Below, piece after piece: positions 1 to 64,000 of a stretch of 64,000 bases of DNA. The notes under the pieces were generated by a model. That model was given only the letters and a program-made list of their open reading frames with translations, had not been told where the DNA came from and did not search any database. A program made the position numbers and the translations under genes. The number at the start of each line of letters is the position of its first letter. Positions within the stretch are counted from its first letter, which is position 1. Origin of the DNA: Burkholderia sp. 9120 (GTDB lineage: Bacteria; Pseudomonadota; Gammaproteobacteria; Burkholderiales; Burkholderiaceae); the NCBI RefSeq assembly GCF_000745015.1, contig NZ_JQNA01000001.1, forward strand, positions 310,001 through 374,000. The letters run 5' to 3'.

Positions 1-1
1 G

Positions 2-1048
2 GGCAATCTGCGTGAGCACTATCCGCGCTGGTTGTCGACCAGCGTAGTCGGGTTGCTGCTCATCGCGAACATCATCAACCTGGGGGCCGACCTCGGTGCA
101 ATGGGCGCAGCGCTCAAGCTGCTGATCGCAGGTCCGGCGTTACTCTACGTGTGCGGTTTCGGGCTACTTTCCGTTGTATTGGAAGTGTTCACCCGCTATG
201 CGCGCTACGTGTCGATTCTCAAATGGCTGTGCCTGTCGCTGTTCAGCTACGTGATCTGCGCCTTCGTCGTCAAAATGCCGTGGGATCAGGTCGGCCGGGC
301 CGTGCTAATGCCGGCGCTTTCCGTCAAACCGGACTACCTCGTCGCAATCGTCGCGGTCATGGGTACGACGATTAGCCCTTATTTGTTTTTCTGGCAGGCA
401 GAACAGGAAGTCGAAGACGAAAAGGAACGGCCCGGCGCACATCCGTTGACCCATGCGCCGTGGGAAGCGCCCGCGGAGTTCGCGCGGATCCGCATCGACA
501 CCTACCTCGGCATGGCGCTCTCGAATGTAATCGCGTTCTTCATCGTCGTGACGACGGCGACGACCTTGCATGCACACGGGATCACCGATATCCAGACTTC
601 GGCTCAGGCCGCGGAAGCGCTGCGCGCGATAGCAGGTCCGTTCACGTTCTTTGTGTTCGCCGCCGGCATCATCGGCACCGGCTTGTTGACGCTGCCTGTG
701 CTAGCCGGATCGGGTGCCTATGCGGTGGGCGAATTGTTCGTGTGGCGAGTGGGCCTCGCGCGCCTGCCATCGCAGGCGAAGGCGTTCTACGGCGTCATTG
801 CCGCCGCAACGGCAATCGGCGCCGGCCTGAACTTCACGTCGATAGATCCCGTCAAGGCGCTCTACTGGAGCGCAGTGCTCAATGGCGTCGTTGCGGTGCC
901 CGTGATGATCGTCATGATGCATCTCTCGATGCGGACGCACATCATGTCCGGTTTCACGCTTCCACCAACACTACGCACCTTCGGCTGGATTGCGACCGGC
1001 GTGATGGCGGCAACGGTCGTGGCGATGAGTGTCACCTGGTTTGCGTGA
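2..1048 (+). CDS. Nramp-related divalent metal transporter, C-terminal part (cut by window edge)
   Basis: The frame is open from base 2, and residues before the first possible start (TTG at 32) already read like Nramp sequence (NLREHYPRW), so the 5' end lies outside the window. The visible part has about nine hydrophobic segments and the helix NIINLGADLGAMG typical of the family. Nramp proteins are inner-membrane proton-coupled metal importers. In classical members helix 6 carries an MPH motif whose Met binds the transition metal. Here the matching stretch (bases 362-397) reads GTTISPYLFFWQ, with no MPH. That places it in a divergent Nramp-like branch, and the substrate (Mn, Fe, Mg or other) cannot be set from sequence. 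The gene converges on cbpM. Family assignment is firm; substrate is unknown. Confidence 0.85.
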   Translation, partial: GNLREHYPRWLSTSVVGLLLIANIINLGADLGAMGAALKLLIAGPALLYVCGFGLLSVVLEVFTRYARYVSILKWLCLSLFSYVICAFVVKMPWDQVGRAVLMPALSVKPDYLVAIVAVMGTTISPYLFFWQAEQEVEDEKERPGAHPLTHAPWEAPAEFARIRIDTYLGMALSNVIAFFIVVTTATTLHAHGITDIQTSAQAAEALRAIAGPFTFFVFAAGIIGTGLLTLPVLAGSGAYAVGELFVWRVGLARLPSQAKAFYGVIAAATAIGAGLNFTSIDPVKALYWSAVLNGVVAVPVMIVMMHLSMRTHIMSGFTLPPTLRTFGWIATGVMAATVVAMSVTWFA

Positions 1049-1058
1049 CGGATTCACT

Positions 1059-1373
1059 CTATCGCCGTGGGTCATGCTGTGTTCGCAACGCTTCGATCTC
1101 GTCAAGCAGATCGAGTGCGAGCGCGATGCCCGCAGCGTTGATCTCGAGATCCTGCGCGAGATGGCGGGCCTTGCGGGCGCGCCGCAATGAGACGCCGTCA
1201 AAGTGCGGACCATCATCTTCGCTAACGCGTTTCGGCTCGATCGCCCCTTGCTCGATCCAGTCAAAGATCTGAAGTTCAGAAGCGCCGGATACCCGGCACA
1301 ATTCGAGTAGCGTGAACTCCACCTGCTCCTCGACGATCAGGCATTTGAGCCAGGCCTTACGCGATTCGTTCAT
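1059..1373 (-). CDS. cbpM: CbpM, chaperone modulator of CbpA
   Basis: A 104-residue protein with a MerR-like N-terminal winged-helix segment (FTLLELCRVSGASELQIFDWIEQGAIEP) and a C-terminal helix rich in Leu and Glu (NAAGIALALDLLDEIEAL), the layout of CbpM. In enterobacteria CbpM binds the J domain of CbpA and blocks both its co-chaperone and DNA-binding activities. Its ATG overlaps the stop of cbpA by 4 bp, so the two are translationally coupled. It is the last gene of the apparent gadB-gadC-cbpA-cbpM operon. Assignment rests on family pattern plus its tight pairing with cbpA. Confidence 0.9.
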   Translation of the reverse strand: MNESRKAWLKCLIVEEQVEFTLLELCRVSGASELQIFDWIEQGAIEPKRVSEDDGPHFDGVSLRRARKARHLAQDLEINAAGIALALDLLDEIEALRTQHDPRR

Positions 1374-2410
1374 GATGAATCACCTGAAAAATGCGCGCGC
1401 GGGTCGAAGTCGCATGCCTGTCGTAATGCCTCGTAAGCGGCGCGTGCCTGGTCGCTGTCGGCCGGTGGCAGAGCGATGTTCAACCGCGCATAGAGGTCGC
1501 CCGCTGTACCGGCCGGACCGCTCGCCGGAATGCCCTTGCCCTTCAGGCGCAAGCGTTGGCCTCCGCTAGACCCTTTCGGTACGGCTATTTCGACGGTGCC
1601 GTCGGGCGTCGGCACGGTAATGCGCGCGCCCAGTGCCGCCTCCCAGGGCGCAACCGGCGCATCGATCGTCACATCGCGGCCGTCGACGCGGAAATGTTCC
1701 TGCGGGCGCAACGCGATTTCCAGGTACAGGTCGCCAGCTCGCCCCTCTCCGAAACCCGCACCCCCCTGGCCGGCAAGCCGCAAATGCTGCCCACTCTGCA
1801 CGCCCTTGGGAATGGAGACATCGAGCGTCCGTGACTTCATCACGACACGGCCGCTTGCATCGAGCACCGGCGTCTCCAGGGAAATCGTGCGCTGTGCCCC
1901 GCGATAGGTATCTTTCAGATCGATCACCACTTTGGCGTGGTGGTCCTCGCCCGGAGCGGAGTGCGGCACGCCGCCATAGGCATCCTCCATTTCCTGTGCC
2001 GTGGAGCGGCGACCGGCCCGAGCTGCCTCCCGCGCGCGCATCGTCGACGCGCGGCCACCTCCAGCATGTTCTCCGCGAAAAAGCGCCTCGAAGAATTCGC
2101 TGAAGCGTGCATTCTCGGCACCGCCGTCGTCCGCGCCGCTGAATTCGAAACCTTCGTCCCAGTGGGGCGGCGGCTCGAAGTCCCGACCGTTGAGCCACTG
2201 GTCGCCCATCCGGTCGTAGGCCGCACGCTTTTCCGTATCCTTGAGCACGCCATACGCCTCGCCAACCTCTTTGAAACGCGACTCCGCGTCGTCGAATTTG
2301 CTCAGGTCCGGATGGTATTTGCGAGCGAGCTTGCGATACGTACGCTTGATATCGTCCTGCGTCGCGCTGCGCGGCACTCCCAGCACTTCGTAATAGTCTT
2401 TGTATTTCAT
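1370..2410 (-). CDS. cbpA: CbpA, DnaJ-type (class II) co-chaperone / curved DNA-binding protein
   Basis: 346 residues. The J domain is residues 1-70 with the HPD triad at 33-35 that stimulates DnaK ATPase. A linker rich in Gly, Arg and Glu follows, then two beta-sandwich substrate-binding domains (about 160-335), as in CbpA/DnaJ class II. The Cys-rich zinc domain of true DnaJ is absent. The linker (about 75-150) is longer than in E. coli CbpA (306 aa). The gene starts 34 bp after gadC and its stop overlaps cbpM, which suggests expression together with the acid-resistance genes. Its start has only a weak Shine-Dalgarno, which fits a downstream position in an operon. Confidence 0.93.
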   Translation of the reverse strand: MKYKDYYEVLGVPRSATQDDIKRTYRKLARKYHPDLSKFDDAESRFKEVGEAYGVLKDTEKRAAYDRMGDQWLNGRDFEPPPHWDEGFEFSGADDGGAENARFSEFFEALFRGEHAGGGRASTMRAREAARAGRRSTAQEMEDAYGGVPHSAPGEDHHAKVVIDLKDTYRGAQRTISLETPVLDASGRVVMKSRTLDVSIPKGVQSGQHLRLAGQGGAGFGEGRAGDLYLEIALRPQEHFRVDGRDVTIDAPVAPWEAALGARITVPTPDGTVEIAVPKGSSGGQRLRLKGKGIPASGPAGTAGDLYARLNIALPPADSDQARAAYEALRQACDFDPRAHFSGDSS

Positions 2411-2444
2411 AATCGAAGGCCCATCAAAAAGGCCGCACGCGCAC

Positions 2445-3965
2445 CTATTTCAGCGGTATCGGGGCGGAACTGGCGAGCGGCGCGCCATGAACCGTCGCCC
2501 AGTCGCTGCGGCGAGCGTGGTGGATGATCAGGGGAATGCCGCCGAATACGACGATACCGAGCCCGACCAGTCCGGTATAAAGCAACGGTGAACCAACCGG
2601 CAACTGGTCCGGCGGGAAGAACGACACGGCGAAACTGAACAGCACGCCGGCAAAGCCGACGCCAGCGGTCAGCCACATACCGCCTACACCACCGGGCACC
2701 GTGAATGGTCGTGGCAACGCAGGTGCCGAATAGCGCAACTGGATCGCCGCCGCATACATCAACATGTAGGCAATCAGGTAGAGCGCGATCGTCATCGCGG
2801 AAATCAGGAAGAACGCGACCGATACATCCCGGATCACGAAGTAGAAGCACGAGATCACCGTCACGATCAGCCCTTGCACCAGCAGAATATGCGTGGGCAT
2901 CCCGTGGCGGTTCTTGGCCTGAAGGATTGGCGGCAATTCGCCTTCGTGCGCGGTTTCAAGCAGACCACGCGACGGACTGCCCAACCAGGCCAGCACACCG
3001 CTGATTGCACCGATGCCGACCAGCAGCGACAGTGCCGACACAGCCCAGCCCATATGCCAGAGGTCCGCAAGCACTGCACTGAACGCATCGAACACGCCAG
3101 ACTGCAACGAGATCTTCTCGTACGGCAAGATCGCCGCGATCGGCAACGCGCCGAGCGCGAAGATCAGCACCGAAATCAGCGCACCCAGTCCGATGGCCGC
3201 CGGATAGCCGCGACTCGGACTGCTCATGTCGATCACATGAACCGCCTGCACCTCCACGCCGGCAAATAGCAACACGATGCCGGCAAGAAACGAGATCGTG
3301 CCGAAGCCGTGAATCGCGGGCCAAAATCGCGCGTGACCATTTTGCGAAAGTGCGGCAACGTTCAGGTGCTGCCAGCCGAGCGGATGGCCGCTGCCGATCC
3401 AGTAGCCGAGCAGCGCGAGCAGCACGACACCCGGCACGATGGTGCCGATCACAAAGGTCCAGTTGGCGATCCTCGCGAATACTTCGACACCTTGCAGCAC
3501 GATCCACGTGGAGAGCCAGTACGCGACGATGCAGAAGATTCCGACATAAACGCCGTTCTTCGCCAGATCCGGGCGGCCAATCGTATAGGCGAGCGCCGCC
3601 GCGCCGAAGGTCAGCGCCACGGGATACCAGACGACGTTCTGGATCCATTGCAACCAGATCGCAAGGAAACCCCAACGTGTGCCGAACGCTTGCGCGACCC
3701 ACGTATAGATGCCCCCGCGCCGGTCGGCAAATGCGCCACCCAGTTCAGCCGAAATCAGCGACGCCGGGATCAGATAGAAGACCACCGTAAACGCGAGATA
3801 GACGAACATCGTCAGCTCTTCTTTCGCCAGCAACGGAAGTCCACGCAGGCTCGTGACCACGGCGGCGGCCGTCATCAGACCGATCGACGTGACGCTCAGA
3901 TACTTGCCGCGCTTCGCGGACTTTGCGGCCGGCAAAGCGGACGCGGCGGTATTGGTGCGATTCAT
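2445..3965 (-). CDS. gadC: GadC-like glutamate/GABA antiporter (APC family)
   Basis: 506 residues with 12 predicted membrane helices and the APC-superfamily features: an N-terminal GLMTAAAVVTSLRGLP helix break and the RRGGIYTWVAQAFG segment typical of the glutamate:GABA antiporter subfamily. These inner-membrane exchangers import glutamate and export the GABA made by GadB, which removes protons from the cytoplasm. The length is close to E. coli GadC (511 aa), although the C-terminal tail (the pH plug in E. coli) has little similarity that I can recognise. A good AGGAG lies just before the ATG. It begins 27 bp after gadB on the same strand, so the two form a functional pair. Confidence 0.92.
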   Translation of the reverse strand: MNRTNTAASALPAAKSAKRGKYLSVTSIGLMTAAAVVTSLRGLPLLAKEELTMFVYLAFTVVFYLIPASLISAELGGAFADRRGGIYTWVAQAFGTRWGFLAIWLQWIQNVVWYPVALTFGAAALAYTIGRPDLAKNGVYVGIFCIVAYWLSTWIVLQGVEVFARIANWTFVIGTIVPGVVLLALLGYWIGSGHPLGWQHLNVAALSQNGHARFWPAIHGFGTISFLAGIVLLFAGVEVQAVHVIDMSSPSRGYPAAIGLGALISVLIFALGALPIAAILPYEKISLQSGVFDAFSAVLADLWHMGWAVSALSLLVGIGAISGVLAWLGSPSRGLLETAHEGELPPILQAKNRHGMPTHILLVQGLIVTVISCFYFVIRDVSVAFFLISAMTIALYLIAYMLMYAAAIQLRYSAPALPRPFTVPGGVGGMWLTAGVGFAGVLFSFAVSFFPPDQLPVGSPLLYTGLVGLGIVVFGGIPLIIHHARRSDWATVHGAPLASSAPIPLK

Positions 3966-3992
3966 TTCGTGCGCTCCTGTGAAGAGGCGACA

Positions 3993-5378
3993 TCAATCGT
4001 GATGGAAAGTGGGCCCGGCGGTTGAATGGAGCACCGGGTTCTTCGTCAGATGCGCGACGGCGTGCCGGATGTCCCCGAGTAGCATCGCCGCCATGTCGCG
4101 GGTCACGCCGCGCCGGATCAACACGCGTTGCACGATGGTCTCCTCGCGCCCCGCCGGCAGTTCGTACGAGGCGATCTGCCAACCACGCATGCGTACCTGA
4201 TCGGACAGATCGAATAGCGTGAAGCCCGCTGTTTCCGGGTGCTTCAGCTTGTAGCAGACAGCCGGCAACGCACCGCGTCCATCGTAGATCAGCTCCAATG
4301 CGTCCATCTTCGCCAGACCGTCGGCCAGTGCTTGAGCCGTATCGGCGCATTCCTGCTGAATGTGCCGATAGCCTTCACGGCCCAGACGCAGCAGCATGTA
4401 GTACTGCGCAATGATCTGTCCGGCCGGCCTGGAGAAATTCAGTGCGAACGTGGGCATGTCGCCGCCCAGATAATCGACCCGGAAAATCAGTTCGCCAGGC
4501 AAGTCCTGAGTACTGCGCCAGACTATCCAGCCGACCCCGAGCGGGGCGAGTCCGTATTTGTGGCCCGACGCATTAATCGATTTGACGCGCGGCACGCAGA
4601 AGTCCCATTCGAGGTCCGGCTGAATGAACGGCGCGACGAAACCACCGCTGGCCGCATCGACATGAATCGGAATATCGAGCCCGACATTTGCTTGCAGCGC
4701 GTCCAGTGCACCCGCCAGCGCCTTCACTGGTTCATAGACACAGGTGAACGTAATGCCCAATGTGGCCACGACGCCAATCGTGTTCTCGTCGCAATACTGA
4801 GCCAGGTCTTCTGGTTCCAGTCCGGTCGCATCGCCTCTGAGCGGCACCTGACGCATCTCGACATCGAAGTACCGGGCGAATTTCGCCCAGCAGACCTGTA
4901 CGGGTCCACAGACGAAGTTTGGCTTGTCGGCCGGCTTGCCTTGCGCTTCCATGCGCTTTTTCCATTGCCACTTGAGCGCAAGTCCACCGAGCATGCAGGC
5001 TTCGCTCGACCCAGTTGTCGAGCAACCGGTGGTCTTCCACGATTTCGTTGCATGCCACAGATCGGCGAGCATGTGTACACAGCGCATTTCGATTTCAGCG
5101 GTTTGCGGATATTCGTCCTTGTCGATCATGTTCTTGTCTATCGACAGATCCATCAGGCGGCGAACTTCGTCGTCGGCATACGTAGTGCAGAACGTCGCGA
5201 GGTTCTGCCGTGAGTTGCCGTCCATGAATAACTCGTCGCGCACCAGATCGAATACCGCACGGCGATCGGACGATGCTTCCGGGATCCGGTACTTCGGTAG
5301 TGAAGAACCTGAGATCGTCGCGGCGTATTCGTCGGCGACGGCATCGGGTGTAGGCGGCGGAGACTTGAGAAAGGTCAT
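3993..5378 (-). CDS. gadB: Glutamate decarboxylase, PLP-dependent
   Basis: 461 residues from the ATG at 5378, close to the 466 of E. coli GadB. The frame stays open to 5525, but the upstream part has no GadB similarity and covers a palindromic element, so the short start is preferred. The PLP lysine is K274 in SINASGHKYGLAPLGVGW, and the TTGSSEACMLGGLALKW and HVDAASGGFVAP motifs of group II decarboxylases are intact. It converts L-glutamate to GABA and CO2, consuming a cytoplasmic proton. It is the first gene of the minus-strand operon with gadC, cbpA and cbpM, giving acid resistance. A palindrome at 5500-5522, about 120 bp upstream, is a candidate operator. Confidence 0.96.
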   Translation of the reverse strand: MTFLKSPPPTPDAVADEYAATISGSSLPKYRIPEASSDRRAVFDLVRDELFMDGNSRQNLATFCTTYADDEVRRLMDLSIDKNMIDKDEYPQTAEIEMRCVHMLADLWHATKSWKTTGCSTTGSSEACMLGGLALKWQWKKRMEAQGKPADKPNFVCGPVQVCWAKFARYFDVEMRQVPLRGDATGLEPEDLAQYCDENTIGVVATLGITFTCVYEPVKALAGALDALQANVGLDIPIHVDAASGGFVAPFIQPDLEWDFCVPRVKSINASGHKYGLAPLGVGWIVWRSTQDLPGELIFRVDYLGGDMPTFALNFSRPAGQIIAQYYMLLRLGREGYRHIQQECADTAQALADGLAKMDALELIYDGRGALPAVCYKLKHPETAGFTLFDLSDQVRMRGWQIASYELPAGREETIVQRVLIRRGVTRDMAAMLLGDIRHAVAHLTKNPVLHSTAGPTFHHD

Positions 5379-5499
5379 GACGTGAGATTCCCAACTTGAA
5401 ATGAGCGAAGCGGGTTCGTGAACGAACGGCGAGCAAGCGGAATGGTGATATTGGGGAGAAGGGAAAGCTTCCATAGTCACGATGCGCGCAGGACCGGTC

Positions 5500-5522
5500 G
5501 AAGTCGGTACGGTGCCGTACCG
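5500..5522. promoter_or_regulatory. Repeated palindromic element, copy 1 (upstream of gadB)
   Basis: The 18-bp core at 5505-5522 has 8-bp arms CGGTACGG and CCGTACCG around a 2-bp centre, with GAAGT in front of it. The same 23 positions recur at 9708-9730 upstream of acs with one mismatch. The element sits about 120 bp before gadB and about 150 bp before the divergent gene at 5676. The dyad symmetry, the size and the placement suggest the operator of a dimeric regulator. The regulator is unknown. Confidence 0.6.
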
Positions 5523-5675
5523 CACCGCCGCGTCCCACGCGATATGTTCATTGCATTACATCGCTATTGAGCGCGAGGTGGTGCTACTCACTGTGCTGTT
5601 TCCGGTCGGCCGTGACGCTGGTGATCTACGGCGCGAGCCCGGCGGATAAAACCATCCTTCAAGGAGCCCGTCATC

Positions 5676-5948
5676 ATGATCATCCCAACCGCGACATACA
5701 ACGGACACGAGTTACGTGCCTATGCTAGCCAGCAATTCCCGCCTTTCGACGATCCGTACGCCAAGGGCGCGCGGCGCTTTTCTTCCGTGGTACGAATCGA
5801 CACGATCCCCTTCAATGAGGCGGACGCACGACGCTACTCCACGGTCTTCGACGCTGCGAGCCCCGCCACTTTCAACGATGCGATCGATCTTGCGATGCAG
5901 TTCGGCAAGGATATCGTCGACGGCAAGGTTCAGGCTGCGGCACTCTGA
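5676..5948 (+). CDS. Conserved small hypothetical protein of the stress cluster
   Basis: 90 residues with a strong ribosome site (AAGGAG about 9 bp before the ATG). It has no signal peptide or membrane helix and is soluble, mixed in charge and without Cys. Nothing in it matches a family I can name with certainty. It lies divergent from gadB, shares the intergenic palindrome, and is followed 58 bp later by the universal stress protein gene, so it may be expressed with that gene. Confidence 0.7.
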   Translation: MIIPTATYNGHELRAYASQQFPPFDDPYAKGARRFSSVVRIDTIPFNEADARRYSTVFDAASPATFNDAIDLAMQFGKDIVDGKVQAAAL

Positions 5949-6006
5949 GCACCCAATCCAATGTCGCAACGGTGGTGGCCGTCGGAACGAACTCGTGGGG
6001 ACCGAC

Positions 6007-6537
6007 ATGTACAAACGCATTCTGGTAGCGATCGACGGTAGCGAGACGGCTGAACATGCGTTCGACAGCGCGCTTCAACTCGCGCACGATAACGAAGCGC
6101 AGTTGCAGCCTCTCTATGTCATCGCCAATCCCCTGGTGGCATACGACGCGTACGGCTACGATCCGACGATCCTGCGCGACGCCTGTACTGAAGAAGGCCA
6201 GCGGCTGATGGCGGATGCCCTGGCGCGAATGAAGCACGAGAACGTGGCCGGCGTCCCGCGCATCGTCGACGTCGCGCCGATCGGCGAGGACATCTCCGAA
6301 CGGATCCGCATCTCGGCTAACGAATTCAATGCGGATCTGCTAGTGCTCGGCACTCATGGGCGACGGGGTTTCAAGCGTCTGTTTCTCGGCAGCGTAGCCG
6401 AGCGCGTGGTGCGCTGCGCGAGCCTTCCGGTGTTGCTGGTGCCCAACCAACAACCACAAACAGCGGTCACGGAAACCACCGCACGGCGACATGCTGACGT
6501 CGCCGCCGCGATGTACGAAATGCCCCCGCGCCGGTAG
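6007..6537 (+). CDS. Universal stress protein, UspA family (nucleotide-binding type)
   Basis: 176 residues from the ATG at 6007. The open frame extends upstream, but family similarity starts at MYKRILVAIDGSETAEHA, the canonical Usp beginning. The ATP-binding signature G-2x-G-9x-G-S is complete (G115, G118, G128, S129). Such proteins are cytoplasmic dimers induced by starvation, low oxygen or acid. The C-terminal 35 residues after LPVLLVPN extend beyond the usual Usp fold and look disordered. It lies between a small gene on the same strand and the acetate genes on the other. Confidence 0.93.
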   Translation: MYKRILVAIDGSETAEHAFDSALQLAHDNEAQLQPLYVIANPLVAYDAYGYDPTILRDACTEEGQRLMADALARMKHENVAGVPRIVDVAPIGEDISERIRISANEFNADLLVLGTHGRRGFKRLFLGSVAERVVRCASLPVLLVPNQQPQTAVTETTARRHADVAAAMYEMPPRR

Positions 6538-6739
6538 CACTGGTTCACTCATCGCGGCGCACCACAAGGCGCGTCGCTCACCTCAAGTGCGTGCGTATGC
6601 CGGCCGCCTGCGCAAAAGTCTCATACGCGCCGAGATTCCGCTCATCACATGCCGTCCCTTACCCCCGCACCGCCTCCTGGGCTGCGCGGAAGGTTCGCTT
6701 CTGCGTGAAGCGCGAGGGCGCATCGCTTCAACAAACCTA

Positions 6740-7339
6740 TCAGAGTGCGACAGCGTGTCGGCTGAACACCCGTGGTTCGCCAACCGGCAGGACGACCCGG
6801 CCGTGGACCTCGTTGATCACATCGGCCGCCGAGAGGTAGAACGCGAGAGCTGCCGTCACAAGTCCCAGGTAGCCGCCCGCCATGCGCAAGATGACCGAAC
6901 CGGTCCATTCGCCTCCGGCCAGCAAACCAAACGTCATCCACAGCGCCAGAAAGATGACCTGCAACGCGCGCGGCGAGCGAAACGTGGCCAGCCACATATA
7001 GAACGTGAACGTTCCCCACAGGAACAGGTACCAGCCGACAAACGCGGCCGGCACCTTGTCGTGCAGAAACAGCACGAACAGTGCGAACGACCACCAGAAA
7101 GCCCCGTAGCTCAGAAAAGCCGTCGCGCCGAACGTATTGCCGCGCGGCAGTTCCATGATGCCGGCAATGGCCTGCGCAGTCCCGCCGTAAGCGAGTGCGC
7201 AGGCGAGCACAAGGCCCATCGACTCGCCCGAAAACCAGCCAGCGTTGATCATGCTCAGCAGCCACGTCGTCAATGCAAAGCCAGCGAGACCCAGTGGCGC
7301 AGGGTTCGCAAGTGTAGTTCGGATCGGTGCGCTGGCCAT
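6740..7339 (-). CDS. Acetate uptake transporter, GPR1/FUN34/YaaH (SatP) family
   Basis: 199 residues with six hydrophobic helices. The family signature NPAPLGL follows the N-terminus, and the central segment GIMELPRGNTFGATAFLSYGAFW is characteristic. The ATG at 7339 is chosen because AGGAG precedes it by about 7 bp; the longer frame overlaps the end of acs and lacks similarity. Family members import acetate and succinate through the inner membrane. It lies 56 bp downstream of acs on the same strand, so uptake and activation of acetate appear to be co-expressed. Confidence 0.9.
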   Translation of the reverse strand: MASAPIRTTLANPAPLGLAGFALTTWLLSMINAGWFSGESMGLVLACALAYGGTAQAIAGIMELPRGNTFGATAFLSYGAFWWSFALFVLFLHDKVPAAFVGWYLFLWGTFTFYMWLATFRSPRALQVIFLALWMTFGLLAGGEWTGSVILRMAGGYLGLVTAALAFYLSAADVINEVHGRVVLPVGEPRVFSRHAVAL

Positions 7340-7395
7340 GGCCTGCTCCTGAAGATGAAAAGCGATCTTGGGATCTCCGCGAGCTTCGCGAGAGG

Positions 7396-9369
7396 TCACC
7401 CGAGCTGATCGAGAATTGCCGGATTTTCCAGCGTCGACACGTCCTGTGTGATCTCTTCGCCCGCCGCCAGCGAGCGCAGCAGACGGCGCATGATCTTGCC
7501 CGAGCGGGTTTTCGGCAAATTCTCGCCGAAGCGGATTTCCTTCGGTTTCGCAATCGGCCCGATTTCCTTGCCCACCCACGCGCGCAGTTCATTCGCGATG
7601 GCGATCGCGTCGGCGCCTGTGGGCCGTTCGCCCTTTAACACCACGAACGCGACGACGACCTCGCCGGTCGTATCGTCAGCGCGACCGACGACAGCCGCCT
7701 CCGCAACTAGCGGATTGGCGACGAGTGCCGACTCGATCTCCATCGTGCCAAGTCGGTGGCCCGACACGTTGAGCACGTCGTCGATACGTCCGGTAATCGT
7801 GAAATAGCCGGTGTCCTCGTCACGCACCGCACCGTCACCCGCGAGATAGAGCTTGCCGCCGAGTTCCTCGGGAAAGTAACCGGTCGTGTAACGGACTGGA
7901 TCGCCCCATACGTTGCGCAGCATCGATGGCCACGGACGTTTGATGACGAGAATGCCACCTTGCCCGTTCGGCACGTCGTGGCCGGTCTCATCGACCACCG
8001 CGGCCATGATGCCCGGCAGCGGCAGCGTGCACGAACCCGGCACGAGCGGCGTGGCGCCAGGCATCGGCGCGATCATGTGGCCGCCCGTTTCGGTTTGCCA
8101 CCAGGTGTCGATGACAGGACAATGGCTATGGCCGACGTGCTCGTAGAACCACGTCCACGCAGCCGGGTTGATGGGTTCGCCGACCGTGCCTAGCAAGCGT
8201 AGGGTCGTTAGGTCGAAACGGTCCGGATGCACCTTCGGATCGGCTTCGGCCAGCTTGATCAGCGAGCGGATCGCGGTTGGCGCGGTATAGAACACCGTCA
8301 CGCGGTGTTTCGCGATCATCTGCCAGAACCGGCCGGCGTTCGGCCAGGTCGGCACGCCTTCGAACACCACCTGAGTCGCGCCGATCGCCATCGGACCATA
8401 CGCGATATAGCTATGACCTGTAATCCAGCCGATGTCGGCAGTGCACCAGAACACATCGCTGCGCTTGGCGTCGAAAGTCCACTTCATGGTTTGCGCGGCC
8501 CACATCAGGAAGCCACCAGTGCTGTGCTGCACACCCTTCGGCACGCCGGTCGACCCGGATGTATAGAGGATGAAGAGCGGATGTTCCGCGCCGACCCACT
8601 CCGGCTCGCAAGTGGCCGCCTCGGCTTGCGTGAGTTCGTGCATCCACAGGTCGCGTCCCTCGTGCCACGCGACCTGGCCGCCCGTACGCTGATAGACAAT
8701 CACGCTCTTCACCGCCTCGCAGCCGCCCATTGCCAGGGCTTCATCTGCAATGTTCTTCAGCGGCAACGCCTTGCCACCGCGCATCTGTTCATCACATGTG
8801 ACCAGCACGACCGCGCCCACATTGACGATCCGCTCGTTGAGCGACTTCGACGAGAAGCCGCCGAATACGACTGAATGGGTCGCGCCGATGCGAGCACAGG
8901 CCTGCATGGCCACAATGCCTTCGATCGACATCGGCATATAGATCACCACGCGATCGCCTTTTTTTACGCCACGAGTTCGCAGCGCGTTGGCAAAGCGGCT
9001 CACGCGTTCGAGCAACGCGCGATAGGTCACTTGCGTGACGGCGCCGTCGTCGGCTTCGAAGATCACCGCAACATGATCACCGTTACCCGCATCGACGTGG
9101 CGGTCAAGGCAGTTGTACGACGCATTCAGCGTGCCGTCGCTGAACCATTCATAGAACGGCGCACGCGATTCGTCGAGAACCGAAGAGAACGGCGTTTTCC
9201 ATTGCAGTGTTTCGCGCGCCAGACGAGCCCAGAATCCTGGATAGTCGCGCTCTGCCTCGGCGACTAGCGCGCGATAGGCATCCATGCCGGAGATCGCGGC
9301 GTAAGCCGCCACGCTGGCGTGCGGGAGGAATGCCTGCGGCTCCTCCAGAATTGATTCGGTAGTTGACAT
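7396..9369 (-). CDS. acs: Acetyl-coenzyme A synthetase
   Basis: 657 residues from the ATG at 9369, which has GAGGG upstream; E. coli Acs has 652. The AMP-binding core [11 protein letters not shown] is at 269-279, and the C-terminal [10 protein letters not shown] motif holds the catalytic lysine that Gcn5-type acetyltransferases modify in the family. It activates acetate to acetyl-AMP and then acetyl-CoA in the cytoplasm. It is followed by the acetate transporter gene. A long hairpin (9416-9454) lies in its presumed leader, and a palindrome shared with the gadB upstream region is at 9708-9730. Placement among stress genes suggests a role in acetate scavenging under stress. Confidence 0.97.
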
Positions 9370-9415
9370 TTCGTGTCCCTCGCACGCTTTCACGCGTGCT
9401 CTATAAGATGTTTTT

Positions 9416-9454
9416 CGGCTACTTGTCGCGGCGCTTGGGTGCGACGAGTAGCCG
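9416..9454 (-). promoter_or_regulatory. Long stem-loop in the presumed acs leader
   Basis: Arms 9416-9429 and 9441-9454 pair over 14 positions with one mismatch around an 11-nt loop, 46 bp before the acs ATG. On the acs (minus) strand the stem is followed by a run of A rather than T, so it is not a standard terminator for that strand. It could be a leader RNA structure or protein-binding dyad. Confidence 0.5.
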
Positions 9455-9707
9455 TGCGCGATTTGACTGCGCATAGGATTGCCAGATAATTTAAATAGAT
9501 TGTTGCGCAGCGCGATGCCCCCGAGGCCCGCTGCGTCGCGCATGGCAAAGCAATCACGGGATGGGCCGGATCTCGCGATGACCGCTCCGGGTGCCATGCG
9601 GGGACTGCGGACAAGTCGGCGGGGAAGCCCGATCACATGAAACTGCTTCAGTCGCTGCGCCTGGGAAACACAGCAGGCTTACAACGACGGTGCACGTATG
9701 GTGGCGG

Positions 9708-9730
9708 GAAGTCGGTACGGTGGCGTACCG
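9708..9730. promoter_or_regulatory. Repeated palindromic element, copy 2 (upstream of acs)
   Basis: 22 of 23 positions are identical to 5500-5522, in the same orientation. The core is 9713-9730, with arms CGGTACGG and CGTACCG. It lies 339 bp upstream of the acs start and downstream of the CBS gene stop. The repetition over 23 bp in a non-coding place argues for a functional binding site. Confidence 0.6.
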
Positions 9731-9817
9731 GCCCGAAAGATTATGGGCTGCTCATTGTTTCAGGAAAGCGAACACCACAGGATTGTGACGGGCCGTCAGT
9801 CTTTGTCCTACCGCCCG

Positions 9818-10567
9818 TCATCCAGGAACGTGGTCCTCGCGGTCGATCTCGCCGGCGGCGTGCCCCCAGATCTCATTGTCGCGCCCTTCCGGGGTACCTT
9901 CGCGCTCCCAGATTTCCCGCGCCCTTTCCAAGATACGTGCATCTCTTTCCGAGGTCGGCTCACGTTGTTCGACGGTTGCGCCTCGTGCATCGACATGAAC
10001 GCTCATGACGTCGTATCCGTTCGCGAGCTGATTCCAGGATTTGACCTCTTTCATCTCTTCAAACTGACGAGTAGCCGTCGCAATGGCCTGTTCTTTTGTG
10101 CCCTGAGCCACTGCAATACGCATCAACTCACTGCGATGAGGACGCCCTTGATGATCAAAAAACGTCTTGTAGAAGATCAACTCGTAAGGTCGGCGCTCGG
10201 AGGCGCCACCGCTTAACCTGGTCATCGACACGATGCCGGTGAGATGTTTATCAGCACGATCGAGAACGGCCAGACGCTGCACGTGGCTCTCCCGCATGAT
10301 CCTCGCGGCTTCTTCCGTCGTATCGTCGTCGAAGCAAAAAAGGATCTCGGCCGACATTGCCTCGCGTACTGTCATCTCGCCGACATCGCGTCCATCGGCG
10401 ACTCCCCGCATCGTGATATCGCGGTCCGTGATCATTCCGATAACGCGGCCGTGCTGGCATACCGGCAGGGCGCCGATATTTTCTTTCTTCAGCCTGCGGG
10501 CGGCAGTATCGAGAGTTTCCTCCGCCTGCACGCAGACCGGCTCGCTCATTACGTCTCTGATTAGCAC
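9818..10567 (-). CDS. CBS-pair domain protein with C-terminal DUF2934-like tail
   Basis: 249 residues from a GTG at 10567 with GAGGAG 8 bp upstream. Two CBS repeats cover about residues 1-125 (IGALPVCQHGRVIGMITDRD and VQRLAVLDRADKHLTGIVSM), forming a Bateman module that in other proteins senses adenine nucleotides. A middle segment (130-200) of unknown fold follows, then a tail whose REIWEREGTPEGRDNEIW stretch resembles the DUF2934 motif found in Burkholderia and rhizobial stress proteins. No enzyme domain is attached, so it may act as a nucleotide-responsive regulator. It fits the stress context of its neighbours. Confidence 0.85.
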   Translation of the reverse strand: MLIRDVMSEPVCVQAEETLDTAARRLKKENIGALPVCQHGRVIGMITDRDITMRGVADGRDVGEMTVREAMSAEILFCFDDDTTEEAARIMRESHVQRLAVLDRADKHLTGIVSMTRLSGGASERRPYELIFYKTFFDHQGRPHRSELMRIAVAQGTKEQAIATATRQFEEMKEVKSWNQLANGYDVMSVHVDARGATVEQREPTSERDARILERAREIWEREGTPEGRDNEIWGHAAGEIDREDHVPG

Positions 10568-11228
10568 GACATTGCTCCTCGTATCGGATTTCTATAATGG
10601 AAATGTCCGCTCAACGCGGTTAGCAGCGGATCTCGGATCGGAGGAGGATGCGGCTGAAAGCGTGATACAGGCAGGCGCCGTCCTGGCACCTTGCGATTCA
10701 GTGTACGCCTAGCGAGTCGAGAGTGCGTATCACAGGGCAAAGAAAGCCAGAGCGCGCTGAATCGCTGGAACCGCCGTGCTTGCAATGATTGCGACCGTCG
10801 GGCCCTGGGGTAGCTCGCTAGCGAGCGCTTGAGCCGTCGCCGGTGTGTGCACTGTCCGGGCTTTCAGGAGCGGGACCGTCCGTTCCAAGCCGGATTCCGT
10901 CCCACGCAAGCTTCAGTAGCTTCCCTATCACTTGTACTCCCGTGGTCCAGCCAGGAAAAGACGGTGATGTCACCCAAAGGGTATACAGTGAGAAGACCGG
11001 TCGCCTTGAGCGACCTCCTGCTCTGAGTTCCATCATGCGATCGCCAATTAAATCCACCTCTGTCACAACCAGCAGCGAGAGCGAGTATTCCATCCAGCGG
11101 AGGACGCGCGTTCACGAACTCGACAAAGCCGATGCTTTGCGAACGGAAAAGCGCCGCGCCAGTGACGGCGCCATCGATTCCAATGCTAGCAAGTGGCGGT
11201 ACCCGGCCACGGGCGGTACGGGCTGATT
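10568..11228. other. Gap without a recognised gene
   Basis: 661 bp between the CBS gene and the DUF1488 gene. Frames on both strands are short and none has both a ribosome site and family-like sequence. A perfect 14-bp palindrome GCTCGCTAGCGAGC lies at 10813-10826. Confidence 0.5.
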
Positions 11229-11480
11229 GTGGCGCTTCAATTCCCCAACCCCAGCCGGAGCTACGATGCTTCCCGGCATTGTGTGTGTTTCTGGGGATAC
11301 GACAATTCGCGCGAAATCACCTTTTTGGTCGACGACGCCATGCTGCGAAATCTGCAACCTGGCGTGGGATCCGATGAGCGGTCGATACTTGGTGCCTTCG
11401 ACCAAGGTCGCGAAAAAATCCTCGAAATCGCGAAGAAGCTGTATGTCAGCGGTCCGCAGAACCGGTATTCAATTTCATAA
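11229..11480 (+). CDS. DUF1488 family protein
   Basis: 83 residues if the GTG at 11229 is used; a GTG at 11193 is the alternative, and neither has a clear Shine-Dalgarno. The body matches the DUF1488 pattern: an NPSRSYDASR start, a central CFWGYDNSREITFLV and a C-terminal FDQGREKILEIAKKLY segment. DUF1488 proteins are small, soluble, of unknown function and common in proteobacteria, including Burkholderia stress clusters. It stands alone between two gene-free stretches. Start uncertain. Confidence 0.75.
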   Translation: MALQFPNPSRSYDASRHCVCFWGYDNSREITFLVDDAMLRNLQPGVGSDERSILGAFDQGREKILEIAKKLYVSGPQNRYSIS

Positions 11481-11844
11481 GCTGTGGACATGTCGGGGGT
11501 ATGCGCCAGGATCTGCCCGCTCCGAATCGTGCTGGACGCCCGGACCACCTGTGAAAGAAGCGACGTTAGTCCCTCGGTTCTGATGGCGGTAACCCGTCTG
11601 CGTTACTCGGCGGCATCCACCAGACCGACAATGTCTTGAGGGCCAGCGGTCTGCGCGCCCCTGGCTCAAAGCCCGCCGTAGCAGTCGACGCAGCGACGAA
11701 ATAAGATCAGGTAAGACGGCCAGTCTGCGTCAGACTCACGGCGTCCCAAGAACTTGAAACACCATTCGATGAGTAGTCCCTTCGCCGTCCCTGACACAGC
11801 CAAAAAGCCAGTGTTGGACCGATTTATAAAAGTGGGAGAGCAGC
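11481..11844. other. Gap without a recognised gene
   Basis: 364 bp after the DUF1488 gene. I see no frame with both a ribosome site and protein-like composition, and no strong hairpin. Confidence 0.45.
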
Positions 11845-12069
11845 ATGACTGATGACCAGGTGAACACAGAAGAAATGACGGAAAACAGGAAACGGAGAGA
11901 AGCCGGGGCGCCTGCAACCGAATCTGGCGTGGTCGTCGCGCTGGAGCAGAATACAACGGCCGTTGATGCAGATGTGGACACGTTGCGGCAGCCTTGGAGC
12001 AAGCGCGTCTGGGCACGGCTGGGAGCATGGGGAGTCCGTACGCACGTTCGTCACCCGCGGCCTGAATAA
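11845..12069 (+). CDS. Small hypothetical protein
   Basis: 74 residues, with GGGAG 7 bp before the ATG. It starts MTDDQVNTEEMTENRKRREAG and is hydrophilic and probably disordered in the first 50 residues, with a Trp/Arg-rich end. No family recognised. The ribosome site and acidic start support translation; the Arg-rich end could equally be read-through of non-coding sequence. Confidence 0.4.
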   Translation: MTDDQVNTEEMTENRKRREAGAPATESGVVVALEQNTTAVDADVDTLRQPWSKRVWARLGAWGVRTHVRHPRPE

Positions 12070-12310
12070 CCTAACGCGCATTGGTACGCACGGAAATGCC
12101 AGCGAAGCGCGTCGCCTGTTTGTCAATCGACAAGGCCGGTCGTCGCTGCGCTCTCTCAAACATCGGCGATCGTTAGGGTTATTAGTGCTGCCCACCTTCG
12201 CGCGTCCGCTCAATTCCATTGACGGCATGGCACAACGCGACGTAAGCGGGTCCGCGATCAACGGCGCGGGATAACAAGTCGGCCTGCTGTTGCTCGCACG
12301 CACCCAAGGC

Positions 12311-12628
12311 TCAACGCCTGGGCCCCCTCATGCCTTCGTTTTCCAAGGCAGCGTTCCGCTCTTCACTGGCCTCAATGGGGTCCATCGTGTCGTCGACGGA
12401 CGCTGTCGCGCGCTCTGTTGCCGCTTTCGCTTCGCCGACGGCGGCGCCCGGTCCTCCGTCATCATCCCCCGGGGGTTCCAGCATGTCCCGAAGCATTGCC
12501 GCCAACTCCGGCGTATCCCACGACTCGCCATGCTGCTCTTTCTTCTTTATATAGTGCCGGATTTCGGCGTCTTGCCCGGGAGTCAAAGGAAGGCCGCGAA
12601 AGGTGCTTTGGGGGGTGGCGTCGACCAT
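12311..12628 (-). CDS. Small hypothetical protein of the stress cluster
   Basis: 105 residues. GGAG lies 8 bp before the ATG. The N-terminal half (LTPGQDAEIRHYIKKKEQHG then DTPELAAMLRDMLEPP) is helical and charged; the C-terminal half is a low-complexity Ala/Glu/Thr tail. No membrane segment. I recognise no named family. Confidence 0.6.
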   Translation of the reverse strand: MVDATPQSTFRGLPLTPGQDAEIRHYIKKKEQHGESWDTPELAAMLRDMLEPPGDDDGGPGAAVGEAKAATERATASVDDTMDPIEASEERNAALENEGMRGPRR

Positions 12629-12819
12629 GACATTACTCCGGAAATTCGTCTCATCTTAAGTGTAGGCCGTTTGTAGCGAAAGACCCTCAACTCACGATTG
12701 CGCAATCGCTGACGATGGCGTCTGGGTAGCAGCGTCGTGTAACCAGGAAGCACGATCGAATATCGAGGATTCGAAATTCACGTTCATTCAGTTAGTGCCC
12801 ACATTGAAGGATATGTTCG

Positions 12820-12966
12820 ATGTCTGGTATTCGTATCGAAAGCCTCCTCAAAGCCTCAGTCGCTGGCGCTTACGTCGTTGCGGAGATCGTCGCCCTGCCA
12901 CTATCGACGGAATTCCTGGCCCGGTCGAGCAAACACAAACTCCAGCAGCAGCGTCCATCGTTGTGA
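12820..12966 (+). CDS. 48-residue hydrophobic small protein
   Basis: The frame starts ATG at 12820 with AAGGA 8 bp upstream and ends TGA at 12964-12966. The product begins MSGIRIESLLKASVAGAYVV and continues with AEIVALPLSTEF before a basic tail ending in SSKHKLQQQ. It has a hydrophobic stretch of about 18 residues, so it may sit in the membrane or be amphipathic. It is shorter than usual gene-calling cut-offs. No family recognised. Confidence 0.45.
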   Translation: MSGIRIESLLKASVAGAYVVAEIVALPLSTEFLARSSKHKLQQQRPSL

Positions 12967-13261
12967 GCGCGTCACGCGCTCCGTATGTGCTGCCTTTTCT
13001 GGCGCGCCCCGTAGGCTCGAACGGCTGGAGATCGAGTCAGAACGCGCCCCCCGCCTGAGCGGTTGCCTCCATAGGTAAGTGGCTTCGACTTTTCCTCGAT
13101 ATCGCGTTGCAATGGCATAAGAAAGTCATTGCTTATTCGTACGCGAAGCGTCTAATGAAGTATGCGTGCGGACTTAGTCAGTTGTCGGTTGCATCCCCAA
13201 CATCCCTGGCGTGGCGTTGCACAGCGAGCGTCTGTCGGCGCTCCACTCCAAGGAGCAGATC

Positions 13262-13663
13262 ATGCAATATTCGCTGTACGTCCACCGGAATGGCGAGACC
13301 GGCTTTCGCGCCAGCTTCCCCGATTTCCACACCGCCGACGCGAGTGGCGATTCGTTGAACGAACTGACGCGCAACGCCAAGGTGACCGTGGAAGCGCTGT
13401 ATGACCGCAGCGAGCAACTTATCTCCATCCCTACCTGCAATACAACGGAATTGCAGGCGCTCCAAATGGACGACGGCAACGGGATCTGGGTATTTGTCGA
13501 CATCGATCTGACGCGTGTTACCTCCAAATCCTTGGGCATTCAGGTCAATCTGCTCGAGAGCCTTCTTCAGCAAGTCGATGCAAGGTCAAGAGAGCGTCGC
13601 ATGACGCGCTCTGAATTCGTCACATTGGCGATTATTAACGAACTGAAAACGCAGGATGGCTAA
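13262..13663 (+). CDS. HicB-like protein (orphan antitoxin-type regulator)
   Basis: 133 residues from the ATG at 13262, with AGGAG 7 bp upstream. The N-terminal half (MQYSLYVHRNGETGFRASFP to VTVEALYD) has the HicB partial RNase H-like fold pattern. The C-terminal segment ESLLQQVDARSRERRMTRSE then FVTLAII is a ribbon-helix-helix DNA-binding region. In HicAB systems HicB neutralises the HicA RNase, but no small HicA gene is visible on either side. It may therefore be a solitary regulator, as often seen in Burkholderia. Confidence 0.75.
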   Translation: MQYSLYVHRNGETGFRASFPDFHTADASGDSLNELTRNAKVTVEALYDRSEQLISIPTCNTTELQALQMDDGNGIWVFVDIDLTRVTSKSLGIQVNLLESLLQQVDARSRERRMTRSEFVTLAIINELKTQDG

Positions 13664-13799
13664 ACATAGCTTTTCCGTTCAGTTCAGGAACACGACTCAC
13701 GAGGACGAGGTGCCGCCTGAAAGCGCCGGGATGTGAACGTGCGATTCCTTGACCACGTCATTTGCCTGCCTCAAATCGGGAATAACTAGAAAGGACAAT

Positions 13800-13967
13800 A
13801 TGACACACTCAATGTGGGGCATCGTGGTTGGGCTGGCGCTCATGTTCGCCGCTGCGCTGCGTCGGTATCGGCGCAACATTCTGCGAAAGCGGGAGATCCG
13901 CTGGCTCGATGAACACCATATATTGGACGGGCTACGCAAGCAGTTGGAACCGCAGCCCCGGAAATGA
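13800..13967 (+). CDS. Small single-pass membrane protein
   Basis: 55 residues, ATG at 13800 with AAAGGA upstream. One N-terminal membrane helix (MWGIVVGLALMFAAAL) is followed by an Arg-rich cytoplasmic part (RRYRRNILRKREIRWLDEHH), which predicts inside topology for the C-terminus. No family recognised. It is 136 bp after the HicB-like gene on the same strand. Confidence 0.5.
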   Translation: MTHSMWGIVVGLALMFAAALRRYRRNILRKREIRWLDEHHILDGLRKQLEPQPRK

Positions 13968-14023
13968 CGCGCGCCAGCGGGTGCGTCCAGGAAGAAAGGC
14001 TGTTACATGAAGGAGTTGGAAAA

Positions 14024-14230
14024 ATGACCCTGAATTACGCAGGCAGATCGCATGACGAAGCCGTGGCGGCGCGCCACAAGCAGAAGCAGAAGGCACAGGA
14101 ACAGGCTGGGGGCGAGATGGCGATAGAAGGGACAGAGAGTGACGCGACGCATAGTTGCGGCGAACTCTCTGAACGAGGCAAGCAGGTCTGGAGAAGTGGA
14201 AGCGGGATCAACGGCGGCGGAAGAGAATGA
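14024..14230 (+). CDS. Small hydrophilic hypothetical protein
   Basis: 68 residues from the ATG at 14024, with AAGGAG about 11 bp upstream. It is rich in Lys, Gln and Glu in the first half (HKQKQKAQEQAGGE) and Gly/Ser later; probably disordered. No family recognised. A five-codon overlapping frame at 14007 ends on its start codon. Confidence 0.35.
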   Translation: MTLNYAGRSHDEAVAARHKQKQKAQEQAGGEMAIEGTESDATHSCGELSERGKQVWRSGSGINGGGRE

Positions 14231-14467
14231 TACGGCCTTGTCAATCTGCGGCGACGCGGATCGACTAATACACTCATACCGGACGGCGAACCCGCACTGA
14301 GCGTCCCAATTGGACAAAGCGCCTTGACGTGAATGTCGGCTCCGTGCGCAACCCCTCAAAAAGATTCGATCGCGGTGGCGGCGGCAGTCCGGTGCAACAC
14401 CTGCCGCATTACTGCGGAGCCGATGCTGGGCGGACCGTACCGGAAAATACAATGTGGTCGCCAGACC

Positions 14468-14671
14468 TCACGTTGCTCCGAAATCGATCTGGTCGGACAA
14501 GCCGAGCAGTCGCGTCACCCGCGACGCCCCATCAGGAAGCAGACGCTGATGCATAGAGAGCGCCGTGACGCGTCGTCGCCAGTAAGGTATTCCAAGAGGA
14601 CTTCCGCGGACAAGCCGTGACGAGATCTGCTCGAGGTGTTTCAGCTCGTCTTCGAATTGATAGTGCAGCAT
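14468..14671 (-). CDS. Small basic hypothetical protein
   Basis: 67 residues using the ATG at 14671 (AAAAGG 6 bp upstream; a second ATG at 14677 is too close to that site). Sequence begins MLHYQFEDELKHLEQISSRL and has PYWRRRV in the middle. It is helical, with no membrane segment. No family recognised. Confidence 0.45.
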   Translation of the reverse strand: MLHYQFEDELKHLEQISSRLVRGSPLGIPYWRRRVTALSMHQRLLPDGASRVTRLLGLSDQIDFGAT

Positions 14672-15192
14672 CGTCATCCTTTTAGCGGCAGCTCATGCGC
14701 TGCCAACAAGTATGTGGCAACCGGGCATACACGTCTGCACCCTGCCGTACAGAGTTAGGAGCGAGTTGAACTTTTCGCGCACGGTGCAGAATGGGCTGTC
14801 TCTGGCAGTCACGCTGAAAGCCACCTGTCGGTGTATTGACGGGCCGCAATCAATACAGTGGCGAGTCGGCTAGATGAGCGTCCGAGGAAAAGCCAGAACT
14901 ATGAAACGCCTGCCGAGTGATTTCAACAAACGATTGCACCCACCAGTTGAATCCGCAGTTTTGATGCGGATTCTCGCAATAAGACATCCGAGATTGAACG
15001 GAATAAAAACAAGAGAACGACAATAGGGCCACCAAGGCTTATCAACAGACATCTCGCACTGATGCTACCAGGCCGCCGAGGTCCAAGTCTTGCCCGATCA
15101 CTCCGCGCCGTTGCTGCCGCGAGCATCTGTAGCGGCGACCTGCTGACGTCCGCGTCATCGGCGGACATCCGACCGATGGCTTGCGTCCGGTC
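14672..15192. other. Gap without a recognised gene; contains an inverted repeat
   Basis: 521 bp. The only feature I can support is a perfect 8-bp inverted repeat TGTATTGA / TCAATACA at 14832-14839 and 14850-14857, 10 bp apart, of unknown role. Confidence 0.45.
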
Positions 15193-15469
15193 TCACGCGC
15201 CGTTCACTGCATCCTTGAACGCCTTGCCCGCCGCGAACTTCAGAGTCTTCGCAGCAGGGATTTGGATCTCAGCGCCGGTTGCCAGATTACGGCCGACCCG
15301 CGCGGCGCGCGCGCCCGTTGAAAACGACCCAGAGCCTATCAGCTGCACGGTGTCACTTTTTGACGGCGGCCGAGATTACGCCAATAAACGCATCGATCGC
15401 GTCGCCGGTCGCTGCTTTGCTGGCGCCCGGCGTTTCGGCGACCGCATCCACCAGTTCCTGCTTGTTCAT
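15193..15469 (-). pseudogene. HU-family DNA-binding protein gene, frameshifted
   Basis: The start MNKQELVDAVAETPGASKAA and the rest of the N-terminal dimerisation half match HU. The frame stops at TGA right after AAAAAG, where HU continues with Lys-Gly-Asp. Reading resumes in the +1 frame as [20 protein letters not shown] and runs to FKDAVNGA, covering the DNA-binding arm and the C-terminus. The whole is 277 bp; restoring two missing bases (the GG of the expected Gly codon) gives a normal 92-residue HU. No recognised +1 slippery signal lies there, so a disabling 2-bp deletion is the simplest reading. A sequencing error is possible. If real, this accessory HU copy is dead. Confidence 0.8.
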
Positions 15470-16003
15470 TGCTTTTCCTCTCTGTGATTGTGAATGTCGC
15501 CACCCCACCCGATCCGCGCGCCTTTGCGCAATTGGCCGGCGACCCGACTGATCTGCGATCACAGGCACTGCACGCATGTCCTAGGCGTGGGAGAGTGCCT
15601 GCCGCCGCCGTGAAACCGCGCCTGCGCCCTCCGCATCCTTGTGCTGTCGATCGCCCGTGTCAGTGGCATGGATTTGATGATCAGGCGGGCGCAGCCCGCC
15701 CCGGCGGCGCCTTTTGCGTCTGCGCCCTGCGGACTGGCCGGCGTCCGGGCCGCATCGCGGCCGCCAAGTTGTGCGGACGTCGGCTACCGGTCCGGAGCGC
15801 GGCTCACCCCTGATACCGCGGTTTTTCCTGACGTGATGAATCCACGCGACTGCCGGTGTCATAAAACGAAGGGTCGGATAGCTTTAACTATCCGCGCCTT
15901 CATTTCCCTCGCGGCTGCGCGGCACCCGAAGCTCGTCCACAAACGATTCATCTGACCGTCGGTCGGGATTTTTTCACAGGTTCAACGGTGATAAATCGCC
16001 TTA
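15470..16003. other. Gap between the HU pseudogene and the IS element
   Basis: 534 bp with no credible gene. Small hairpins lie at 15876-15893 (GGATAG / CTATCC) and at 15954-15964 (GACCG / CGGTC, followed by a T run), the latter a possible weak terminator on the + strand. Confidence 0.4.
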
Positions 16004-16897
16004 GAGGTGATTTCAAAAAAACGTTGTAGGGGCTGTTAACTCCATGGGCATGCTGTTAACCTTGAGCATCGTAACGATGAGATCGAGGGCATGGACAAGC
16101 CAATCATTGACGACGAATTGTGGAAAAGAATCGTACATTTACTTCCGCAGCCGAAGGCTCGACGCGAGAAATATCCGGGCCGAAAGGCGGTATCCGATCG
16201 CGCGGCGTTGAACGGTATTGTGTTCGTGTTACGTTCGGGACTTCGCTGGCACGATCTGCCCGCCGAAATGGGTTGCGGCTCCGGCGTGACGTGTTGGCGC
16301 CGGTTACGCGACGGGCAACAAGCCCGTGTATGGGGCCGATTGCACGAGCTGCTGCTGGCCAGATCGATCTTTCGCGAGTCATCGTCGTCTCATCCAATGT
16401 TCGCGCGATTGGGGCGGGCCAAAAACCGGGCCACCCCCCGTAGATCCTGCGCGACCGGGATCCAAACATCATGTCGCCACCGATGCGAACGGGGTGCCTC
16501 TCCCGATCATCCCCACAGGGCCAATCGCCACGACGTCATCAAATTGACGCCGCTCATAGACGCGATCCCAGCTATTCGTAGCATTCGCGGGCGACCCTTG
16601 CAAAAGCCCCAGGTCGTCTACGCTGACCGTGGATACGACTCCGAACCACACAGGCAAAGATTGCGCGATCGGGGCATTAACCCGATTCTCGCGAAGGGGC
16701 GCACCGTCCACGGAAGTGGCCTTGGAAAGTACCGCTGCGTAGTCGAACGCACACGTGCATGGTTCCATAACGTCCACCGTCTTCGAATCCGCTACGAGCA
16801 ACTGGCGACGATCAATGAAGCCTTCCTCAAACTCGCTGCCTGCATGATCTGCTGGAATACTCTTCAACGATCTGCTCAGGCATTTTGAAACCACCTC
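16004..16897 (+). mobile_element. IS5-family insertion sequence (decayed)
   Basis: 894 bp bounded by 15-bp inverted repeats, GAGGTGATTTCAAAA at the left and the complement of GAGGTGGTTTCAAAA at the right, with one mismatch. TTA is present on both flanks (16001-16003 and 16898-16900), a 3-bp target duplication as expected for this family. It holds one transposase reading region, now broken. It sits between the stress cluster and the conjugation genes. Confidence 0.85.
16091..16888 (+). pseudogene. IS5-family transposase, frameshifted
   Basis: The start (MDKPIIDDELWKRIVHLLPQ) and the end (HGSGLGKYRCVVERTRAWFH to CMICWNTLQRSAQ) are typical DDE transposase of the IS5 family, with the DRGYDSEPHRQ segment present. 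Between about 16360 and 16530 the similarity jumps frames twice: VSSNVRAIGAGQKPG lies in one frame, PVDPARPGSKHHVATDANGV in a second, and the original frame resumes at ANRHDVIKL. One uninterrupted frame survives only because the shifts cancel. The catalytic middle, including the first Asp (normally DSSSVRA, here VSSNVRA), is lost. The element is probably not autonomous. Confidence 0.85.
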
Positions 16898-17354
16898 TTA
16901 GCTCCATTGCGTTTAATGGCACATAGGAGCCGCGATAACCCGCATTTTTTCACCGCAACTCATGTGGCCCAAACCAGTCCCACGAGAATCTTACGGCTGG
17001 CGCCTCATCGCTTCGCAAGGCTCTTAATTGTCTGGATCGCCGCGAAGCCGAAAAGCCAATGTCACATCCGCACCATTGTTTCCGCGTCACGGTGTTCCCG
17101 GTGCGTTCATGACCGAGCGCTCCGTCACCGATTAGTAGAGACTTTGTTGTCCGTCGATAGCGACACTCAGGCAGCCCCAGCAGCGTCTGCGCAATGCCCA
17201 TCGTCTTCGCGACCGATTCAAACTGCCTTTGTCCGAACCGACCCGACCGTCTATAGTGGATGAAAGCAACGCAAAGGACAGCGCGCACCGAATCGCTTCC
17301 TTCATCGGCAGTCATCCGCATATCTCCACCGTCCAACGATCGAGGAGTGAGGTA
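16898..17354. other. Gap between the IS element and the first element-type gene
   Basis: 457 bp. No frame on either strand has a ribosome site plus recognisable sequence. The left end of the conjugative element could lie here, but I found no copy of the guaA 3' end. Confidence 0.4.
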
Positions 17355-17783
17355 GTGGAAATCCTGAAATGGGCCGTTACCGTAGGCGCATTAATTGGCC
17401 TCGTAAAATGTATCCAGCTATTCAGTGGCCACTGCCGTCGCCGTTTTGGACATTGCTTTTTCACGTTTCGCGCATTCTGGTTGGCGGCAATCGCGGTCAA
17501 CCTAATGTGGCTGGGAGTCTATTGCTGTGCAAGTGGCGTACGCGATCATGCTTCCATTAATGATGGACTCGTTCTCGTCGTTCTAAGCTTCGTCCCCATA
17601 GTCTGGATGGTCTATGAAAACATCCGTGAAACGGACCTTGTCCACGGACTAAGCGGTTCGGCATTGCAGTTGGCATTGTTCTTCCCCATGGCACTCTACA
17701 GCCTCCCGCTCCTCCTGATTGCTATGGCACTTGTGCTTTTCGCATCCTTCAAAGCTGGACCAACGTGGCTCGTCGATCGCTAA
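17355..17783 (+). CDS. Hypothetical multi-pass membrane protein
   Basis: 142 residues from the GTG at 17355, chosen because GAGGAG lies 8 bp upstream; the frame stays open further upstream without support. Four hydrophobic helices: WAVTVGALIGLVKCIQLF, FWLAAIAVNLMWLGVYCC, LVLVVLSFVPIVWMVYE and LALFFPMALYSLPLLLIAMA. It runs toward the relaxase gene on the opposite strand. No family recognised. It could be an accessory gene of the element. Confidence 0.55.
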   Translation: MEILKWAVTVGALIGLVKCIQLFSGHCRRRFGHCFFTFRAFWLAAIAVNLMWLGVYCCASGVRDHASINDGLVLVVLSFVPIVWMVYENIRETDLVHGLSGSALQLALFFPMALYSLPLLLIAMALVLFASFKAGPTWLVDR

Positions 17784-17966
17784 GCAGCGGTTAGCTTTCC
17801 GCACCAGTGCGCTTTATCGCGCCGTCCCGCTCTCCATACACCACACATTGGAACAATACCCGCGGGTCATCTGACCCTTCCAACTAAAGAGGATCAGTTC
17901 CCTATGCGAAGCGGCGCTGTCTGCGCCTCTCACCGTATACCGGATGTCCATCATCATCTCAGCTGA

Positions 17967-18980
17967 TCAGCGTTCCGCATCCGGCCCGACATCGTTCGAA
18001 CGACCATCGCTTTGCCGTACCGTGCGGTCCGGCCGCGCCGGTCCGGCAATTCGCTCTCGTTCCGCCGCAGGCATGTCCCGCTGTACCGGCATGGCACCTA
18101 CGAAATAAGCCATATCAACCGCCAGCTCACGATCCTCACGCGCACTGGACCTCGCCATCGCAAAAGCCATCGCACGCCATGCGGCAAACACCCCGCCTTG
18201 TGCGACCCAACCCGTCTCGCGTTGCGCGTCGGTCGGGACGGCACGCCAGAAACCGGGCGTCTCGCCACGCTCCATCATGTGCACGACTGCAGGTTTGGGA
18301 TACCGTTGTGTGACGCCGCGGGTTTGCCGAGAGGTCGCGTTCGCGTTAACACCATGCGCCCGAAGTTGTTCTGCGAAGTACACACGCCACCGCTGAAGAT
18401 CTCTGTGACGTGGATTCAACCGACGCCCGTCCGGTCCCCGCACTTGCACACTCAAATGCACATGCGGATGGGCCTCATCATCGTGCGCAGCAAAGACATA
18501 CGCACGTCCATCGCCGAACTCGAGCGCCGCAAAATCACGCGCCGCATCGCGTACGGCCTGCCGGTTCGTTCCCGGCGGCATCGACAGAAGGATATTGAAT
18601 ACTTCGCGGCGCGTGCTAGTGTCCGGTATCCCCCATCCGCCGAGCTGCCAGGTTTTCGTGAGGTCACGCAGCGCATCGACGCCGGATATTTTGTCGCCGT
18701 TCTGATCTTCTAGGTCGACTTGGCCGTTACGCGAGATGTAGCGAAGATGCCGACGTACAGCGCCTATTCCCTGGGCACTAGACGCCTTGTTGGTGATCTT
18801 GACCATCACCTCCGGAGTGCGCTTCAGCGTGCGGGCCAGTTGGCCGCGCATGCGCGCCGCCTCGTCCCGAATGCCCGCTCGTGAAAGCCGAGACGCGCTC
18901 GCATGCCTGAACGGCTCGTGAAATAGCCGATCACCCCAGTTCAGGAGCATCGCGTCGACGTAGATTTTTGGATACGGCAT
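17967..18980 (-). CDS. Relaxase, MobA/VirD2-like (MOBP type)
   Basis: 337 residues. Motif III is complete: H166 and the HPHVH at 171-175 bind the metal ion of the nicking site. A Tyr at 81 in HLRYISRNG is a candidate catalytic residue. Relaxases nick oriT and stay covalently bound to the transferred strand, which the VirD4 protein passes to the type IV channel. The protein ends soon after the nuclease domain, with only an Arg/Asp-rich tail. The helicase/primase and LPD7 parts fused to relaxases elsewhere are separate genes here. Its ATG follows the mobC-like stop by one base. It is the last gene of the transfer operon. Confidence 0.88.
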   Translation of the reverse strand: MPYPKIYVDAMLLNWGDRLFHEPFRHASASRLSRAGIRDEAARMRGQLARTLKRTPEVMVKITNKASSAQGIGAVRRHLRYISRNGQVDLEDQNGDKISGVDALRDLTKTWQLGGWGIPDTSTRREVFNILLSMPPGTNRQAVRDAARDFAALEFGDGRAYVFAAHDDEAHPHVHLSVQVRGPDGRRLNPRHRDLQRWRVYFAEQLRAHGVNANATSRQTRGVTQRYPKPAVVHMMERGETPGFWRAVPTDAQRETGWVAQGGVFAAWRAMAFAMARSSAREDRELAVDMAYFVGAMPVQRDMPAAERERIAGPARPDRTVRQSDGRSNDVGPDAER

Positions 18981-18981
18981 G

Positions 18982-19515
18982 CTATCGGCTCCATCGGTCG
19001 AGATTCGCGCGAATCACACCCACGACAGCTCGCAGATGCGTGTCAATCTGTTCCCGGATACGCTCAAAATCAGCCAACTCCTGGCACGTGAGCTCCATTC
19101 CACCACCGCGCGCAAGCTGCCCCAACGACCGACTGATGACAGCAAGCTGCTGGTTCGACGTCGACAGCAGAAGCAGTTCCCGTGTTCCCAACTGCGGCTC
19201 CCGTGTCAGCTGCGCGCGGATCAGCGCCACGATCCACCGATTGCTGTGCAGGCCCGACGCTGCCGCGCGCTGCTCCACCACCATCTTCTCTGCGACGGTC
19301 AACCGGATTTCGATACGACTGCGCGACTCTCCGACTATCGGCTGGGTCAGTCCAGGTTCGATCGCAACAGGCCGATCGCCGGCCTCTGCGTTGACTGCGG
19401 CAGCAATCAACTGCCGCACGCCCTCGCCAGCCGTCACGCCACGGCACGCGCACCAAGCATCCCAGCGCGGCCTGACCGCGCCCAGTTCGACGCACAAGCG
19501 CTCACGGAATCTCAC
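18982..19515 (-). CDS. MobC-like relaxosome accessory protein
   Basis: 177 residues from a GTG at 19515. The central part RIEIRLTVAEKMVVEQRAAA and SNRWIVALIRAQL has the ribbon-helix-helix/MobC pattern. The C-terminal helix region (GMELTCQELADFERIREQID) resembles mobilisation proteins that help the relaxase bind oriT. It sits directly before the relaxase gene (one base between stop and ATG) and 8 bp after the LPD7 gene. Function is inferred from pattern and position. Confidence 0.7.
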   Translation of the reverse strand: MRFRERLCVELGAVRPRWDAWCACRGVTAGEGVRQLIAAAVNAEAGDRPVAIEPGLTQPIVGESRSRIEIRLTVAEKMVVEQRAAASGLHSNRWIVALIRAQLTREPQLGTRELLLLSTSNQQLAVISRSLGQLARGGGMELTCQELADFERIREQIDTHLRAVVGVIRANLDRWSR

Positions 19516-19523
19516 GGCTCACC

Positions 19524-21047
19524 CTAAGGTGCCGCCATTGACGGCTCGGCCGGCGCGCGTTCGACTTCGCGAGCGTGTGCACGCTCAGCAGCCGCGCGCA
19601 TCCGACGATCACGGCCCGAAGGCACCTTTGCATCGAAGACCTTCGGCGGCGGCACTGGGATATCCTCCTTCCCGAAAGCGTCCAGCAGGCGTGCAGCGTG
19701 CTGCTGCACACGGGAAATGGAACGTTCGCTAAAACCCTGTTCCCGCATCGCAGCGGTCAGGACAGCCAGGTGCAGCACGCGCTCGTCATCCCCCCGCTGT
19801 GCGCCACGACCACGCTGCGGGACGGGCTCTGCGACAGGCTGTGGACGCTCGCCGGCATAAGGTTGAGCCGCATCACCTGATGGCGTTTCGGCTCGCGACG
19901 TAGCCTGAGAAGCCGCACGTCCACGCTGCACGACATCCACCCGCCACGTATTCCGGTGCACGTCTTTCTCTTCCTCGCCCACGACCACACCATCGCCATC
20001 CAGAATCGGTACCTTGACGGTCACGAGTCGCTTGCCGAGGTTTTCGAGCGTCACCTGCTGCCCGATCGCGGCTAGCGATTCAAGAACAGCACGCTCGAGA
20101 TCCACGCCCCACACCACATGATCGGCGCCCGCCTCGTCGCGGAACACCACGTAGTAAGAATCGCTGCGCGCGGGATTGTGTTGATACGGCGCGCCTCCAT
20201 GCTCGCGCAGTTCCCCGATGTACCGCCGTGGCGCGTCCGGTTCGTCATTCGCAGCATTCCGGCTTACCGGAACAGGCGGCGAGGCTGGGCTCTCCTTATG
20301 CGCAGGCCCAGCAGGAGGGTCATCCGAAGCGGCGCGCGCACGCGACGATGGTGACGTTGCATAACGTTCATCTGCGCTCCCTCTCGAGGCTGCGACAGCT
20401 GTTGGCTCTACCTTCAGACCAGCTTCAATGCGATTGTTTAGCCGCGCCTGCCGGGCGTTGGCGAGGCGAGCCAGATCCGCAGTCTTTGGCTCGTAGCCGC
20501 TCACCTCGATCCCGCGCAGTGTGGCCTGTAGCCACACCTCGCTACGGAACACTTCGTGTCCCGAAATGCGGATGCGTTGCCACGATTTGGCATGCGCCAT
20601 GTCGACCATCGACTCCACCACGTCCGGTCGGTTGTGCTCGGTGACGAGGAATGGCCCCAGATCCTCAAAAGCGAGCTGATACGGTGCCTCCTTCAGAAAA
20701 TACTGGTTGCCTGCGCGCAGATACCGTTTGCGGACTCGCTCCGGTGGCTGGTCAACCGGTACGCGGCTCGTACTCGTATCCCGCAGCGGCACATTAGCGA
20801 CCGCTCGTACTCCAGGTTCCCGCAAGGCCCCAGCATCGTCGCGAATCGCCTGATCTCGCAGCCTCGTCCGCGCCGCATCGAACTCTCGACGACGCCGCGC
20901 CGACACCGCATCGAGTGCGGCCGAATTCAGCGCGTCATCACGGCCATTACCGCCTGATGGAGCTGCTGCGCTACTCACGCCCGGCGCATCTCCCTCGATC
21001 ACATTGATAACCGGATCGGAATACTGGGCCGAAGATGTCTGTGACAT
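19524..21047 (-). CDS. LPD7-domain protein of the transfer operon
   Basis: 507 residues. Residues about 105-200 (KRYLRAGNQYFLKEAPYQLA, then ESMVDMAHAKSWQRIRISGH and FRSEVWLQATLRGIEVSGYE) match the large polyvalent-protein-associated domain 7 found at the C-terminus of many conjugative relaxases. A second conserved block lies at about 275-370 (DSYYVVFRDEAGADHVVWGV). The rest is Ala/Arg-rich linker. It lies between primase and mobC-like genes, so it probably works with the relaxase in trans after a gene split. Confidence 0.75.
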   Translation of the reverse strand: MSQTSSAQYSDPVINVIEGDAPGVSSAAAPSGGNGRDDALNSAALDAVSARRRREFDAARTRLRDQAIRDDAGALREPGVRAVANVPLRDTSTSRVPVDQPPERVRKRYLRAGNQYFLKEAPYQLAFEDLGPFLVTEHNRPDVVESMVDMAHAKSWQRIRISGHEVFRSEVWLQATLRGIEVSGYEPKTADLARLANARQARLNNRIEAGLKVEPTAVAASRGSADERYATSPSSRARAASDDPPAGPAHKESPASPPVPVSRNAANDEPDAPRRYIGELREHGGAPYQHNPARSDSYYVVFRDEAGADHVVWGVDLERAVLESLAAIGQQVTLENLGKRLVTVKVPILDGDGVVVGEEEKDVHRNTWRVDVVQRGRAASQATSRAETPSGDAAQPYAGERPQPVAEPVPQRGRGAQRGDDERVLHLAVLTAAMREQGFSERSISRVQQHAARLLDAFGKEDIPVPPPKVFDAKVPSGRDRRMRAAAERAHAREVERAPAEPSMAAP

Positions 21048-21105
21048 GATGCAACCTCATACTGTTCAGGGCAGATTTTGCAAAGAGCACCGCGACCGCG
21101 ATACG

Positions 21106-22929
21106 CTATCGATCGGGGTTTGCAGCCGGCTCAGGCGACGATGTGTGTTGCTTCGATTTCTCCAGTGCGGCGGCGCGTGCCTCTCTAATCCGTGCCCACG
21201 ATCTCGCCTGCAGTTGATCGAGCATCGTCTCGAGATTCGGACTGAAATTTAGTTCATGTGCGGACTTCTTCAGCGAACCGACCGTCCGTTCCAGCAGATC
21301 GCGTGCGCGATCCCACGGATAAACCTTCGATCGATCGCCGTCATACCCGACCTGTACCTCGGAGCCGTTCAACCGTGCGTTCCCGTCCATCCATTTCAGA
21401 CGCTCGGAGATGAACTCCATCTGGTCCTTCCGGTGGAACACGACGCTGCGCGTCGCGACCTCCTGGATCAAGTAGTGCTCGGTATTGAACACTTCACCGC
21501 GGTACGGGCCGCCGTTCTCGCGCGGTGTTGCCATCCTGAGCGGTATGCCGAACCGTTGCCCGGCCAGTGCCTTCGTCTCTTCAGGAACGTCACCCAATCC
21601 AAACAATGGCTCGCCGACCGGCGCACGCGTCGGCGCAAACCGTGGCAGAGTGGCTGCGGGAACGACCGGAGCAGTCGACCCATCAGACGCAGCCGCTGCA
21701 TCAGATTCGGGCACCGCATGTTTCGGCACGCTCCGCTCCGATGACTGATGACGCTGATTGCCTTCGGTGTCGTCCACAGAGTTCTGTCTAGAGCGACTCA
21801 TTTCTCCCTCCTCATTTCGTTCATCCATCTCACGCACTTGCACGTGGGACATGACATCCATATCCCGCAATCTGTTCGCTCTCCCGAGGGACCGAAAGGC
21901 CACTTCACGGAGATAGTCGCCCACGACATCGAACCCCGACAGCACCGCCATGTCGCAGAAATCGTTCGGCACCTTGCCGTCGACACGCGCGTCTTTGGCA
22001 AAGACTGGCAAGGCCAGATGCGCCATTGCGCCTTGTGCCGCCCTCCGGGCCTCCGCTTCGCCCTGCCCCAACTCGGCAAGTACAATCAGATCGTTATCGC
22101 GATACCGCTCACGCAAGGCGGCGGCCACTTGGCCCAGATTCCCACTCGAGAGTGCAGCTGCTGCAAACCAGCCCGTCGCACGGTATGTGGATAAAGCCGT
22201 CGCCATGCCCTCACCGATCAGGATCGGTCCGGATGCCTCTTCCGGTGTCGGCGCCGATTCGGCCATCCAGTACCCACCCTTCTTCACGCCCCCCGCCAAC
22301 GATGATTTCCGGCCAAGCTCGTCGATCAGCTCAAGCGTGGAGATCGCATCGATCCAGACCGGCACAATCAGGACGCGCCCCACAAGCGGCTCTTCCTCGC
22401 TCATTGGCGCGTATCCAAGAAGCGAGCGCAGCTCCTGCGCATCCAGTTCACGTAAGGTCTCGACCGGATCCAGGCGCTTGCGCGTCAAGTAAGGATGCTG
22501 CGGCCCCACTGGACGCGACCACTGCCAGAGTGCGTCGGCCTCGCGGGCCACCGCGGCATGACGGGCCTGCTTCCGTTCTTCCTCGCGCGTGCGGCGCTCG
22601 AGCACCTCAGAGGAAGGCACAGGCGCAGTTGCCATCCGGTCCGGGTACTGCGAACGCTTCAGATCGAAACCGTGCTGGCGCGCAAGCCAGAACAACGAGG
22701 CAAGGGTCTTGCCACCCGACGCATCGGCTGAGCGCCACGTGGTACGGGCCGCGCGTTCGCTATAGTTACCCGCGGTGCGGCTCCACTCATACCATATCTC
22801 GAAGCCCTCGTCGCCGAATCCTTGCTTGAGCGCGAACGCCATGTCCACCCACGTCCCGTAATCGTCGGCAGGAATCACCGCCAGCGCTGCGCGTGCGCGC
22901 GCAGCCTCGTCTACATGTGGTGTGTTCAT
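21106..22929 (-). CDS. Conjugative primase-like protein (PriCT-2 plus Toprim)
   Basis: 607 residues. A PriCT-2-like domain covers about 10-90 (VIPADDYGTWVDMAFALKQG and WRSADASGGKTLASLFWLA). A Toprim domain covers about 180-300, with the acidic motif GEGMATALS at 239-247. The second Toprim motif, usually Asp-x-Asp, reads LIVLAELGQG at 281-290 and lacks both aspartates, so catalysis is doubtful. The C-terminal 150 residues (FHRKDQMEFISERLKWMDGN) form another conserved block. Its start overlaps the stop of the coupling-protein gene by 4 bp. Likely role: primer synthesis or DNA handling during transfer. Confidence 0.75.
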   Translation of the reverse strand: MNTPHVDEAARARAALAVIPADDYGTWVDMAFALKQGFGDEGFEIWYEWSRTAGNYSERAARTTWRSADASGGKTLASLFWLARQHGFDLKRSQYPDRMATAPVPSSEVLERRTREEERKQARHAAVAREADALWQWSRPVGPQHPYLTRKRLDPVETLRELDAQELRSLLGYAPMSEEEPLVGRVLIVPVWIDAISTLELIDELGRKSSLAGGVKKGGYWMAESAPTPEEASGPILIGEGMATALSTYRATGWFAAAALSSGNLGQVAAALRERYRDNDLIVLAELGQGEAEARRAAQGAMAHLALPVFAKDARVDGKVPNDFCDMAVLSGFDVVGDYLREVAFRSLGRANRLRDMDVMSHVQVREMDERNEEGEMSRSRQNSVDDTEGNQRHQSSERSVPKHAVPESDAAAASDGSTAPVVPAATLPRFAPTRAPVGEPLFGLGDVPEETKALAGQRFGIPLRMATPRENGGPYRGEVFNTEHYLIQEVATRSVVFHRKDQMEFISERLKWMDGNARLNGSEVQVGYDGDRSKVYPWDRARDLLERTVGSLKKSAHELNFSPNLETMLDQLQARSWARIREARAAALEKSKQHTSSPEPAANPDR

Positions 22930-25025
22930 CGACCACCTCCCTGGATCGGCGCAACGTGCAAGGGCATACCCCGCGCAGACGTCCGGCGGGATCGTGATGG
23001 TTCAGCCGGGGAAAGCTCCGCCGCATCGAGATCGGCAACGGACAGGCGGCGGGTCGCCCTCTGGACCCTTTCGGCGGGCACCCCAAGCAGCATAAAATGC
23101 CGCTCCACATACGCCATGGCGTCGTCTTCACTGATGTCGGCAAGGCTCGGTGGGAGATCGCGAGGATCCCATGCCTGCAACACTTCCAGATACTCGGCGG
23201 CCGGATTGATGAGCCCCGTCCCGTCCGGATCGATTTCGTCTGTCCGCAAGTCGCGCAGCCGTCGTTCGACCACGACGCTGAAGCGCGCCAGATTCATGAC
23301 CGGCACCGAGGGTGCCGCCATCACGCGCGACACAAATTCGGGATCGCGCCAGTAGCAAATCTTGTCCGCCAGGATCGGCTTGGTGTTTTCGAGTACGATG
23401 ATTTCCTTTTCGCGCCCCAGCTCCTTCAGTTCCTGCGGCAGCAGGAGTGGCCGGCGCTGCTCGGACACGCTTTCGCTCGATCCACCGCGACCACCGAAGA
23501 TCGCGTTCGAACGGCTGACGCTGCGTGACCGGTCAGTAAACGTGCCGAGAATCTCGGAATAGTCGTTCGCATCCTTCTGCTCACGCGGCGCGTAGAGAAT
23601 CTGCATCGCGTGATTAGTGATGAAGGTGCGCGCATCGGCCCGGCCGTAGACAGATTCGAGTTGCGCGATCGACTGAACGATAGACAGCAGGCGCAAGTTA
23701 TAGCCCGACATGTAGGCAACTGCCCGCGCGATGATGTGGATTTTCCCGATCGCCGTCATTTCATCAAGCAGTACCAAGCACTGGAATTTCAACGTAGGAT
23801 CGGCCTCGGGCAACTGTTTCGTATTGAGATTGACGAGTTGCGAGAACACGAGATTTACGAGCAGCGCAGCCTCAGACAAATGGTCTGGCGTGATCCCGAT
23901 ATAGACCGACATGCGGCGTTTTCGCACATCACGCAGATCGAAGTCGTTGGCGCTCGTCGCCGCGTCGACGATGGGATTGGCCCAGATCGTCAGCGGCGCA
24001 TTGAAGGTCGCGAGAATGCTGGCCAGTACCTTATCGTCGTTCGAGAGAAAACGGTTCAGCGCATCGACACACGGTCCAGTCAGCAGACTACGATGCTGAA
24101 CGAGTGCCCGCTGAAGGTAGGCTTTCACTGGCATGCCACTGCCCGAAGATTGCCGCAACACCTCCCCCATCGTGACCGGATAGTCCAGAGTCGACGCTCC
24201 CTTGCCAGCGCGGCGCGCATCACGCCACTCGCACAGCAACAGCACGATGCCAAGGAAGAGGTTCCTCGCCTGATCTTTCCAGAAATCGTCGTGTCCACCA
24301 GGCGGATAGAGGGCGTAACCAATCGCGAGAATTTCACCAACGCGGAACAATCCATCCGAGATCGCCGACAGCGGGTTGTACCGATGCGTGCGACCATCTT
24401 CCGCGAACGGGTTGAACAGATAGACGTCCTGCCCGTACGCATGCCTGAAACCTGCGGTGATAGCGTAGTTTTCCTGCTTGACGTCGAGCACCACCACCGA
24501 ATCGGGGAAACTGAGCAGATTCGGGATCACAATGCCAACGCCCTTGCCCGAGCGCGCGGGCGCCGCCAGCAGGACGAACTGCTGACCGGTGAATCGCAGA
24601 TAACGTCCACGCCAAACACCAACAACAATGGCAGGTGTCGAATCCATGCTTGCGAGTGTGCTCATAGCAGCCCCGCATCGCGGATTTCCGCGTCGCTGGC
24701 AAACCGCGCACTGCCATAGAGGCGTCGCTGGCCAGACCGCTCCCACAGGGCATACAGGCCCACCGAACGCCAGCAAAACGCCGAAGAGCGCCGCACCGGC
24801 CAATCGCCGGCCGTCGTTCGGCATCAGACCGTCGTGCCTCGCGATTGCCGCGTCGAGCCACCCCCACAGGCCAGCATGCAAGGGATTGATCCGCAAGCTC
24901 GCGTACAGGAAGAACGATGCCAGCCAGAGAGCGACTCCGAAGCCTCCCAAGAGCATTGCCAGCACGGACACCGTGATGACGGCCGGTCGCACTTGATGGG
25001 ACACGAAAAGAGATAGCTTCATCAT
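22926..25025 (-). CDS. virD4: Type IV coupling protein, VirD4/TraG family
   Basis: 699 residues. Two or three N-terminal membrane helices (15-100), then the Walker A-like APARSGKGVG at 155-164 and the Walker B stretch LVLLDEMTAIGK. It is an inner-membrane hexameric ATPase that links the relaxosome to the secretion channel. Length is within the family range (about 600-750). It starts 12 bp after virB11 and its stop overlaps the primase start. Confidence 0.95.
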   Translation of the reverse strand: MMKLSLFVSHQVRPAVITVSVLAMLLGGFGVALWLASFFLYASLRINPLHAGLWGWLDAAIARHDGLMPNDGRRLAGAALFGVLLAFGGPVCPVGAVWPATPLWQCAVCQRRGNPRCGAAMSTLASMDSTPAIVVGVWRGRYLRFTGQQFVLLAAPARSGKGVGIVIPNLLSFPDSVVVLDVKQENYAITAGFRHAYGQDVYLFNPFAEDGRTHRYNPLSAISDGLFRVGEILAIGYALYPPGGHDDFWKDQARNLFLGIVLLLCEWRDARRAGKGASTLDYPVTMGEVLRQSSGSGMPVKAYLQRALVQHRSLLTGPCVDALNRFLSNDDKVLASILATFNAPLTIWANPIVDAATSANDFDLRDVRKRRMSVYIGITPDHLSEAALLVNLVFSQLVNLNTKQLPEADPTLKFQCLVLLDEMTAIGKIHIIARAVAYMSGYNLRLLSIVQSIAQLESVYGRADARTFITNHAMQILYAPREQKDANDYSEILGTFTDRSRSVSRSNAIFGGRGGSSESVSEQRRPLLLPQELKELGREKEIIVLENTKPILADKICYWRDPEFVSRVMAAPSVPVMNLARFSVVVERRLRDLRTDEIDPDGTGLINPAAEYLEVLQAWDPRDLPPSLADISEDDAMAYVERHFMLLGVPAERVQRATRRLSVADLDAAELSPAEPSRSRRTSARGMPLHVAPIQGGGR

Positions 25026-25037
25026 GACCGTTCTCTC

Positions 25038-26156
25038 CTACGCAAACGCCGTCCGGACCCTGCGAACTGGATCGAACCAAATTTCGGTCATGCCCCAACG
25101 CTTGCCGGTCTGCTCACCTGCCCCGCTGAAAATCGGCTGCGCTTCCATGTGCGCGACGATATCGATGGTGAGAAAAAGCAAACGCTTCAGCGCGGCATCG
25201 TCGTAGGCGGCAGCCTCGGGGTGTTCCTTCGCCATCAGTGCAAAGCGCTCAATCGCGACCGTCGCATTCGACGCGTGATAGCTTGTAATCGAGCCGGTGT
25301 GTCCTGTCGTCAGAAGCTTGAGGAAGTCGTAGGCTTCAGCGCCGCGCAGCTCAGCCAGCAGCACGCGATCCGGGCGCATGCGCATCGCGCTCGCGATCAG
25401 ATCGGCCGGCGTGACGCGCGCCTGACCTTGACCGCCCTTGCTGTACAGCAGGTGCACACAGTTTTCGATGTGCCGGATAAAAAGCTCCCGGACATCCTCG
25501 ATCGTCACGATCCGTTCGGTCCGCGGGATAAAGCGGGAAAGAGTCTTTATGAAACTGGTCTTGCCACAACCCGTGTTACCAACGATCACGATATTCAGCC
25601 GCCCGGTGACGGCCAGTTCAAAAAATGCTCCCCAATCCCGCGCCTCCAGGCACTGCACGAGTCTGCTATCCCCAGGCCGCAGCAAGGGCAACGCTGCGTC
25701 GAGGCCGTTTGGGCGATGCCATACCGTTTCGTCGAACAGTCCCTCGTCACGGTACGTGTCGATGGTCTTTTCGTCCGCGGACGGCCGACGGATTGTGATC
25801 GAAACGGTGCGCGGCGGCACAACCGGTGGCACTACAATCTGGATCCGTGCGTCGCCCGGCAGCAGCGCCGAGAGCACGGGATGCAGAGGCGAAACCTCTT
25901 GATTCGTGAGCGTGGCCACCGCCACCGCAAACGACATCAGGCGTTCGAAATCGAGCTCGCGATAATCGTGACAATGCCAGCCGCGATGTGTCTCGACCAG
26001 CACGCGCTGCGGCCGGTTGATGACGAGTTCGGTCACATCCGCGTCGTCGAGCAGCGGCGCGAACGGCCGCATCAGTTCCAGCACCGACGCATTGTCGGGC
26101 AGACGCGCCAGCACGGCGTCATCTGCCTGATCCGGTCTGTCCGTACAGGCATTCAC
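25038..26156 (-). CDS. virB11: VirB11 traffic ATPase
   Basis: 372 residues. Walker A GNTGCGKT at 193-200, the Asp box ERIVTIEDVREL, Walker B (RPDRVLLAELRGAEAYDFL) and the His box TTGHTGSITSYHA are all present and in order. It is a hexameric cytoplasmic ATPase driving pilus assembly and substrate transfer. The start overlaps virB10 by 4 bp. Confidence 0.96.
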   Translation of the reverse strand: MNACTDRPDQADDAVLARLPDNASVLELMRPFAPLLDDADVTELVINRPQRVLVETHRGWHCHDYRELDFERLMSFAVAVATLTNQEVSPLHPVLSALLPGDARIQIVVPPVVPPRTVSITIRRPSADEKTIDTYRDEGLFDETVWHRPNGLDAALPLLRPGDSRLVQCLEARDWGAFFELAVTGRLNIVIVGNTGCGKTSFIKTLSRFIPRTERIVTIEDVRELFIRHIENCVHLLYSKGGQGQARVTPADLIASAMRMRPDRVLLAELRGAEAYDFLKLLTTGHTGSITSYHASNATVAIERFALMAKEHPEAAAYDDAALKRLLFLTIDIVAHMEAQPIFSGAGEQTGKRWGMTEIWFDPVRRVRTAFA

Positions 26157-27385
26157 GGTGCGAACTCCGGCTGCAGCGCATAGACCGACCCGAAATCCAG
26201 ATCGCGCGCGATCACGATCGTGAACTCCGCACCCTGGTTCTTGGTCAGCGTCGGCGGGATGTTGATCGTGCTGTCGAGTACGCGCGTGGCCATGTCATTG
26301 CCCTGCTGCTGCGTATTCGCGTAGACAACCGACCCGTTGCTGTTCCCGCCGCGCGTGGCTAGATAGCCGATCGCATCTTGAGTGATGCCAAGCATCAGCG
26401 CGGCACCGACGCGCGGCCTCCAATGATTGTCGACAAAGCCATCGATGCCCATGCGCCCAAGCGCATCGGCTACCGGCGAATCGATCTCGACCGTCACGCC
26501 GTTCGGGGTCTTGACCAGTGCTGATAACACGAAGACCCGCTTCTGGCCCGGCGAAAGGTTCGAGTGGTACTCGCTGTTGATCTGCGAGCCTCGTTCGATC
26601 AGCACGACCCGGCCATCGTCGGAATATACGTTCTTCGTCACCGTGCAGGTAGACATACCCGCATCGGTGGAATCGAACGCCGTATCTCCCGCACAATCGA
26701 TCTTGGCGCCCTGAGCGAGCATGAGACTGCGATTCCCCAGCATCCCAGCGCGCACGCGTGGTGTGACGGTCGGCGACAGCGCCTGCTCTAATGCCCCGCC
26801 TGCCTGAGCCAGCCTCTGTCCTGACGGCGCGATTCCACCAGACACAGCGGCCATGCCCGACGACGCAACACCCGAAACCTCGGCCGCCGCCGTGTCCTGA
26901 CTGCCCGCGCCGCCCACTGCGAGCAACGGCGCATCGTAATAGCTGCGGCGCGCCCCAATGTGCACGGCGCCGACCGGCTCCGATGCTGTGCCCGGCCCCG
27001 GAACCTGTACGGGGCGCACGGCAATGGCGCTTGCGGCAAGTGGCGCGGCGGCGACCACACCCACCGCTGGAGCGGGACCATCCTTGAACACACGCCCCAA
27101 GGTCGAAGTATCGGCCACCGCATCACGGCGCGACTTCGCATCTGCGTCGTGACGCGCAAGGAAGCCATGCACGGTCCACACCGCGCCGGCACCGACCATG
27201 AGAACGATCACAATCGGCGTCAGCAACCAGGCACGCGGGCGACCTCTGCGGTACTGGCCCAGCGCCGGCATGCCGCGATCCAAGAACATTCCCGGCGAAT
27301 CGGTACCGCCCCCTTCCCGCCCGGACTGCGCACGATCTGACGGGCCATCGGGCTCGATCGTATTGCGAGGCGTATCGTCATTCAT
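26153..27385 (-). CDS. virB10: VirB10 / TrbI-like channel protein
   Basis: 410 residues. A short cytoplasmic start (to about residue 52) precedes one membrane helix (WLLTPIVIVLMVGAGAVW). A long Pro/Ala-rich periplasmic linker follows, and a conserved C-terminal beta-barrel domain starts near 215 (GNRSLMLAQGAKIDCAGDTA). VirB10 spans both membranes and forms the outer-membrane cap with VirB7 and VirB9. Overlaps virB9 by 8 bp. Confidence 0.94.
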   Translation of the reverse strand: MNDDTPRNTIEPDGPSDRAQSGREGGGTDSPGMFLDRGMPALGQYRRGRPRAWLLTPIVIVLMVGAGAVWTVHGFLARHDADAKSRRDAVADTSTLGRVFKDGPAPAVGVVAAAPLAASAIAVRPVQVPGPGTASEPVGAVHIGARRSYYDAPLLAVGGAGSQDTAAAEVSGVASSGMAAVSGGIAPSGQRLAQAGGALEQALSPTVTPRVRAGMLGNRSLMLAQGAKIDCAGDTAFDSTDAGMSTCTVTKNVYSDDGRVVLIERGSQINSEYHSNLSPGQKRVFVLSALVKTPNGVTVEIDSPVADALGRMGIDGFVDNHWRPRVGAALMLGITQDAIGYLATRGGNSNGSVVYANTQQQGNDMATRVLDSTINIPPTLTKNQGAEFTIVIARDLDFGSVYALQPEFAP

Positions 27386-28202
27386 CGCCGTGACTCCGCA
27401 AGACGCGCTTTACGCCGCCGGCAGTCGCGCCGTCATGGGGCGGGACGCCATCCATGTCGTAAGCTTCGTTCCAGATTCCGACGACTTCGTTCCCGAGCCG
27501 CAGCACGAAGCGCTTCGCAACCTCGTGCACGACGATCGTGTCGCCCTGCACGTGTTTGTCCACAACGCTCTCCGTACCGTCATCGGCCACCCGGAAAACC
27601 GCCGGCATCCGCCGGTTGTTCGGGATACGGAGGTAGGTGAACCGTCCGTCATCCCAAGCCGCCGTTGGCGCAATGTCGTCGGAGTGCGGTATCACCTCCA
27701 TCGAGTAGTGGGCGTTGCGCACCACCGGCGGCTGCGCGAGGAGTTGCTCAACCAGCGCAGCCTCCGTGTTCGCGCGTGCCAGCGCCTTCACTTCATCCGG
27801 ATAGGTGAAGGTCACCCGGTACATCACGTCGTGGTTGCCGAACTTCGCCTTGAGCGGCAACACCACAAGATCGAAGCTGTAGCTGCGGCGGTCGGTACGG
27901 ATTTCCAGATTCGAATCGTGCGCAGCGAGTTGCGGTTTCAGGTACACATCGTGATCGCCTTTGTTCGCCACAACCTGCCAGCCGTCTCGATCGCCGGGTG
28001 CTACCACCTGGATCTGTTCGTGCGGGTCGAGCGCGATATGCGTGGCAATGCCCCGCTGTGCCTGAATACGCACGACATCGTCCGGCTCGTACACCACCTG
28101 CCGCACGCGCGAATCGCCGAACCAGCCCGGCAAATCGGCAGCGCTCGCGATGTAAGTGAGCAGCATGCCCACCAGCGCGACACCAGGAGCGAGCGCTTTC
28201 AT
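27378..28202 (-). CDS. virB9: VirB9 / TrbG-like outer-membrane core protein
   Basis: 274 residues with a signal peptide (LAPGVALVGMLLTYIASAAD, cleavage near 22). The N-terminal domain has the ALDPHEQIQVVAPGD type segment and the C-terminal domain the DGRFTYLRIPNNRRMPAVFR motif typical of VirB9. It is periplasmic and joins VirB7 and VirB10 in the core complex. Overlaps virB8 by 4 bp and virB10 by 8 bp. Confidence 0.94.
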   Translation of the reverse strand: MKALAPGVALVGMLLTYIASAADLPGWFGDSRVRQVVYEPDDVVRIQAQRGIATHIALDPHEQIQVVAPGDRDGWQVVANKGDHDVYLKPQLAAHDSNLEIRTDRRSYSFDLVVLPLKAKFGNHDVMYRVTFTYPDEVKALARANTEAALVEQLLAQPPVVRNAHYSMEVIPHSDDIAPTAAWDDGRFTYLRIPNNRRMPAVFRVADDGTESVVDKHVQGDTIVVHEVAKRFVLRLGNEVVGIWNEAYDMDGVPPHDGATAGGVKRVLRSHGDE

Positions 28203-28915
28203 GGGGTGCCACCCGCCGTCGAGGCCGAAGCTGGAGAGGCAGCCGGAGGCGTATATTCGGGATCACGGCTGTAGGCTGTCACCTTGAAACCGAACGGATT
28301 GGCGATCGCGACGCTATCGCGCGTGAAAACGGGTGGCCGGTAGGTGTAGGCGATCGTGATCACGAAGCGTTGCGTCGGTTCCGCGTTCGCCACCCCATTC
28401 CTGAAGGACGTACGCTCGATATGCACGACGGCGTGTCCGGGTTCGTCGGGCGGCAACGTGGTCGAGAGAATGCGGATGCGCCGCTCGGTGCCAGGCCCCA
28501 GTTGCCGGTCCAGTGAATCCGGACCGCCATAGATGCTGCGATAGTCGCGCGCAACCACGTCATCGCTCATGACGAGCACGCTGTCGTAATCCATCTGCAG
28601 CAACCCCCAGTCGTACCGCTCGCGCGAACGCACATATGCCTCGACCCAGTGCTTATCTTGGATATCCTTCGTGTGTACGTGGCGGGCATCGAGTACGTCG
28701 ATCACCTGGGATTCGCCGGTCAGGCGATCGACCTCAATCGGTAGCGGCACGACGCGATAGAACGGCACCATGAGCGCAAGCGCTACGGCACTCAGTACGG
28801 CGACAGCAAGCGCCGCATAGGCGACATGCCACGCGCGCCGCTCGGATCGCTCCTGCAGGTGGGTCAGCGATGCCTCGATGTCGAGCACGCGTCCATAGTC
28901 GTGCGGCGCGCTCAT
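28199..28915 (-). CDS. virB8: VirB8 inner-membrane assembly protein
   Basis: 238 residues. A cytoplasmic start, one membrane helix (VAYAALAVAVLSAVALALMV) and an NTF2-like periplasmic domain (about 60-220) with YVRSRERYDWGLLQMDYDSV and FVITIAYTYRPP. VirB8 is a nucleation factor of the channel. It ends in an Ala/Ser-rich tail. Overlaps virB7 and virB9 by 4 bp each. Confidence 0.93.
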   Translation of the reverse strand: MSAPHDYGRVLDIEASLTHLQERSERRAWHVAYAALAVAVLSAVALALMVPFYRVVPLPIEVDRLTGESQVIDVLDARHVHTKDIQDKHWVEAYVRSRERYDWGLLQMDYDSVLVMSDDVVARDYRSIYGGPDSLDRQLGPGTERRIRILSTTLPPDEPGHAVVHIERTSFRNGVANAEPTQRFVITIAYTYRPPVFTRDSVAIANPFGFKVTAYSRDPEYTPPAASPASASTAGGTP

Positions 28916-29133
28916 GATCGGGCTCCTGCGCCCGACGACGCGGGAAGATATTCGGAAGCCGACGCTGCAGATGCCGGAAGCACAGAAGTTGGCGCTTCAG
29001 GCACCGGCAGAATGCGATTGACAGGCACGCGGTGCAGACCGTCCGGCAACACGAGTTTCGACGGCCCACTGCTGCAGGCGGCCAGACTCCAGGCTAGGCA
29101 ACCCGTGAGGACGATGGAGGCAAGCGCACGCAA
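28912..29133 (-). CDS. virB7: VirB7-like lipoprotein
   Basis: 73 residues. The lipobox LAAC puts the lipid-modified Cys at 20, after a hydrophobic signal (ASIVLTGCLAWSL). The remainder is Pro/Ser/Ala-rich, with GLHRVPVNRILPVPE in the middle. Position between virB5 and virB8, size and lipobox identify it as VirB7, which anchors the core complex in the outer membrane. Confidence 0.85.
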   Translation of the reverse strand: MRALASIVLTGCLAWSLAACSSGPSKLVLPDGLHRVPVNRILPVPEAPTSVLPASAASASEYLPASSGAGARS

Positions 29134-29143
29134 GGCATCCTCC

Positions 29144-29848
29144 TCAGTTCCCGAACGAAGCCGGCACCATCTGGTCCTGCAATCGGGCCGTGTTGCCAGC
29201 CCGGCTCAGCGTCAGTTCACTCTGTTGCTCGGCCACAAGCTTGTCCTCGGAATCGGCCAGCATCCGGAAGAGTTGCAGCTTCGTCATCTCGTTGCCGACT
29301 GTCGTGGTCTCGGCCTGAATGCGCGCCTGCAATTCGGCCACTCCCTTGGGATCCTGCGTCACGTCGATCTGCTGCATCAGGCTCTGGATCTGATTCAGCT
29401 CATGCAGTTCGGTCTGGTACGCCTGAAGGCCGAACGCCTTGTCCTGAAACGGCTTGTTCAGCGTACGCTGGCACACCTGCTGGTCAATGCCGGTCTGGTC
29501 CTGGCAGTTGTAGAGCTGGCTCGCCGAGCGCAACGCCTGGGCGCTGCCCGTCAAGCCCGCGTAGCCACCGTTCTGGATCGCCGTATAGACGCTCTGCCAG
29601 TTCGACGGCAGCGAGCTGGCGACGACTGGATTGCCCAGTAGCGCACCGAAGCCACGCGTGCCGACCGTCGACTGATAGATCTGGATTTCCTGCTGTACTT
29701 CCTGCTCAAGCCGGGCAACCGTCGCGATAGCCTGCACCACGTTCTGCGCGTCGAACACCGGAATGCCCTGTGCATGAGCGCCGGAACAGAGCGCCACCCA
29801 CACGATCGCGGCCGCCGCCAATCTGGTTCGTCCTGTCATGGTCATCAC
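29144..29848 (-). CDS. virB5: VirB5 / minor pilin-type protein
   Basis: 234 residues with a signal peptide ending in GAHAQG (about residue 27). The mature part is helical (QNVVQAIATVARLEQEVQQE, then ALRSASQLYNCQDQTGIDQQ) with two Cys, as in VirB5/TraC. In the family it caps the pilus tip and aids recipient contact. It follows virB6, the reverse of the usual B5-B6 order. Confidence 0.88.
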   Translation of the reverse strand: MMTMTGRTRLAAAAIVWVALCSGAHAQGIPVFDAQNVVQAIATVARLEQEVQQEIQIYQSTVGTRGFGALLGNPVVASSLPSNWQSVYTAIQNGGYAGLTGSAQALRSASQLYNCQDQTGIDQQVCQRTLNKPFQDKAFGLQAYQTELHELNQIQSLMQQIDVTQDPKGVAELQARIQAETTTVGNEMTKLQLFRMLADSEDKLVAEQQSELTLSRAGNTARLQDQMVPASFGN

Positions 29849-29855
29849 CTCACAT

Positions 29856-31034
29856 TCATTCGCCCTGCCGACCCAGATTCGCCCGCGCTACGCGCTGGTA
29901 AGCGGGCATCGGGCCGCTCGCCGAAGCCCCTCCGCCTGATCCGCTGCTGCCATCACCTGAGCCGGTACGGTTGCGAATCTTTCCGCCAGGCGATGAGCCG
30001 CCACCGCTGCGAGAGAATGCCTGCGCGAGTGCGCTGGCTACACGTCGTGCGGCAAAACCCGCCACGAACGCACCAAACCCGGACAACGTGGCACCACCGG
30101 AAAGTCCCGATGCAACCGATGGCAACTGCCAGCCGACCATCGCGAGAAAGACCCCGGTTGCGAACAGGCCGATCGCTGCAGCGCCCGCCGCGGCATCGTT
30201 GAGAGCAGCGGTAATGCCTCGCATCACAGCCGATGGGTCTGCGCCCGGGGACGCACTAGTGACATTGAGGGGAGTTAGATCGGCAGAAAATGCCGTGAGC
30301 GCCATCCCGAGAAAGGCAGCGACGAGCACCTGCAACAAGGCGTAATTGGCAACCTTCGCGGTCCACGCTTCGAAGAAGCGCGCAGTTGGCGCAAATGCGG
30401 CGCAGGCAATGAAAATAGGACCAAGCCCAAGCACGAGATCGAGCAGCATCCTCGCCATCGCCACTTCGAAAGCAAGGACGATGAGGAAGATCGAACCGCC
30501 GAGTGCGGCGATGATCCCGCAGAGGAAATCACCGATGGCGGCGGCGAGTCCGCTGACACTGATCCCCTCGTGCGTCGCCTTGTCGAAGTAGGCGTCCATC
30601 ACTAGGTCGATCTGCTGGTCGTAGCAGTCGAGCGTCTGGTAGATACTGGTCGCGCTCTGACCTGTCGCGCTGCCGCCATTGACCGACCCGCATCCTGAAT
30701 TGCCGCCGCCCGACGTATTAGCCGCGTTCTGGATCGTCTGGGCGAGCCCGGCCGTCGCACCGTTGATCGCCGTTACGACCTGCTGCTGGTAGATGCCGGC
30801 GTTCAACGCGAACGCGAGCGTGATGGCGACCTTTAGCCCCCGCCAGGCAAACGCCGGGACAGCTTCGTGAGCTTCGCCCCGCACCACTGCCAGACCATAG
30901 GCAACGACCCAGATCGTAACGGACGTAGTCACGATGGGCACAAGCGCACTGGACAAGTCCGATGACACGTTCGTGATGTAGGTGGACATACCGTTTTCGA
31001 GCGTGCCACCGACAGCGGTAAAGAGACCGCTCAT
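29856..31034 (-). CDS. virB6: VirB6 polytopic channel protein
   Basis: 392 residues with about six membrane helices between 30 and 340. It contains the Trp-rich TAKVANYALLQVLVAAFLGM segment typical of VirB6/TrbL. The Gly/Ser-rich C-terminus (SGGGSSPGGKIRNRTGSGDG) is disordered. VirB6 forms the inner-membrane path for DNA. Its start overlaps virB4 by 4 bp. Confidence 0.92.
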   Translation of the reverse strand: MSGLFTAVGGTLENGMSTYITNVSSDLSSALVPIVTTSVTIWVVAYGLAVVRGEAHEAVPAFAWRGLKVAITLAFALNAGIYQQQVVTAINGATAGLAQTIQNAANTSGGGNSGCGSVNGGSATGQSATSIYQTLDCYDQQIDLVMDAYFDKATHEGISVSGLAAAIGDFLCGIIAALGGSIFLIVLAFEVAMARMLLDLVLGLGPIFIACAAFAPTARFFEAWTAKVANYALLQVLVAAFLGMALTAFSADLTPLNVTSASPGADPSAVMRGITAALNDAAAGAAAIGLFATGVFLAMVGWQLPSVASGLSGGATLSGFGAFVAGFAARRVASALAQAFSRSGGGSSPGGKIRNRTGSGDGSSGSGGGASASGPMPAYQRVARANLGRQGE

Positions 31035-33499
31035 CGCACACCTCCCGCTCCGGGAGGAAATGGCAAGCGCAGCCTGCCATCCGCCGCGCGCCGCCGGGCG
31101 AGCTGCTCGTGGAAGACCGGCAACCAGTCGTCCGGTGCATCGCCCACCTGCTCGCGGATCGTGTCGAGCAACTCCACGTTGTCGGTCGTTCCCGACAGCA
31201 CGTCGAGTACATCTCCGAGGTCGGATAGATCAAGGCGTCCAATGGCCGAGCCATGGCCCTGCTTGACCAGGAACAGCCGACTGTTCTCGCCAAGATTGCG
31301 CACGATGTTGAATTCGGCCTCGGTCAGCTTGAAACCACGCACATAATCGTCGTAATCGGCTCGTGGATTCGGCAGGAAGAAGAAAGTTGCGCTCTGCTCG
31401 ATCAGCGCACTGGCGATCTCGCTGTGCAGCACATCCGCAGGCGATTGCGTATCGAAAATCCCGAGCCCGTTCTGCTTGCGGATCGTCTTCTGCTTGTTCT
31501 TCGCAAAATCGGTGAAAACGGGATCGGAGAGACGCTTCCAGAATTCGGTCATCACGTAGATGAAGCGCCGGCCGTCGATCAGACTTTCGGTCAAGTGCAG
31601 CAGATACATCGTGACCGGCGTCGAGACCTCCGCATCGTCAAGCAACTCGGTATCGTCGAACCCGAACAGTCCCGAGCATGCGAAATCAATACGGTCGGTC
31701 GGGTTATCGAATACCCAGCCGAGGCGCCCGCCCGCGCACCATTTGGCGAGGCGCGCATGCAGGCTGTTCTCGCCCACGTTCGGCAGAAGTTGCCGCACCA
31801 TGGAAAGCCTCCGCAGCGGCTTGTCCATGCGGGCAACTTCCCGTACGGCGCGCGAGATATCGAGTTCGTCCCTCGCGGGTAGCGGCACGCCGATATCGAC
31901 GAGCTTGCGCACGAGCCTTTCCAAGAAGTCGAGCACAGCCTCGGTTGGTTCCATCTGGAACGGGTTCAAACCAGTCGGCTCCCCGCGGCGGAACACGGTG
32001 TACACGCCGCCCATCGCGCGGACCGCAATCTCGGTACCGCGATCCTTGTCATACAGCACGGCGGTGATGCCGTATTTCATCGCCATCGCGAGTAGGAACA
32101 GCTCAAGCACCGTCTTGCCCGCGCCGGCCTGACCGATAATCTGGGTGTTGGCGAGCGCCTTCTCGTCGAGGGAGTGCTTCTTGTCGGGCGTGACGTGGAA
32201 ATTCAGATAAAGTGGCTGGCCGCTAGGCGTCTTGACGATCGTGATCGCCTCACCCCACGGATTACCATCACGCTTGCCGGTCGCGAAGTTATGCAGGCAT
32301 GCCAGTCCGCAGAAGTTCCGCGACGTGAGCTTGGCCTCACGCGGCCTGTAACGCCAGTTGCCCGGGAGTTGCGCGAACCACGCCGCGTCCGCAACGAGAT
32401 CGATGAGTGCCGTCTGGAAACCCGCATCGGCCAGTTGCGTACGCGCCTTCGCCACGCTTTTGGAGACTTCGTCCGACGTGTCGCCGAGCACTGCGAGCGA
32501 ATAGTGGTATTCGCCCAGGACGAAATCTCCGTTGATCAGGTCGTTGAGCGCCTGTTCCATCGCGTCAACCTGGGACACAGCAACATCCTCGCCGGCAATC
32601 AACTGGTTGCGCCGCCGCTCCAATGCCTCTTTCGCGCTCGGCTTGTCGAGGATGGTGAAGCTCTGTGTCTCGATGTACTCAAAGTCGCCGTACAGCAAGC
32701 CGTTGATCATTCCGGGCTCTGTGTCTTCCGGGTAGTCCTTCAGGTCGAGCATCGCGGCAAAGCGGGTCGCGGCCGGCATGCGGATCTCGATCTTCTCGGC
32801 CCCCACAAAGAGACGCGAAGTTGGCAGCCCCTCACGGATTGTGCCAGTCGGGACCGGCTCGGGCTCCCATGCAGCGTTCACCAGATAGCCAAGCAGTTCC
32901 AGGGTCGATGAATATCGGCGCGGGCGCCTGGTATCGCTGCTCTGTCTTGCATAAACGCCGAGCGCGACCGGATCGTAGGGCTTTAGACTCGATTCGACCT
33001 GGGCGGCCAGTTCCGCGATCACCTTCAGCGCGTCGTGCTGATCGCGTCGGATATCCTCGCGCGTGCGGCGCACGGCACGGCTGAAGACGCGACCAAGTTT
33101 CGTGCGGTTCGGCCGGTAGACAAGCGTCAGATACAGTTCGTTGGCCATCATGCGATAGCCGGAAAAGCTCGCGTAATAACGCGTCGCGAGTTCCTGGCAG
33201 AAGCGGTTGCCGTAGGGCATCGCGAAGTGATCCGACACACGCCGGCGCAAGCGGTGTGACCAGAGCGCTACGTGGCCGCCAGCGAGCCCGCGTACGAGCT
33301 GGTTGAATCCGTCGTGTCGCGCGAGGATGTTGGCCGGATCGGCTGCCTCGAACGCGATGCCGGCGATCCTCCAGATCTGCAGGTAGTCGCCCTCGCGTGT
33401 TTTGATGACGTGATCCGTCACATGCGTCGAGTACGGGATGTAGCCCGCAAGCGGGACTTCGCGGTTCGCCACGGCGACGAGCTGGGGCTCGGAGAGCAT
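31031..33499 (-). CDS. virB4: VirB4 ATPase
   Basis: 822 residues, full length for the family. The N-terminal CagE/TrbE-type half ends near 430; Walker A GQAGAGKT is at 456-463, and Walker B lies near FIYVMTEFWKRL. It is the large ATPase at the base of the channel. The ATG lies one base after the virB3 stop and its stop overlaps virB6, so translation is coupled. Confidence 0.96.
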   Translation of the reverse strand: MLSEPQLVAVANREVPLAGYIPYSTHVTDHVIKTREGDYLQIWRIAGIAFEAADPANILARHDGFNQLVRGLAGGHVALWSHRLRRRVSDHFAMPYGNRFCQELATRYYASFSGYRMMANELYLTLVYRPNRTKLGRVFSRAVRRTREDIRRDQHDALKVIAELAAQVESSLKPYDPVALGVYARQSSDTRRPRRYSSTLELLGYLVNAAWEPEPVPTGTIREGLPTSRLFVGAEKIEIRMPAATRFAAMLDLKDYPEDTEPGMINGLLYGDFEYIETQSFTILDKPSAKEALERRRNQLIAGEDVAVSQVDAMEQALNDLINGDFVLGEYHYSLAVLGDTSDEVSKSVAKARTQLADAGFQTALIDLVADAAWFAQLPGNWRYRPREAKLTSRNFCGLACLHNFATGKRDGNPWGEAITIVKTPSGQPLYLNFHVTPDKKHSLDEKALANTQIIGQAGAGKTVLELFLLAMAMKYGITAVLYDKDRGTEIAVRAMGGVYTVFRRGEPTGLNPFQMEPTEAVLDFLERLVRKLVDIGVPLPARDELDISRAVREVARMDKPLRRLSMVRQLLPNVGENSLHARLAKWCAGGRLGWVFDNPTDRIDFACSGLFGFDDTELLDDAEVSTPVTMYLLHLTESLIDGRRFIYVMTEFWKRLSDPVFTDFAKNKQKTIRKQNGLGIFDTQSPADVLHSEIASALIEQSATFFFLPNPRADYDDYVRGFKLTEAEFNIVRNLGENSRLFLVKQGHGSAIGRLDLSDLGDVLDVLSGTTDNVELLDTIREQVGDAPDDWLPVFHEQLARRRAADGRLRLPFPPGAGGVR

Positions 33500-33500
33500 G

Positions 33501-33821
33501 TCACGCCCTCCTTTTCAGGCGGACGGGCACGTAGGCATGCGCCCCCCAGTACCAGCGATTGCCCTGATGGAGCATCATCCGAAGGCGCAGCGCGTACTGA
33601 GCGAGGCGCTGGTCGTCATGGCGCGTGATCACACGCATCGCGACGAACACCGGAATCATCAGGAAGAGGATGGCGACGCCCAGCGGGGGACTCGCCAGCA
33701 GCGCCCAGATGGCCGGAATCAGCATACCGCCGCCGAACATCAGGAACGGCACAAGGGGTACGCCCCAGAGCATCGCAGGACGGGTGCAGCCCTTAAAAAC
33801 GGGATCCTTGAGAGGGTTCAT
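33501..33821 (-). CDS. virB3: VirB3 inner-membrane protein
   Basis: 106 residues from the ATG at 33821 (GGGAG 8 bp upstream); the frame is open beyond this but without similarity. The start MNPLKDPVFKGCTRPAMLWG is the classic VirB3 opening, and two adjacent membrane helices follow (about 18-60). VirB3 partners VirB4 at the inner membrane. Confidence 0.93.
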   Translation of the reverse strand: MNPLKDPVFKGCTRPAMLWGVPLVPFLMFGGGMLIPAIWALLASPPLGVAILFLMIPVFVAMRVITRHDDQRLAQYALRLRMMLHQGNRWYWGAHAYVPVRLKRRA

Positions 33822-33838
33822 GATTCGACTCCCAACGA

Positions 33839-34180
33839 TCAGCTTGTTGGGATCAGCATGCCGGCGATCACCGTCGCACAGCCAACGAAGAGTCCGCCGA
33901 TGAAGACGTTCGCGATATCGCCGAACCGGGCGTGCTGGAACATCATCCGGAAACCTGCCCAGATGATGGAAATCGAGCAGATCACGCCCCCCACGCCGAG
34001 CAAAGTCGTCTGGACTGTGTTCAGTAGCGTATTGACTTGCGAGAGTTGTGCCCACGCCGATTTCGAGAGCAGTAGCGTCGAGGTCGATACGGCAAGTTCC
34101 CTCGCCAACTGACGGTCCAAAACGATACGTTGCAACCACGAACCTTGCTCAGATATTTTTTTATGTAATCCTAAATACAT
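33839..34180 (-). CDS. virB2: VirB2 major pilin precursor
   Basis: 113 residues with GGAGT before the ATG. The long leader ends near SAWAQ (about residue 45), and two hydrophobic helices follow, LLGVGGVICSISIIWAGFRM and FIGGLFVGCATVIAGML, the pilin layout. Two Cys occur in the mature part. It is likely processed by signal peptidase and assembled into the conjugative pilus. Confidence 0.9.
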   Translation of the reverse strand: MYLGLHKKISEQGSWLQRIVLDRQLARELAVSTSTLLLSKSAWAQLSQVNTLLNTVQTTLLGVGGVICSISIIWAGFRMMFQHARFGDIANVFIGGLFVGCATVIAGMLIPTS

Positions 34181-34230
34181 GATTGACTCCTTTTCGCCCG
34201 CTAACTGCCCGCCATCACCTGAATCGCGGA

Positions 34231-34872
34231 TTAGAACACCACTGCGCTATTGTCTGGTTCACCTCCCTGCCCACCCGTCAATGCATCGTCTCGATCGGGC
34301 CACAGCGGTCGGCGAGCCACCGGATGCAGCCGGACGGGGTCAGCAGACATTCCGGAATCGACGGGCAACACCGGGATCGGCTCGATAGGAGGAACGGTGA
34401 TCGGGAACGTTGGAACGGGCTGCTGCACGTTCTTCATCACGCGTTGTACGTAACCCGTGCGATATCCCGTCGAAAAATCGCCGCTCTCATAGCAGGACAG
34501 GCTTGCCCGAAGCGCTGCCTGAGTATCAGCTTGTGCACGATGTGCGGACATGAAACAACGTTGGAGAATAGCAGCGCCGACCGCCACGTTGCGGCAGGGC
34601 TCGAACGCGTTTCGCTCCGTCAACCCGTAAGCGAGCCAATTAGCGCGGTTCACCTGCGCGAGCCCTGCGCTAAAATTCCAGCCGGTGGCCTCGAGTGCGC
34701 GCGTAGTGGCGATCGCTTCGGCCAAATTCGCTGGTTGCCGCTGCAGCCGGCCACGTACGACGCCAATCGCGTAGGGGTTAAATCCAGACTCGGTGCGCAC
34801 AAGCGCCGCCATTGTCATAGGGTCGATTTGCGGCGCGCACTGCTGGGCAAGCGTCATGAAGTCGAGCGGCAT
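34231..34872 (-). CDS. virB1: VirB1 lytic transglycosylase
   Basis: 213 residues from the ATG at 34872; the frame is open upstream into the trbM-like gene but has no similarity there. The catalytic Glu lies in LVRTESGFNPYAIGV, and the second motif is SAGLAQVNRANWLAYGL, as in VirB1. It opens peptidoglycan for the channel. No obvious signal peptide is visible at this start, which is unusual. The tail after 150 is Pro-rich. Confidence 0.9.
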   Translation of the reverse strand: MPLDFMTLAQQCAPQIDPMTMAALVRTESGFNPYAIGVVRGRLQRQPANLAEAIATTRALEATGWNFSAGLAQVNRANWLAYGLTERNAFEPCRNVAVGAAILQRCFMSAHRAQADTQAALRASLSCYESGDFSTGYRTGYVQRVMKNVQQPVPTFPITVPPIEPIPVLPVDSGMSADPVRLHPVARRPLWPDRDDALTGGQGGEPDNSAVVF

Positions 34873-34874
34873 TT

Positions 34875-35420
34875 TCAGTGCCCCCCGCCGAAACCATTCT
34901 CCTGCTGCTCCACCTGCTGGAGAAAAAGCGCTGCAGACTGTGTTGGGTTGTAGGACATCTGTGCACTCCCGGCGCCATAGAATTCGGTGATTGTCGGCAC
35001 CGGCCCCCTTACGCCCCACCAGACACGGGCATAGAGCTGGTCGTCGATATCGACATTGATCGCGCCGGAAGCGCCACACAGCAGTTCGCTCTGCTCCGCC
35101 CCGCCCCAGTACAGCAGGTCTTCACGGCAATAACCACTGCTTGCAAAGGTGTTGGTCGCAATCGTCCCTTGGGAGCTGTCAGCACCGAAACCGCAGGTCG
35201 GAAATGGATCGCCGTGGCGAAGCGCCCGCCATAGTCTTTCGATCGGCGGCACGCATTCGCTGTACTGTTCCGGGCCACCGGGGTTCGACAGGCACAGAAT
35301 CACTTGGCAACCCCAGTCGTCGGCATGAGCCATTGCCGAGGGAAACGCGCAAGTGGCAACCAGCGCGAGCGCAACGAAGGACCGGTAACTTGCGGCGTGT
35401 CGTGTCAAAGCAGCGCGCAT
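34875..35420 (-). CDS. TrbM-like exported protein
   Basis: 181 residues from the ATG at 35420, one base after the parA stop, with GGAGG upstream. A signal peptide ends at AMAHA (about 33). The mature start DDWGCQVILCLSNPGGPEQY followed by EC..PIERLWRALRHGDPFPTC resembles TrbM/KikA proteins of conjugative systems, rich in paired Cys. The exact role of TrbM is not known. Placement before virB1 fits. Confidence 0.65.
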   Translation of the reverse strand: MRAALTRHAASYRSFVALALVATCAFPSAMAHADDWGCQVILCLSNPGGPEQYSECVPPIERLWRALRHGDPFPTCGFGADSSQGTIATNTFASSGYCREDLLYWGGAEQSELLCGASGAINVDIDDQLYARVWWGVRGPVPTITEFYGAGSAQMSYNPTQSAALFLQQVEQQENGFGGGH

Positions 35421-35421
35421 G

Positions 35422-36243
35422 TCAGGCCTCCACGTCACAGGTGATTTCATCGAGACGCAAGTACCCAGTTAGCGCCGCGAAACAAGCCAGCATGGTCTGC
35501 CATGCCCTACGCGCAGTAGGTTCCCTTCCGACGACGTCCCCCACTGGCACACCCTCCGCCTGTGCCCTCTGGACCGCGACGAAGCGTGGAATCTGCAGAT
35601 ACCCGCCCGTTCGCCCCGGATCAGCAATTAGCCAAGGGCCGAACTGGGTCTCAATGGCGCGGGCGTTCTCGCGTCCGAGCGATGTTGCTTCCACCATGTT
35701 CGGTAGAAGGCCGACGAATTGCAGTGCGGGGTTCAGCTTTGCACGTATCTGCCGTACACCGTGCGGGCCATTGATCAGGTCGGCGACGCTGTCAAGCGAC
35801 TCCCGATTTAGTTGGATCGGACTCAACATTGCGTCGACCGTCGATTCGATGCAAAGGGCGCGCAGATCCGGGAGGGGGGGACTGTCGATCAGGCAGACAT
35901 CCGCCAGCTTCGCCACAACGAAAAGCAGATGCCTGACATTTGCGTAGTATCGCGCCCCGTCATCGCCAAGCCCCAGTGTCAACGACGGCACGGTACCCGT
36001 CGGCAACACCCAGAATCCCGGCGCTTCTACACCTCCCTGCTCACATTGTGTGATCGACTTTTCTCCGCTCAGCACGACGGCCCTACACCCCCGCATCAGC
36101 GAGGCAGTGCTGGATGGCGGCTCGGCCGCGTCGATAACAAGCACCCGCAGGCGCCGCACTCGATGCAGGTAATGGGCGAACTGGCATAGCATCGCCGTCT
36201 TACCGGCACCACCCTGTTCGGTGGCGATTAGAAGCGTTTTCAT
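35422..36243 (-). CDS. parA: ParA/MinD-like ATPase
   Basis: 273 residues. A deviant Walker A (EQGGAGKTA, 9-17) and an LIDSPPLPDLRAL switch segment mark a ParA-type ATPase. No parB gene follows, so it is not a standard partition pair. In this place, at the head of the transfer operon, such proteins are thought to stabilise the element or to position the transfer machinery. Its stop lies one base before the trbM-like ATG. Confidence 0.85.
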   Translation of the reverse strand: MKTLLIATEQGGAGKTAMLCQFAHYLHRVRRLRVLVIDAAEPPSSTASLMRGCRAVVLSGEKSITQCEQGGVEAPGFWVLPTGTVPSLTLGLGDDGARYYANVRHLLFVVAKLADVCLIDSPPLPDLRALCIESTVDAMLSPIQLNRESLDSVADLINGPHGVRQIRAKLNPALQFVGLLPNMVEATSLGRENARAIETQFGPWLIADPGRTGGYLQIPRFVAVQRAQAEGVPVGDVVGREPTARRAWQTMLACFAALTGYLRLDEITCDVEA

Positions 36244-36610
36244 GGTCGGTCACTCGCCTCAGGTGATGCGCCGAACCACTAACCTGTATCTGAGACGACG
36301 AACAACACGCCCGCGACGCCGGGAGACAAACCGCGGTTCAAAGCGGAATCTCGAGATGCGCTGCGGTAGAACGCAAAAAAGCCTGCGAATGCAGGCTTTT
36401 TCCAGATTCAGGCAGTCACGCCATTGGCAGATAGGTCAGTACTTCGGGGCCGCTAACGCGTACTCGGTCGTGCTATGCACGTTGACCGGGACAGATTGTT
36501 GAGATCAACTTTAGGACGGATTTATCCACGTTGCAAGGCCCTCTCCGCCGGCCAATTTCTCTCTGATTTCCAGCTCGCTCCAGGCGATTCCACAGCATTC
36601 CAAAATATTT
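36244..36610. other. Region upstream of the transfer operon
   Basis: 367 bp between parA and the next gene upstream. It holds the terminator at 36375-36401 and presumably the main transfer promoter. No gene seen. Confidence 0.6.
36375..36401. terminator. Rho-independent terminator (bidirectional)
   Basis: Stem GCCTGC / GCAGGC with GAAT loop, flanked by six A on one side and five T on the other, so it can act on both strands. It separates the regulator genes upstream from the transfer operon. Confidence 0.85.
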
Positions 36611-36898
36611 TCAGGCTCTTTCCTCATGCAGCAATCGAGCGAGCGCGGCTTTCGCTTGCGTGACCTCAAGTTCGTATCGGTACCAAGGCCGTTGGGGGAT
36701 TTTCAGGCGCCTGCAAATAACACCACGGCCAGCGCGCCACACGTACGCCATGCGCAACAATTCTTGGTGACGTGACGCAAGCCGACGCCACGCCGCCTCC
36801 ACGCGCGCAGCGTCCGCGGCATCACTCCACGCCTTGTCCGCATTGGCCCAGTTGCGCAGACGCTCGTCGAGCCGCAGTGCGCCGTCAGTCTTGCTCAT
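36611..36898 (-). CDS. Small helix-turn-helix-like protein
   Basis: 95 residues. It begins MSKTDGALRLDERLRNWANA, and the region LASRHQELLRMAYVWRAGRG with KIPQRPWYRYELEVTQAKAA looks like the helical region of phage antitermination or sigma-region-4-like proteins. The ATG lies inside the end of the AlpA-type gene (14 bp overlap), so the two are coupled. A role in control of the element is inferred only. Confidence 0.6.
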   Translation of the reverse strand: MSKTDGALRLDERLRNWANADKAWSDAADAARVEAAWRRLASRHQELLRMAYVWRAGRGVICRRLKIPQRPWYRYELEVTQAKAALARLLHEERA

Positions 36899-37136
36899 GG
36901 GTCGTCTCCCCTCCACCGTTGTCAGACGCCAGTGGCGAGCGGTAGCCTGCGGGATCGCGCAAAAAGTCATCGATGTCCCCTGTCCGCCACCCCACAGCAC
37001 GCACACCCAGGCGGACGGGCCGCGGAAAAGTTCCGTCTTTGATGCGTTGATAAATCGTCGATCGCGATAGCCCCACTTCACGTTCGACCTGCTTGCGCCG
37101 AAGAATCGCAAGCGAATGGCGTGTTGTTTCACTCAT
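36885..37136 (-). CDS. AlpA-family DNA-binding regulator
   Basis: 83 residues. The sequence RRKQVEREVGLSRSTIYQRI and DGTFPRPVRLGVRAVGWRTG is the winged helix pattern of AlpA (prophage CP4-57 regulatory) proteins, which control excision genes in islands. It is the likely regulator of this element. Confidence 0.88.
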   Translation of the reverse strand: MSETTRHSLAILRRKQVEREVGLSRSTIYQRIKDGTFPRPVRLGVRAVGWRTGDIDDFLRDPAGYRSPLASDNGGGETTHEQD

Positions 37137-37239
37137 GACAAACCCTATTGTTGTCGCCGGCGAAGTACCGGGCTACAGGGCTCATTCAAGCAATGGGATC
37201 AGGCGACGGGCAAACCCGTCATACCGTCAGGCTCCCCCG

Positions 37240-37800
37240 TCAGGTTCGCGGCCGCACGTGGTGCCGCATGTCGGCTTCCTTGAGCCAGTCTGGTCGAATC
37301 GCTGACGCGTACGTTTGTCCGCTGCGCGACGCTTCGCCATCGGGTTGAGCTCTGAGGTTTAATCGTTGGTCGATCGCATGGGCGACCACAGACGATTTCG
37401 GCGGATTGTTCTCGTCATAACCGGACCAGAAAGTGTGCATCACATCGAACATTCCCGAAAGAATTTCGGTAATAAAAGGTAGGTGAACCGTGATACCGTC
37501 GGAATGCTCCAACGGCCCGTCGCTTGTGCAGTGGCAGGTTTTCCATGCCGGAACCATCGCACGCAAAGACTCCAGCTCTCCCTCCTGCCGTTCCTCGATC
37601 GCGTGATGCAAAGCCACCGTGCGCAGCAGCGCCTTCCCCATTTCGGCTAACTGTCGGTCCTTTCCTCTTAACCGCTCTGTTAGCCGACGAACATCAGCTT
37701 CGGCCTGATCAACGCGTCGCCGCAATGCGTTAGTGTCAGATGCTGGAGCAGCTCCGTCGCGAGCATCTGGCGGCTGGTATGCACTATCTGAGTGATCCAT
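37240..37800 (-). CDS. Hypothetical protein with coiled coil
   Basis: 186 residues. A charged helical segment (about 25-65; RRRVDQAEADVRRLTERLRG) predicts a coiled coil. The second half contains TCHCTSDGPLEHSDGITVHL and a Trp/Phe-rich block around FDVMHTFWSGYDENNPPKSS. No family recognised. It is upstream of the AlpA-type gene on the same strand. Confidence 0.6.
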   Translation of the reverse strand: MDHSDSAYQPPDARDGAAPASDTNALRRRVDQAEADVRRLTERLRGKDRQLAEMGKALLRTVALHHAIEERQEGELESLRAMVPAWKTCHCTSDGPLEHSDGITVHLPFITEILSGMFDVMHTFWSGYDENNPPKSSVVAHAIDQRLNLRAQPDGEASRSGQTYASAIRPDWLKEADMRHHVRPRT

Positions 37801-38219
37801 GATACGTCCTCATTACCTGCAGCATTGCGCCGCATCACTCTTTACCCCCGGCTCCTCTCTGTACCACTACGGAACGATCGCATCGGCTATCGCTTTCGTT
37901 GACGCGCACCGGCCCATCGCGTGGTGCGATCACGCGCCCAACGTCCAACTTCTTTCTAATGCGTCGATCCGGTCGACATAAAACCGGTCTATATTCCACA
38001 CAGAATATCCATTGCTCAGACTTCCAACACCGCTCGCTGGACACGGGGGAGCGAAGCCTCAACGATCCCTCCGTCGGTGCAGCAAATATTGCCAACCGGA
38101 AGCGAGAGTTACAGCTATTGGCTGTCCAGTAAGCAAAAGTTTAGTCCGGCATTCCCAGGATCGGGGTAGCACCATTTTGCATTGACTTTTCGACCGCGCC
38201 ATGGTAGCCGGAGCTCAAT
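37801..38219. other. Divergent intergenic region upstream of mnmH
   Basis: 419 bp between two divergent genes. No gene seen. The promoter of mnmH must lie here; an AT-rich stretch near 37980-38010 is the best candidate. Confidence 0.5.
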
Positions 38220-39278
38220 ATGTACGATTTGGATACTCTGAAAAAGTTTGAGCTGATTATCGACGCGCGAAGCCCGCGCGAATTCGCCGAAGATCATTTG
38301 CCAGGAGCCATAAACCTTCCGGTCGTCTTCGACGACGAGTATGCAGAAGTCGGTACTACACACCGCACCGACCCTATGCGCGCCTATCAGATCGGTGTCG
38401 CTTACTCCCTGAAAAACATCGCTCGGCACCTCGAGCTTCCGTTCTTTCGGACCAGTCGGCGGATGTCAATCCTCGTTTATTGTTTTCGTGGCGGAAAGCG
38501 AAGCAAGCTTTGGGCAGACGCACTGGAAACAATCGGCTACAAGGTCGAGCGGCTTCCGGCGGGCTGGAAAGGTTATCGAAACTGGGTGCGTCAAACCCTT
38601 GACGAAGTCCCTAAACATTTGCAATTCAATGTGCTCTCTGGGCCCACCGGTTGCGGAAAAACTCGCTTGCTACTCGCGTTAAGGGAGGCTGGCGCGCAGG
38701 TCATCGATCTGGAGGCCCTTGCCTCGCACCGCGGGTCAATCATCGGGGCGATTCCGGGCCGGGCGCAGCCAAGTCAAAAAATGTTCGACAGCCTCCTGCT
38801 TGCAGAGATAGGTCGTCTAGACCTGGCAAAGCCGATGTGGATTGAAAGTGAAAGCAAGCGAATTGGGCGCGTTCAACTACCGACAGCGTTGTTTCAAAGA
38901 ATGCATGACGGACGTCTATTCGCCGTCGAGACCCTAATGCCCGAAAGGATCGCCATGTGGCGTCACGAGTATCCCCACTTCGAGAGAGACCCCGTGGGTC
39001 TGGTTGCCAAACTTAGCCATCTGAAGGGACTCCTAAGCGGAACGACGCTAGAGAAGTGGGTATCAATGGCTGAGCGTCGGGACATCGACGGTCTCTTTGA
39101 AAGCATCATGCGGGACTACTATGACCCCGCGTACCTTCGTTCGACAAAGAAAAATTATGTGCATACCGAGCATTCCATCACGATCCGACTCGAAACGCTT
39201 GACTCAACGTACCTAGCAAACGTCGCGAGACACCTTGTTGCAGAGACCGACGTTCTGACGTCGAACCCGCCTGAGTAA
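38220..39278 (+). CDS. mnmH: tRNA 2-selenouridine synthase (rhodanese plus P-loop)
   Basis: 352 residues, close to E. coli MnmH/SelU (364). The N-terminal rhodanese domain begins IIDARSPREFAEDHLPGAIN, and its active Cys is C88 in VYCFRGGKRS. The P-loop GPTGCGKT is at 141-148, followed by the DLEALASHRGSIIGAI signature. The family replaces sulfur by selenium in 2-thiouridine at the tRNA wobble base, by way of a geranylated intermediate. GGAG precedes the ATG. It is located among element genes rather than with selD, which is not in the window. Its 3' end overlaps the converging AlkB-like gene by 66 bp. Confidence 0.93.
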   Translation: MYDLDTLKKFELIIDARSPREFAEDHLPGAINLPVVFDDEYAEVGTTHRTDPMRAYQIGVAYSLKNIARHLELPFFRTSRRMSILVYCFRGGKRSKLWADALETIGYKVERLPAGWKGYRNWVRQTLDEVPKHLQFNVLSGPTGCGKTRLLLALREAGAQVIDLEALASHRGSIIGAIPGRAQPSQKMFDSLLLAEIGRLDLAKPMWIESESKRIGRVQLPTALFQRMHDGRLFAVETLMPERIAMWRHEYPHFERDPVGLVAKLSHLKGLLSGTTLEKWVSMAERRDIDGLFESIMRDYYDPAYLRSTKKNYVHTEHSITIRLETLDSTYLANVARHLVAETDVLTSNPPE

Positions 39279-40235
39279 AACTTTTACTCGTCGGTCCATT
39301 GTCGAAAACCAAAACGGCGGGAAAAGCGTCAGCAACAGCATCTGAAAGTAGCCGCCGGGTAAGGTGACTCGTTGCGCGGCAAGACCCAGAAAGGACACTT
39401 CACTGTCCAGATGATGAGCATTGTGGAATCCGTTGTTCACCAAGAGGCAATTGGACAACCAGAAGTCAACGTCCCATGAAGTGATCGCGGTACGCGAAAG
39501 GTCCGGGTCGAATCCGTAATGCTGCATGTACCCGACGGCCTCAACGACAAACACGCTGACAATAGCGTATCCGATGTAGAAAAGAGCGGTCTTCCATTGC
39601 AGGAACGCGGCCAAAACCAGCAACAAGATTGAGAAAAGTGCATTTCGAAAAAGACTACGCGGTACCCTGCCGCACGGGTAGGAATGCCGAGAAAACGACG
39701 CTATCAGAGCCGCTGCATAGGAGCGGCCAACATGACGCCAGACCGATGTGCCCAATGACGCCGTCGAGCCGAACTGCGGATTTCCAACGTGTTGATGGTG
39801 CAATCTGTGTGCAGCCCGGTAATGCGGGTAGCCGGCGATGACAAATGCTAGGTCACTAATTTGTTGCCATATTCTGGCTTGTCGGTGGGTTAGTTCATGC
39901 AGGTGCGCCATCGCAGTCGCGCCTAACATTCCGCATGCGACAGCAAGCCCTATCAGATTTATCCATGACGCGTTTGACGCACGATACGCTCCGATTGCCA
40001 CTGCTAAGGCCCAAGTGAGTGCGAACCAGCAGGGTACCTGATCTTCGTCTTTCTTCTCGATGGCTTGCCGCGATCGCGGAGCGCCTCGCCCTATCGCCGC
40101 GTCAAGAGCAGGAAGAACGAAAAGGACCACGGCCACAAATACCCACGGGCGTCCGACGGAAAACGAGATGCCCGCGACGATCGGAAAAGTGAGTGAGAGC
40201 CAAAACGCTCCACCCGAGTTACGCCAGAAGGTCAT
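39213..40235 (-). CDS. AlkB-like membrane diiron hydroxylase/desaturase
   Basis: 340 residues with several hydrophobic helices (10-45, 65-110, 198-235, 290-312). The His clusters of the membrane-bound diiron family are present in order: HELTH 113-117, HRLHH 143-147, QHYGF 238-242 and HNAHH 271-275. The layout is nearer to AlkB/XylM (HELTH...YMQHYG...HNAHH) than to plain acyl desaturases. It would use O2 and a reductant to hydroxylate or desaturate a hydrophobic substrate. No rubredoxin or ferredoxin partner lies next to it. Its start lies inside the end of the luxR-like gene (17 bp overlap), so the two are coupled. Substrate unknown. Confidence 0.85.
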   Translation of the reverse strand: MTFWRNSGGAFWLSLTFPIVAGISFSVGRPWVFVAVVLFVLPALDAAIGRGAPRSRQAIEKKDEDQVPCWFALTWALAVAIGAYRASNASWINLIGLAVACGMLGATAMAHLHELTHRQARIWQQISDLAFVIAGYPHYRAAHRLHHQHVGNPQFGSTASLGTSVWRHVGRSYAAALIASFSRHSYPCGRVPRSLFRNALFSILLLVLAAFLQWKTALFYIGYAIVSVFVVEAVGYMQHYGFDPDLSRTAITSWDVDFWLSNCLLVNNGFHNAHHLDSEVSFLGLAAQRVTLPGGYFQMLLLTLFPPFWFSTMDRRVKVLLRRVRRQNVGLCNKVSRDVC

Positions 40236-40959
40236 TCACTTCCGCGAACTTAACCGCTTCTGAGATGTGCGAAACCCCAAACTTATCCTTTATTTTTTTG
40301 TAATTTCCGTAGACGGTCTGGACTGAGACGCCAAGCTCACGAGCAATGTCCTCAGCGGTAAATCCACTTTTAAGGTAACCCACTACACGAAGATCCATCT
40401 CAGAAACACCGTGCGCCTCAAGGACCTCGCGTCTCGCCGTTCGGATGGACCAATCAAGCAATTCCATGGCGAGCGCCCTGAAATACAAGCGCTGCGCAGT
40501 GAGCCTCTTTTCCCCTACTGCCTGACTATCGTCGGAGCCGATGTACAGAACGCCCATGCGTTCTGTAGTGCTGGTATGGACGGGCATAACGATCCCACTT
40601 CTGAAGCCGTTTTTGCTTGCCGCCGCGAGCATTTCGCGCTGGCCCTGCGTTTCCACGAGGATCCTCGATCCAGTGATTGGTTCGGTGTTGTTTCGCGCGT
40701 ACTCCAAAAATGGATCCGTCATGTACCATTTATTGGCGTTATACATCTGGCACCATTCGGGACGGCAGCCAATGAGAAAACGATGCGTGGCGCGGCTGGC
40801 CGTTGTAGGACCGGGATGGAGGGAAACGAACACATACGACTCCCCGCCAAGCGCTGTGACGAGCGATCTTACGTAATCGGCTAATTCAGAGTCGTCCTTG
40901 GCGACCATGATTTTTTCGAAAAGTCTGCTTACTTCAGGGGACGTCTGTTGGCCAGTCAT
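40219..40959 (-). CDS. LuxR-type regulator with autoinducer-binding domain (solo)
   Basis: 246 residues. The autoinducer-binding domain covers about 15-165; a GerE helix-turn-helix follows at about 180-240 (SGFTAEDIARELGVSVQTVY). Of the residues conserved in TraR/LuxR, W57, Y61, D70 and P71 match W69, Y73, D82 and P83, and the RSG glycine is kept. The position of TraR W85 is Gly97. No luxI gene is in the window, so it is a solo and its ligand may not be a standard acyl-homoserine lactone. It is the third gene of the four-gene cargo operon. Confidence 0.9.
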   Translation of the reverse strand: MTGQQTSPEVSRLFEKIMVAKDDSELADYVRSLVTALGGESYVFVSLHPGPTTASRATHRFLIGCRPEWCQMYNANKWYMTDPFLEYARNNTEPITGSRILVETQGQREMLAAASKNGFRSGIVMPVHTSTTERMGVLYIGSDDSQAVGEKRLTAQRLYFRALAMELLDWSIRTARREVLEAHGVSEMDLRVVGYLKSGFTAEDIARELGVSVQTVYGNYKKIKDKFGVSHISEAVKFAEVNDLLA

Positions 40960-40997
40960 ATCCTCACCCTCCTCAACCCCTTCACGCGCTCGCCTTG

Positions 40998-41255
40998 CTA
41001 TTCGACCACGCGATTTTCTACAAGGTGACGCCTAACTTCGTAATACAACGGAGCCAGTTCTACCGAATAAGGGTCCGCAGTTGCGAATCGGTGTAAATCC
41101 CGCAAGGCAGTAATCGGAAGGACTTGAATGGACGCCGTGTGATCCCTTTCGATGACCCGTCGCTCGAGAGAAAAGCCGCGCACTGTCCTGAACAAAGTAA
41201 GCACGACGTGTTCCCCGCCGACATTAAGTCGACGCTCAAAAACAAGACTCTTCAT
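40998..41255 (-). CDS. 85-residue hypothetical protein of the cargo operon
   Basis: Start at the ATG at 41255 (GGAG 6 bp upstream); the frame opens earlier but overlaps the zinc-ribbon gene. It begins MKSLVFERRLNVGGEHVVLT and is mixed in charge, probably beta-rich at the start and helical at the end (YYEVRRHLVENRVVE). No family recognised. Its start lies within the end of the zinc-ribbon gene (20 bp overlap), and luxR begins 38 bp later. Confidence 0.65.
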   Translation of the reverse strand: MKSLVFERRLNVGGEHVVLTLFRTVRGFSLERRVIERDHTASIQVLPITALRDLHRFATADPYSVELAPLYYEVRRHLVENRVVE

Positions 41256-41511
41256 CGTCGGCTCCGCTAGGGCGATTGCGATGGCCACATGAAGAGCAAG
41301 CGATTTTCTCGGGATCGATTTCCGAGATGCTCGTGATAAAGTCTTCGGATCCACAAGCGAGACATTCGACAATCAATCCGTCGAACTCGGTGCCGCAGCA
41401 CTGGCAGGTGAGGCGGTGAACCTCTCCCGCAGCGAGGACTTCCCAACTGTCTTCCATTGGGACACTGCACTTGGGGCAAAGAAACCCCAGCTCGGATATT
41501 ACGTTTGACAT
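41236..41511 (-). CDS. Small protein with two zinc-ribbon-like Cys clusters
   Basis: 91 residues. Four CxxC pairs occur at 12/15, 36/39, 50/53 and 72/75 (CPKC, CQCC, CLAC, CSSC), enough for two zinc sites. No enzyme domain. Possible roles are an RNA/DNA-binding or metal-delivery factor. It opens the four-gene cargo operon with the 85-aa protein, the LuxR solo and the AlkB-like enzyme. No family name can be given. Confidence 0.75.
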   Translation of the reverse strand: MSNVISELGFLCPKCSVPMEDSWEVLAAGEVHRLTCQCCGTEFDGLIVECLACGSEDFITSISEIDPEKIACSSCGHRNRPSGADDEESCF

Positions 41512-41673
41512 GTTCGAAAGCTTTATGAAACAAATCGCTTTGCGACAAGTAACAATTCAGCTTAGCACTGTCCGATTTCGTCCGTGCAAATAGTGTGGAA
41601 AACGTCGAGCCGAGCGCCCATCAAGCCCGTCTTCTAGACGGCCCGCAACGGTCCGGTCGGTGAGCGAAAGATC

Positions 41674-41722
41674 GCGGCCCCATCAGCGGTACCGACGTCG
41701 AAACTGGGTTTGCTGGGGCCGC
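41674..41722. promoter_or_regulatory. Perfect 9-bp inverted repeat
   Basis: GCGGCCCCA at 41674-41682 pairs with TGGGGCCGC at 41714-41722, 31 nt apart, directly before the heptamer repeats. Could be an RNA stem or protein site. Confidence 0.45.
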
Positions 41723-41729
41723 AGCAAAT

Positions 41730-41785
41730 CGCAACGCGCAACGCGCAACGCGCAACGCGCAACGCGCAACGCGCAACGCGCAACG
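41730..41785. repeat. Tandem heptamer repeat, (CGCAACG) x 8
   Basis: Eight exact copies of the 7-bp unit CGCAACG. Intergenic, so changes in copy number would not alter a reading frame but could change spacing. No spacers, so not CRISPR. Confidence 0.95.
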
Positions 41786-42132
41786 ACCTCATTTTTAAAT
41801 AGATAGCGCGAAAAGCAGCTCGCCGGAGCGACTTGAACGAGTTTGGGTTACTCCGTTCAATCTCTAACCGCCGTTAACATCCGGATGTATTTATGTAAAA
41901 AAATGCATACACTTCGCGCGGCAAGTCATATCTTCCTTCTAATTCGCGCTTACGCCAACCATTCGAGTCCTCTCCTAGAGTCAAACGATGTTTGACAAGA
42001 TAAATAGGAATCCGATTCATCAAGAGAGATTTTCGACGCACTACCAAATTCTGTTTCTTGCCGTCCAGTCCAGCGTCAACATTGTGATAAGAGTGCAAAC
42101 GGGTGGATTCTTAAGCGCACAGAAGTTCGAGC

Positions 42133-43431
42133 TCAAGACATGTACTCACGAGTCTTGGCTGGCTTTGCCAGCGCCAGGACCCTCGCCTTTGGATTCGTAG
42201 CAATCCAGCCGTCCAGCATATCTGCCCATGCCTGGAGCATCGTCCTCCGCTGCTCTGCATACTCCGCCTTGTTGTAGACCGCGCGCACGCCACGCTGTTC
42301 GTGAGCGAGGCATTTCTCGATCCAGTCGGTGTTGAACCCTGCTTCGTGCAACAGCGTGCTGGCCGTTCGACGCAGATCGTGCACAGTGAAAGGATCAAAA
42401 TCTGCCCCGCCGTCGCGTATCAGCTTGACCGTGCTGTCAATGACGCGGTTCAGAGTCGCCATACTTATTGGGGAGGCCGTCTCATAGCGACCGGGATGCA
42501 CGTACGAACTCGCCCCGAAGCACGTCTTGAATGCGACCAGAATGTCCAGAGCCTGTTGGCTCAAATAGACAATGTGGGGGCGACCGGCCTTCATCCGTTC
42601 CTTCGGAATTGTCCACACTGCGGCGTCGAAATCTATCTCACCCCACATCGCCAGAATGAACTCGGATTTGCGCACCAGCGTGAGCAGCATGAATCTGATA
42701 GCAAGACGCAGCGTAGGCATCGTCGGCGTCTGTTCCAATGCACTGAAAAACACGTGGATTTCGGCAGGCGACAGTGTGCGATCGCGCGGCTTGAAGCTGG
42801 CGATGGCAGACGGGCGGATGGCCTCCGCAGGATTGTCCACCTTCAGTCCCCGCGCCTGCACGAAACGGTAAACCTGCAGAACGATGTCGCGCGCCTGCAC
42901 GGCAGGGGCCGCGGCGCCCCTCTCCTTGATCTTCTCGCAGCGCGCCATCAGTCGTGCGGGCGTGATCTCTTCCAACTTCAGCCGGCCAAATTCCGACGCG
43001 AGATTCCGCTCGTATACCGATTTGCGCATCGCTCGTGTGGAGTCGGCAAGAGCAGTCTCCACAAAGTATTTCTCCGCCCACCTACCAAACGTCAGCGCTT
43101 CAGTCGCCTCGACCCGTTTCTCGACTTTCGCACGTGACGGGCTTTCGCCGCGTTGGATTGCTCCGTAGGCTTGGTCGCGTAGAAGGCGGGCTTCCGGGAG
43201 GCTAATAGCCATTCCGAATCCGAGTTCGTCCGGCCTGCGCGGCTTCCGTGCGGAAAGTGATGGATCGTAGCGGCCTATAACCAGGGTTTCCCGGCGACCG
43301 TTCACCCGGTAGTCGTACCGGAAGCTCACCGCGCCTGAAGGCGTCACTGCCGCATATAGCCCGCGCTGATCGGCAACCTTGTAGATCTTCTGAGCCGGCT
43401 TCAGCGCTCGTAATTGCATGTCTGTGAGCAT
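42133..43431 (-). CDS. int: Tyrosine recombinase / element integrase
   Basis: 432 residues from the ATG at 43431, with GGAG 5 bp upstream. The N-terminal DUF4102-type arm-binding domain (QLRALKPAQKIYKVADQRGL) is followed by the catalytic domain with R254, HDLRR 351-355, H377 and Y386. It belongs to the P4-type integrases used by genomic islands. It is transcribed away from guaA, 222 bp from the guaA stop. It carries out insertion and excision at the guaA 3' end. A cluster of repeats just upstream may be its operator or arm sites. Confidence 0.95.
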   Translation of the reverse strand: MLTDMQLRALKPAQKIYKVADQRGLYAAVTPSGAVSFRYDYRVNGRRETLVIGRYDPSLSARKPRRPDELGFGMAISLPEARLLRDQAYGAIQRGESPSRAKVEKRVEATEALTFGRWAEKYFVETALADSTRAMRKSVYERNLASEFGRLKLEEITPARLMARCEKIKERGAAAPAVQARDIVLQVYRFVQARGLKVDNPAEAIRPSAIASFKPRDRTLSPAEIHVFFSALEQTPTMPTLRLAIRFMLLTLVRKSEFILAMWGEIDFDAAVWTIPKERMKAGRPHIVYLSQQALDILVAFKTCFGASSYVHPGRYETASPISMATLNRVIDSTVKLIRDGGADFDPFTVHDLRRTASTLLHEAGFNTDWIEKCLAHEQRGVRAVYNKAEYAEQRRTMLQAWADMLDGWIATNPKARVLALAKPAKTREYMS

Positions 43432-43447
43432 ATGGACTCCTCGAACG

Positions 43448-43537
43448 TATACCGTCAACCGATACCGTCAGACTGATTTGACGGTATCGGATAGGGCCGT
43501 CCGAGGAAGAAATGTCGGTACCGTCACCGATACCGAC
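43448..43537. promoter_or_regulatory. Repeat cluster upstream of the integrase
   Basis: The core TACCGTCA recurs at 43448-43457 (TATACCGTCA), 43461-43470 (GATACCGTCA) and 43517-43526 (GGTACCGTCA). An inverted copy TGACGGTATC is at 43479-43488, and a diverged copy starts at 43528. The second and inverted copies form a 12-bp dyad CCGATACCGTCA / TGACGGTATCGG. Likely operator or recombinase arm sites. Confidence 0.6.
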
Positions 43538-43590
43538 ATTTCCATTTGGCATTGCCCGGATCACAGCAGACCACACCGGACAATAACCCT

Positions 43591-43612
43591 ATGTTTTTAA
43601 AGGGAAAAACAT
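43591..43612. terminator. Possible terminator hairpin between guaA and int
   Basis: Stem ATGTTTTT / AAAAACAT with a 6-nt loop. It is AT-rich and weak, but it is the only hairpin downstream of guaA. Confidence 0.35.
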
Positions 43613-43653
43613 GGAAAACCGGACCTCCCGGAACGACTTGGGAGCAGTCTAAA

Positions 43654-43680
43654 TCATTCCCACTCGATCGTTGCCGGCGG
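43654..43680. other. Probable attachment site of the element (guaA 3' end)
   Basis: Integrases of this kind insert at the last codons of guaA and rebuild the gene end. Here guaA is intact, and the integrase starts 222 bp past its stop, so the junction lies at or near these bases. No second copy of this sequence was found to the left, so core length is unknown. Confidence 0.5.
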
Positions 43681-45237
43681 TTTCCCCGAAATGTCATACA
43701 CCACCCGGTTAATCCCGCGCACTTCATTAATAATGCGGTTCGACACATGCCCCAGCAGTTCATGCGGCAGATGCGCCCAATGCGCGGTCATGAAGTCCAG
43801 CGTCTGCACTGCACGCAACGCGACCACGTACTCATAAGTGCGCCCGTCGCCCATCACGCCGACGCTCTTCACCGGCAGGAACACCGCGAACGCCTGGCTC
43901 GTCAGGTCGTACCATGACTTGCCGGTTTCCTTGTCGATCGTGGTACGCAGCGTCTCGATGAAAATCGCATCCGCGCGACGCAGCAGATCCGCGAAATCGC
44001 GCTTCACTTCGCCGAGAATCCGCACGCCCAGACCCGGGCCCGGGAACGGGTGGCGATACACCATCGACGGCGGCAAACCGAGCTTCACGCCGAGTACGCG
44101 GACTTCGTCCTTGAACAGTTCGCGCAGCGGTTCGAGCAGCTTCAGGTTCAGCGTCTCCGGCAGGCCGCCCACGTTATGGTGGCTCTTGATGGTATGCGTA
44201 CCCTTCTTGCCCTTGCCGGCCGATTCGATCACGTCCGGATAGATCGTGCCTTGCGCGAGCCACTTCGCGTCGCTCAGCTTGCCGGCTTCGGTCTGGAACA
44301 CTTCGACGAATTCCGCGCCGATGATCTTGCGCTTCGCTTCCGGATCGGTCACGCCGGTCAGCTTGCGCAGGAACACTTCGCTCGCGTCGACGTGAATCAC
44401 CTTCACGCCGAGGTTATCGGCAAACAGCGCCATGACCTGCTCGGCTTCGTTCAGACGCAACAGGCCGTGGTCGACGAACACGCAAGTCAGCTGGTCGCCG
44501 ATCGCGCGATGCAGCAGCGCCGCCGCCACCGACGAATCCACGCCGCCCGACAGCCCCAGGATCACGTGTTCCTGGCCGACCTGCTCGCGAATCTTGGCGA
44601 CGGCTTCGTCGATATAGTTGCCCATTTCCCAGTCAGCCCGCGCGCCGCAGATCTGCAGCACGAAGCGCTCGATCATTGCGCGGCCCTGCACGGTGTGGGT
44701 GACTTCCGGATGCCATTGCAGGCCGTAGAAATGGCGCTGTTCGTCGGCCATCGCCGCGATCGGGCACGATTCCGTCGATGCCATCAGCGCGAAGCCCGGC
44801 GGCATTTCCAGCACCTTGTCGCCGTGGCTCATCCAGACCTTCAGCATGCCGTGACCTTCCGGCGTGGTGAAGTCGCTGATGCCTTCCAGCAGGCTCGTAT
44901 GATTGCGCGCGCGCACTTCGGCGTAACCGAATTCACGCAGATGGCCGTTGTCGACCTTGCCGCCCAGTTGCTCGGCCATGGCTTGCATGCCGTAGCAAAT
45001 GCCGAGCACCGGCACGCCGAGTTCGAACACCGCTTGCGGCACGCGCGGCGTGTCGGTTTCGGTGACCGAGCTCGGGCCGCCCGACAGAATCACGCCCTTC
45101 GGCGCGAAGTCGCGAATGAACGACGCATCGACGTCGTACGGATGGATTTCCGAATACACGTTGGCTTCGCGAACGCGACGTGCAATCAGTTGGGTGACTT
45201 GCGAACCGAAGTCGAGAATCAGGATCTTGTCGTGCAT
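43654..45237 (-). CDS. guaA: GMP synthase (glutamine-hydrolysing)
   Basis: 527 residues from the ATG at 45237 ([13 protein letters not shown]), the family start. The class I amidotransferase domain has the nucleophile Cys in [10 protein letters not shown]. The ATP-pyrophosphatase motif SGGVDSSV and the C-terminal dimerisation domain ending PATIEWE are complete. It converts XMP to GMP. The 3' end serves as an integration site for islands and is preserved here. Confidence 0.98.
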
Positions 45238-45375
45238 GGCAGCGGACGGAGTCAAAAGTGAGCGGATAGAGGATGCCGCGCGCAACGCGCGGCGTTGAAT
45301 TCAAAGCGGTCCACGGGGTGACGATTGGGCGTGAAGCGGCAAGCTGCTGCGGACTGGCGTGTGCGCGGCGCGAGG

Positions 45376-46143
45376 TCAGCCATGAAACGGCGGACGGGGG
45401 CCGCCTGGCGCGTCAGCGGCGGCGTTACGGGCTTCGTCGCGGGCGACGGTGCTCTCGGTGCTCTCGGCCCGCGCGGCCCTCTCGGACGACGTTAGAGCGG
45501 ATTCATCGACCGCCGGACGGAACGTGCCGGTTGCAACGGTATCCACCGGCCGCGTGACCGGAACCACCGGCACAACTGGCACCACCGGCTCGACGACCGG
45601 CGCCACGGCCGGCTCAGCGTGATAGACCGGGAAACCCGCCGTCACACGCCCCGGCTCGCGCCGGTTGGCAGCGTCTTTCGCGGCATCTTTGGCGGCCTGC
45701 TTTTCAGCACGCCCGGCAGCGGCGGCTTCCACCACCCGCTCCTTCTCACGCCGCCTGACCGCGCCCGACAAACGCACGCCACCCAGACCGATCACCAGCA
45801 ACACGACACCGGTGAGCACCGCGACGATCTGCCCGAAACCGGTCAGCGCCGGCGTATGCAAGCCGAGCAGCCAGACCAGCATCAGCACACCGGTCAGCCA
45901 GTTCACATGGCCGACCACCTTGGCGACCGTCGAGGTCAACGCCCCGTCGATCGACGCGTGAAAAGCCAGCCACGCGAGCCCGATCAGCGCCACGCCAAAC
46001 CCCTGGCCGACCAGAGCCGGCTGGGTTTGCACCAGAAGCAGCGCGTTGTACAACGAAGTCCAGGGCGTCAGCAGAAACAGCACGCCGAACGCGAGCAGCA
46101 GCAAGGCATCGAGAATGAGTACAGCGCGCAGCAATGGCTTCAT
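45376..46143 (-). CDS. Membrane protein between guaB and guaA
   Basis: 255 residues. Four N-terminal membrane helices (5-130) are followed by a charged, Ala/Lys-rich region (QAAKDAAKDAAN) and a Pro/Val-rich tail with PVVEPVVPVVPVVPV repeats. No family name is certain. It starts 6 bp after the guaB stop, so co-transcription with guaB and guaA is likely. Confidence 0.75.
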   Translation of the reverse strand: MKPLLRAVLILDALLLLAFGVLFLLTPWTSLYNALLLVQTQPALVGQGFGVALIGLAWLAFHASIDGALTSTVAKVVGHVNWLTGVLMLVWLLGLHTPALTGFGQIVAVLTGVVLLVIGLGGVRLSGAVRRREKERVVEAAAAGRAEKQAAKDAAKDAANRREPGRVTAGFPVYHAEPAVAPVVEPVVPVVPVVPVTRPVDTVATGTFRPAVDESALTSSERAARAESTESTVARDEARNAAADAPGGPRPPFHG

Positions 46144-46149
46144 TGGCGT

Positions 46150-47610
46150 TTAGTCCACGTGGTAGTTGGGCGCTTCCTTGGTGATTTGCACGTCGTGCAC
46201 GTGCGACTCGCGCAAGCCCGCGCCCGTGATCTGCACGAACTCAGCCTTGTCGTTCATCTCGTCGATGGTGCGGCAGCCGCAATAACCCATGCTGGCACGC
46301 ACGCCGCCGATCAACTGGAACAGGATCGCGTTGACCGAGCCCTTGTAGGCGACGCGGCCTTCGATACCTTCCGGCACCAGCTTGTCGATGTTCGCGGAGT
46401 TGTCCTGGAAGTAGCGGTCCGCCGCGCCGTCTTTCATCGCGCCGACCGAGCCCATGCCACGGTAAGACTTGTACTGACGACCTTGATACAGGAACACGTC
46501 GCCCGGCGATTCTTCGGTGCCGGCGAACATGCTGCCCATCATCACGGAATTCGCGCCGGCGGCCAGCGCCTTGCTGACGTCGCCCGAGAAACGCACGCCG
46601 CCGTCGGCGATCACCGGTACGCCGGTGCCCTTCAGCGCTTCGGACACGTTCGAGATCGCGGTGACTTGCGGCACGCCGACACCGGCGACGATCCGCGTCG
46701 TGCAGATCGAGCCGGGGCCGATCCCGACCTTCACGCCGTCCGCACCGTATTCGACGAGCGCCTTGGCGGCCGCGGCGGTGGCGATATTGCCGCCGATCAC
46801 TTCGACGTGTGGGAAGTTCTGCTTGACCCAGCGGACGCGCTCGAGCACGCCCTTGCTGTGGCCGTGTGCGGTATCGACGACGATCACGTCGACGCCCGCC
46901 TGCACCAGCAGCTCGACGCGCTCTTCGTTGTCCTCGCCGACACCGACCGCCGCGCCTGCGCGCAGCTTGCCGTGTTCGTCTTTACACGCGTCCGGGTGTT
47001 CGGTCTGCTTGGTGATGTCTTTAACCGTCATCAGGCCGCGCAGTTCGAATGTATCGTTGATGACCAGTACGCGCTCGAGGCGGTGGCTATGCATCAGCGC
47101 CTTGGCTTCGGCGAGCGACGTGCCTTCCTTGACGGTGACGAGGCGCTCGCGCGGCGTCATGATGTTGCGCACCGGCTCGTCCAGACGCTCTTCGAAGCGC
47201 AGGTCGCGGTTCGTGACGATACCGATCAGTTGCGCGCCTTCGACGACCGGGAAGCCCGAAATGCCATGCTGCTGCGACAGCGCGATCACGTCGCGCACCT
47301 TCATTTGCGGCGGCACCGTGATCGGATCGCGCACGACGCCCGATTCGAAGCGCTTGACCTTGGCAACTTCACGCGCCTGCTCGGCCGGCGTGAGATTCTT
47401 GTGGATGATGCCCACGCCACCCATTTGCGCCATCGCGATGGCGAGACGGGCTTCGGTGACGGTGTCCATGGCAGCGGACACGAGCGGCATATTCAGGGAG
47501 ATGTTGCGGGTCAGCCGGGTCTTGAGGCTGGTGTCGCGCGGCAAAACATCGGAGAAGGCCGGGACGAGGAGCACGTCATCGAACGTGAGTGCTGTTTGGA
47601 TCAGACGCAT
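46150..47610 (-). CDS. guaB: IMP dehydrogenase
   Basis: 486 residues. The TIM barrel is interrupted by a CBS pair (about 95-210); the catalytic loop [13 protein letters not shown] holds the active Cys. It makes XMP from IMP, the step before guaA. Start [20 protein letters not shown] is the family start. Confidence 0.98.
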
Positions 47611-47902
47611 GGCAAATCCTATAGGCGCAAAAGCAGATTATACGCGATACCTCCCCGGTTTTCACTGCACGAACAGCAGCTTAGCGAGTTTCGGGCGATT
47701 TTTTTCGCGATAAGCGGCTCGCCGATTTCGCTTCTCCGTTCGCCTCGGGTTCGATCCGGTTTCGTTTGCGCGTTCGGGCCCAAACCGCTGCCGGGCGGCG
47801 GGAAAGCCATGAATTGCCGCGCCAGTGCAGAATCGAACAAGACAGTTCGCGGCGCGAACCGCTATTCTCCCGACCATTCCAGTTTTCTTGCAGGGGCAGT
47901 CG

Positions 47903-48880
47903 ATGCAGCGCGGTGTGGCATATGGCGTAATGGCCGGGGCTTTATGGGGGATGGTGTTTCTGGTGCCGCGCGTGCTGCCCGACTTTTCGCCGCTGCTGCT
48001 GAGCGCCGGCCGCTACACGATGTACGGCATCGTCTCGCTGGCGGCCGCCCTGCCGATGGCGCGCTCGCTCGTCAAACGCCTGACCCGCGAGGATCTCGGC
48101 GCGCTGGTGAAGCTGGCGCTGGCCGGTAACCTGCTCTACTACCTGCTGCTGACGGCGGCCGTGCACCTGATCGGGATCGCGCCGGCGTCGCTGATCGTCG
48201 GCGTGCTGCCCGTTACCGTCACGCTGCTCGGCCGGCGCGACCACGGCGCGGTGCCGCTCGCCCGCCTCGCCTGGCCGCTCACGATGGTGATGGCCGGTAT
48301 CGTCTGCATCAACGTGGACGTCTTCACGGTTGCCGACGCCACGCCGGTCAGCATCGGCACCAAGATGATCGGGCTTGCCTGCGCGGTGGGCGCGCTCGGC
48401 TGCTGGACCTGGTTCGCGGTCGAAAACGCCCGTTATCTGCAGCGTCAGACGCATTTCAGCGGCAACGAATGGTCGCTGCTGTGGGGCGTGGTGACCGGCG
48501 CGCTCGGCGCGGCGCTTTGGCTGGTGGTGGCCGTGCTGCCCGCCGGCGGCCCGCAGGGCGAGCTCGTGGACGGCCGCTGGCATCTGTTCTGGATGCTGAA
48601 TCTGGCGGTCGCGATCGGCGCCTCGTGGCTCGGCAACGGGCTCTGGAATGCAGCGTCGAAGCGTTTGCCGCTGACGCTTTCCGGCCAGATGATCGTATTC
48701 GAAACGCTGTTCGCGCTGCTTTATGCGTTCATTTACGACCAGCGCCTGCCGCGTCCGCTGGAGCTGGCGGCGATTCTGCTGCTGGTGGCGGGCGTGTGCT
48801 GGTCGGTGCGTCAGCATGCGGACGACGATTCGTCCGGCACCGCGGCGCTGGGGAAGAAGGCGCCGGCTTCGGCGTCTTGA
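47903..48880 (+). CDS. DMT-superfamily (EamA) transporter
   Basis: 325 residues from the ATG at 47903 (AGGGG upstream), with about ten membrane helices in two EamA-type halves (GVMAGALWGMVFLVPRVLPD opening). It is a probable inner-membrane metabolite exporter of unknown substrate. It is divergent from guaB. The upstream extension of the frame lacks similarity. Confidence 0.88.
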   Translation: MQRGVAYGVMAGALWGMVFLVPRVLPDFSPLLLSAGRYTMYGIVSLAAALPMARSLVKRLTREDLGALVKLALAGNLLYYLLLTAAVHLIGIAPASLIVGVLPVTVTLLGRRDHGAVPLARLAWPLTMVMAGIVCINVDVFTVADATPVSIGTKMIGLACAVGALGCWTWFAVENARYLQRQTHFSGNEWSLLWGVVTGALGAALWLVVAVLPAGGPQGELVDGRWHLFWMLNLAVAIGASWLGNGLWNAASKRLPLTLSGQMIVFETLFALLYAFIYDQRLPRPLELAAILLLVAGVCWSVRQHADDDSSGTAALGKKAPASAS

Positions 48881-49033
48881 AGTGAAGTGAAGTGAGGTGA
48901 CGTGTGGTCGGCACGGCGACTTTAGCCGCCTTTGGCCACGCCGAGCCGCCTTGACCGCCTTGACCGCTTTGAGTCGCCTTGAACCGCTTTGAGTCACGCT
49001 CAGCCGCCGCCAAAGCAACGCCACAGGACGCGC
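48881..49033. repeat. Degenerate short tandem repeats
   Basis: AAGTG units follow the stop of the DMT gene (48879-48897). Then about six imperfect decamers of the type CCGCCTTGA are found between 48950 and 49000. The stretch is low complexity and non-coding. Confidence 0.6.
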
Positions 49034-49366
49034 CTAGCGCGAATCCCGGTTCTGCCAGCGCCGCCCTTCGATCGAACCCGCCTTGCGGGTCTTCTCGACG
49101 CGCCGTTGCCGCGACAGCTTCGGATCCACCAGCAGCGGCCGGTAAATCTCGACGCGCTCATGATCGGCCAGCACCGCGTCCAGCGCCTTGACCTTGCCGA
49201 ACACACCCACTTTCTGCGTAGTCAGATCGATGCGCGGAAAACGCTGCAGGATGCCGCTCGCGTCGAGTGCCTGCTGCAGCGTGGCGCCCTCGGGCAAATC
49301 CACGGCGATCAGCGCCTGCTCGTCCGGCAGCGCGTAACAGACTTCAATCGACAAGCGCGCGCTCAT
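49034..49366 (-). CDS. rnfH: RnfH family protein
   Basis: 110 residues with a ubiquitin-like fold pattern (IEVCYALPDEQALIAVDLPE and EIYRPLLVDPKLSRQRR). It overlaps the ratA gene by 4 bp, the usual ratA-rnfH pairing. Function unknown. Confidence 0.9.
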   Translation of the reverse strand: MSARLSIEVCYALPDEQALIAVDLPEGATLQQALDASGILQRFPRIDLTTQKVGVFGKVKALDAVLADHERVEIYRPLLVDPKLSRQRRVEKTRKAGSIEGRRWQNRDSR

Positions 49367-49800
49367 GCCTTACCGTAGCGCACATCGGCGCGCTTCACGA
49401 ACGATTCGACGAAGGTGTTGGCAATGTGGCTGAACACCGGCCCGATGATCTTCTCGAGAATGATGTTGGTGAATTCGTAGTGCAGCGCGAATTCGATCTT
49501 GCAGGCGTCCGCCCGCAACGGCGTGAAACGCCAGAAGCCCGTGAACTTGCGAAACGGGCCATCCGCGAATTCCATGTCGATGCGCGTGGGCCGCTCCATG
49601 CTGTTACGCGTGGCGAAATGCTGCTTGATGCCCTTGAAGTTGATATCGATCTTCGCTTCCATGCCGTTTTCGTCCTGACGGCGGATTTCGACACCCCCGC
49701 ACCAGGGCAGGAAGTTGGGGTAATCGGCGACGTCGGTGACGAGGTCGAACATCTGTTCCGCCGAATGGCGGATCAACACGGTTTTCTGGACATCTGCCAT
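49363..49800 (-). CDS. ratA: RatA / START-like (polyketide cyclase type) protein
   Basis: 145 residues from the ATG at 49800. MADVQKTVLIRHSAEQMFDL and DVADYPNFLPWCGG are typical. E. coli RatA binds the 50S subunit and blocks subunit joining; homologues resemble COQ10 lipid-binding proteins. It is divergent from smpB, the standard arrangement. Confidence 0.93.
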   Translation of the reverse strand: MADVQKTVLIRHSAEQMFDLVTDVADYPNFLPWCGGVEIRRQDENGMEAKIDINFKGIKQHFATRNSMERPTRIDMEFADGPFRKFTGFWRFTPLRADACKIEFALHYEFTNIILEKIIGPVFSHIANTFVESFVKRADVRYGKA

Positions 49801-49900
49801 AAATTGAACAGCGCGTGGCAAGGGTGGACAAGCGCGGCGGGCTTTCCTTGCCCCGCTTTGCTAAAATCGTGATTTTAAACGAGTTGGGCACTTTCCATTC

Positions 49901-50347
49901 ATGAGCATTATCGACAACAGAAAAGCTTTCTACGACTATTCGGTCGAAGAACGCTATGAAGCAGGGCTCGTGCTCGAAGGATGGGAGGTCAAGGCGCTGC
50001 GCGCCGGGCGCGGCCAGATCAAGGAAGGTTACGTTGTGATCAAAGACAACGAACTGTTCCTGATCGGCACGCACATCAGCCCGCTGCCCGAAGCCTCGAC
50101 CCACATCCACCCGGATCCGGTGCGCACGCGCAAGCTGCTGCTGCATAGCGAAGAGATCAGCAAACTGATCGGCAAGGTCGAGCAGCGCGGCTACACGCTC
50201 GTGCCGCTGAACTTCCACTACAAGGGCGGCCGCGTCAAATGCGAGATCGGGCTGGCCAAGGGTAAGAAGCAGCACGACAAACGCGAGAGCGAGAAGAAAC
50301 GCGACTGGGAGCGCGAGAAGGCGCGCCTGATGCGGTCGCCGGGCTAG
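49901..50347 (+). CDS. smpB: SmpB, tmRNA-binding protein
   Basis: 148 residues. The start [20 protein letters not shown] is family-like, and the conserved [19 protein letters not shown] core and a basic C-terminal tail ([20 protein letters not shown]) are present. It brings tmRNA to stalled ribosomes. No ssrA gene was seen in the window. Confidence 0.97.
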
Positions 50348-50425
50348 GCAGGTTTTTGGCGCGAAAGCCTGTGCGGTTTTGCCGCGCTTTGCGTGGCCCC
50401 GGTTGGCGCCGTGACAGGTTCAATG

Positions 50426-50460
50426 AAAAATGGCCCGCTTTTTGAGCGGGCCATTTTTTT
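50426..50460. terminator. Rho-independent terminator (bidirectional)
   Basis: AAAAATGGCCCGCT pairs with AGCGGGCCATTTTTTT; a strong stem with A and T runs on either side, between smpB and the SPFH gene, so it ends both convergent transcripts. Confidence 0.93.
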
Positions 50461-50587
50461 GGGTTGTTGCCACTGCGGAATACGGCACAAGGACGGCACA
50501 AGTGCAGTGCGGCGCGGACAGCGCCGCAGGCGGCTCATTCAGCCACCGCGAGCACGAAGCGGCAAGCCGCCGGCACAGCACGGGTGC

Positions 50588-51523
50588 TCAGCGCACCTCG
50601 GGCACGCCCTTGCCCTTGTTCACGATCGTCAGCGCCGACGCGATCATCGAACTCATATCCGCCAGATTGCCCGGCACGATCAGCGTGGTGCCCTGCTTCG
50701 CCAGATTGCCGAACGCGGTCACGTATTGTTCGGCCACCTTCAGGTTCACCGCTTCCATCCCACCATTCGACTGAATGGCCGCCGCGATCTTCTGAATGGC
50801 CTGCGAGTTGGCCTCGGCCACCGCCAGAATCGCCGCCGCCTGACCTTGCGCCTGATTGATCGCCGCCTGCCGCTCGCCTTCGGACTTCTGGATCGACGCT
50901 TCGCGGCTACCGGATGCGATATTGATCTGCTCCTGCTTGCGCCCTTCGGACGCGGCGATCAGCGCGCGCTTCTCGCGCTCGGCGGTGATCTGCGCCTGCA
51001 TGGCGTGGAGAATCTCCTTGGGCGGCGTCAGGTCCTTGATCTCGTAGCGCAGCACCTTCACGCCCCAGTTCGATGCCGCTTCGTCGAGCGACGACACGAT
51101 GCTGTGGTTGATGAAGTCGCGCTCCTCGAACGTCTTGTCGAGTTCCAGCTTGCCGATCACCGAACGCAGCGTGGTCTGCGATAACTGTGTGATCGCGAAC
51201 ACGAAGTTGCTCGATCCGTACGAGGCCTTCATCGGATCCGTGACCTGAAAATACAGTACGCCGTCCACCTGCAACTGCGTGTTGTCGCGCGTGATACAGA
51301 CCTGGCTCGGCACTTCGAGCGGGATTTCCTTGAGGATGTGCTTGTAGGCGATCCGGTCGACGAACGGAACCGCGAAGCTCAAGCCGGGCGTGAGCGTACG
51401 GTGATAGCGCCCGAGCCGTTCGAGCACCCACGCATGTTGCTGCGGCACGATCTTGAGGGTCTGCGCCGCCGTCATGATCACGATGATCAGCACTACCACC
51501 CCGACGATGGTCGATACATCCAT
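50588..51523 (-). CDS. SPFH/stomatin-type membrane protease-associated protein (QmcA-like)
   Basis: 311 residues from the ATG at 51523 (GGAG upstream). One N-terminal membrane helix (VVVLIIVIMTAAQTL) is followed by the SPFH domain (RLGRYHRTLTPGLSFAVPFV). A long coiled coil follows (200-270, with QAQGQAAAILAVAEANSQA). It forms oligomers at the inner membrane. The partner NfeD gene is 82 bp upstream on the same strand. Confidence 0.93.
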   Translation of the reverse strand: MDVSTIVGVVVLIIVIMTAAQTLKIVPQQHAWVLERLGRYHRTLTPGLSFAVPFVDRIAYKHILKEIPLEVPSQVCITRDNTQLQVDGVLYFQVTDPMKASYGSSNFVFAITQLSQTTLRSVIGKLELDKTFEERDFINHSIVSSLDEAASNWGVKVLRYEIKDLTPPKEILHAMQAQITAEREKRALIAASEGRKQEQINIASGSREASIQKSEGERQAAINQAQGQAAAILAVAEANSQAIQKIAAAIQSNGGMEAVNLKVAEQYVTAFGNLAKQGTTLIVPGNLADMSSMIASALTIVNKGKGVPEVR

Positions 51524-51605
51524 TGTTATTCTCCGGTCCGTACTCGATGGGTTGCGTGAAGCTGGGAAATGCGGTGAAGCGTGGCCGCCTGAACGCGCAA
51601 TGCGC

Positions 51606-52049
51606 TCAGGCGGCCGCCGCCCGCCTGCTGGCGACGACGACAAGACAGCTGCCGTTCAACGCGGTGATTTCATAAAGATGGGCGTCTTCCGGTTCGCCCG
51701 GCGCGAGTTCGATGTCCCACGCGGCGCCGCGATAGTTGGCGCGCGCGCGGCGCGCCTGCCAGCCCTCGACGGTCAAGGTCTGGCCGATGTCGAGATTGAC
51801 GTCCGGATTGTGCGAAGCGTCTTTGCGCGTTCTGCGGCCAAAGCGCGAGCGGCGCAGCAACAGCACCGCGGCCAGCGCCACGCCCGCCGCCACCGCGAAC
51901 TGCAGATCGGCGGGCGCACCCGCAATGTGTGCGAGAGCCGCCGCGGCGAAACCCAACGCGATCATCAACAGATAGAACGTACCGCTGATCAACTCCAGCA
52001 CGACCAGCACACCCGCCCCGATCCACCAGAACAATCCACCTGGCGCCAC
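51606..52049 (-). CDS. NfeD-like membrane protein
   Basis: 147 residues from the GTG at 52049, chosen because GGAGG lies 5 bp upstream. There are three membrane helices (about 5-80), then an OB-fold tail (LDIGQTLTVEGWQARRARAN, WDIELAPGEP). The NfeD-stomatin pairing is common and supports membrane-domain organisation. Confidence 0.88.
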   Translation of the reverse strand: MAPGGLFWWIGAGVLVVLELISGTFYLLMIALGFAAAALAHIAGAPADLQFAVAAGVALAAVLLLRRSRFGRRTRKDASHNPDVNLDIGQTLTVEGWQARRARANYRGAAWDIELAPGEPEDAHLYEITALNGSCLVVVASRRAAAA

Positions 52050-52067
52050 ATCGACCTCCACAAAGCA

Positions 52068-52094
52068 AAACACCCCGGATCTACCGGGGTGTTT
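52068..52094. terminator. Terminator-like hairpin
   Basis: ACACCCCGG pairs with CCGGGGTGT and A and T runs flank it. It lies between the nfeD gene and ppsA. Confidence 0.75.
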
Positions 52095-52194
52095 ATAGCA
52101 CGAAGCTGGTGCATCGAACGGGCGCTGCGACACTCTTTGACAAGCTTTTGATGCGCTTTTTACGCACACTTTGCCGCACCCTCCCGCACGCTAT

Positions 52195-52219
52195 GCATGC
52201 CGCTTGGAAAGCGGCATGC
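52195..52219. terminator. Hairpin at the 3' end of ppsA
   Basis: Perfect 11-bp stem GCATGCCGCTT / AAGCGGCATGC with a 3-nt loop, 10 bp after the ppsA stop on the minus strand. No strong T run follows, so it may stabilise the RNA rather than terminate. Confidence 0.55.
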
Positions 52220-52229
52220 AACAGGCGTT

Positions 52230-54635
52230 TTACTGCTTCGCCGACGCCGCCAGTTGCTTCCACGTCTCGATGATCGAGTCGGGGTTCAGCGAGATCGACG
52301 CGATGCCTTCGTCCGTCAGCCATTGCGCGAAGTCCGGGTGATCCGAAGGACCCTGGCCGCAAATGCCGACGTACTTGTTCAGACGCAGGCAGGTTTCGAT
52401 CGCACGCTTGAGCAGGAACTTGACGGCCGGATCGCGTTCGTCGAAATCGACGGCCAGCAATTCCATGCCCGAGTCACGGTCCAGGCCCAGCGTGAGTTGC
52501 GTCAGGTCGTTCGAACCGATCGAGAAACCGTCGAAGAATTGCAGGAATTCTTCGGCGAGGATCGCGTTCGACGGCACTTCGCACATCATGATCAGACGCA
52601 GGCCCTTCTCACCGCGCTTCAGGCCGAACTTGCCGAGCAGGCCGATCACGCGTTCCGCCTGCTTCAGCGTGCGCACGAACGGCACCATGATCTCGACGTT
52701 GTCGAGGCCCATCTCTTCGCGCACCTTCTTCAGCGCGATACATTCCATCTGGAACGCTTCGGCGAAGTCGTCGGCGATGTAGCGCGACGCGCCACGGAAA
52801 CCCAGCATCGGGTTTTCTTCGTCCGGCTCGTAACGCGAACCGCCGATCAGCTTCTTGTACTCGTTCGACTTGAAGTCAGACAGACGCACGATCACGGGCT
52901 TTGGATAGAACGCCGCGGCAATCGTCGCGATCCCTTCGGTCAGCTTGTCGACGTAGAACGCACGCGGCGACGCATGGCCACGCGCGACGCTTTCCACGGC
53001 CTTCTTCAGGTCCTGGTCGATGTTCGGGTACTCGAGAATCGCCTTCGGGTGCACGCCGATGTTGTTGTTGATGATGAACTCGAGCCGCGCCAGACCCACG
53101 CCGGCGTTCGGCAATTGCGAGAAGTCGAAAGCCAGTTGCGGGTTGCCGACGTTCATCATGATCTTCACCGGAATCGGCGGCAGTTCGCCGCGCTCCACTT
53201 CGGTGATTTCGGTTTCGAGCAGGCCGTCGTAGATCTTGCCTTCATCGCCTTCCGCGCACGAGACCGTGACCAGCGCGCCTTCCTTCAGCACGTCGGTCGC
53301 GTCGCCGCAGCCGACCACCGCCGGCACGCCCAGCTCACGCGCGATAATCGCCGCGTGGCAGGTGCGCCCGCCACGATTCGTGACGATTGCCGACGCGCGC
53401 TTCATGACCGGCTCCCAGTTCGGGTCGGTCATGTCGGCGACCAGCACGTCGCCCGGTTGCACCCGGTCCATTTCCGACGGATCGTGGATCACGCGCACCG
53501 GACCCGCGCCGATCTTCTGACCGATCGCGCGACCCGTGGCCAGCACGTTCGACTGACCCTTCAGCTTGAAGCGCTGTTCGGCCTTGCCCGCGGCCTGGCT
53601 CTTCACCGTTTCCGGACGCGCCTGCAGAATGAAGATCTTGCCGTCGCGGCCGTCTTTGCCCCACTCGATGTCCATCGGACGCTCGTAGTGTTTTTCGATA
53701 ATGACGGCGTATTTCGCGAGCTCGATCACGTCTTCGTCGGTGATCGAGAAGCGGTTGCGCTGCTCGTGCATCACATCGACGGTCTTCACGCGGCCTTCTT
53801 CGCCCGCTTTCGTAAATTCCATCTTGATCAGCTTCGAGCCGATCGAGCGACGGATGATCGGGTACTTGCCTTGCGCGAGCGTGGTCTTGAAGACGTAGAA
53901 CTCGTCCGGATTCACGGCGCCCTGCACCACCGTTTCGCCCAGACCGTAGCTCGACGTGATGAACACGGCGTCTTTAAAGCCCGATTCGGTGTCCAGCGTG
54001 AACATCACGCCGGCCGCGCCGACGTCCGAGCGCACCATGCGCTGCACGCCCGCCGACAACGCGACTTCAGCATGCGTGAAGCCCTTGTGGACGCGATAGG
54101 AGATAGCGCGGTCGTTGTACAGCGACGCGAACACGTGCTTCATGCGATCGAGCACGTCTTCGACGCCGACCACGTTGAGGTAGCTTTCCTGCTGACCCGC
54201 GAACGATGCGTCCGGCAAGTCTTCCGCCGTGGCCGACGAACGCACGGCGAACGACAGCTCTTCAGGCGAGCTGTTTTGCAGGACGTCGAACCCTGCGCGG
54301 ATGTCCGCTTCCAGCTGCGGCTGCATCGGCGCGTCGACGATCCATTGACGGATCTCCTTGCCTGCTTCGGCGAGCGCCTTCACGTCGTCGACGTCGAGCG
54401 TCTCGAGACGTTTGGCGATGCGTTCGGTGAGCGTGTTGTGATTCAGGAAGTCACGGAATGCCAGCGCCGTCGTAGCGAAACCGGTGGGCACGCGCACGCC
54501 GGCTTCAGCGAGTTGACTGATCATCTCGCCCAGCGACGCATTCTTGCCACCGACAATCTCCACGTCGGTCATCCGCAACTGCTCGAACGGAACTACATAC
54601 GCCTTATCCTTTGCGACGGTAACTGCGTTAGTCAT
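52230..54635 (-). CDS. ppsA: Phosphoenolpyruvate synthase
   Basis: 801 residues from the ATG at 54635; E. coli PpsA has 792. The catalytic His lies in [14 protein letters not shown], and the C-terminal barrel carries the conserved Cys in [17 protein letters not shown]. It makes PEP from pyruvate and ATP. The regulatory Thr belongs to the TCHA motif that PpsR phosphorylates. Divergent from ppsR. Confidence 0.98.
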
Positions 54636-55203
54636 ACAAGCCCCTAAGTGTGAAAGAAATTCACGGCTGTGCAAGTGGGCTCGAACGCGAGACGCCCATT
54701 GGGAGCGTGCTCTCGCGTCTTGCACAACCTGTTGGAGAAGCAATCGCGACACAGCGCGGTAAGCGGCCACGGGCGGTAAAAAGCGCCGCGGAGAGGCCGC
54801 AAATGTGCAAATGGCCGGATGCGCGACGAAGAACGCGAATGGACGAATTTACCGATTAATCCACCACATTCACCGCACGTTACCGACCGAAGGCGACGCG
54901 TTGAACGACCGTTCACGGTAAGTTAGACGCCAATCGCCTGCAATTGCTTATCCAACAGGTTGCCGCTATTCTACCGTGCCGACTCTCAAAATGTGACTGT
55001 CGGACGAGAATTGCGCCTCGAAACGCGCCCCGGACCGGCCAGCGGGCTTTTGCGAGGCCCCACCGTCATCCGGACGCAATTGTGGTGCCCACGGCGCGCC
55101 GTGCCGATTCGCTACATACTCCGGTTAGCCACCGGGCAGCGAGGTCTGCGCGGCGATGTTTTATTCGAGCGCTATTTTCCGCTCACATTCCCCTGCCCCA
55201 CTG
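54636..55203. other. Divergent intergenic region between ppsA and ppsR
   Basis: 568 bp without a credible gene. It must hold both promoters. No clear operator seen. Confidence 0.6.
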
Positions 55204-56019
55204 ATGCCGCCCACCGTATTCATCGTCTCCGACGGGACCGGGATCACTGCCGAAACCTTCGCGCATTCGATCCTCTCCCAGTTCGACCAGAAATTCCGTC
55301 TGGTTCGCGTGCCCTTCGTCGACTCGACGGAAAAGGCCTACGCCACCCTCGAAAAGATCAACGAGGCGATCGCGCAAGACGGCCGCCGGCCGATCGTGTT
55401 CACCACGCTGGTGGACAGCGCGTCGAACCAGATCGTCAAAGGGTCGAACGCGTTGGTGCTGGACATGTTTCAGACCTTCGTCGAGCCGCTCGAGCAGGAA
55501 CTGGAACTGAAGTCGAGCCACGCCATGGGCCGTGGACACCAGAACGCGGACACCGAGGAGTACAAGAACCGGATCGAGGCGATCAACTTTTCGCTCGCGC
55601 ATGACGACGGTCAATCGAACCGCAATCTGGCCGACGCGGACGTGATCCTGGTCGGCGTGTCGCGTAGCGGCAAAACGCCGACGAGCCTGTATCTGGCCAT
55701 GCAGTACGGCGTGAAGGCGGCGAACTATCCGCTGATTCCGGAAGACTTCGAACGCGGCAAACTGCCTACGCCCTTGCTCGCGCATCGTCAGAAGATGTTT
55801 GGGTTGTCGATCGATCCGCAGCGGCTGTCCGAAATCCGCAACGAGCGTCGGCCGGGCAGCAAATACGCCGCGCCGGAAAACTGCCGTTATGAGATCAACG
55901 AAGCCGAGGCGATGATGCGGCGTGAAGGCGTCAAGTGGTTGTCGTCGACGCACAAATCGATCGAGGAGATCGCGACGACGATCCTGCAGGAGATCAAGCT
56001 GGATCGGCAGGCTTATTGA
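55204..56019 (+). CDS. ppsR: PEP synthase regulatory protein (kinase/pyrophosphorylase)
   Basis: 271 residues from the ATG at 55204, the family start ([20 protein letters not shown]). The P-loop [15 protein letters not shown] is complete. It is a bifunctional enzyme that inactivates PpsA by ADP-dependent phosphorylation and reactivates it by phosphorolysis. Divergent from its target. Confidence 0.97.
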
Positions 56020-56043
56020 TTGGGTAATTGAAGCGGATCAACG

Positions 56044-56069
56044 GGGCGCCTGACAAGGCGCCCTTTTTT
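56044..56069 (+). terminator. Rho-independent terminator of ppsR
   Basis: GGGCGCC / GGCGCCC with a 6-nt loop followed by six T, 24 bp after the ppsR stop. Confidence 0.93.
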
Positions 56070-56073
56070 ACGG

Positions 56074-56859
56074 CTACGCGCGACCGCGCTGCTGCCGGCA
56101 TTGCTCGAACACGCAAACCGCCGCCGCAGCCGCCACATTGAGCGACTCCATGCCGCCCGGCTGGGGAATCGTCACTCGCAACGACACCGCGTCGCGCCAG
56201 ATCTGCGACACGCCCGCCCCTTCGTTGCCGAACACCCACGCGAGCGGTCCGCTCAGATCGCAGTCGTAGATCGCTTCGGCGCCGTGCGAATCCGTAATCA
56301 CGATCGGCACCGCGATGCGCTCGATCAGTGACTGCGCTTCGACGTCCTCGTGAATCTGCAGCAGGAAGTGCGCGCCCATGCCCGAGCGCAAGACTTTCGA
56401 CGACCACGCGTACGCCGTGCCCGGCGCGCAGAACACCTGCTGAATGCCGGCCGCCGCCGCGCTGCGCAGAATCGAGCCGACGTTGCCGGCGTCCTGCACG
56501 CCGTCGAGCACGAGACAGGTCTGCGCGACCGTGTCGGGCAGCGGCGGATCGAGCTTGTCGACCAGCAGCAGAATCCCCACACCATGCACGACGTTCGACA
56601 ACTGCCCGAACAACGCATCCGGCAGCGTCACGACGCGATGATCTTCGACACGCGCGACGATCGCGCGCGCTTCGTCGTGAGTCAGCGCGCCGTCGGTGAC
56701 GATACACATTTCCGGCTGCCCGGCGACGTCGAGAAACGCGCTCGCGAGATGGAACCCTTCGAGCAACGCCTGGCCGCCGCGACGCTGTTGATGCGTCGAG
56801 CCGGCCAATGCCTTGAGACGTTTATAGAGCGGATTGTCCCGCGAGGTGATGGCTTTCAC
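56074..56859 (-). CDS. TrmH/SpoU-family RNA 2'-O-methyltransferase
   Basis: 261 residues from the GTG at 56859 (VKAITSRDNPLYKRLKALAG), chosen by family similarity, although no good ribosome site precedes it; a longer start at 56931 is possible. It has an N-terminal substrate-binding region and the SpoU knot motifs VLDGVQDAGNVGSILRSAAA, WVFGNEGAGVS and MESLNVAAAAAVCVFE. The exact RNA target is unknown. Confidence 0.9.
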   Translation of the reverse strand: MKAITSRDNPLYKRLKALAGSTHQQRRGGQALLEGFHLASAFLDVAGQPEMCIVTDGALTHDEARAIVARVEDHRVVTLPDALFGQLSNVVHGVGILLLVDKLDPPLPDTVAQTCLVLDGVQDAGNVGSILRSAAAAGIQQVFCAPGTAYAWSSKVLRSGMGAHFLLQIHEDVEAQSLIERIAVPIVITDSHGAEAIYDCDLSGPLAWVFGNEGAGVSQIWRDAVSLRVTIPQPGGMESLNVAAAAAVCVFEQCRQQRGRA

Positions 56860-56937
56860 AGGCAGCGAAGACAGTGAGAATGAGGAAAGAATGAACGACG
56901 CGCGCTGTTGTACCGCGCGCGCGGCGCTCACTGAAAA

Positions 56938-57693
56938 TCAGATGCCGCTGCGTTCGCCGAAGGCGTCGTCGTCGAGCATGGCATTGGTCAACGTGACGGG
57001 CACGACGACGATTTCACCCGCCGGCAGACGCGTGGTCGTGCCGAAGCGCAGATGCGCTTCACGCACCGGCGCGAACGAACGCCGATGATGCTCGCACGGC
57101 CCATGTTCACGCAGCGCCGCGAGGTGTTGCGGCGTGCCGTAACCGGCATGGGCATTGAAACCGTACACCGGAAAGCGCTGATGCAATTCGAGCAGCATGC
57201 GGTCACGCGTGACCTTAGCGAGAATCGACGCAGCAGAAATGCTTTTGACGAGCGCGTCGCCGCCGATCACCGCCTCGCTGCGCACGCTCAGCGTCGGGCA
57301 GCGATTACCGTCGATTTTGACCAGCGTCGGCACGACGGCGAGACCTTCCACCGCGCGCTTCATTGCCAGCATGGTGGCGTGCAGGATATTCAGCGAATCG
57401 ATTTCTTCGACGCTCGCCGACGCGATGCAGTAAGCCAGCGCGCGATCGACAATCTTGTCGTACAGCTCGTCGCGCTTTTTCGCGGTGAGCACCTTCGAAT
57501 CGTCGAGGCCGCGAATCATCGGCTTCGACGGGTCGAAGATCACCGCCGCCGCGACCACCGGACCAGCAAGCGGACCGCGCCCGGCTTCGTCGACGCCGCA
57601 GACGATGTCGTCCGGCGTCTCGAAGTTCAGGCCGACCTGCTCCGCCGCGGCGCCTGCCACGGCCTTGCGACGAGGTGCGCGCGCACCGGTCAC
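56938..57693 (-). CDS. rnhB: Ribonuclease HII
   Basis: 251 residues from a GTG at 57693 that overlaps the lpxB stop by 4 bp. The [19 protein letters not shown] motif and the later [15 protein letters not shown] segment carry the acidic active site. It removes ribonucleotides from DNA. The C-terminus is about 50 residues longer than in E. coli. Confidence 0.97.
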
Positions 57694-58859
57694 GGCCGCG
57701 CCTTATGTTTTTCGACGACGCTCGCCACGACTTCCGCCGCACGCTGCGCAGTGTTCTGCTTCAGCACGTGATGCATCTCCGTGAAAATTTCCGTCAGCGT
57801 GCGCCGGTTGCCTTCGTCGCGCAACTGTTTCAGTGTGGCCTCGGCCAGCGCTTGCGGCGTGGCGAAATGCTGCAGGATTTCCGGCACGACGAAACGTCCC
57901 GCCAGAATGTTCGGCAGCCCCACGTACGGCAGATAGCCCTGGCGGCGCATGATCTGGCCGGTCAGCCAGGGCACCTTGTACGAGATCACCATCGGCTTTT
58001 TCAGCAGCGCGGCTTCCAGCGTCACGGTGCCGCTCTTCACGAGGATCGCGTCGGCCGCGGTCATGGCGAGTTGCGACTGGCCGTCGGTAATCGTCAACGC
58101 GAGACCCGGATGCGAGTCGACCAGCGGTCGCAGCATCTCGCGCAATACCGGCGTGGCCGCCGGCATCACGAAGCGCACGCTGGGCTCCTGGTGCTGCATC
58201 ATTTCCATCGCCGCGAAGAACGTCGGGCCGATCAGATCGATCTCCGAGCGCCGGCTGCCCGGCAGCACCGCGATGATCGGACCGTCTTCCGCGAGACCAA
58301 GCGCGCGGCGTGCGCCGAGCGTGTCGGGCACGAGCGGAATCTCGTCGGCCAGCGGATGCCCCACGTACGACGCCGCGACGCCCGCTTTCTCCAGCAGCGC
58401 GGTTTCGAACGGGAACACGCACATCATGTGGTCGACCGCCTTGGCGATCTTCTTGATGCGCCCGCCACGCCATGCCCAGATGGACGGACACACGAAGTGA
58501 ACCGTCGGAATGCCGGCGTCGCGCAGCGCGTGCTCGAGCCCGAAGTTGAAATCGGGTGCATCCACACCGACGAACACCGACGGCGGCTCCGCCAGCAGTT
58601 GGCGCTTCAGTTCGTTACGGACGGCGAGAATGCTGGGAATATGCCGCAGTGCTTCGACATAGCCGCGCACCGTCAGCTTGTCCATCGGCCAGTGGGCGTC
58701 GAAACCCGTGGCGATCATGCGCGGGCCGCCGATTCCGTAGTACTGGGTGCCGGTGGGTAGACGGCTCGCGAGACCGTCGAGCAGCGACGCCGCGAGCAGA
58801 TCGCCGGACGGTTCGCCGGCCACCATCGCGACGCGCAGCGGATTGGGTTGCAATGCCAT
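57690..58859 (-). CDS. lpxB: Lipid A disaccharide synthase
   Basis: 389 residues. [18 protein letters not shown] at the start and the [18 protein letters not shown] motif are typical. It joins UDP-diacylglucosamine and lipid X. It lies 3 bp after lpxA and overlaps rnhB. Confidence 0.98.
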
Positions 58860-58862
58860 CGG

Positions 58863-59651
58863 TTAGCGGATGATGCCGCGTTGCGACATTTCGATGAACG
58901 CGAGCAACGTCTGCACCGGTTCGTCGCCGTCGCCACCCGCGGATGCCAGTTCGCGTAACTGCACCTTCGCTTCTTCAAGCGACAGGCCGTTTTTGTACAG
59001 CAGGCGATAGGCCGAGCGCAGCGCCGAAATCGCGTCCGGCGAGAAGCCGCGGCGGCGCAGCCCTTCGACGTTGATGCCGTGCGGCTCCGCCTTGTTGCCC
59101 GCGGCGATCACGAACGGCGGAATGTCCTGCACCAACGCCGACGCACCGCCCAGCATGGAGTGCGCGCCGATGCGCACGAACTGATGCACGCCCGACATGC
59201 CGCCGACGATCGCGTGGTCGCCGATCGTCACGTGGCCGGCCATCTGCGCGTTGCTCGACAGAATGACGTTATTGCCGACGTGGCAGTCGTGCCCGATATG
59301 CACGTAAGCCATGATCCAGTTGTCGTCGCCGAGCGTGGTGACGCCCGCGTCCTGCACCGTGCCGGTGTGGATCGTGGTGAATTCGCGGATCGTGTTGCGG
59401 TTGCCGATCACGAGCCGGGTCGGCTCGTCTTTGTACTTCATGTCCTGCGGACGGCCGCCGACCGATGCGTAGTGGCCGACCCGGTTGTCTTCGCCGAGCG
59501 TGGTGTGACCTTCGATCACGCTATGCGAGCCGACCGTGCTCCGTGCGCCGATCGTCACATGTGCGCCGATCACGGCATACGGTCCGATTTCGACGGACTC
59601 GTCGACTTGTGCGCCCGGTTCGACGATCGCAGTGGGATGAATCCTGCTCAT
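58863..59651 (-). CDS. lpxA: UDP-N-acetylglucosamine acyltransferase
   Basis: 262 residues from the ATG at 59651 (GAGGA upstream). It has hexapeptide repeats of a left-handed beta helix and the catalytic His in [13 protein letters not shown]. First step of lipid A synthesis. Starts 93 bp after fabZ. Confidence 0.98.
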
Positions 59652-59744
59652 GCGTCCTCGCTTCTGATTCTGTTGCGTTGTCTGGATGGGCCCGGGCGAC
59701 GCCGGCCGCGCCGGCATCGAGCCACGGGCTAACCGGACGCTGAC

Positions 59745-60209
59745 TTAAGCGTCCTTGTCCGTGTGCCGCACCGCGCACATCAGGTCGGCTTCTGCCGCCA
59801 CGACGCCATCCACTTCGGCGCGCGCCTTGAACTTCCAGATGCCGCGCATATGACGCTCGAACGTGCAATTCAGGATCAACTGATCGCCCGGCTCCACCAC
59901 GCGCTTGAAGCGCGCATTGTCGATACCGACGAACAGGTACAGCGTGTTCGACGGATCGCTCGGCTCTTCCGAAAACGTCAGCAGCGCCGCGGTTTGCGCG
60001 AGCGCTTCGAGGATCAGCACGCCGGGCATGACCGGACGGGTCGGGAAATGCCCCTGGAAGTACGGCTCGTTGATCGACACGTTCTTCAACGCTTTGATGC
60101 GCTTGTGCGGCTCAAGTTCGAGCACCCGGTCGACCAGCAGGATCGGGTAACGATGTGGCAGCAGCGTGAGAATCTTATGAATGTCGAGATTGATTTTTTC
60201 GGTGCTCAT
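59745..60209 (-). CDS. fabZ: 3-hydroxyacyl-ACP dehydratase
   Basis: 154 residues from the ATG at 60209. The catalytic motif [16 protein letters not shown] and the [20 protein letters not shown] helix are complete. Hot-dog fold enzyme of fatty acid synthesis, in the usual lpxD-fabZ-lpxA order. Confidence 0.98.
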
Positions 60210-60404
60210 GGTGTTTCTGCTCACGCATTGACTGCGCGATGATGACTGCGAATGCTGGTGCAGGTGGGTTAGTAACGCGTGCTGCCGGCGCTCGCCCTGA
60301 CCCGGCGGCCGTGCCACCCGGTCACGGCAACCGACGTTGCTTCTGATGCTAGCCCGCCATTTTACGCGGTGCCGGCAAGCCGCCCGGCGAATTACTTCGC
60401 GAGC

Positions 60405-61553
60405 TCAGGCTTGCTCGTCTGCGGAATTGCTAGCTGCCGGGTTATCCGTTGCGTTCGACAGGTTCGACGATGCGCTTGCCTCGGCAGCCGCCGGCTTGTC
60501 GCCCGCGGCGTTCTCGAGCGCCTTGATACGGTCGCGCAGTTTGCCGATATTGCGCAGCAACGCCGCGCTCTTGTTCCAGTCGGCGTGATTCACGGCCGGG
60601 AACGCGCTGGTGTACATGCCGGGCTTCGACAACGACTTCGATACACCGGACTGCGCCGTGACAATCACGTAGTCGGCGAGCGTCACATGGCCGGCAATGC
60701 CGACCGCGCCGCCGATCATGCAATGGCGGCCAATCGTCGTGCTGCCCGCAATGCCCGCACAACCGGCGATCACCGTGTACGCGCCGACCTTGCAGTTATG
60801 GCCGATCTGCACGAGGTTGTCGATCTTCACGCACTCTTCGATGATCGTGTCGGCCATCGCGCCACGGTCGATCGTGGTGTTCGCACCGATCTCGACGTCG
60901 TTCGCGATCGACACACCGCCGACCTGCGGAATCTTCACCCAGCTACCGGTACGCGCGTCGCCTTCGCCGACGAAATCCGACGCGAAGCCGAAACCGTCCG
61001 AGCCGATCACCGCGCCCGCATGCACGATCACGCGCTCGCCGAGCTTGCAGCCGTGGTACACCGCCACATTCGGGTACAGATGCGAACCGGCGCCGATCCG
61101 TGTGCCGCGGCCGATCACCACGTTGGCGCCGAGCCGCACGTTTTCGCCAATCACCGCACCGGCTTCCACCGTGACATGCGGGCCGATCACCGCGCTCGCG
61201 GCAATCTGCGCGGACGGGTCGATCGTGGCGCTCGGATGCACACCCGGCGCAACCTTGGGCGCGGCGAGGTCGATGAAGGTCTGCGCGACGCGCGCGAAGT
61301 AAGCGTACGGATTCGGCGTGACGATGAAGTTACGGCTTTCGCTCGGAGCCAGTTTGGCGAGATCGGCGGCATTGATCAACACCGCGCCCGCGCGGGTCGT
61401 TTCGACCTGCGACAGGTACTTCGGATTGGCGAGGAACGCCAGTTGGTCCGGACCTGCCTGGTCGAGCGGCGCAAGACTGCCGACGCGCTGCGAACCGTTT
61501 CCGACTACTTCACCGCCGAACCGTTGGACGATGTCCTCAAGCGTAAATGCCAT
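60405..61553 (-). CDS. lpxD: UDP-3-O-acyl-glucosamine N-acyltransferase
   Basis: 382 residues. An N-terminal uridine-binding domain precedes hexapeptide repeats (130-310), with the catalytic His in [14 protein letters not shown]. An extra Ala/Ser-rich C-terminal tail of about 30 residues is common in Burkholderia. Third step of lipid A synthesis. Confidence 0.97.
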
Positions 61554-61677
61554 GCCTATCCAGTCTCCTGCAGTTCAGTCCAACTTGTCAGTTCTACGTC
61601 TTTGCCGCCACCGGGCAATGATCGTGGGCGGCGTAGGAGCCACCCACTCGCGAGCCAACGCCCGGCGCTTGCGCCGT

Positions 61678-62205
61678 TCAGTTACCCGACGCGGCCAGGG
61701 CCTTGAGCACCTGGTCCGTGATATCGATGCGCGGGCTCACATACACCGCTTCCTGAACGATCAGGTCGTAGTGCTGCTGCTCGGCGATCTGCTTGATCAC
61801 CTTGTTCGCGCGGTCCAACACCGCCGCCAGTTCTTCGTTACGGCGCTGGTTCAGATCTTCGCGAAACTCGCGTTGCTTGCGCTGGAAGTCCGTGTCCAGT
61901 TGCGACAGATCGCGCTGTTTCTGCGCGCGATCGGCCACCGACATCGACGCACCGTTCTTGTCGAGCGAATCGGACAGGGTCTTCAGCTTCTGCGCCATGT
62001 CCGCGAGATCCTTGTCGCGCTTGGCGAACTCGGCTTCGAGCTTGACCTGCGCGGCCTTCGCGGCCGCGGATTCCCGCAGGATCCGATCAGAATTCACCGC
62101 GGCGATCCGGGCTTCCTGCGCGTGCGCTACCCCGACACCCAAGGTCATTGCCAGCGCCAGCGCGCATGCCACACGTTTCGAAAACATACCGGTTAGCAAA
62201 GTCAT
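61678..62205 (-). CDS. skp: Skp/OmpH periplasmic chaperone
   Basis: 175 residues if the ATG at 62205 is used; the ATG at 62187 is an alternative. The signal peptide ends AHAQ; the mature part is a long alpha-helical hairpin (SAAAKAAQVKLEAEFAKRDK). It carries unfolded outer-membrane proteins to BamA. 98 bp after bamA. Confidence 0.93.
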   Translation of the reverse strand: MTLLTGMFSKRVACALALAMTLGVGVAHAQEARIAAVNSDRILRESAAAKAAQVKLEAEFAKRDKDLADMAQKLKTLSDSLDKNGASMSVADRAQKQRDLSQLDTDFQRKQREFREDLNQRRNEELAAVLDRANKVIKQIAEQQHYDLIVQEAVYVSPRIDITDQVLKALAASGN

Positions 62206-62303
62206 CCTCTCGATTCTGTAATTAGGCCAGCCGCCCGCCGCCGGGGTCGGCCGCTGCCGATAATTCGCAGCGGCAACACCCGTGGTGGGATCGCGCCGCC
62301 CGA

Positions 62304-64000
62304 TCAGAATGCCGTCCCGATCTGGAACTGGAATTTCTGATACTGGTCGCCGGTGTGCTTCACGAGCGGGAAGCCCAAGCTGAGCTTGAGCGGCCCGATC
62401 GGCGAAATCCACGCGAGACCGACACCGTAGCCGTAACGCAGACCGTTTGCGCCAGTCGAATTGGCTGCGGCGCTCGCGTCGGCCCAGACGTTACCCGCAT
62501 CGAGGAACGTGAAGACCCGCAGCGTGCGGTCGTAGCCCGTACCCGGCAGCGGGAACGTCAATTCGATATTGCCGACCAGCAGCTTCGAACCGCCGATCGG
62601 GTCGCCCGTGGTCTTGTCGCGCGGACCCAGCGAGCTCGGCTCGAAGCCCCGCACCGAGCCGATACCGCCAGCGTAGTAGTTCTTGAAAATCGGGTACGGC
62701 TTGCCGCTGAGGCCGTTACCGTAACCGCCCTGGAAGTTGAAGCCCAGCACGAAGCCGCGCGCAAACGAATAATAGTACTGCGCGTTGATGTCGGCCTTGT
62801 AGTACTGGGTGCCGCCGATCGGCGTGCCGTATTCGGCATTGGCCTGCGTGAAGTAACCGCGGCTCGGCACGAGCGCGCTGTCACGCGCGTCGCGCGACCA
62901 GCCCACCGTAATCGGCACGTTGTTCGAAACACGGCCGAAGTCCTGCACGTACTGCTTGTACGAAGCCGGCGTGTTCGCGTCGATGTCCAGCTGGTTCTGC
63001 TCGAGACCCGCGCCGAAGTAGACCGTGTCCACTTCCGAGAACGGGATACCGAATTTCAGGTCGCCACCCACGGTCACGATCTTGAAGCTCGAGTCCGTCG
63101 AGTAGTACAGCGGCTGGTACGTACGGTAGTAGACGTCGGTAATGCGCTTGATGCCGTCGACCGTGAAGTACGGGTCGACCTGCGTGACCGTCAGCGTACG
63201 GTAGGTCTTCGCGGTATTCACGTTCACCGACAGACTCGTGCCCGAACCGAACACGTTGTCTTGCGACACACCCGCCGACAACACCACCTTGTCGGTCGAC
63301 GAGAAACCCGCACCCAGGGTGATCGCGCCGGTCGGCTTTTCGGCCACCTTGACGTCGACGTCGACCTGGTCGGGCGTGCCTTCGACCGGCACCGTGGTGA
63401 CGTCCACGTCCGTGAAGTAGCCGAGACGGTTGATCCGGTCTTTCGACAGCGCGAGGCGGTTCGAGTCGAACCACGAGCTTTCGAGCTGGCGCATTTCGCG
63501 GCGCACCACTTCGTCGCGGGTACGCGTGTTGCCGACCACGTTGATGCGGCGCACGTAGACGCGGCGGCTCGGATCCACTTGCAGCGTCAGGTCGACCTTG
63601 TGGTTGGCCTGATCGATCTGCGGCTGCGCGTTGACGGTTGCGAACGCATAGCCGTATTCGCCGAGCTTGTCGACGATAGCCTTGGTGGTGGCTTGCAGCT
63701 TTTCAGCCGAGAAGCGGTCACCCGGTTTGATCTTGATCAGCTTGGCCAGCTCCGGCTCGCGGTCGAGCAGGTTACCGGCGAGCTTGATGCTCGAAATCGA
63801 GTACGGCTCGCCTTCATGCAGCGTGACCGTCAGATACATGTCCTTCTTGTCCGGCGAGATCGACACCTGCGTGGAGTCGATGCTGAACTCGAGGTAACCG
63901 CGATTCAGGTAATACGAGCGGACGTTTTCGAGGTCGCCGGTGAGCTTGTCTTTCGCGTATAGGTCGTTCTTCGTGTACCACGAGAACCAGTTCGGCGTGG
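62304..64000 (-). CDS. bamA: BamA outer-membrane assembly factor, C-terminal part (cut by window edge)
   Basis: The frame is open to the window end, with POTRA-type sequence ([20 protein letters not shown]) before the first internal start. POTRA repeats lie at the N-terminal side. The beta-barrel ends with the [13 protein letters not shown] loop (VRGF-type motif) and a terminal Phe. It inserts barrel proteins into the outer membrane. The 5' end is missing. Confidence 0.97.

Follow-up and report, generated by a model that had tools for sequence, protein, structure and literature searches.

A conserved gene unit with a LuxR solo, an AlkB-type oxygenase and a second tRNA 2-selenouridine synthase on conjugative elements of Burkholderia-like bacteria

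Introduction

Why should genes for a LuxR-type signal receptor, a membrane oxygenase and a tRNA wobble-modifying enzyme lie side by side, and do they form a unit? The question is raised by five genes in a 64,000-nucleotide stretch of Burkholderia sp. 9120 (NZ_JQNA01000001.1, positions 310,001 to 374,000), hereafter the window. A first-pass annotation made from the letters of the window had grouped four of them into one mobile operon facing mnmH, and knew of no described system with this set. Our literature search likewise found no paper recognisable as describing it.

Results

The features of the unit and its carrier are listed in Table 1. The ORF list has the gene spacings of the first-pass annotation, namely a 20-bp overlap of znr and small, a 38-bp gap between small and luxR and a 17-bp overlap of luxR and the oxygenase gene, with mnmH2 facing the four genes. 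It adds a 66-bp tail-to-tail overlap between mnmH2 and the oxygenase gene, which that annotation did not have. The luxR/oxygenase overlap recurs elsewhere, with 17 bp in L004-L012, L055 and L057 and 23 bp in L013-L019; with the linkage across loci, this upholds the proposed single operon as an operon-like unit. All five genes are under purifying selection, with dN/dS of 0.06-0.21 where dS could be computed (at most seven relatives; dS was saturated in 9 of 35 comparisons).

Table 1. Features of the five-gene unit and its carrier element (positions in the window)
Feature	Position	Strand	Description
Conjugation part of element	17967-37136	-	Relaxase, coupling protein, VirB11-, VirB10- and VirB4-like proteins, lytic transglycosylase, ParA, AlpA (Pfam)
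mnmH2	38220-39278	+	352 aa; second tRNA 2-selenouridine synthase paralog; NF008752 8e-120
AlkB-type membrane diiron monooxygenase	39213-40235	-	340 aa; PF00487 1.2e-19
luxR	40219-40959	-	246 aa; LuxR solo with autoinducer-binding and GerE domains; PF03472 1.7e-17, PF00196 4.3e-6
small	40998-41255	-	85 aa from the start used here (longest ORF-finder form 124 aa from TTG); predicted PUR-repeat-like; proposed LuxR partner
znr	41236-41511	-	91 aa; first gene of operon; four CxxC pairs; predicted double zinc ribbon
Tyrosine integrase	42133-43458	-	PF00589 3.3e-20; beside guaA; end of integrative element carrying the unit
guaA (presumed)	43654-45285		Reading frame named by eye

Twenty-five module loci from three families of Burkholderiales were compared. 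luxR and the oxygenase gene occur together in all 25, so the co-occurrence search found no unlinked scatter of these genes. znr is present in 24-25 loci and small in 22. mnmH is found in 24, one of these copies being a fragment at a contig end. The first-pass annotation was right about its facing position, but its treatment as a neighbour outside a four-gene set does not agree with this count, and mnmH has to be counted as part of the unit. The locus L057 and the Pandoraea faecigallinarum match NZ_CP011808.2 agree in coordinates and were counted as one, and the P. fungorum plasmid NZ_CP099646.1 gave matches only and stands outside the 25 loci. Four genomes carry two labels each, as judged by identical coordinates: G009 and G306 (L012), G270 and G308 (L014), G301 and G361 (L006), and G305 and G400 (L011). 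Ten contigs are apparently common to the oxygenase and LuxR match lists of the protein searches, in one of which the 7995 candidates with the most shared words were scored. Other loci carry the LuxR gene only (L029-L031, L033, L034, L036 and L038).

In one draw of 398 host-family genomes, module-type MnmH was found in 8 and module-type oxygenase in 8, and 7 genomes were common to both (hypergeometric P 2e-13, only a guide in view of the relatedness of the genomes, the mobility of the unit and the inclusion of the window's own genome in the 7). Chance is therefore excluded for this co-occurrence. The best five candidates per genome were scored for MnmH and oxygenase and the best two for VirB4, so further copies of each may be missed. 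Co-inheritance of mnmH, the oxygenase gene and luxR, the three genes covered by a Mantel test without znr and small, gave r of 0.89-0.96 over 22 loci including near-identical ones, which favour high r; none of 2000 permutations was as high, and luxR against the oxygenase gene gave 0.96. L014, where mnmH is split across two contigs, was left out of the tree and the Mantel test, and L019 (frameshifted oxygenase gene) and L057 (without mnmH) were left out of the latter. The triad of mnmH, oxygenase and luxR also occurs on Polaromonas, Massilia and Collimonas plasmids, where the oxygenase is only 24-25% identical, and the linkage of mnmH2 with the oxygenase gene holds in two gene orders. Linkage across three bacterial families, purifying selection, genome co-occurrence and the Mantel result make it extremely improbable that these are chance neighbours or an artefact.

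Conjugation genes adjoin 22 of the 25 module loci, which bears out the mobile cargo of the first-pass annotation. The unit is real and conserved, and travels on conjugative elements of Burkholderia-like bacteria. In the family of integrative and conjugative elements (ICE) seen in the window it goes with 2 of 38 VirB4 copies (20 neighbourhoods of 7 to 18 kb each were examined and 17 other copies were scored via the oxygenase search), and the 19 other neighbourhoods examined hold nothing of it. Therefore the type IV secretion system (T4SS) of the window does not need the unit, which is optional cargo in this ICE family. Its GC content is 54% compared with 62% for the T4SS genes, as for later-acquired cargo. 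No exact 14-mer of 43441-43760, from the integrase start to the guaA 3′ end, occurs elsewhere in the window on either strand, and the far end of the element may lie outside the window or the repeats may be shorter than 14.

The position beside conjugation genes raises the possibility that the LuxR protein and the small protein regulate the element's own type IV secretion genes, the enzymes being accessory. Two other arrangements, each built around one PUR-LuxR fusion protein, directly precede the T4SS genes of other elements on the upstream side and are consistent with such a switch: EAL/GGDEF, PUR-LuxR fusion, DctP and LamB/YcsF (PxpA) in L044, L045 and L159 (genes assigned by Pfam in L045, as annotated in L159 and by likeness to L045 in L044), and diguanylate cyclase with PUR-LuxR fusion in L158. 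Brucella BlxR, reportedly a LuxR solo that regulates a T4SS, would be a precedent. The rarity of the unit among the VirB4 copies and its lower GC content argue against this explanation, which we consider rather unlikely.

Against solved structures, the best matches of the LuxR protein are RhlR variants and LasR. The window has no LuxI-type gene, in agreement with the solo proposed earlier; the two Autoind_synth genes of the genome are both on contig C2. Residues of TraR given for AHL-responsive LuxR proteins are W57, Y61, D70, P71, W85 and G113, according to the cited part of PMC4338825. With positions placed through the RhlR alignment, Y61, D70 and P71 are present in all 11 module LuxR copies and W57 and G113 in 8 each, but the W85 position is Gly in all 11, so the full set is lacking. 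The unit thus resembles TraR-type quorum regulation in having a LuxR protein on a conjugative element, and differs from it in the replaced W85 and in the lack of a luxI-type gene in the window.

The size given earlier for the 85-aa protein stands, but its label as unknown gives way to a tentative one. It has no Pfam match, and four strands and a helix are predicted for it, a putative PUR-repeat-like fold; eight other loci have its counterpart as part of a LuxR fusion protein. PUR proteins have a beta-beta-beta-beta-alpha repeat and bind purine-rich DNA or RNA, and we know of none that is a LuxR partner or fusion. The predicted fold resembles that of Bpur and Pur-alpha, from which the protein differs in lacking a Pfam match and in being a proposed partner of LuxR, or fused to it. 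Borrelia Bpur enhances a repressor, as stated in the cited part of PMC3764826. In Znr, the CxxC pairs of one ribbon are about 20 residues apart, and the rubredoxin profile PF00301 is absent from the 17 families that the search listed up to E = 1, where HMMER filters drop most weak matches; Znr is probably accessory or regulatory.

Alignments of the upstream regions of znr of a first type show a conserved CTAAGCTGA block and an AGCTTTC block near the start codon. A common LuxR binding site was rejected here, the alignments having no conserved palindrome, and a sigma-70 scan of 36500-43500 found no promoter-like site against 3.3 expected by chance. Anti-phage defence was also rejected, since PADLOC (2023 library) matched three of the five proteins only in part, at 1.5e-4 or weaker, and the other two not at all.

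The membrane diiron oxygenase of the first-pass annotation proved to be AlkB-type. Its sole PDB matches at E<=0.001 are the alkane 1-monooxygenases 8sbb and 8f6t, and its His boxes align with 8sbb. The nine ligand-type His residues are the same in every one of the 10 aligned copies, even at 24% identity. Public records name the protein fatty acid desaturase. It shares the profile match and the nine His with AlkB alkane 1-monooxygenases, but forms a separate score class (360-593 bits, where the other listed matches from the 398 genomes reach 147 bits at most) and is 26% identical to the other AlkB-like protein of the host. AlkB-type enzymes hydroxylate terminal methyl groups with electrons from rubredoxin. 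Unlike those enzymes it stands in a unit without rubredoxin: profile searches found none among the five proteins, and the four rubredoxin genes of the host are all on the other contig. Membership in the AlkB family would fit a plain catabolic role for the cargo, with an alkane or terpene hydroxylase, a regulator for it and mnmH as a passenger, and L010 has genes for a zinc alcohol dehydrogenase and an aldehyde dehydrogenase 5-8 kb downstream. This explanation is improbable, as the five proteins include no rubredoxin, rubredoxin reductase or dehydrogenase, the rubredoxin genes of the host lie elsewhere, and mnmH, being kept in 24 of 25 loci, is hardly a passenger.

MnmH2 is about 40% identical to the host copy, which adjoins selD. 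In the tree, the module MnmH copies are set apart from the hosts' own by 100/100 branches, but are not established as one clade because the long-branched copy of G001, a chromosomal MnmH with 53% identity, has an unsure place. This copy lies near a gene that we take, by eye, to be coaD-like. G312 has a third MnmH sequence in addition to the module and housekeeping copies, a fragment with 66% identity over 186 residues. In the wider class, 369 genomes gave no close relative of MnmH2 at E<=1e-85 except in its own genome. Each of the 18 module genomes searched (16 distinct; those of L008 and L018 are outside this count) has one selD over the cut-off, the gene of the selenium donor, and so does G000. 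The motif Y87-C88-x-R90-G91-G92 and residues G141, G144 and G146-K147-T148 do not vary among 18 module and 14 housekeeping copies; MnmH2 thus keeps its catalytic residues, the rhodanese Cys and Walker A. The cited part of PMC4830565 describes the former as needed for selenation and the latter for geranylation in Salmonella MnmH. The module protein thus resembles MnmH/SelU in its match to the NCBIfam equivalog and in these residues, and differs in being a second, mobile paralog.

The two enzymes might also form one pathway, in which MnmH2 adds an isoprenoid to tRNA 2-thiouridine and the oxygenase hydroxylates the chain or its released thiol. The outcome would be a novel tRNA modification or a signal derived from tRNA. 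C10 terpenes are substrates of AlkB-type enzymes, and mnmH2 remains linked to the oxygenase gene in either of two gene orders, even where the oxygenase is only 24-25% identical. Transfer of geranyl groups is an activity of the MnmH family, but, as far as the cited part of the same paper goes, Salmonella tRNA is not enriched at the inner membrane by geranylation (PMC4830565). The module L057, which lacks mnmH, also speaks against a common pathway, and we regard it as quite unlikely. A more specific form is slightly less probable still: the product would be an oxidised isoprenoid on tRNA 2-thiouridine, or a released oxidised geranyl-sulphur or geranyl-selenium molecule, to which the LuxR/PUR pair responds. 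If true, a signal derived from tRNA modification would control a conjugative element. G-ending Lys and Gln codons make up 53% and 53% in the unit genes compared with 79% and 84% in eight T4SS-region genes (small sets), and G-ending Glu codons 46% compared with 54%. These codons being rarer in the unit genes, the unit gives no indication of favouring codons read by geranylated tRNA, and translation tuning by codon usage was rejected.

Discussion

The closest analogue in the literature is QscR of Pseudomonas aeruginosa. The cited part of its defining paper describes QscR as a LuxR solo that delays quorum sensing and acts directly on one linked operon, activating genes whose products have predicted fatty acid hydroxylase and desaturase domains; a link to the rubredoxin reductase promoter was reported, which later ChIP-seq did not confirm (PMC6113619). 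The likeness to QscR and PA1895-1897, drawn from described domains and not from sequences, is a LuxR solo adjoining predicted hydroxylase and desaturase genes. The systems differ in that qscR is divergent from its operon whereas the module luxR lies inside it, and the cited part describes no znr, PUR-like protein or mnmH there.

By this analogy we tentatively prefer, at less than even confidence, a mobile LuxR-solo operon that would act in the manner of QscR and the operon linked to it, supplemented by a tRNA-wobble enzyme; the ligand, substrates and output are our suggestions. The LuxR protein would sense a hydrophobic signal, either an acyl-homoserine lactone of the host or its neighbours or another molecule, and would switch on its own operon with the PUR-like protein as a co-regulator. 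Host rubredoxin would feed the oxygenase, which may hydroxylate an acyl or isoprenoid chain within the membrane, thereby altering lipids or the signal pool. MnmH2 may alter the wobble 2-thiouridine of tRNAs to a geranylated or selenated form. The net effect might be a retuning of host signalling and translation around conjugation or crowding.

A rival explanation is a closed loop, with the oxygenase making, tailoring or destroying the LuxR ligand. The strict co-inheritance of luxR with the oxygenase gene (r 0.96) and their overlapping reading frames are consistent with such feedback. Against it, PUR-LuxR proteins are paired with other enzymes elsewhere, and in the QscR system, the nearest tested analogue, HPLC gave no AHL change according to the cited part of PMC6113619. 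We consider this rival fairly unlikely, to the same degree as a conjugation switch.

Under the preferred QscR-like reading, the unit bears on a question that the cited part of the defining paper of QscR leaves open, the chemistry of the linked hydroxylase/desaturase operon. A mobile QscR parallel with strict co-inheritance would be a compact system for finding ligand and substrate together. The pairing of a PUR-like protein with LuxR, which exists as separate genes and also as a single fusion, offers a new co-regulator arrangement that can be tested. With a tRNA-wobble enzyme and a signal receptor carried together by conjugative elements, gene transfer, signalling and decoding would be linked in these bacteria.

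Results

The unit consists of znr, the 85-aa small gene, luxR and the oxygenase gene facing mnmH, and all five genes lie where the first-pass annotation had placed them. The oxygenase belongs to the FA_desaturase family (Pfam PF00487), the luxR product is a LuxR-family regulator with Autoind_bind and GerE domains (Pfam/NCBIfam), and mnmH matches NF008752 (NCBIfam, E 8e-120). The CxxC-rich znr product gave only weak zinc-ribbon matches in Pfam/NCBIfam, and the 85-aa protein matched nothing in Pfam or NCBIfam. AlkB was the only PDB profile match of the oxygenase at E ≤ 0.001, and all 10 aligned copies keep every one of the nine AlkB-box His. The host genome (two contigs, 8.46 Mb) has four rubredoxin genes, all on contig C2. 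A short tandem run of CAACGCG lies upstream of znr. Elsewhere on the window's contig is a remnant that matches the C-terminus of a module-type oxygenase at 52% over 48 aa and is interrupted by two TGA stops.

In the surrounding element, Pfam found a tyrosine integrase adjoining guaA, AlpA, ParA, a lytic transglycosylase, VirB4-, VirB10- and VirB11-like proteins, a coupling protein and a relaxase. Judged from these genes, the element is integrative and conjugative. GC content is 54% in the unit versus 62% in the type IV secretion (T4SS) genes.

A contig scan with the oxygenase alignment gave 16 loci in Paraburkholderia, Caballeronia or Burkholderia. The order znr-small-luxR-oxygenase is kept in all 16, and mnmH is near in each (in L014 only as a fragment, where the contig stops), either meeting the oxygenase gene tail to tail (L004-L012) or upstream and co-directional (L013-L019). 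With all sources pooled, luxR and the oxygenase gene occur in 25 of 25 loci, mnmH in 24 (absent from L057), znr in 24 (the other, L153, matched a distant query only) and small in 22, with none seen on the three most distant plasmids. The unit is therefore real and wider than the four-gene module first proposed: the linkage and order of the four genes stand, but mnmH belongs to it too. The P. domus copy, in which the oxygenase gene is frameshifted and the other four reading frames are open, counts against the integrity of the unit.

The tail-to-tail layout is also found on plasmids of Polaromonas sp. JS666 (Comamonadaceae), Massilia putida and Collimonas arenae (both Oxalobacteraceae), with identities of 52-56% for mnmH, 24-25% for the oxygenase and 35-37% for the LuxR protein. 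A gene annotated as iscB (RNA-guided endonuclease) lies close to the module on the Polaromonas plasmid. Distances of mnmH, oxygenase and luxR correlate across 22 loci, near-identical ones included (r 0.89, 0.94 and 0.96; none of 2000 permutations as high). Among 398 genomes of the host's family, module-type MnmH occurs in 8, module-type oxygenase in 8 and both in 7, the exceptions being G109, which has the oxygenase but no mnmH, and G001, which has the MnmH but no oxygenase. Ten contigs, judged by equal length, were apparently common to the oxygenase and LuxR protein searches, among the matches listed.

Conjugation genes adjoin the unit in 22 of 25 loci. The L005 stretch stops at a contig edge and has the same backbone genes of the integrative conjugative element (ICE), L010 has an integrase and alpA, and L007 has a ParA-family gene and, by eye, recombinase-like frames, with no T4SS gene within the stretch. 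Of the VirB4 copies that share 76% identity or more with that of the window, 38 in all, the unit accompanies two: the window's own and G361:C99. Among 20 neighbourhoods fetched it is present in G361:C99, and none of it lies within the stretch in the other 19; for the remaining 17 copies, absence rests on there being no module-type oxygenase in those genomes. The unit is thus cargo, not core, of this ICE family, and the earlier suggestion of mobile cargo agrees with both its conjugative neighbours and its optional presence. In 7 of the 20 fetched copies, the slot upstream of alpA is occupied by a LysR regulator, a further membrane desaturase, a predicted transporter (no Pfam match) and an ACT-domain protein, as identified by Pfam on the proteins of L130 and the desaturase of L131. 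A regulator with a membrane desaturase-type enzyme therefore recurs there.

Features located in the compared loci
Locus	Positions	Feature
Window	41738-41782	7-base tandem run
L003 (G000:C1)	476977-477120	Oxygenase remnant
L010	10178-12715	Dehydrogenase genes
L019	8001-8952	Frameshifted oxygenase gene
L041	8060-12750	Separate small-LuxR pair
L128 (G001)	6457-7623	Module-type MnmH
L152	10898-12334	iscB
L130, L131, L132, L133, L135, L142, L143		LysR/desaturase slot

The module mnmH (MnmH2) is distinct from the host's own copy, which adjoins selD. Of the 18 module genomes searched (two genomes counted twice), 17 have both copies, the host MnmH at 39-44% identity, and the exception is G109; selD is present in all 18. 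A 33-row tree separates 14 housekeeping copies from 18 module copies plus that of G001 (branches 100/100). The two groups share 77 invariant columns, among them those of the rhodanese Cys motif and of Walker A; in Salmonella, selenation requires the Cys and geranylation the Walker A motif (PMC4830565). The G001 copy (53% identical; 2.4-Mb genome, same family) has a chromosomal-looking setting, with coaD-like and ferredoxin-like neighbours by eye.

Fusions of a PUR-like (small-type) domain to LuxR constitute a second module type. Their neighbours are EAL/GGDEF, DctP and LamB/YcsF (PxpA) genes or else a diguanylate cyclase gene (L044, L045, L157, L158, L159). Most of them immediately precede T4SS genes, on plasmids and elements other than this one, and we know of no literature precedent for them. 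A separate small-LuxR pair adjoins a radical SAM protein, an MFS-type transporter (by eye) and an AdoMet-decarboxylase-family protein.

Discussion

The best parallel for how the unit probably works is QscR. This LuxR solo delays quorum sensing and, by ChIP-seq, binds only the operon linked to it, which is predicted to encode domains of fatty acid hydroxylases and desaturases (PMC6113619). Earlier work cited there reported additional binding to a rubredoxin reductase promoter, a target that would suit an AlkB-like enzyme; since ChIP-seq did not confirm it, the QscR-like reading is held slightly less firmly. No HPLC change in labelled AHLs was found in that study, which counts against simple signal destruction. 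By the same logic, the LuxR solo of the unit would control its linked oxygenase operon, with MnmH2 as an added output. The genes travel together and look active, and we infer every later step; a mobile LuxR-solo operon working like QscR and its linked operon is accordingly a tentative proposal, somewhat short of even chances. It is improbable that the unit is degradation cargo, an alkane or terpene hydroxylase with its regulator and mnmH as a passenger, an explanation made slightly less improbable by the genes for a zinc alcohol dehydrogenase and an aldehyde dehydrogenase downstream of the module copy in L010.

The first-pass annotation knew of no described system with this gene set, and we likewise recognised none among the open-licence PMC matches listed, mostly titles and abstract starts. 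We rate a LuxR-solo-linked oxygenase operon as a kind already known, and its coupling to mnmH as the surprising part.
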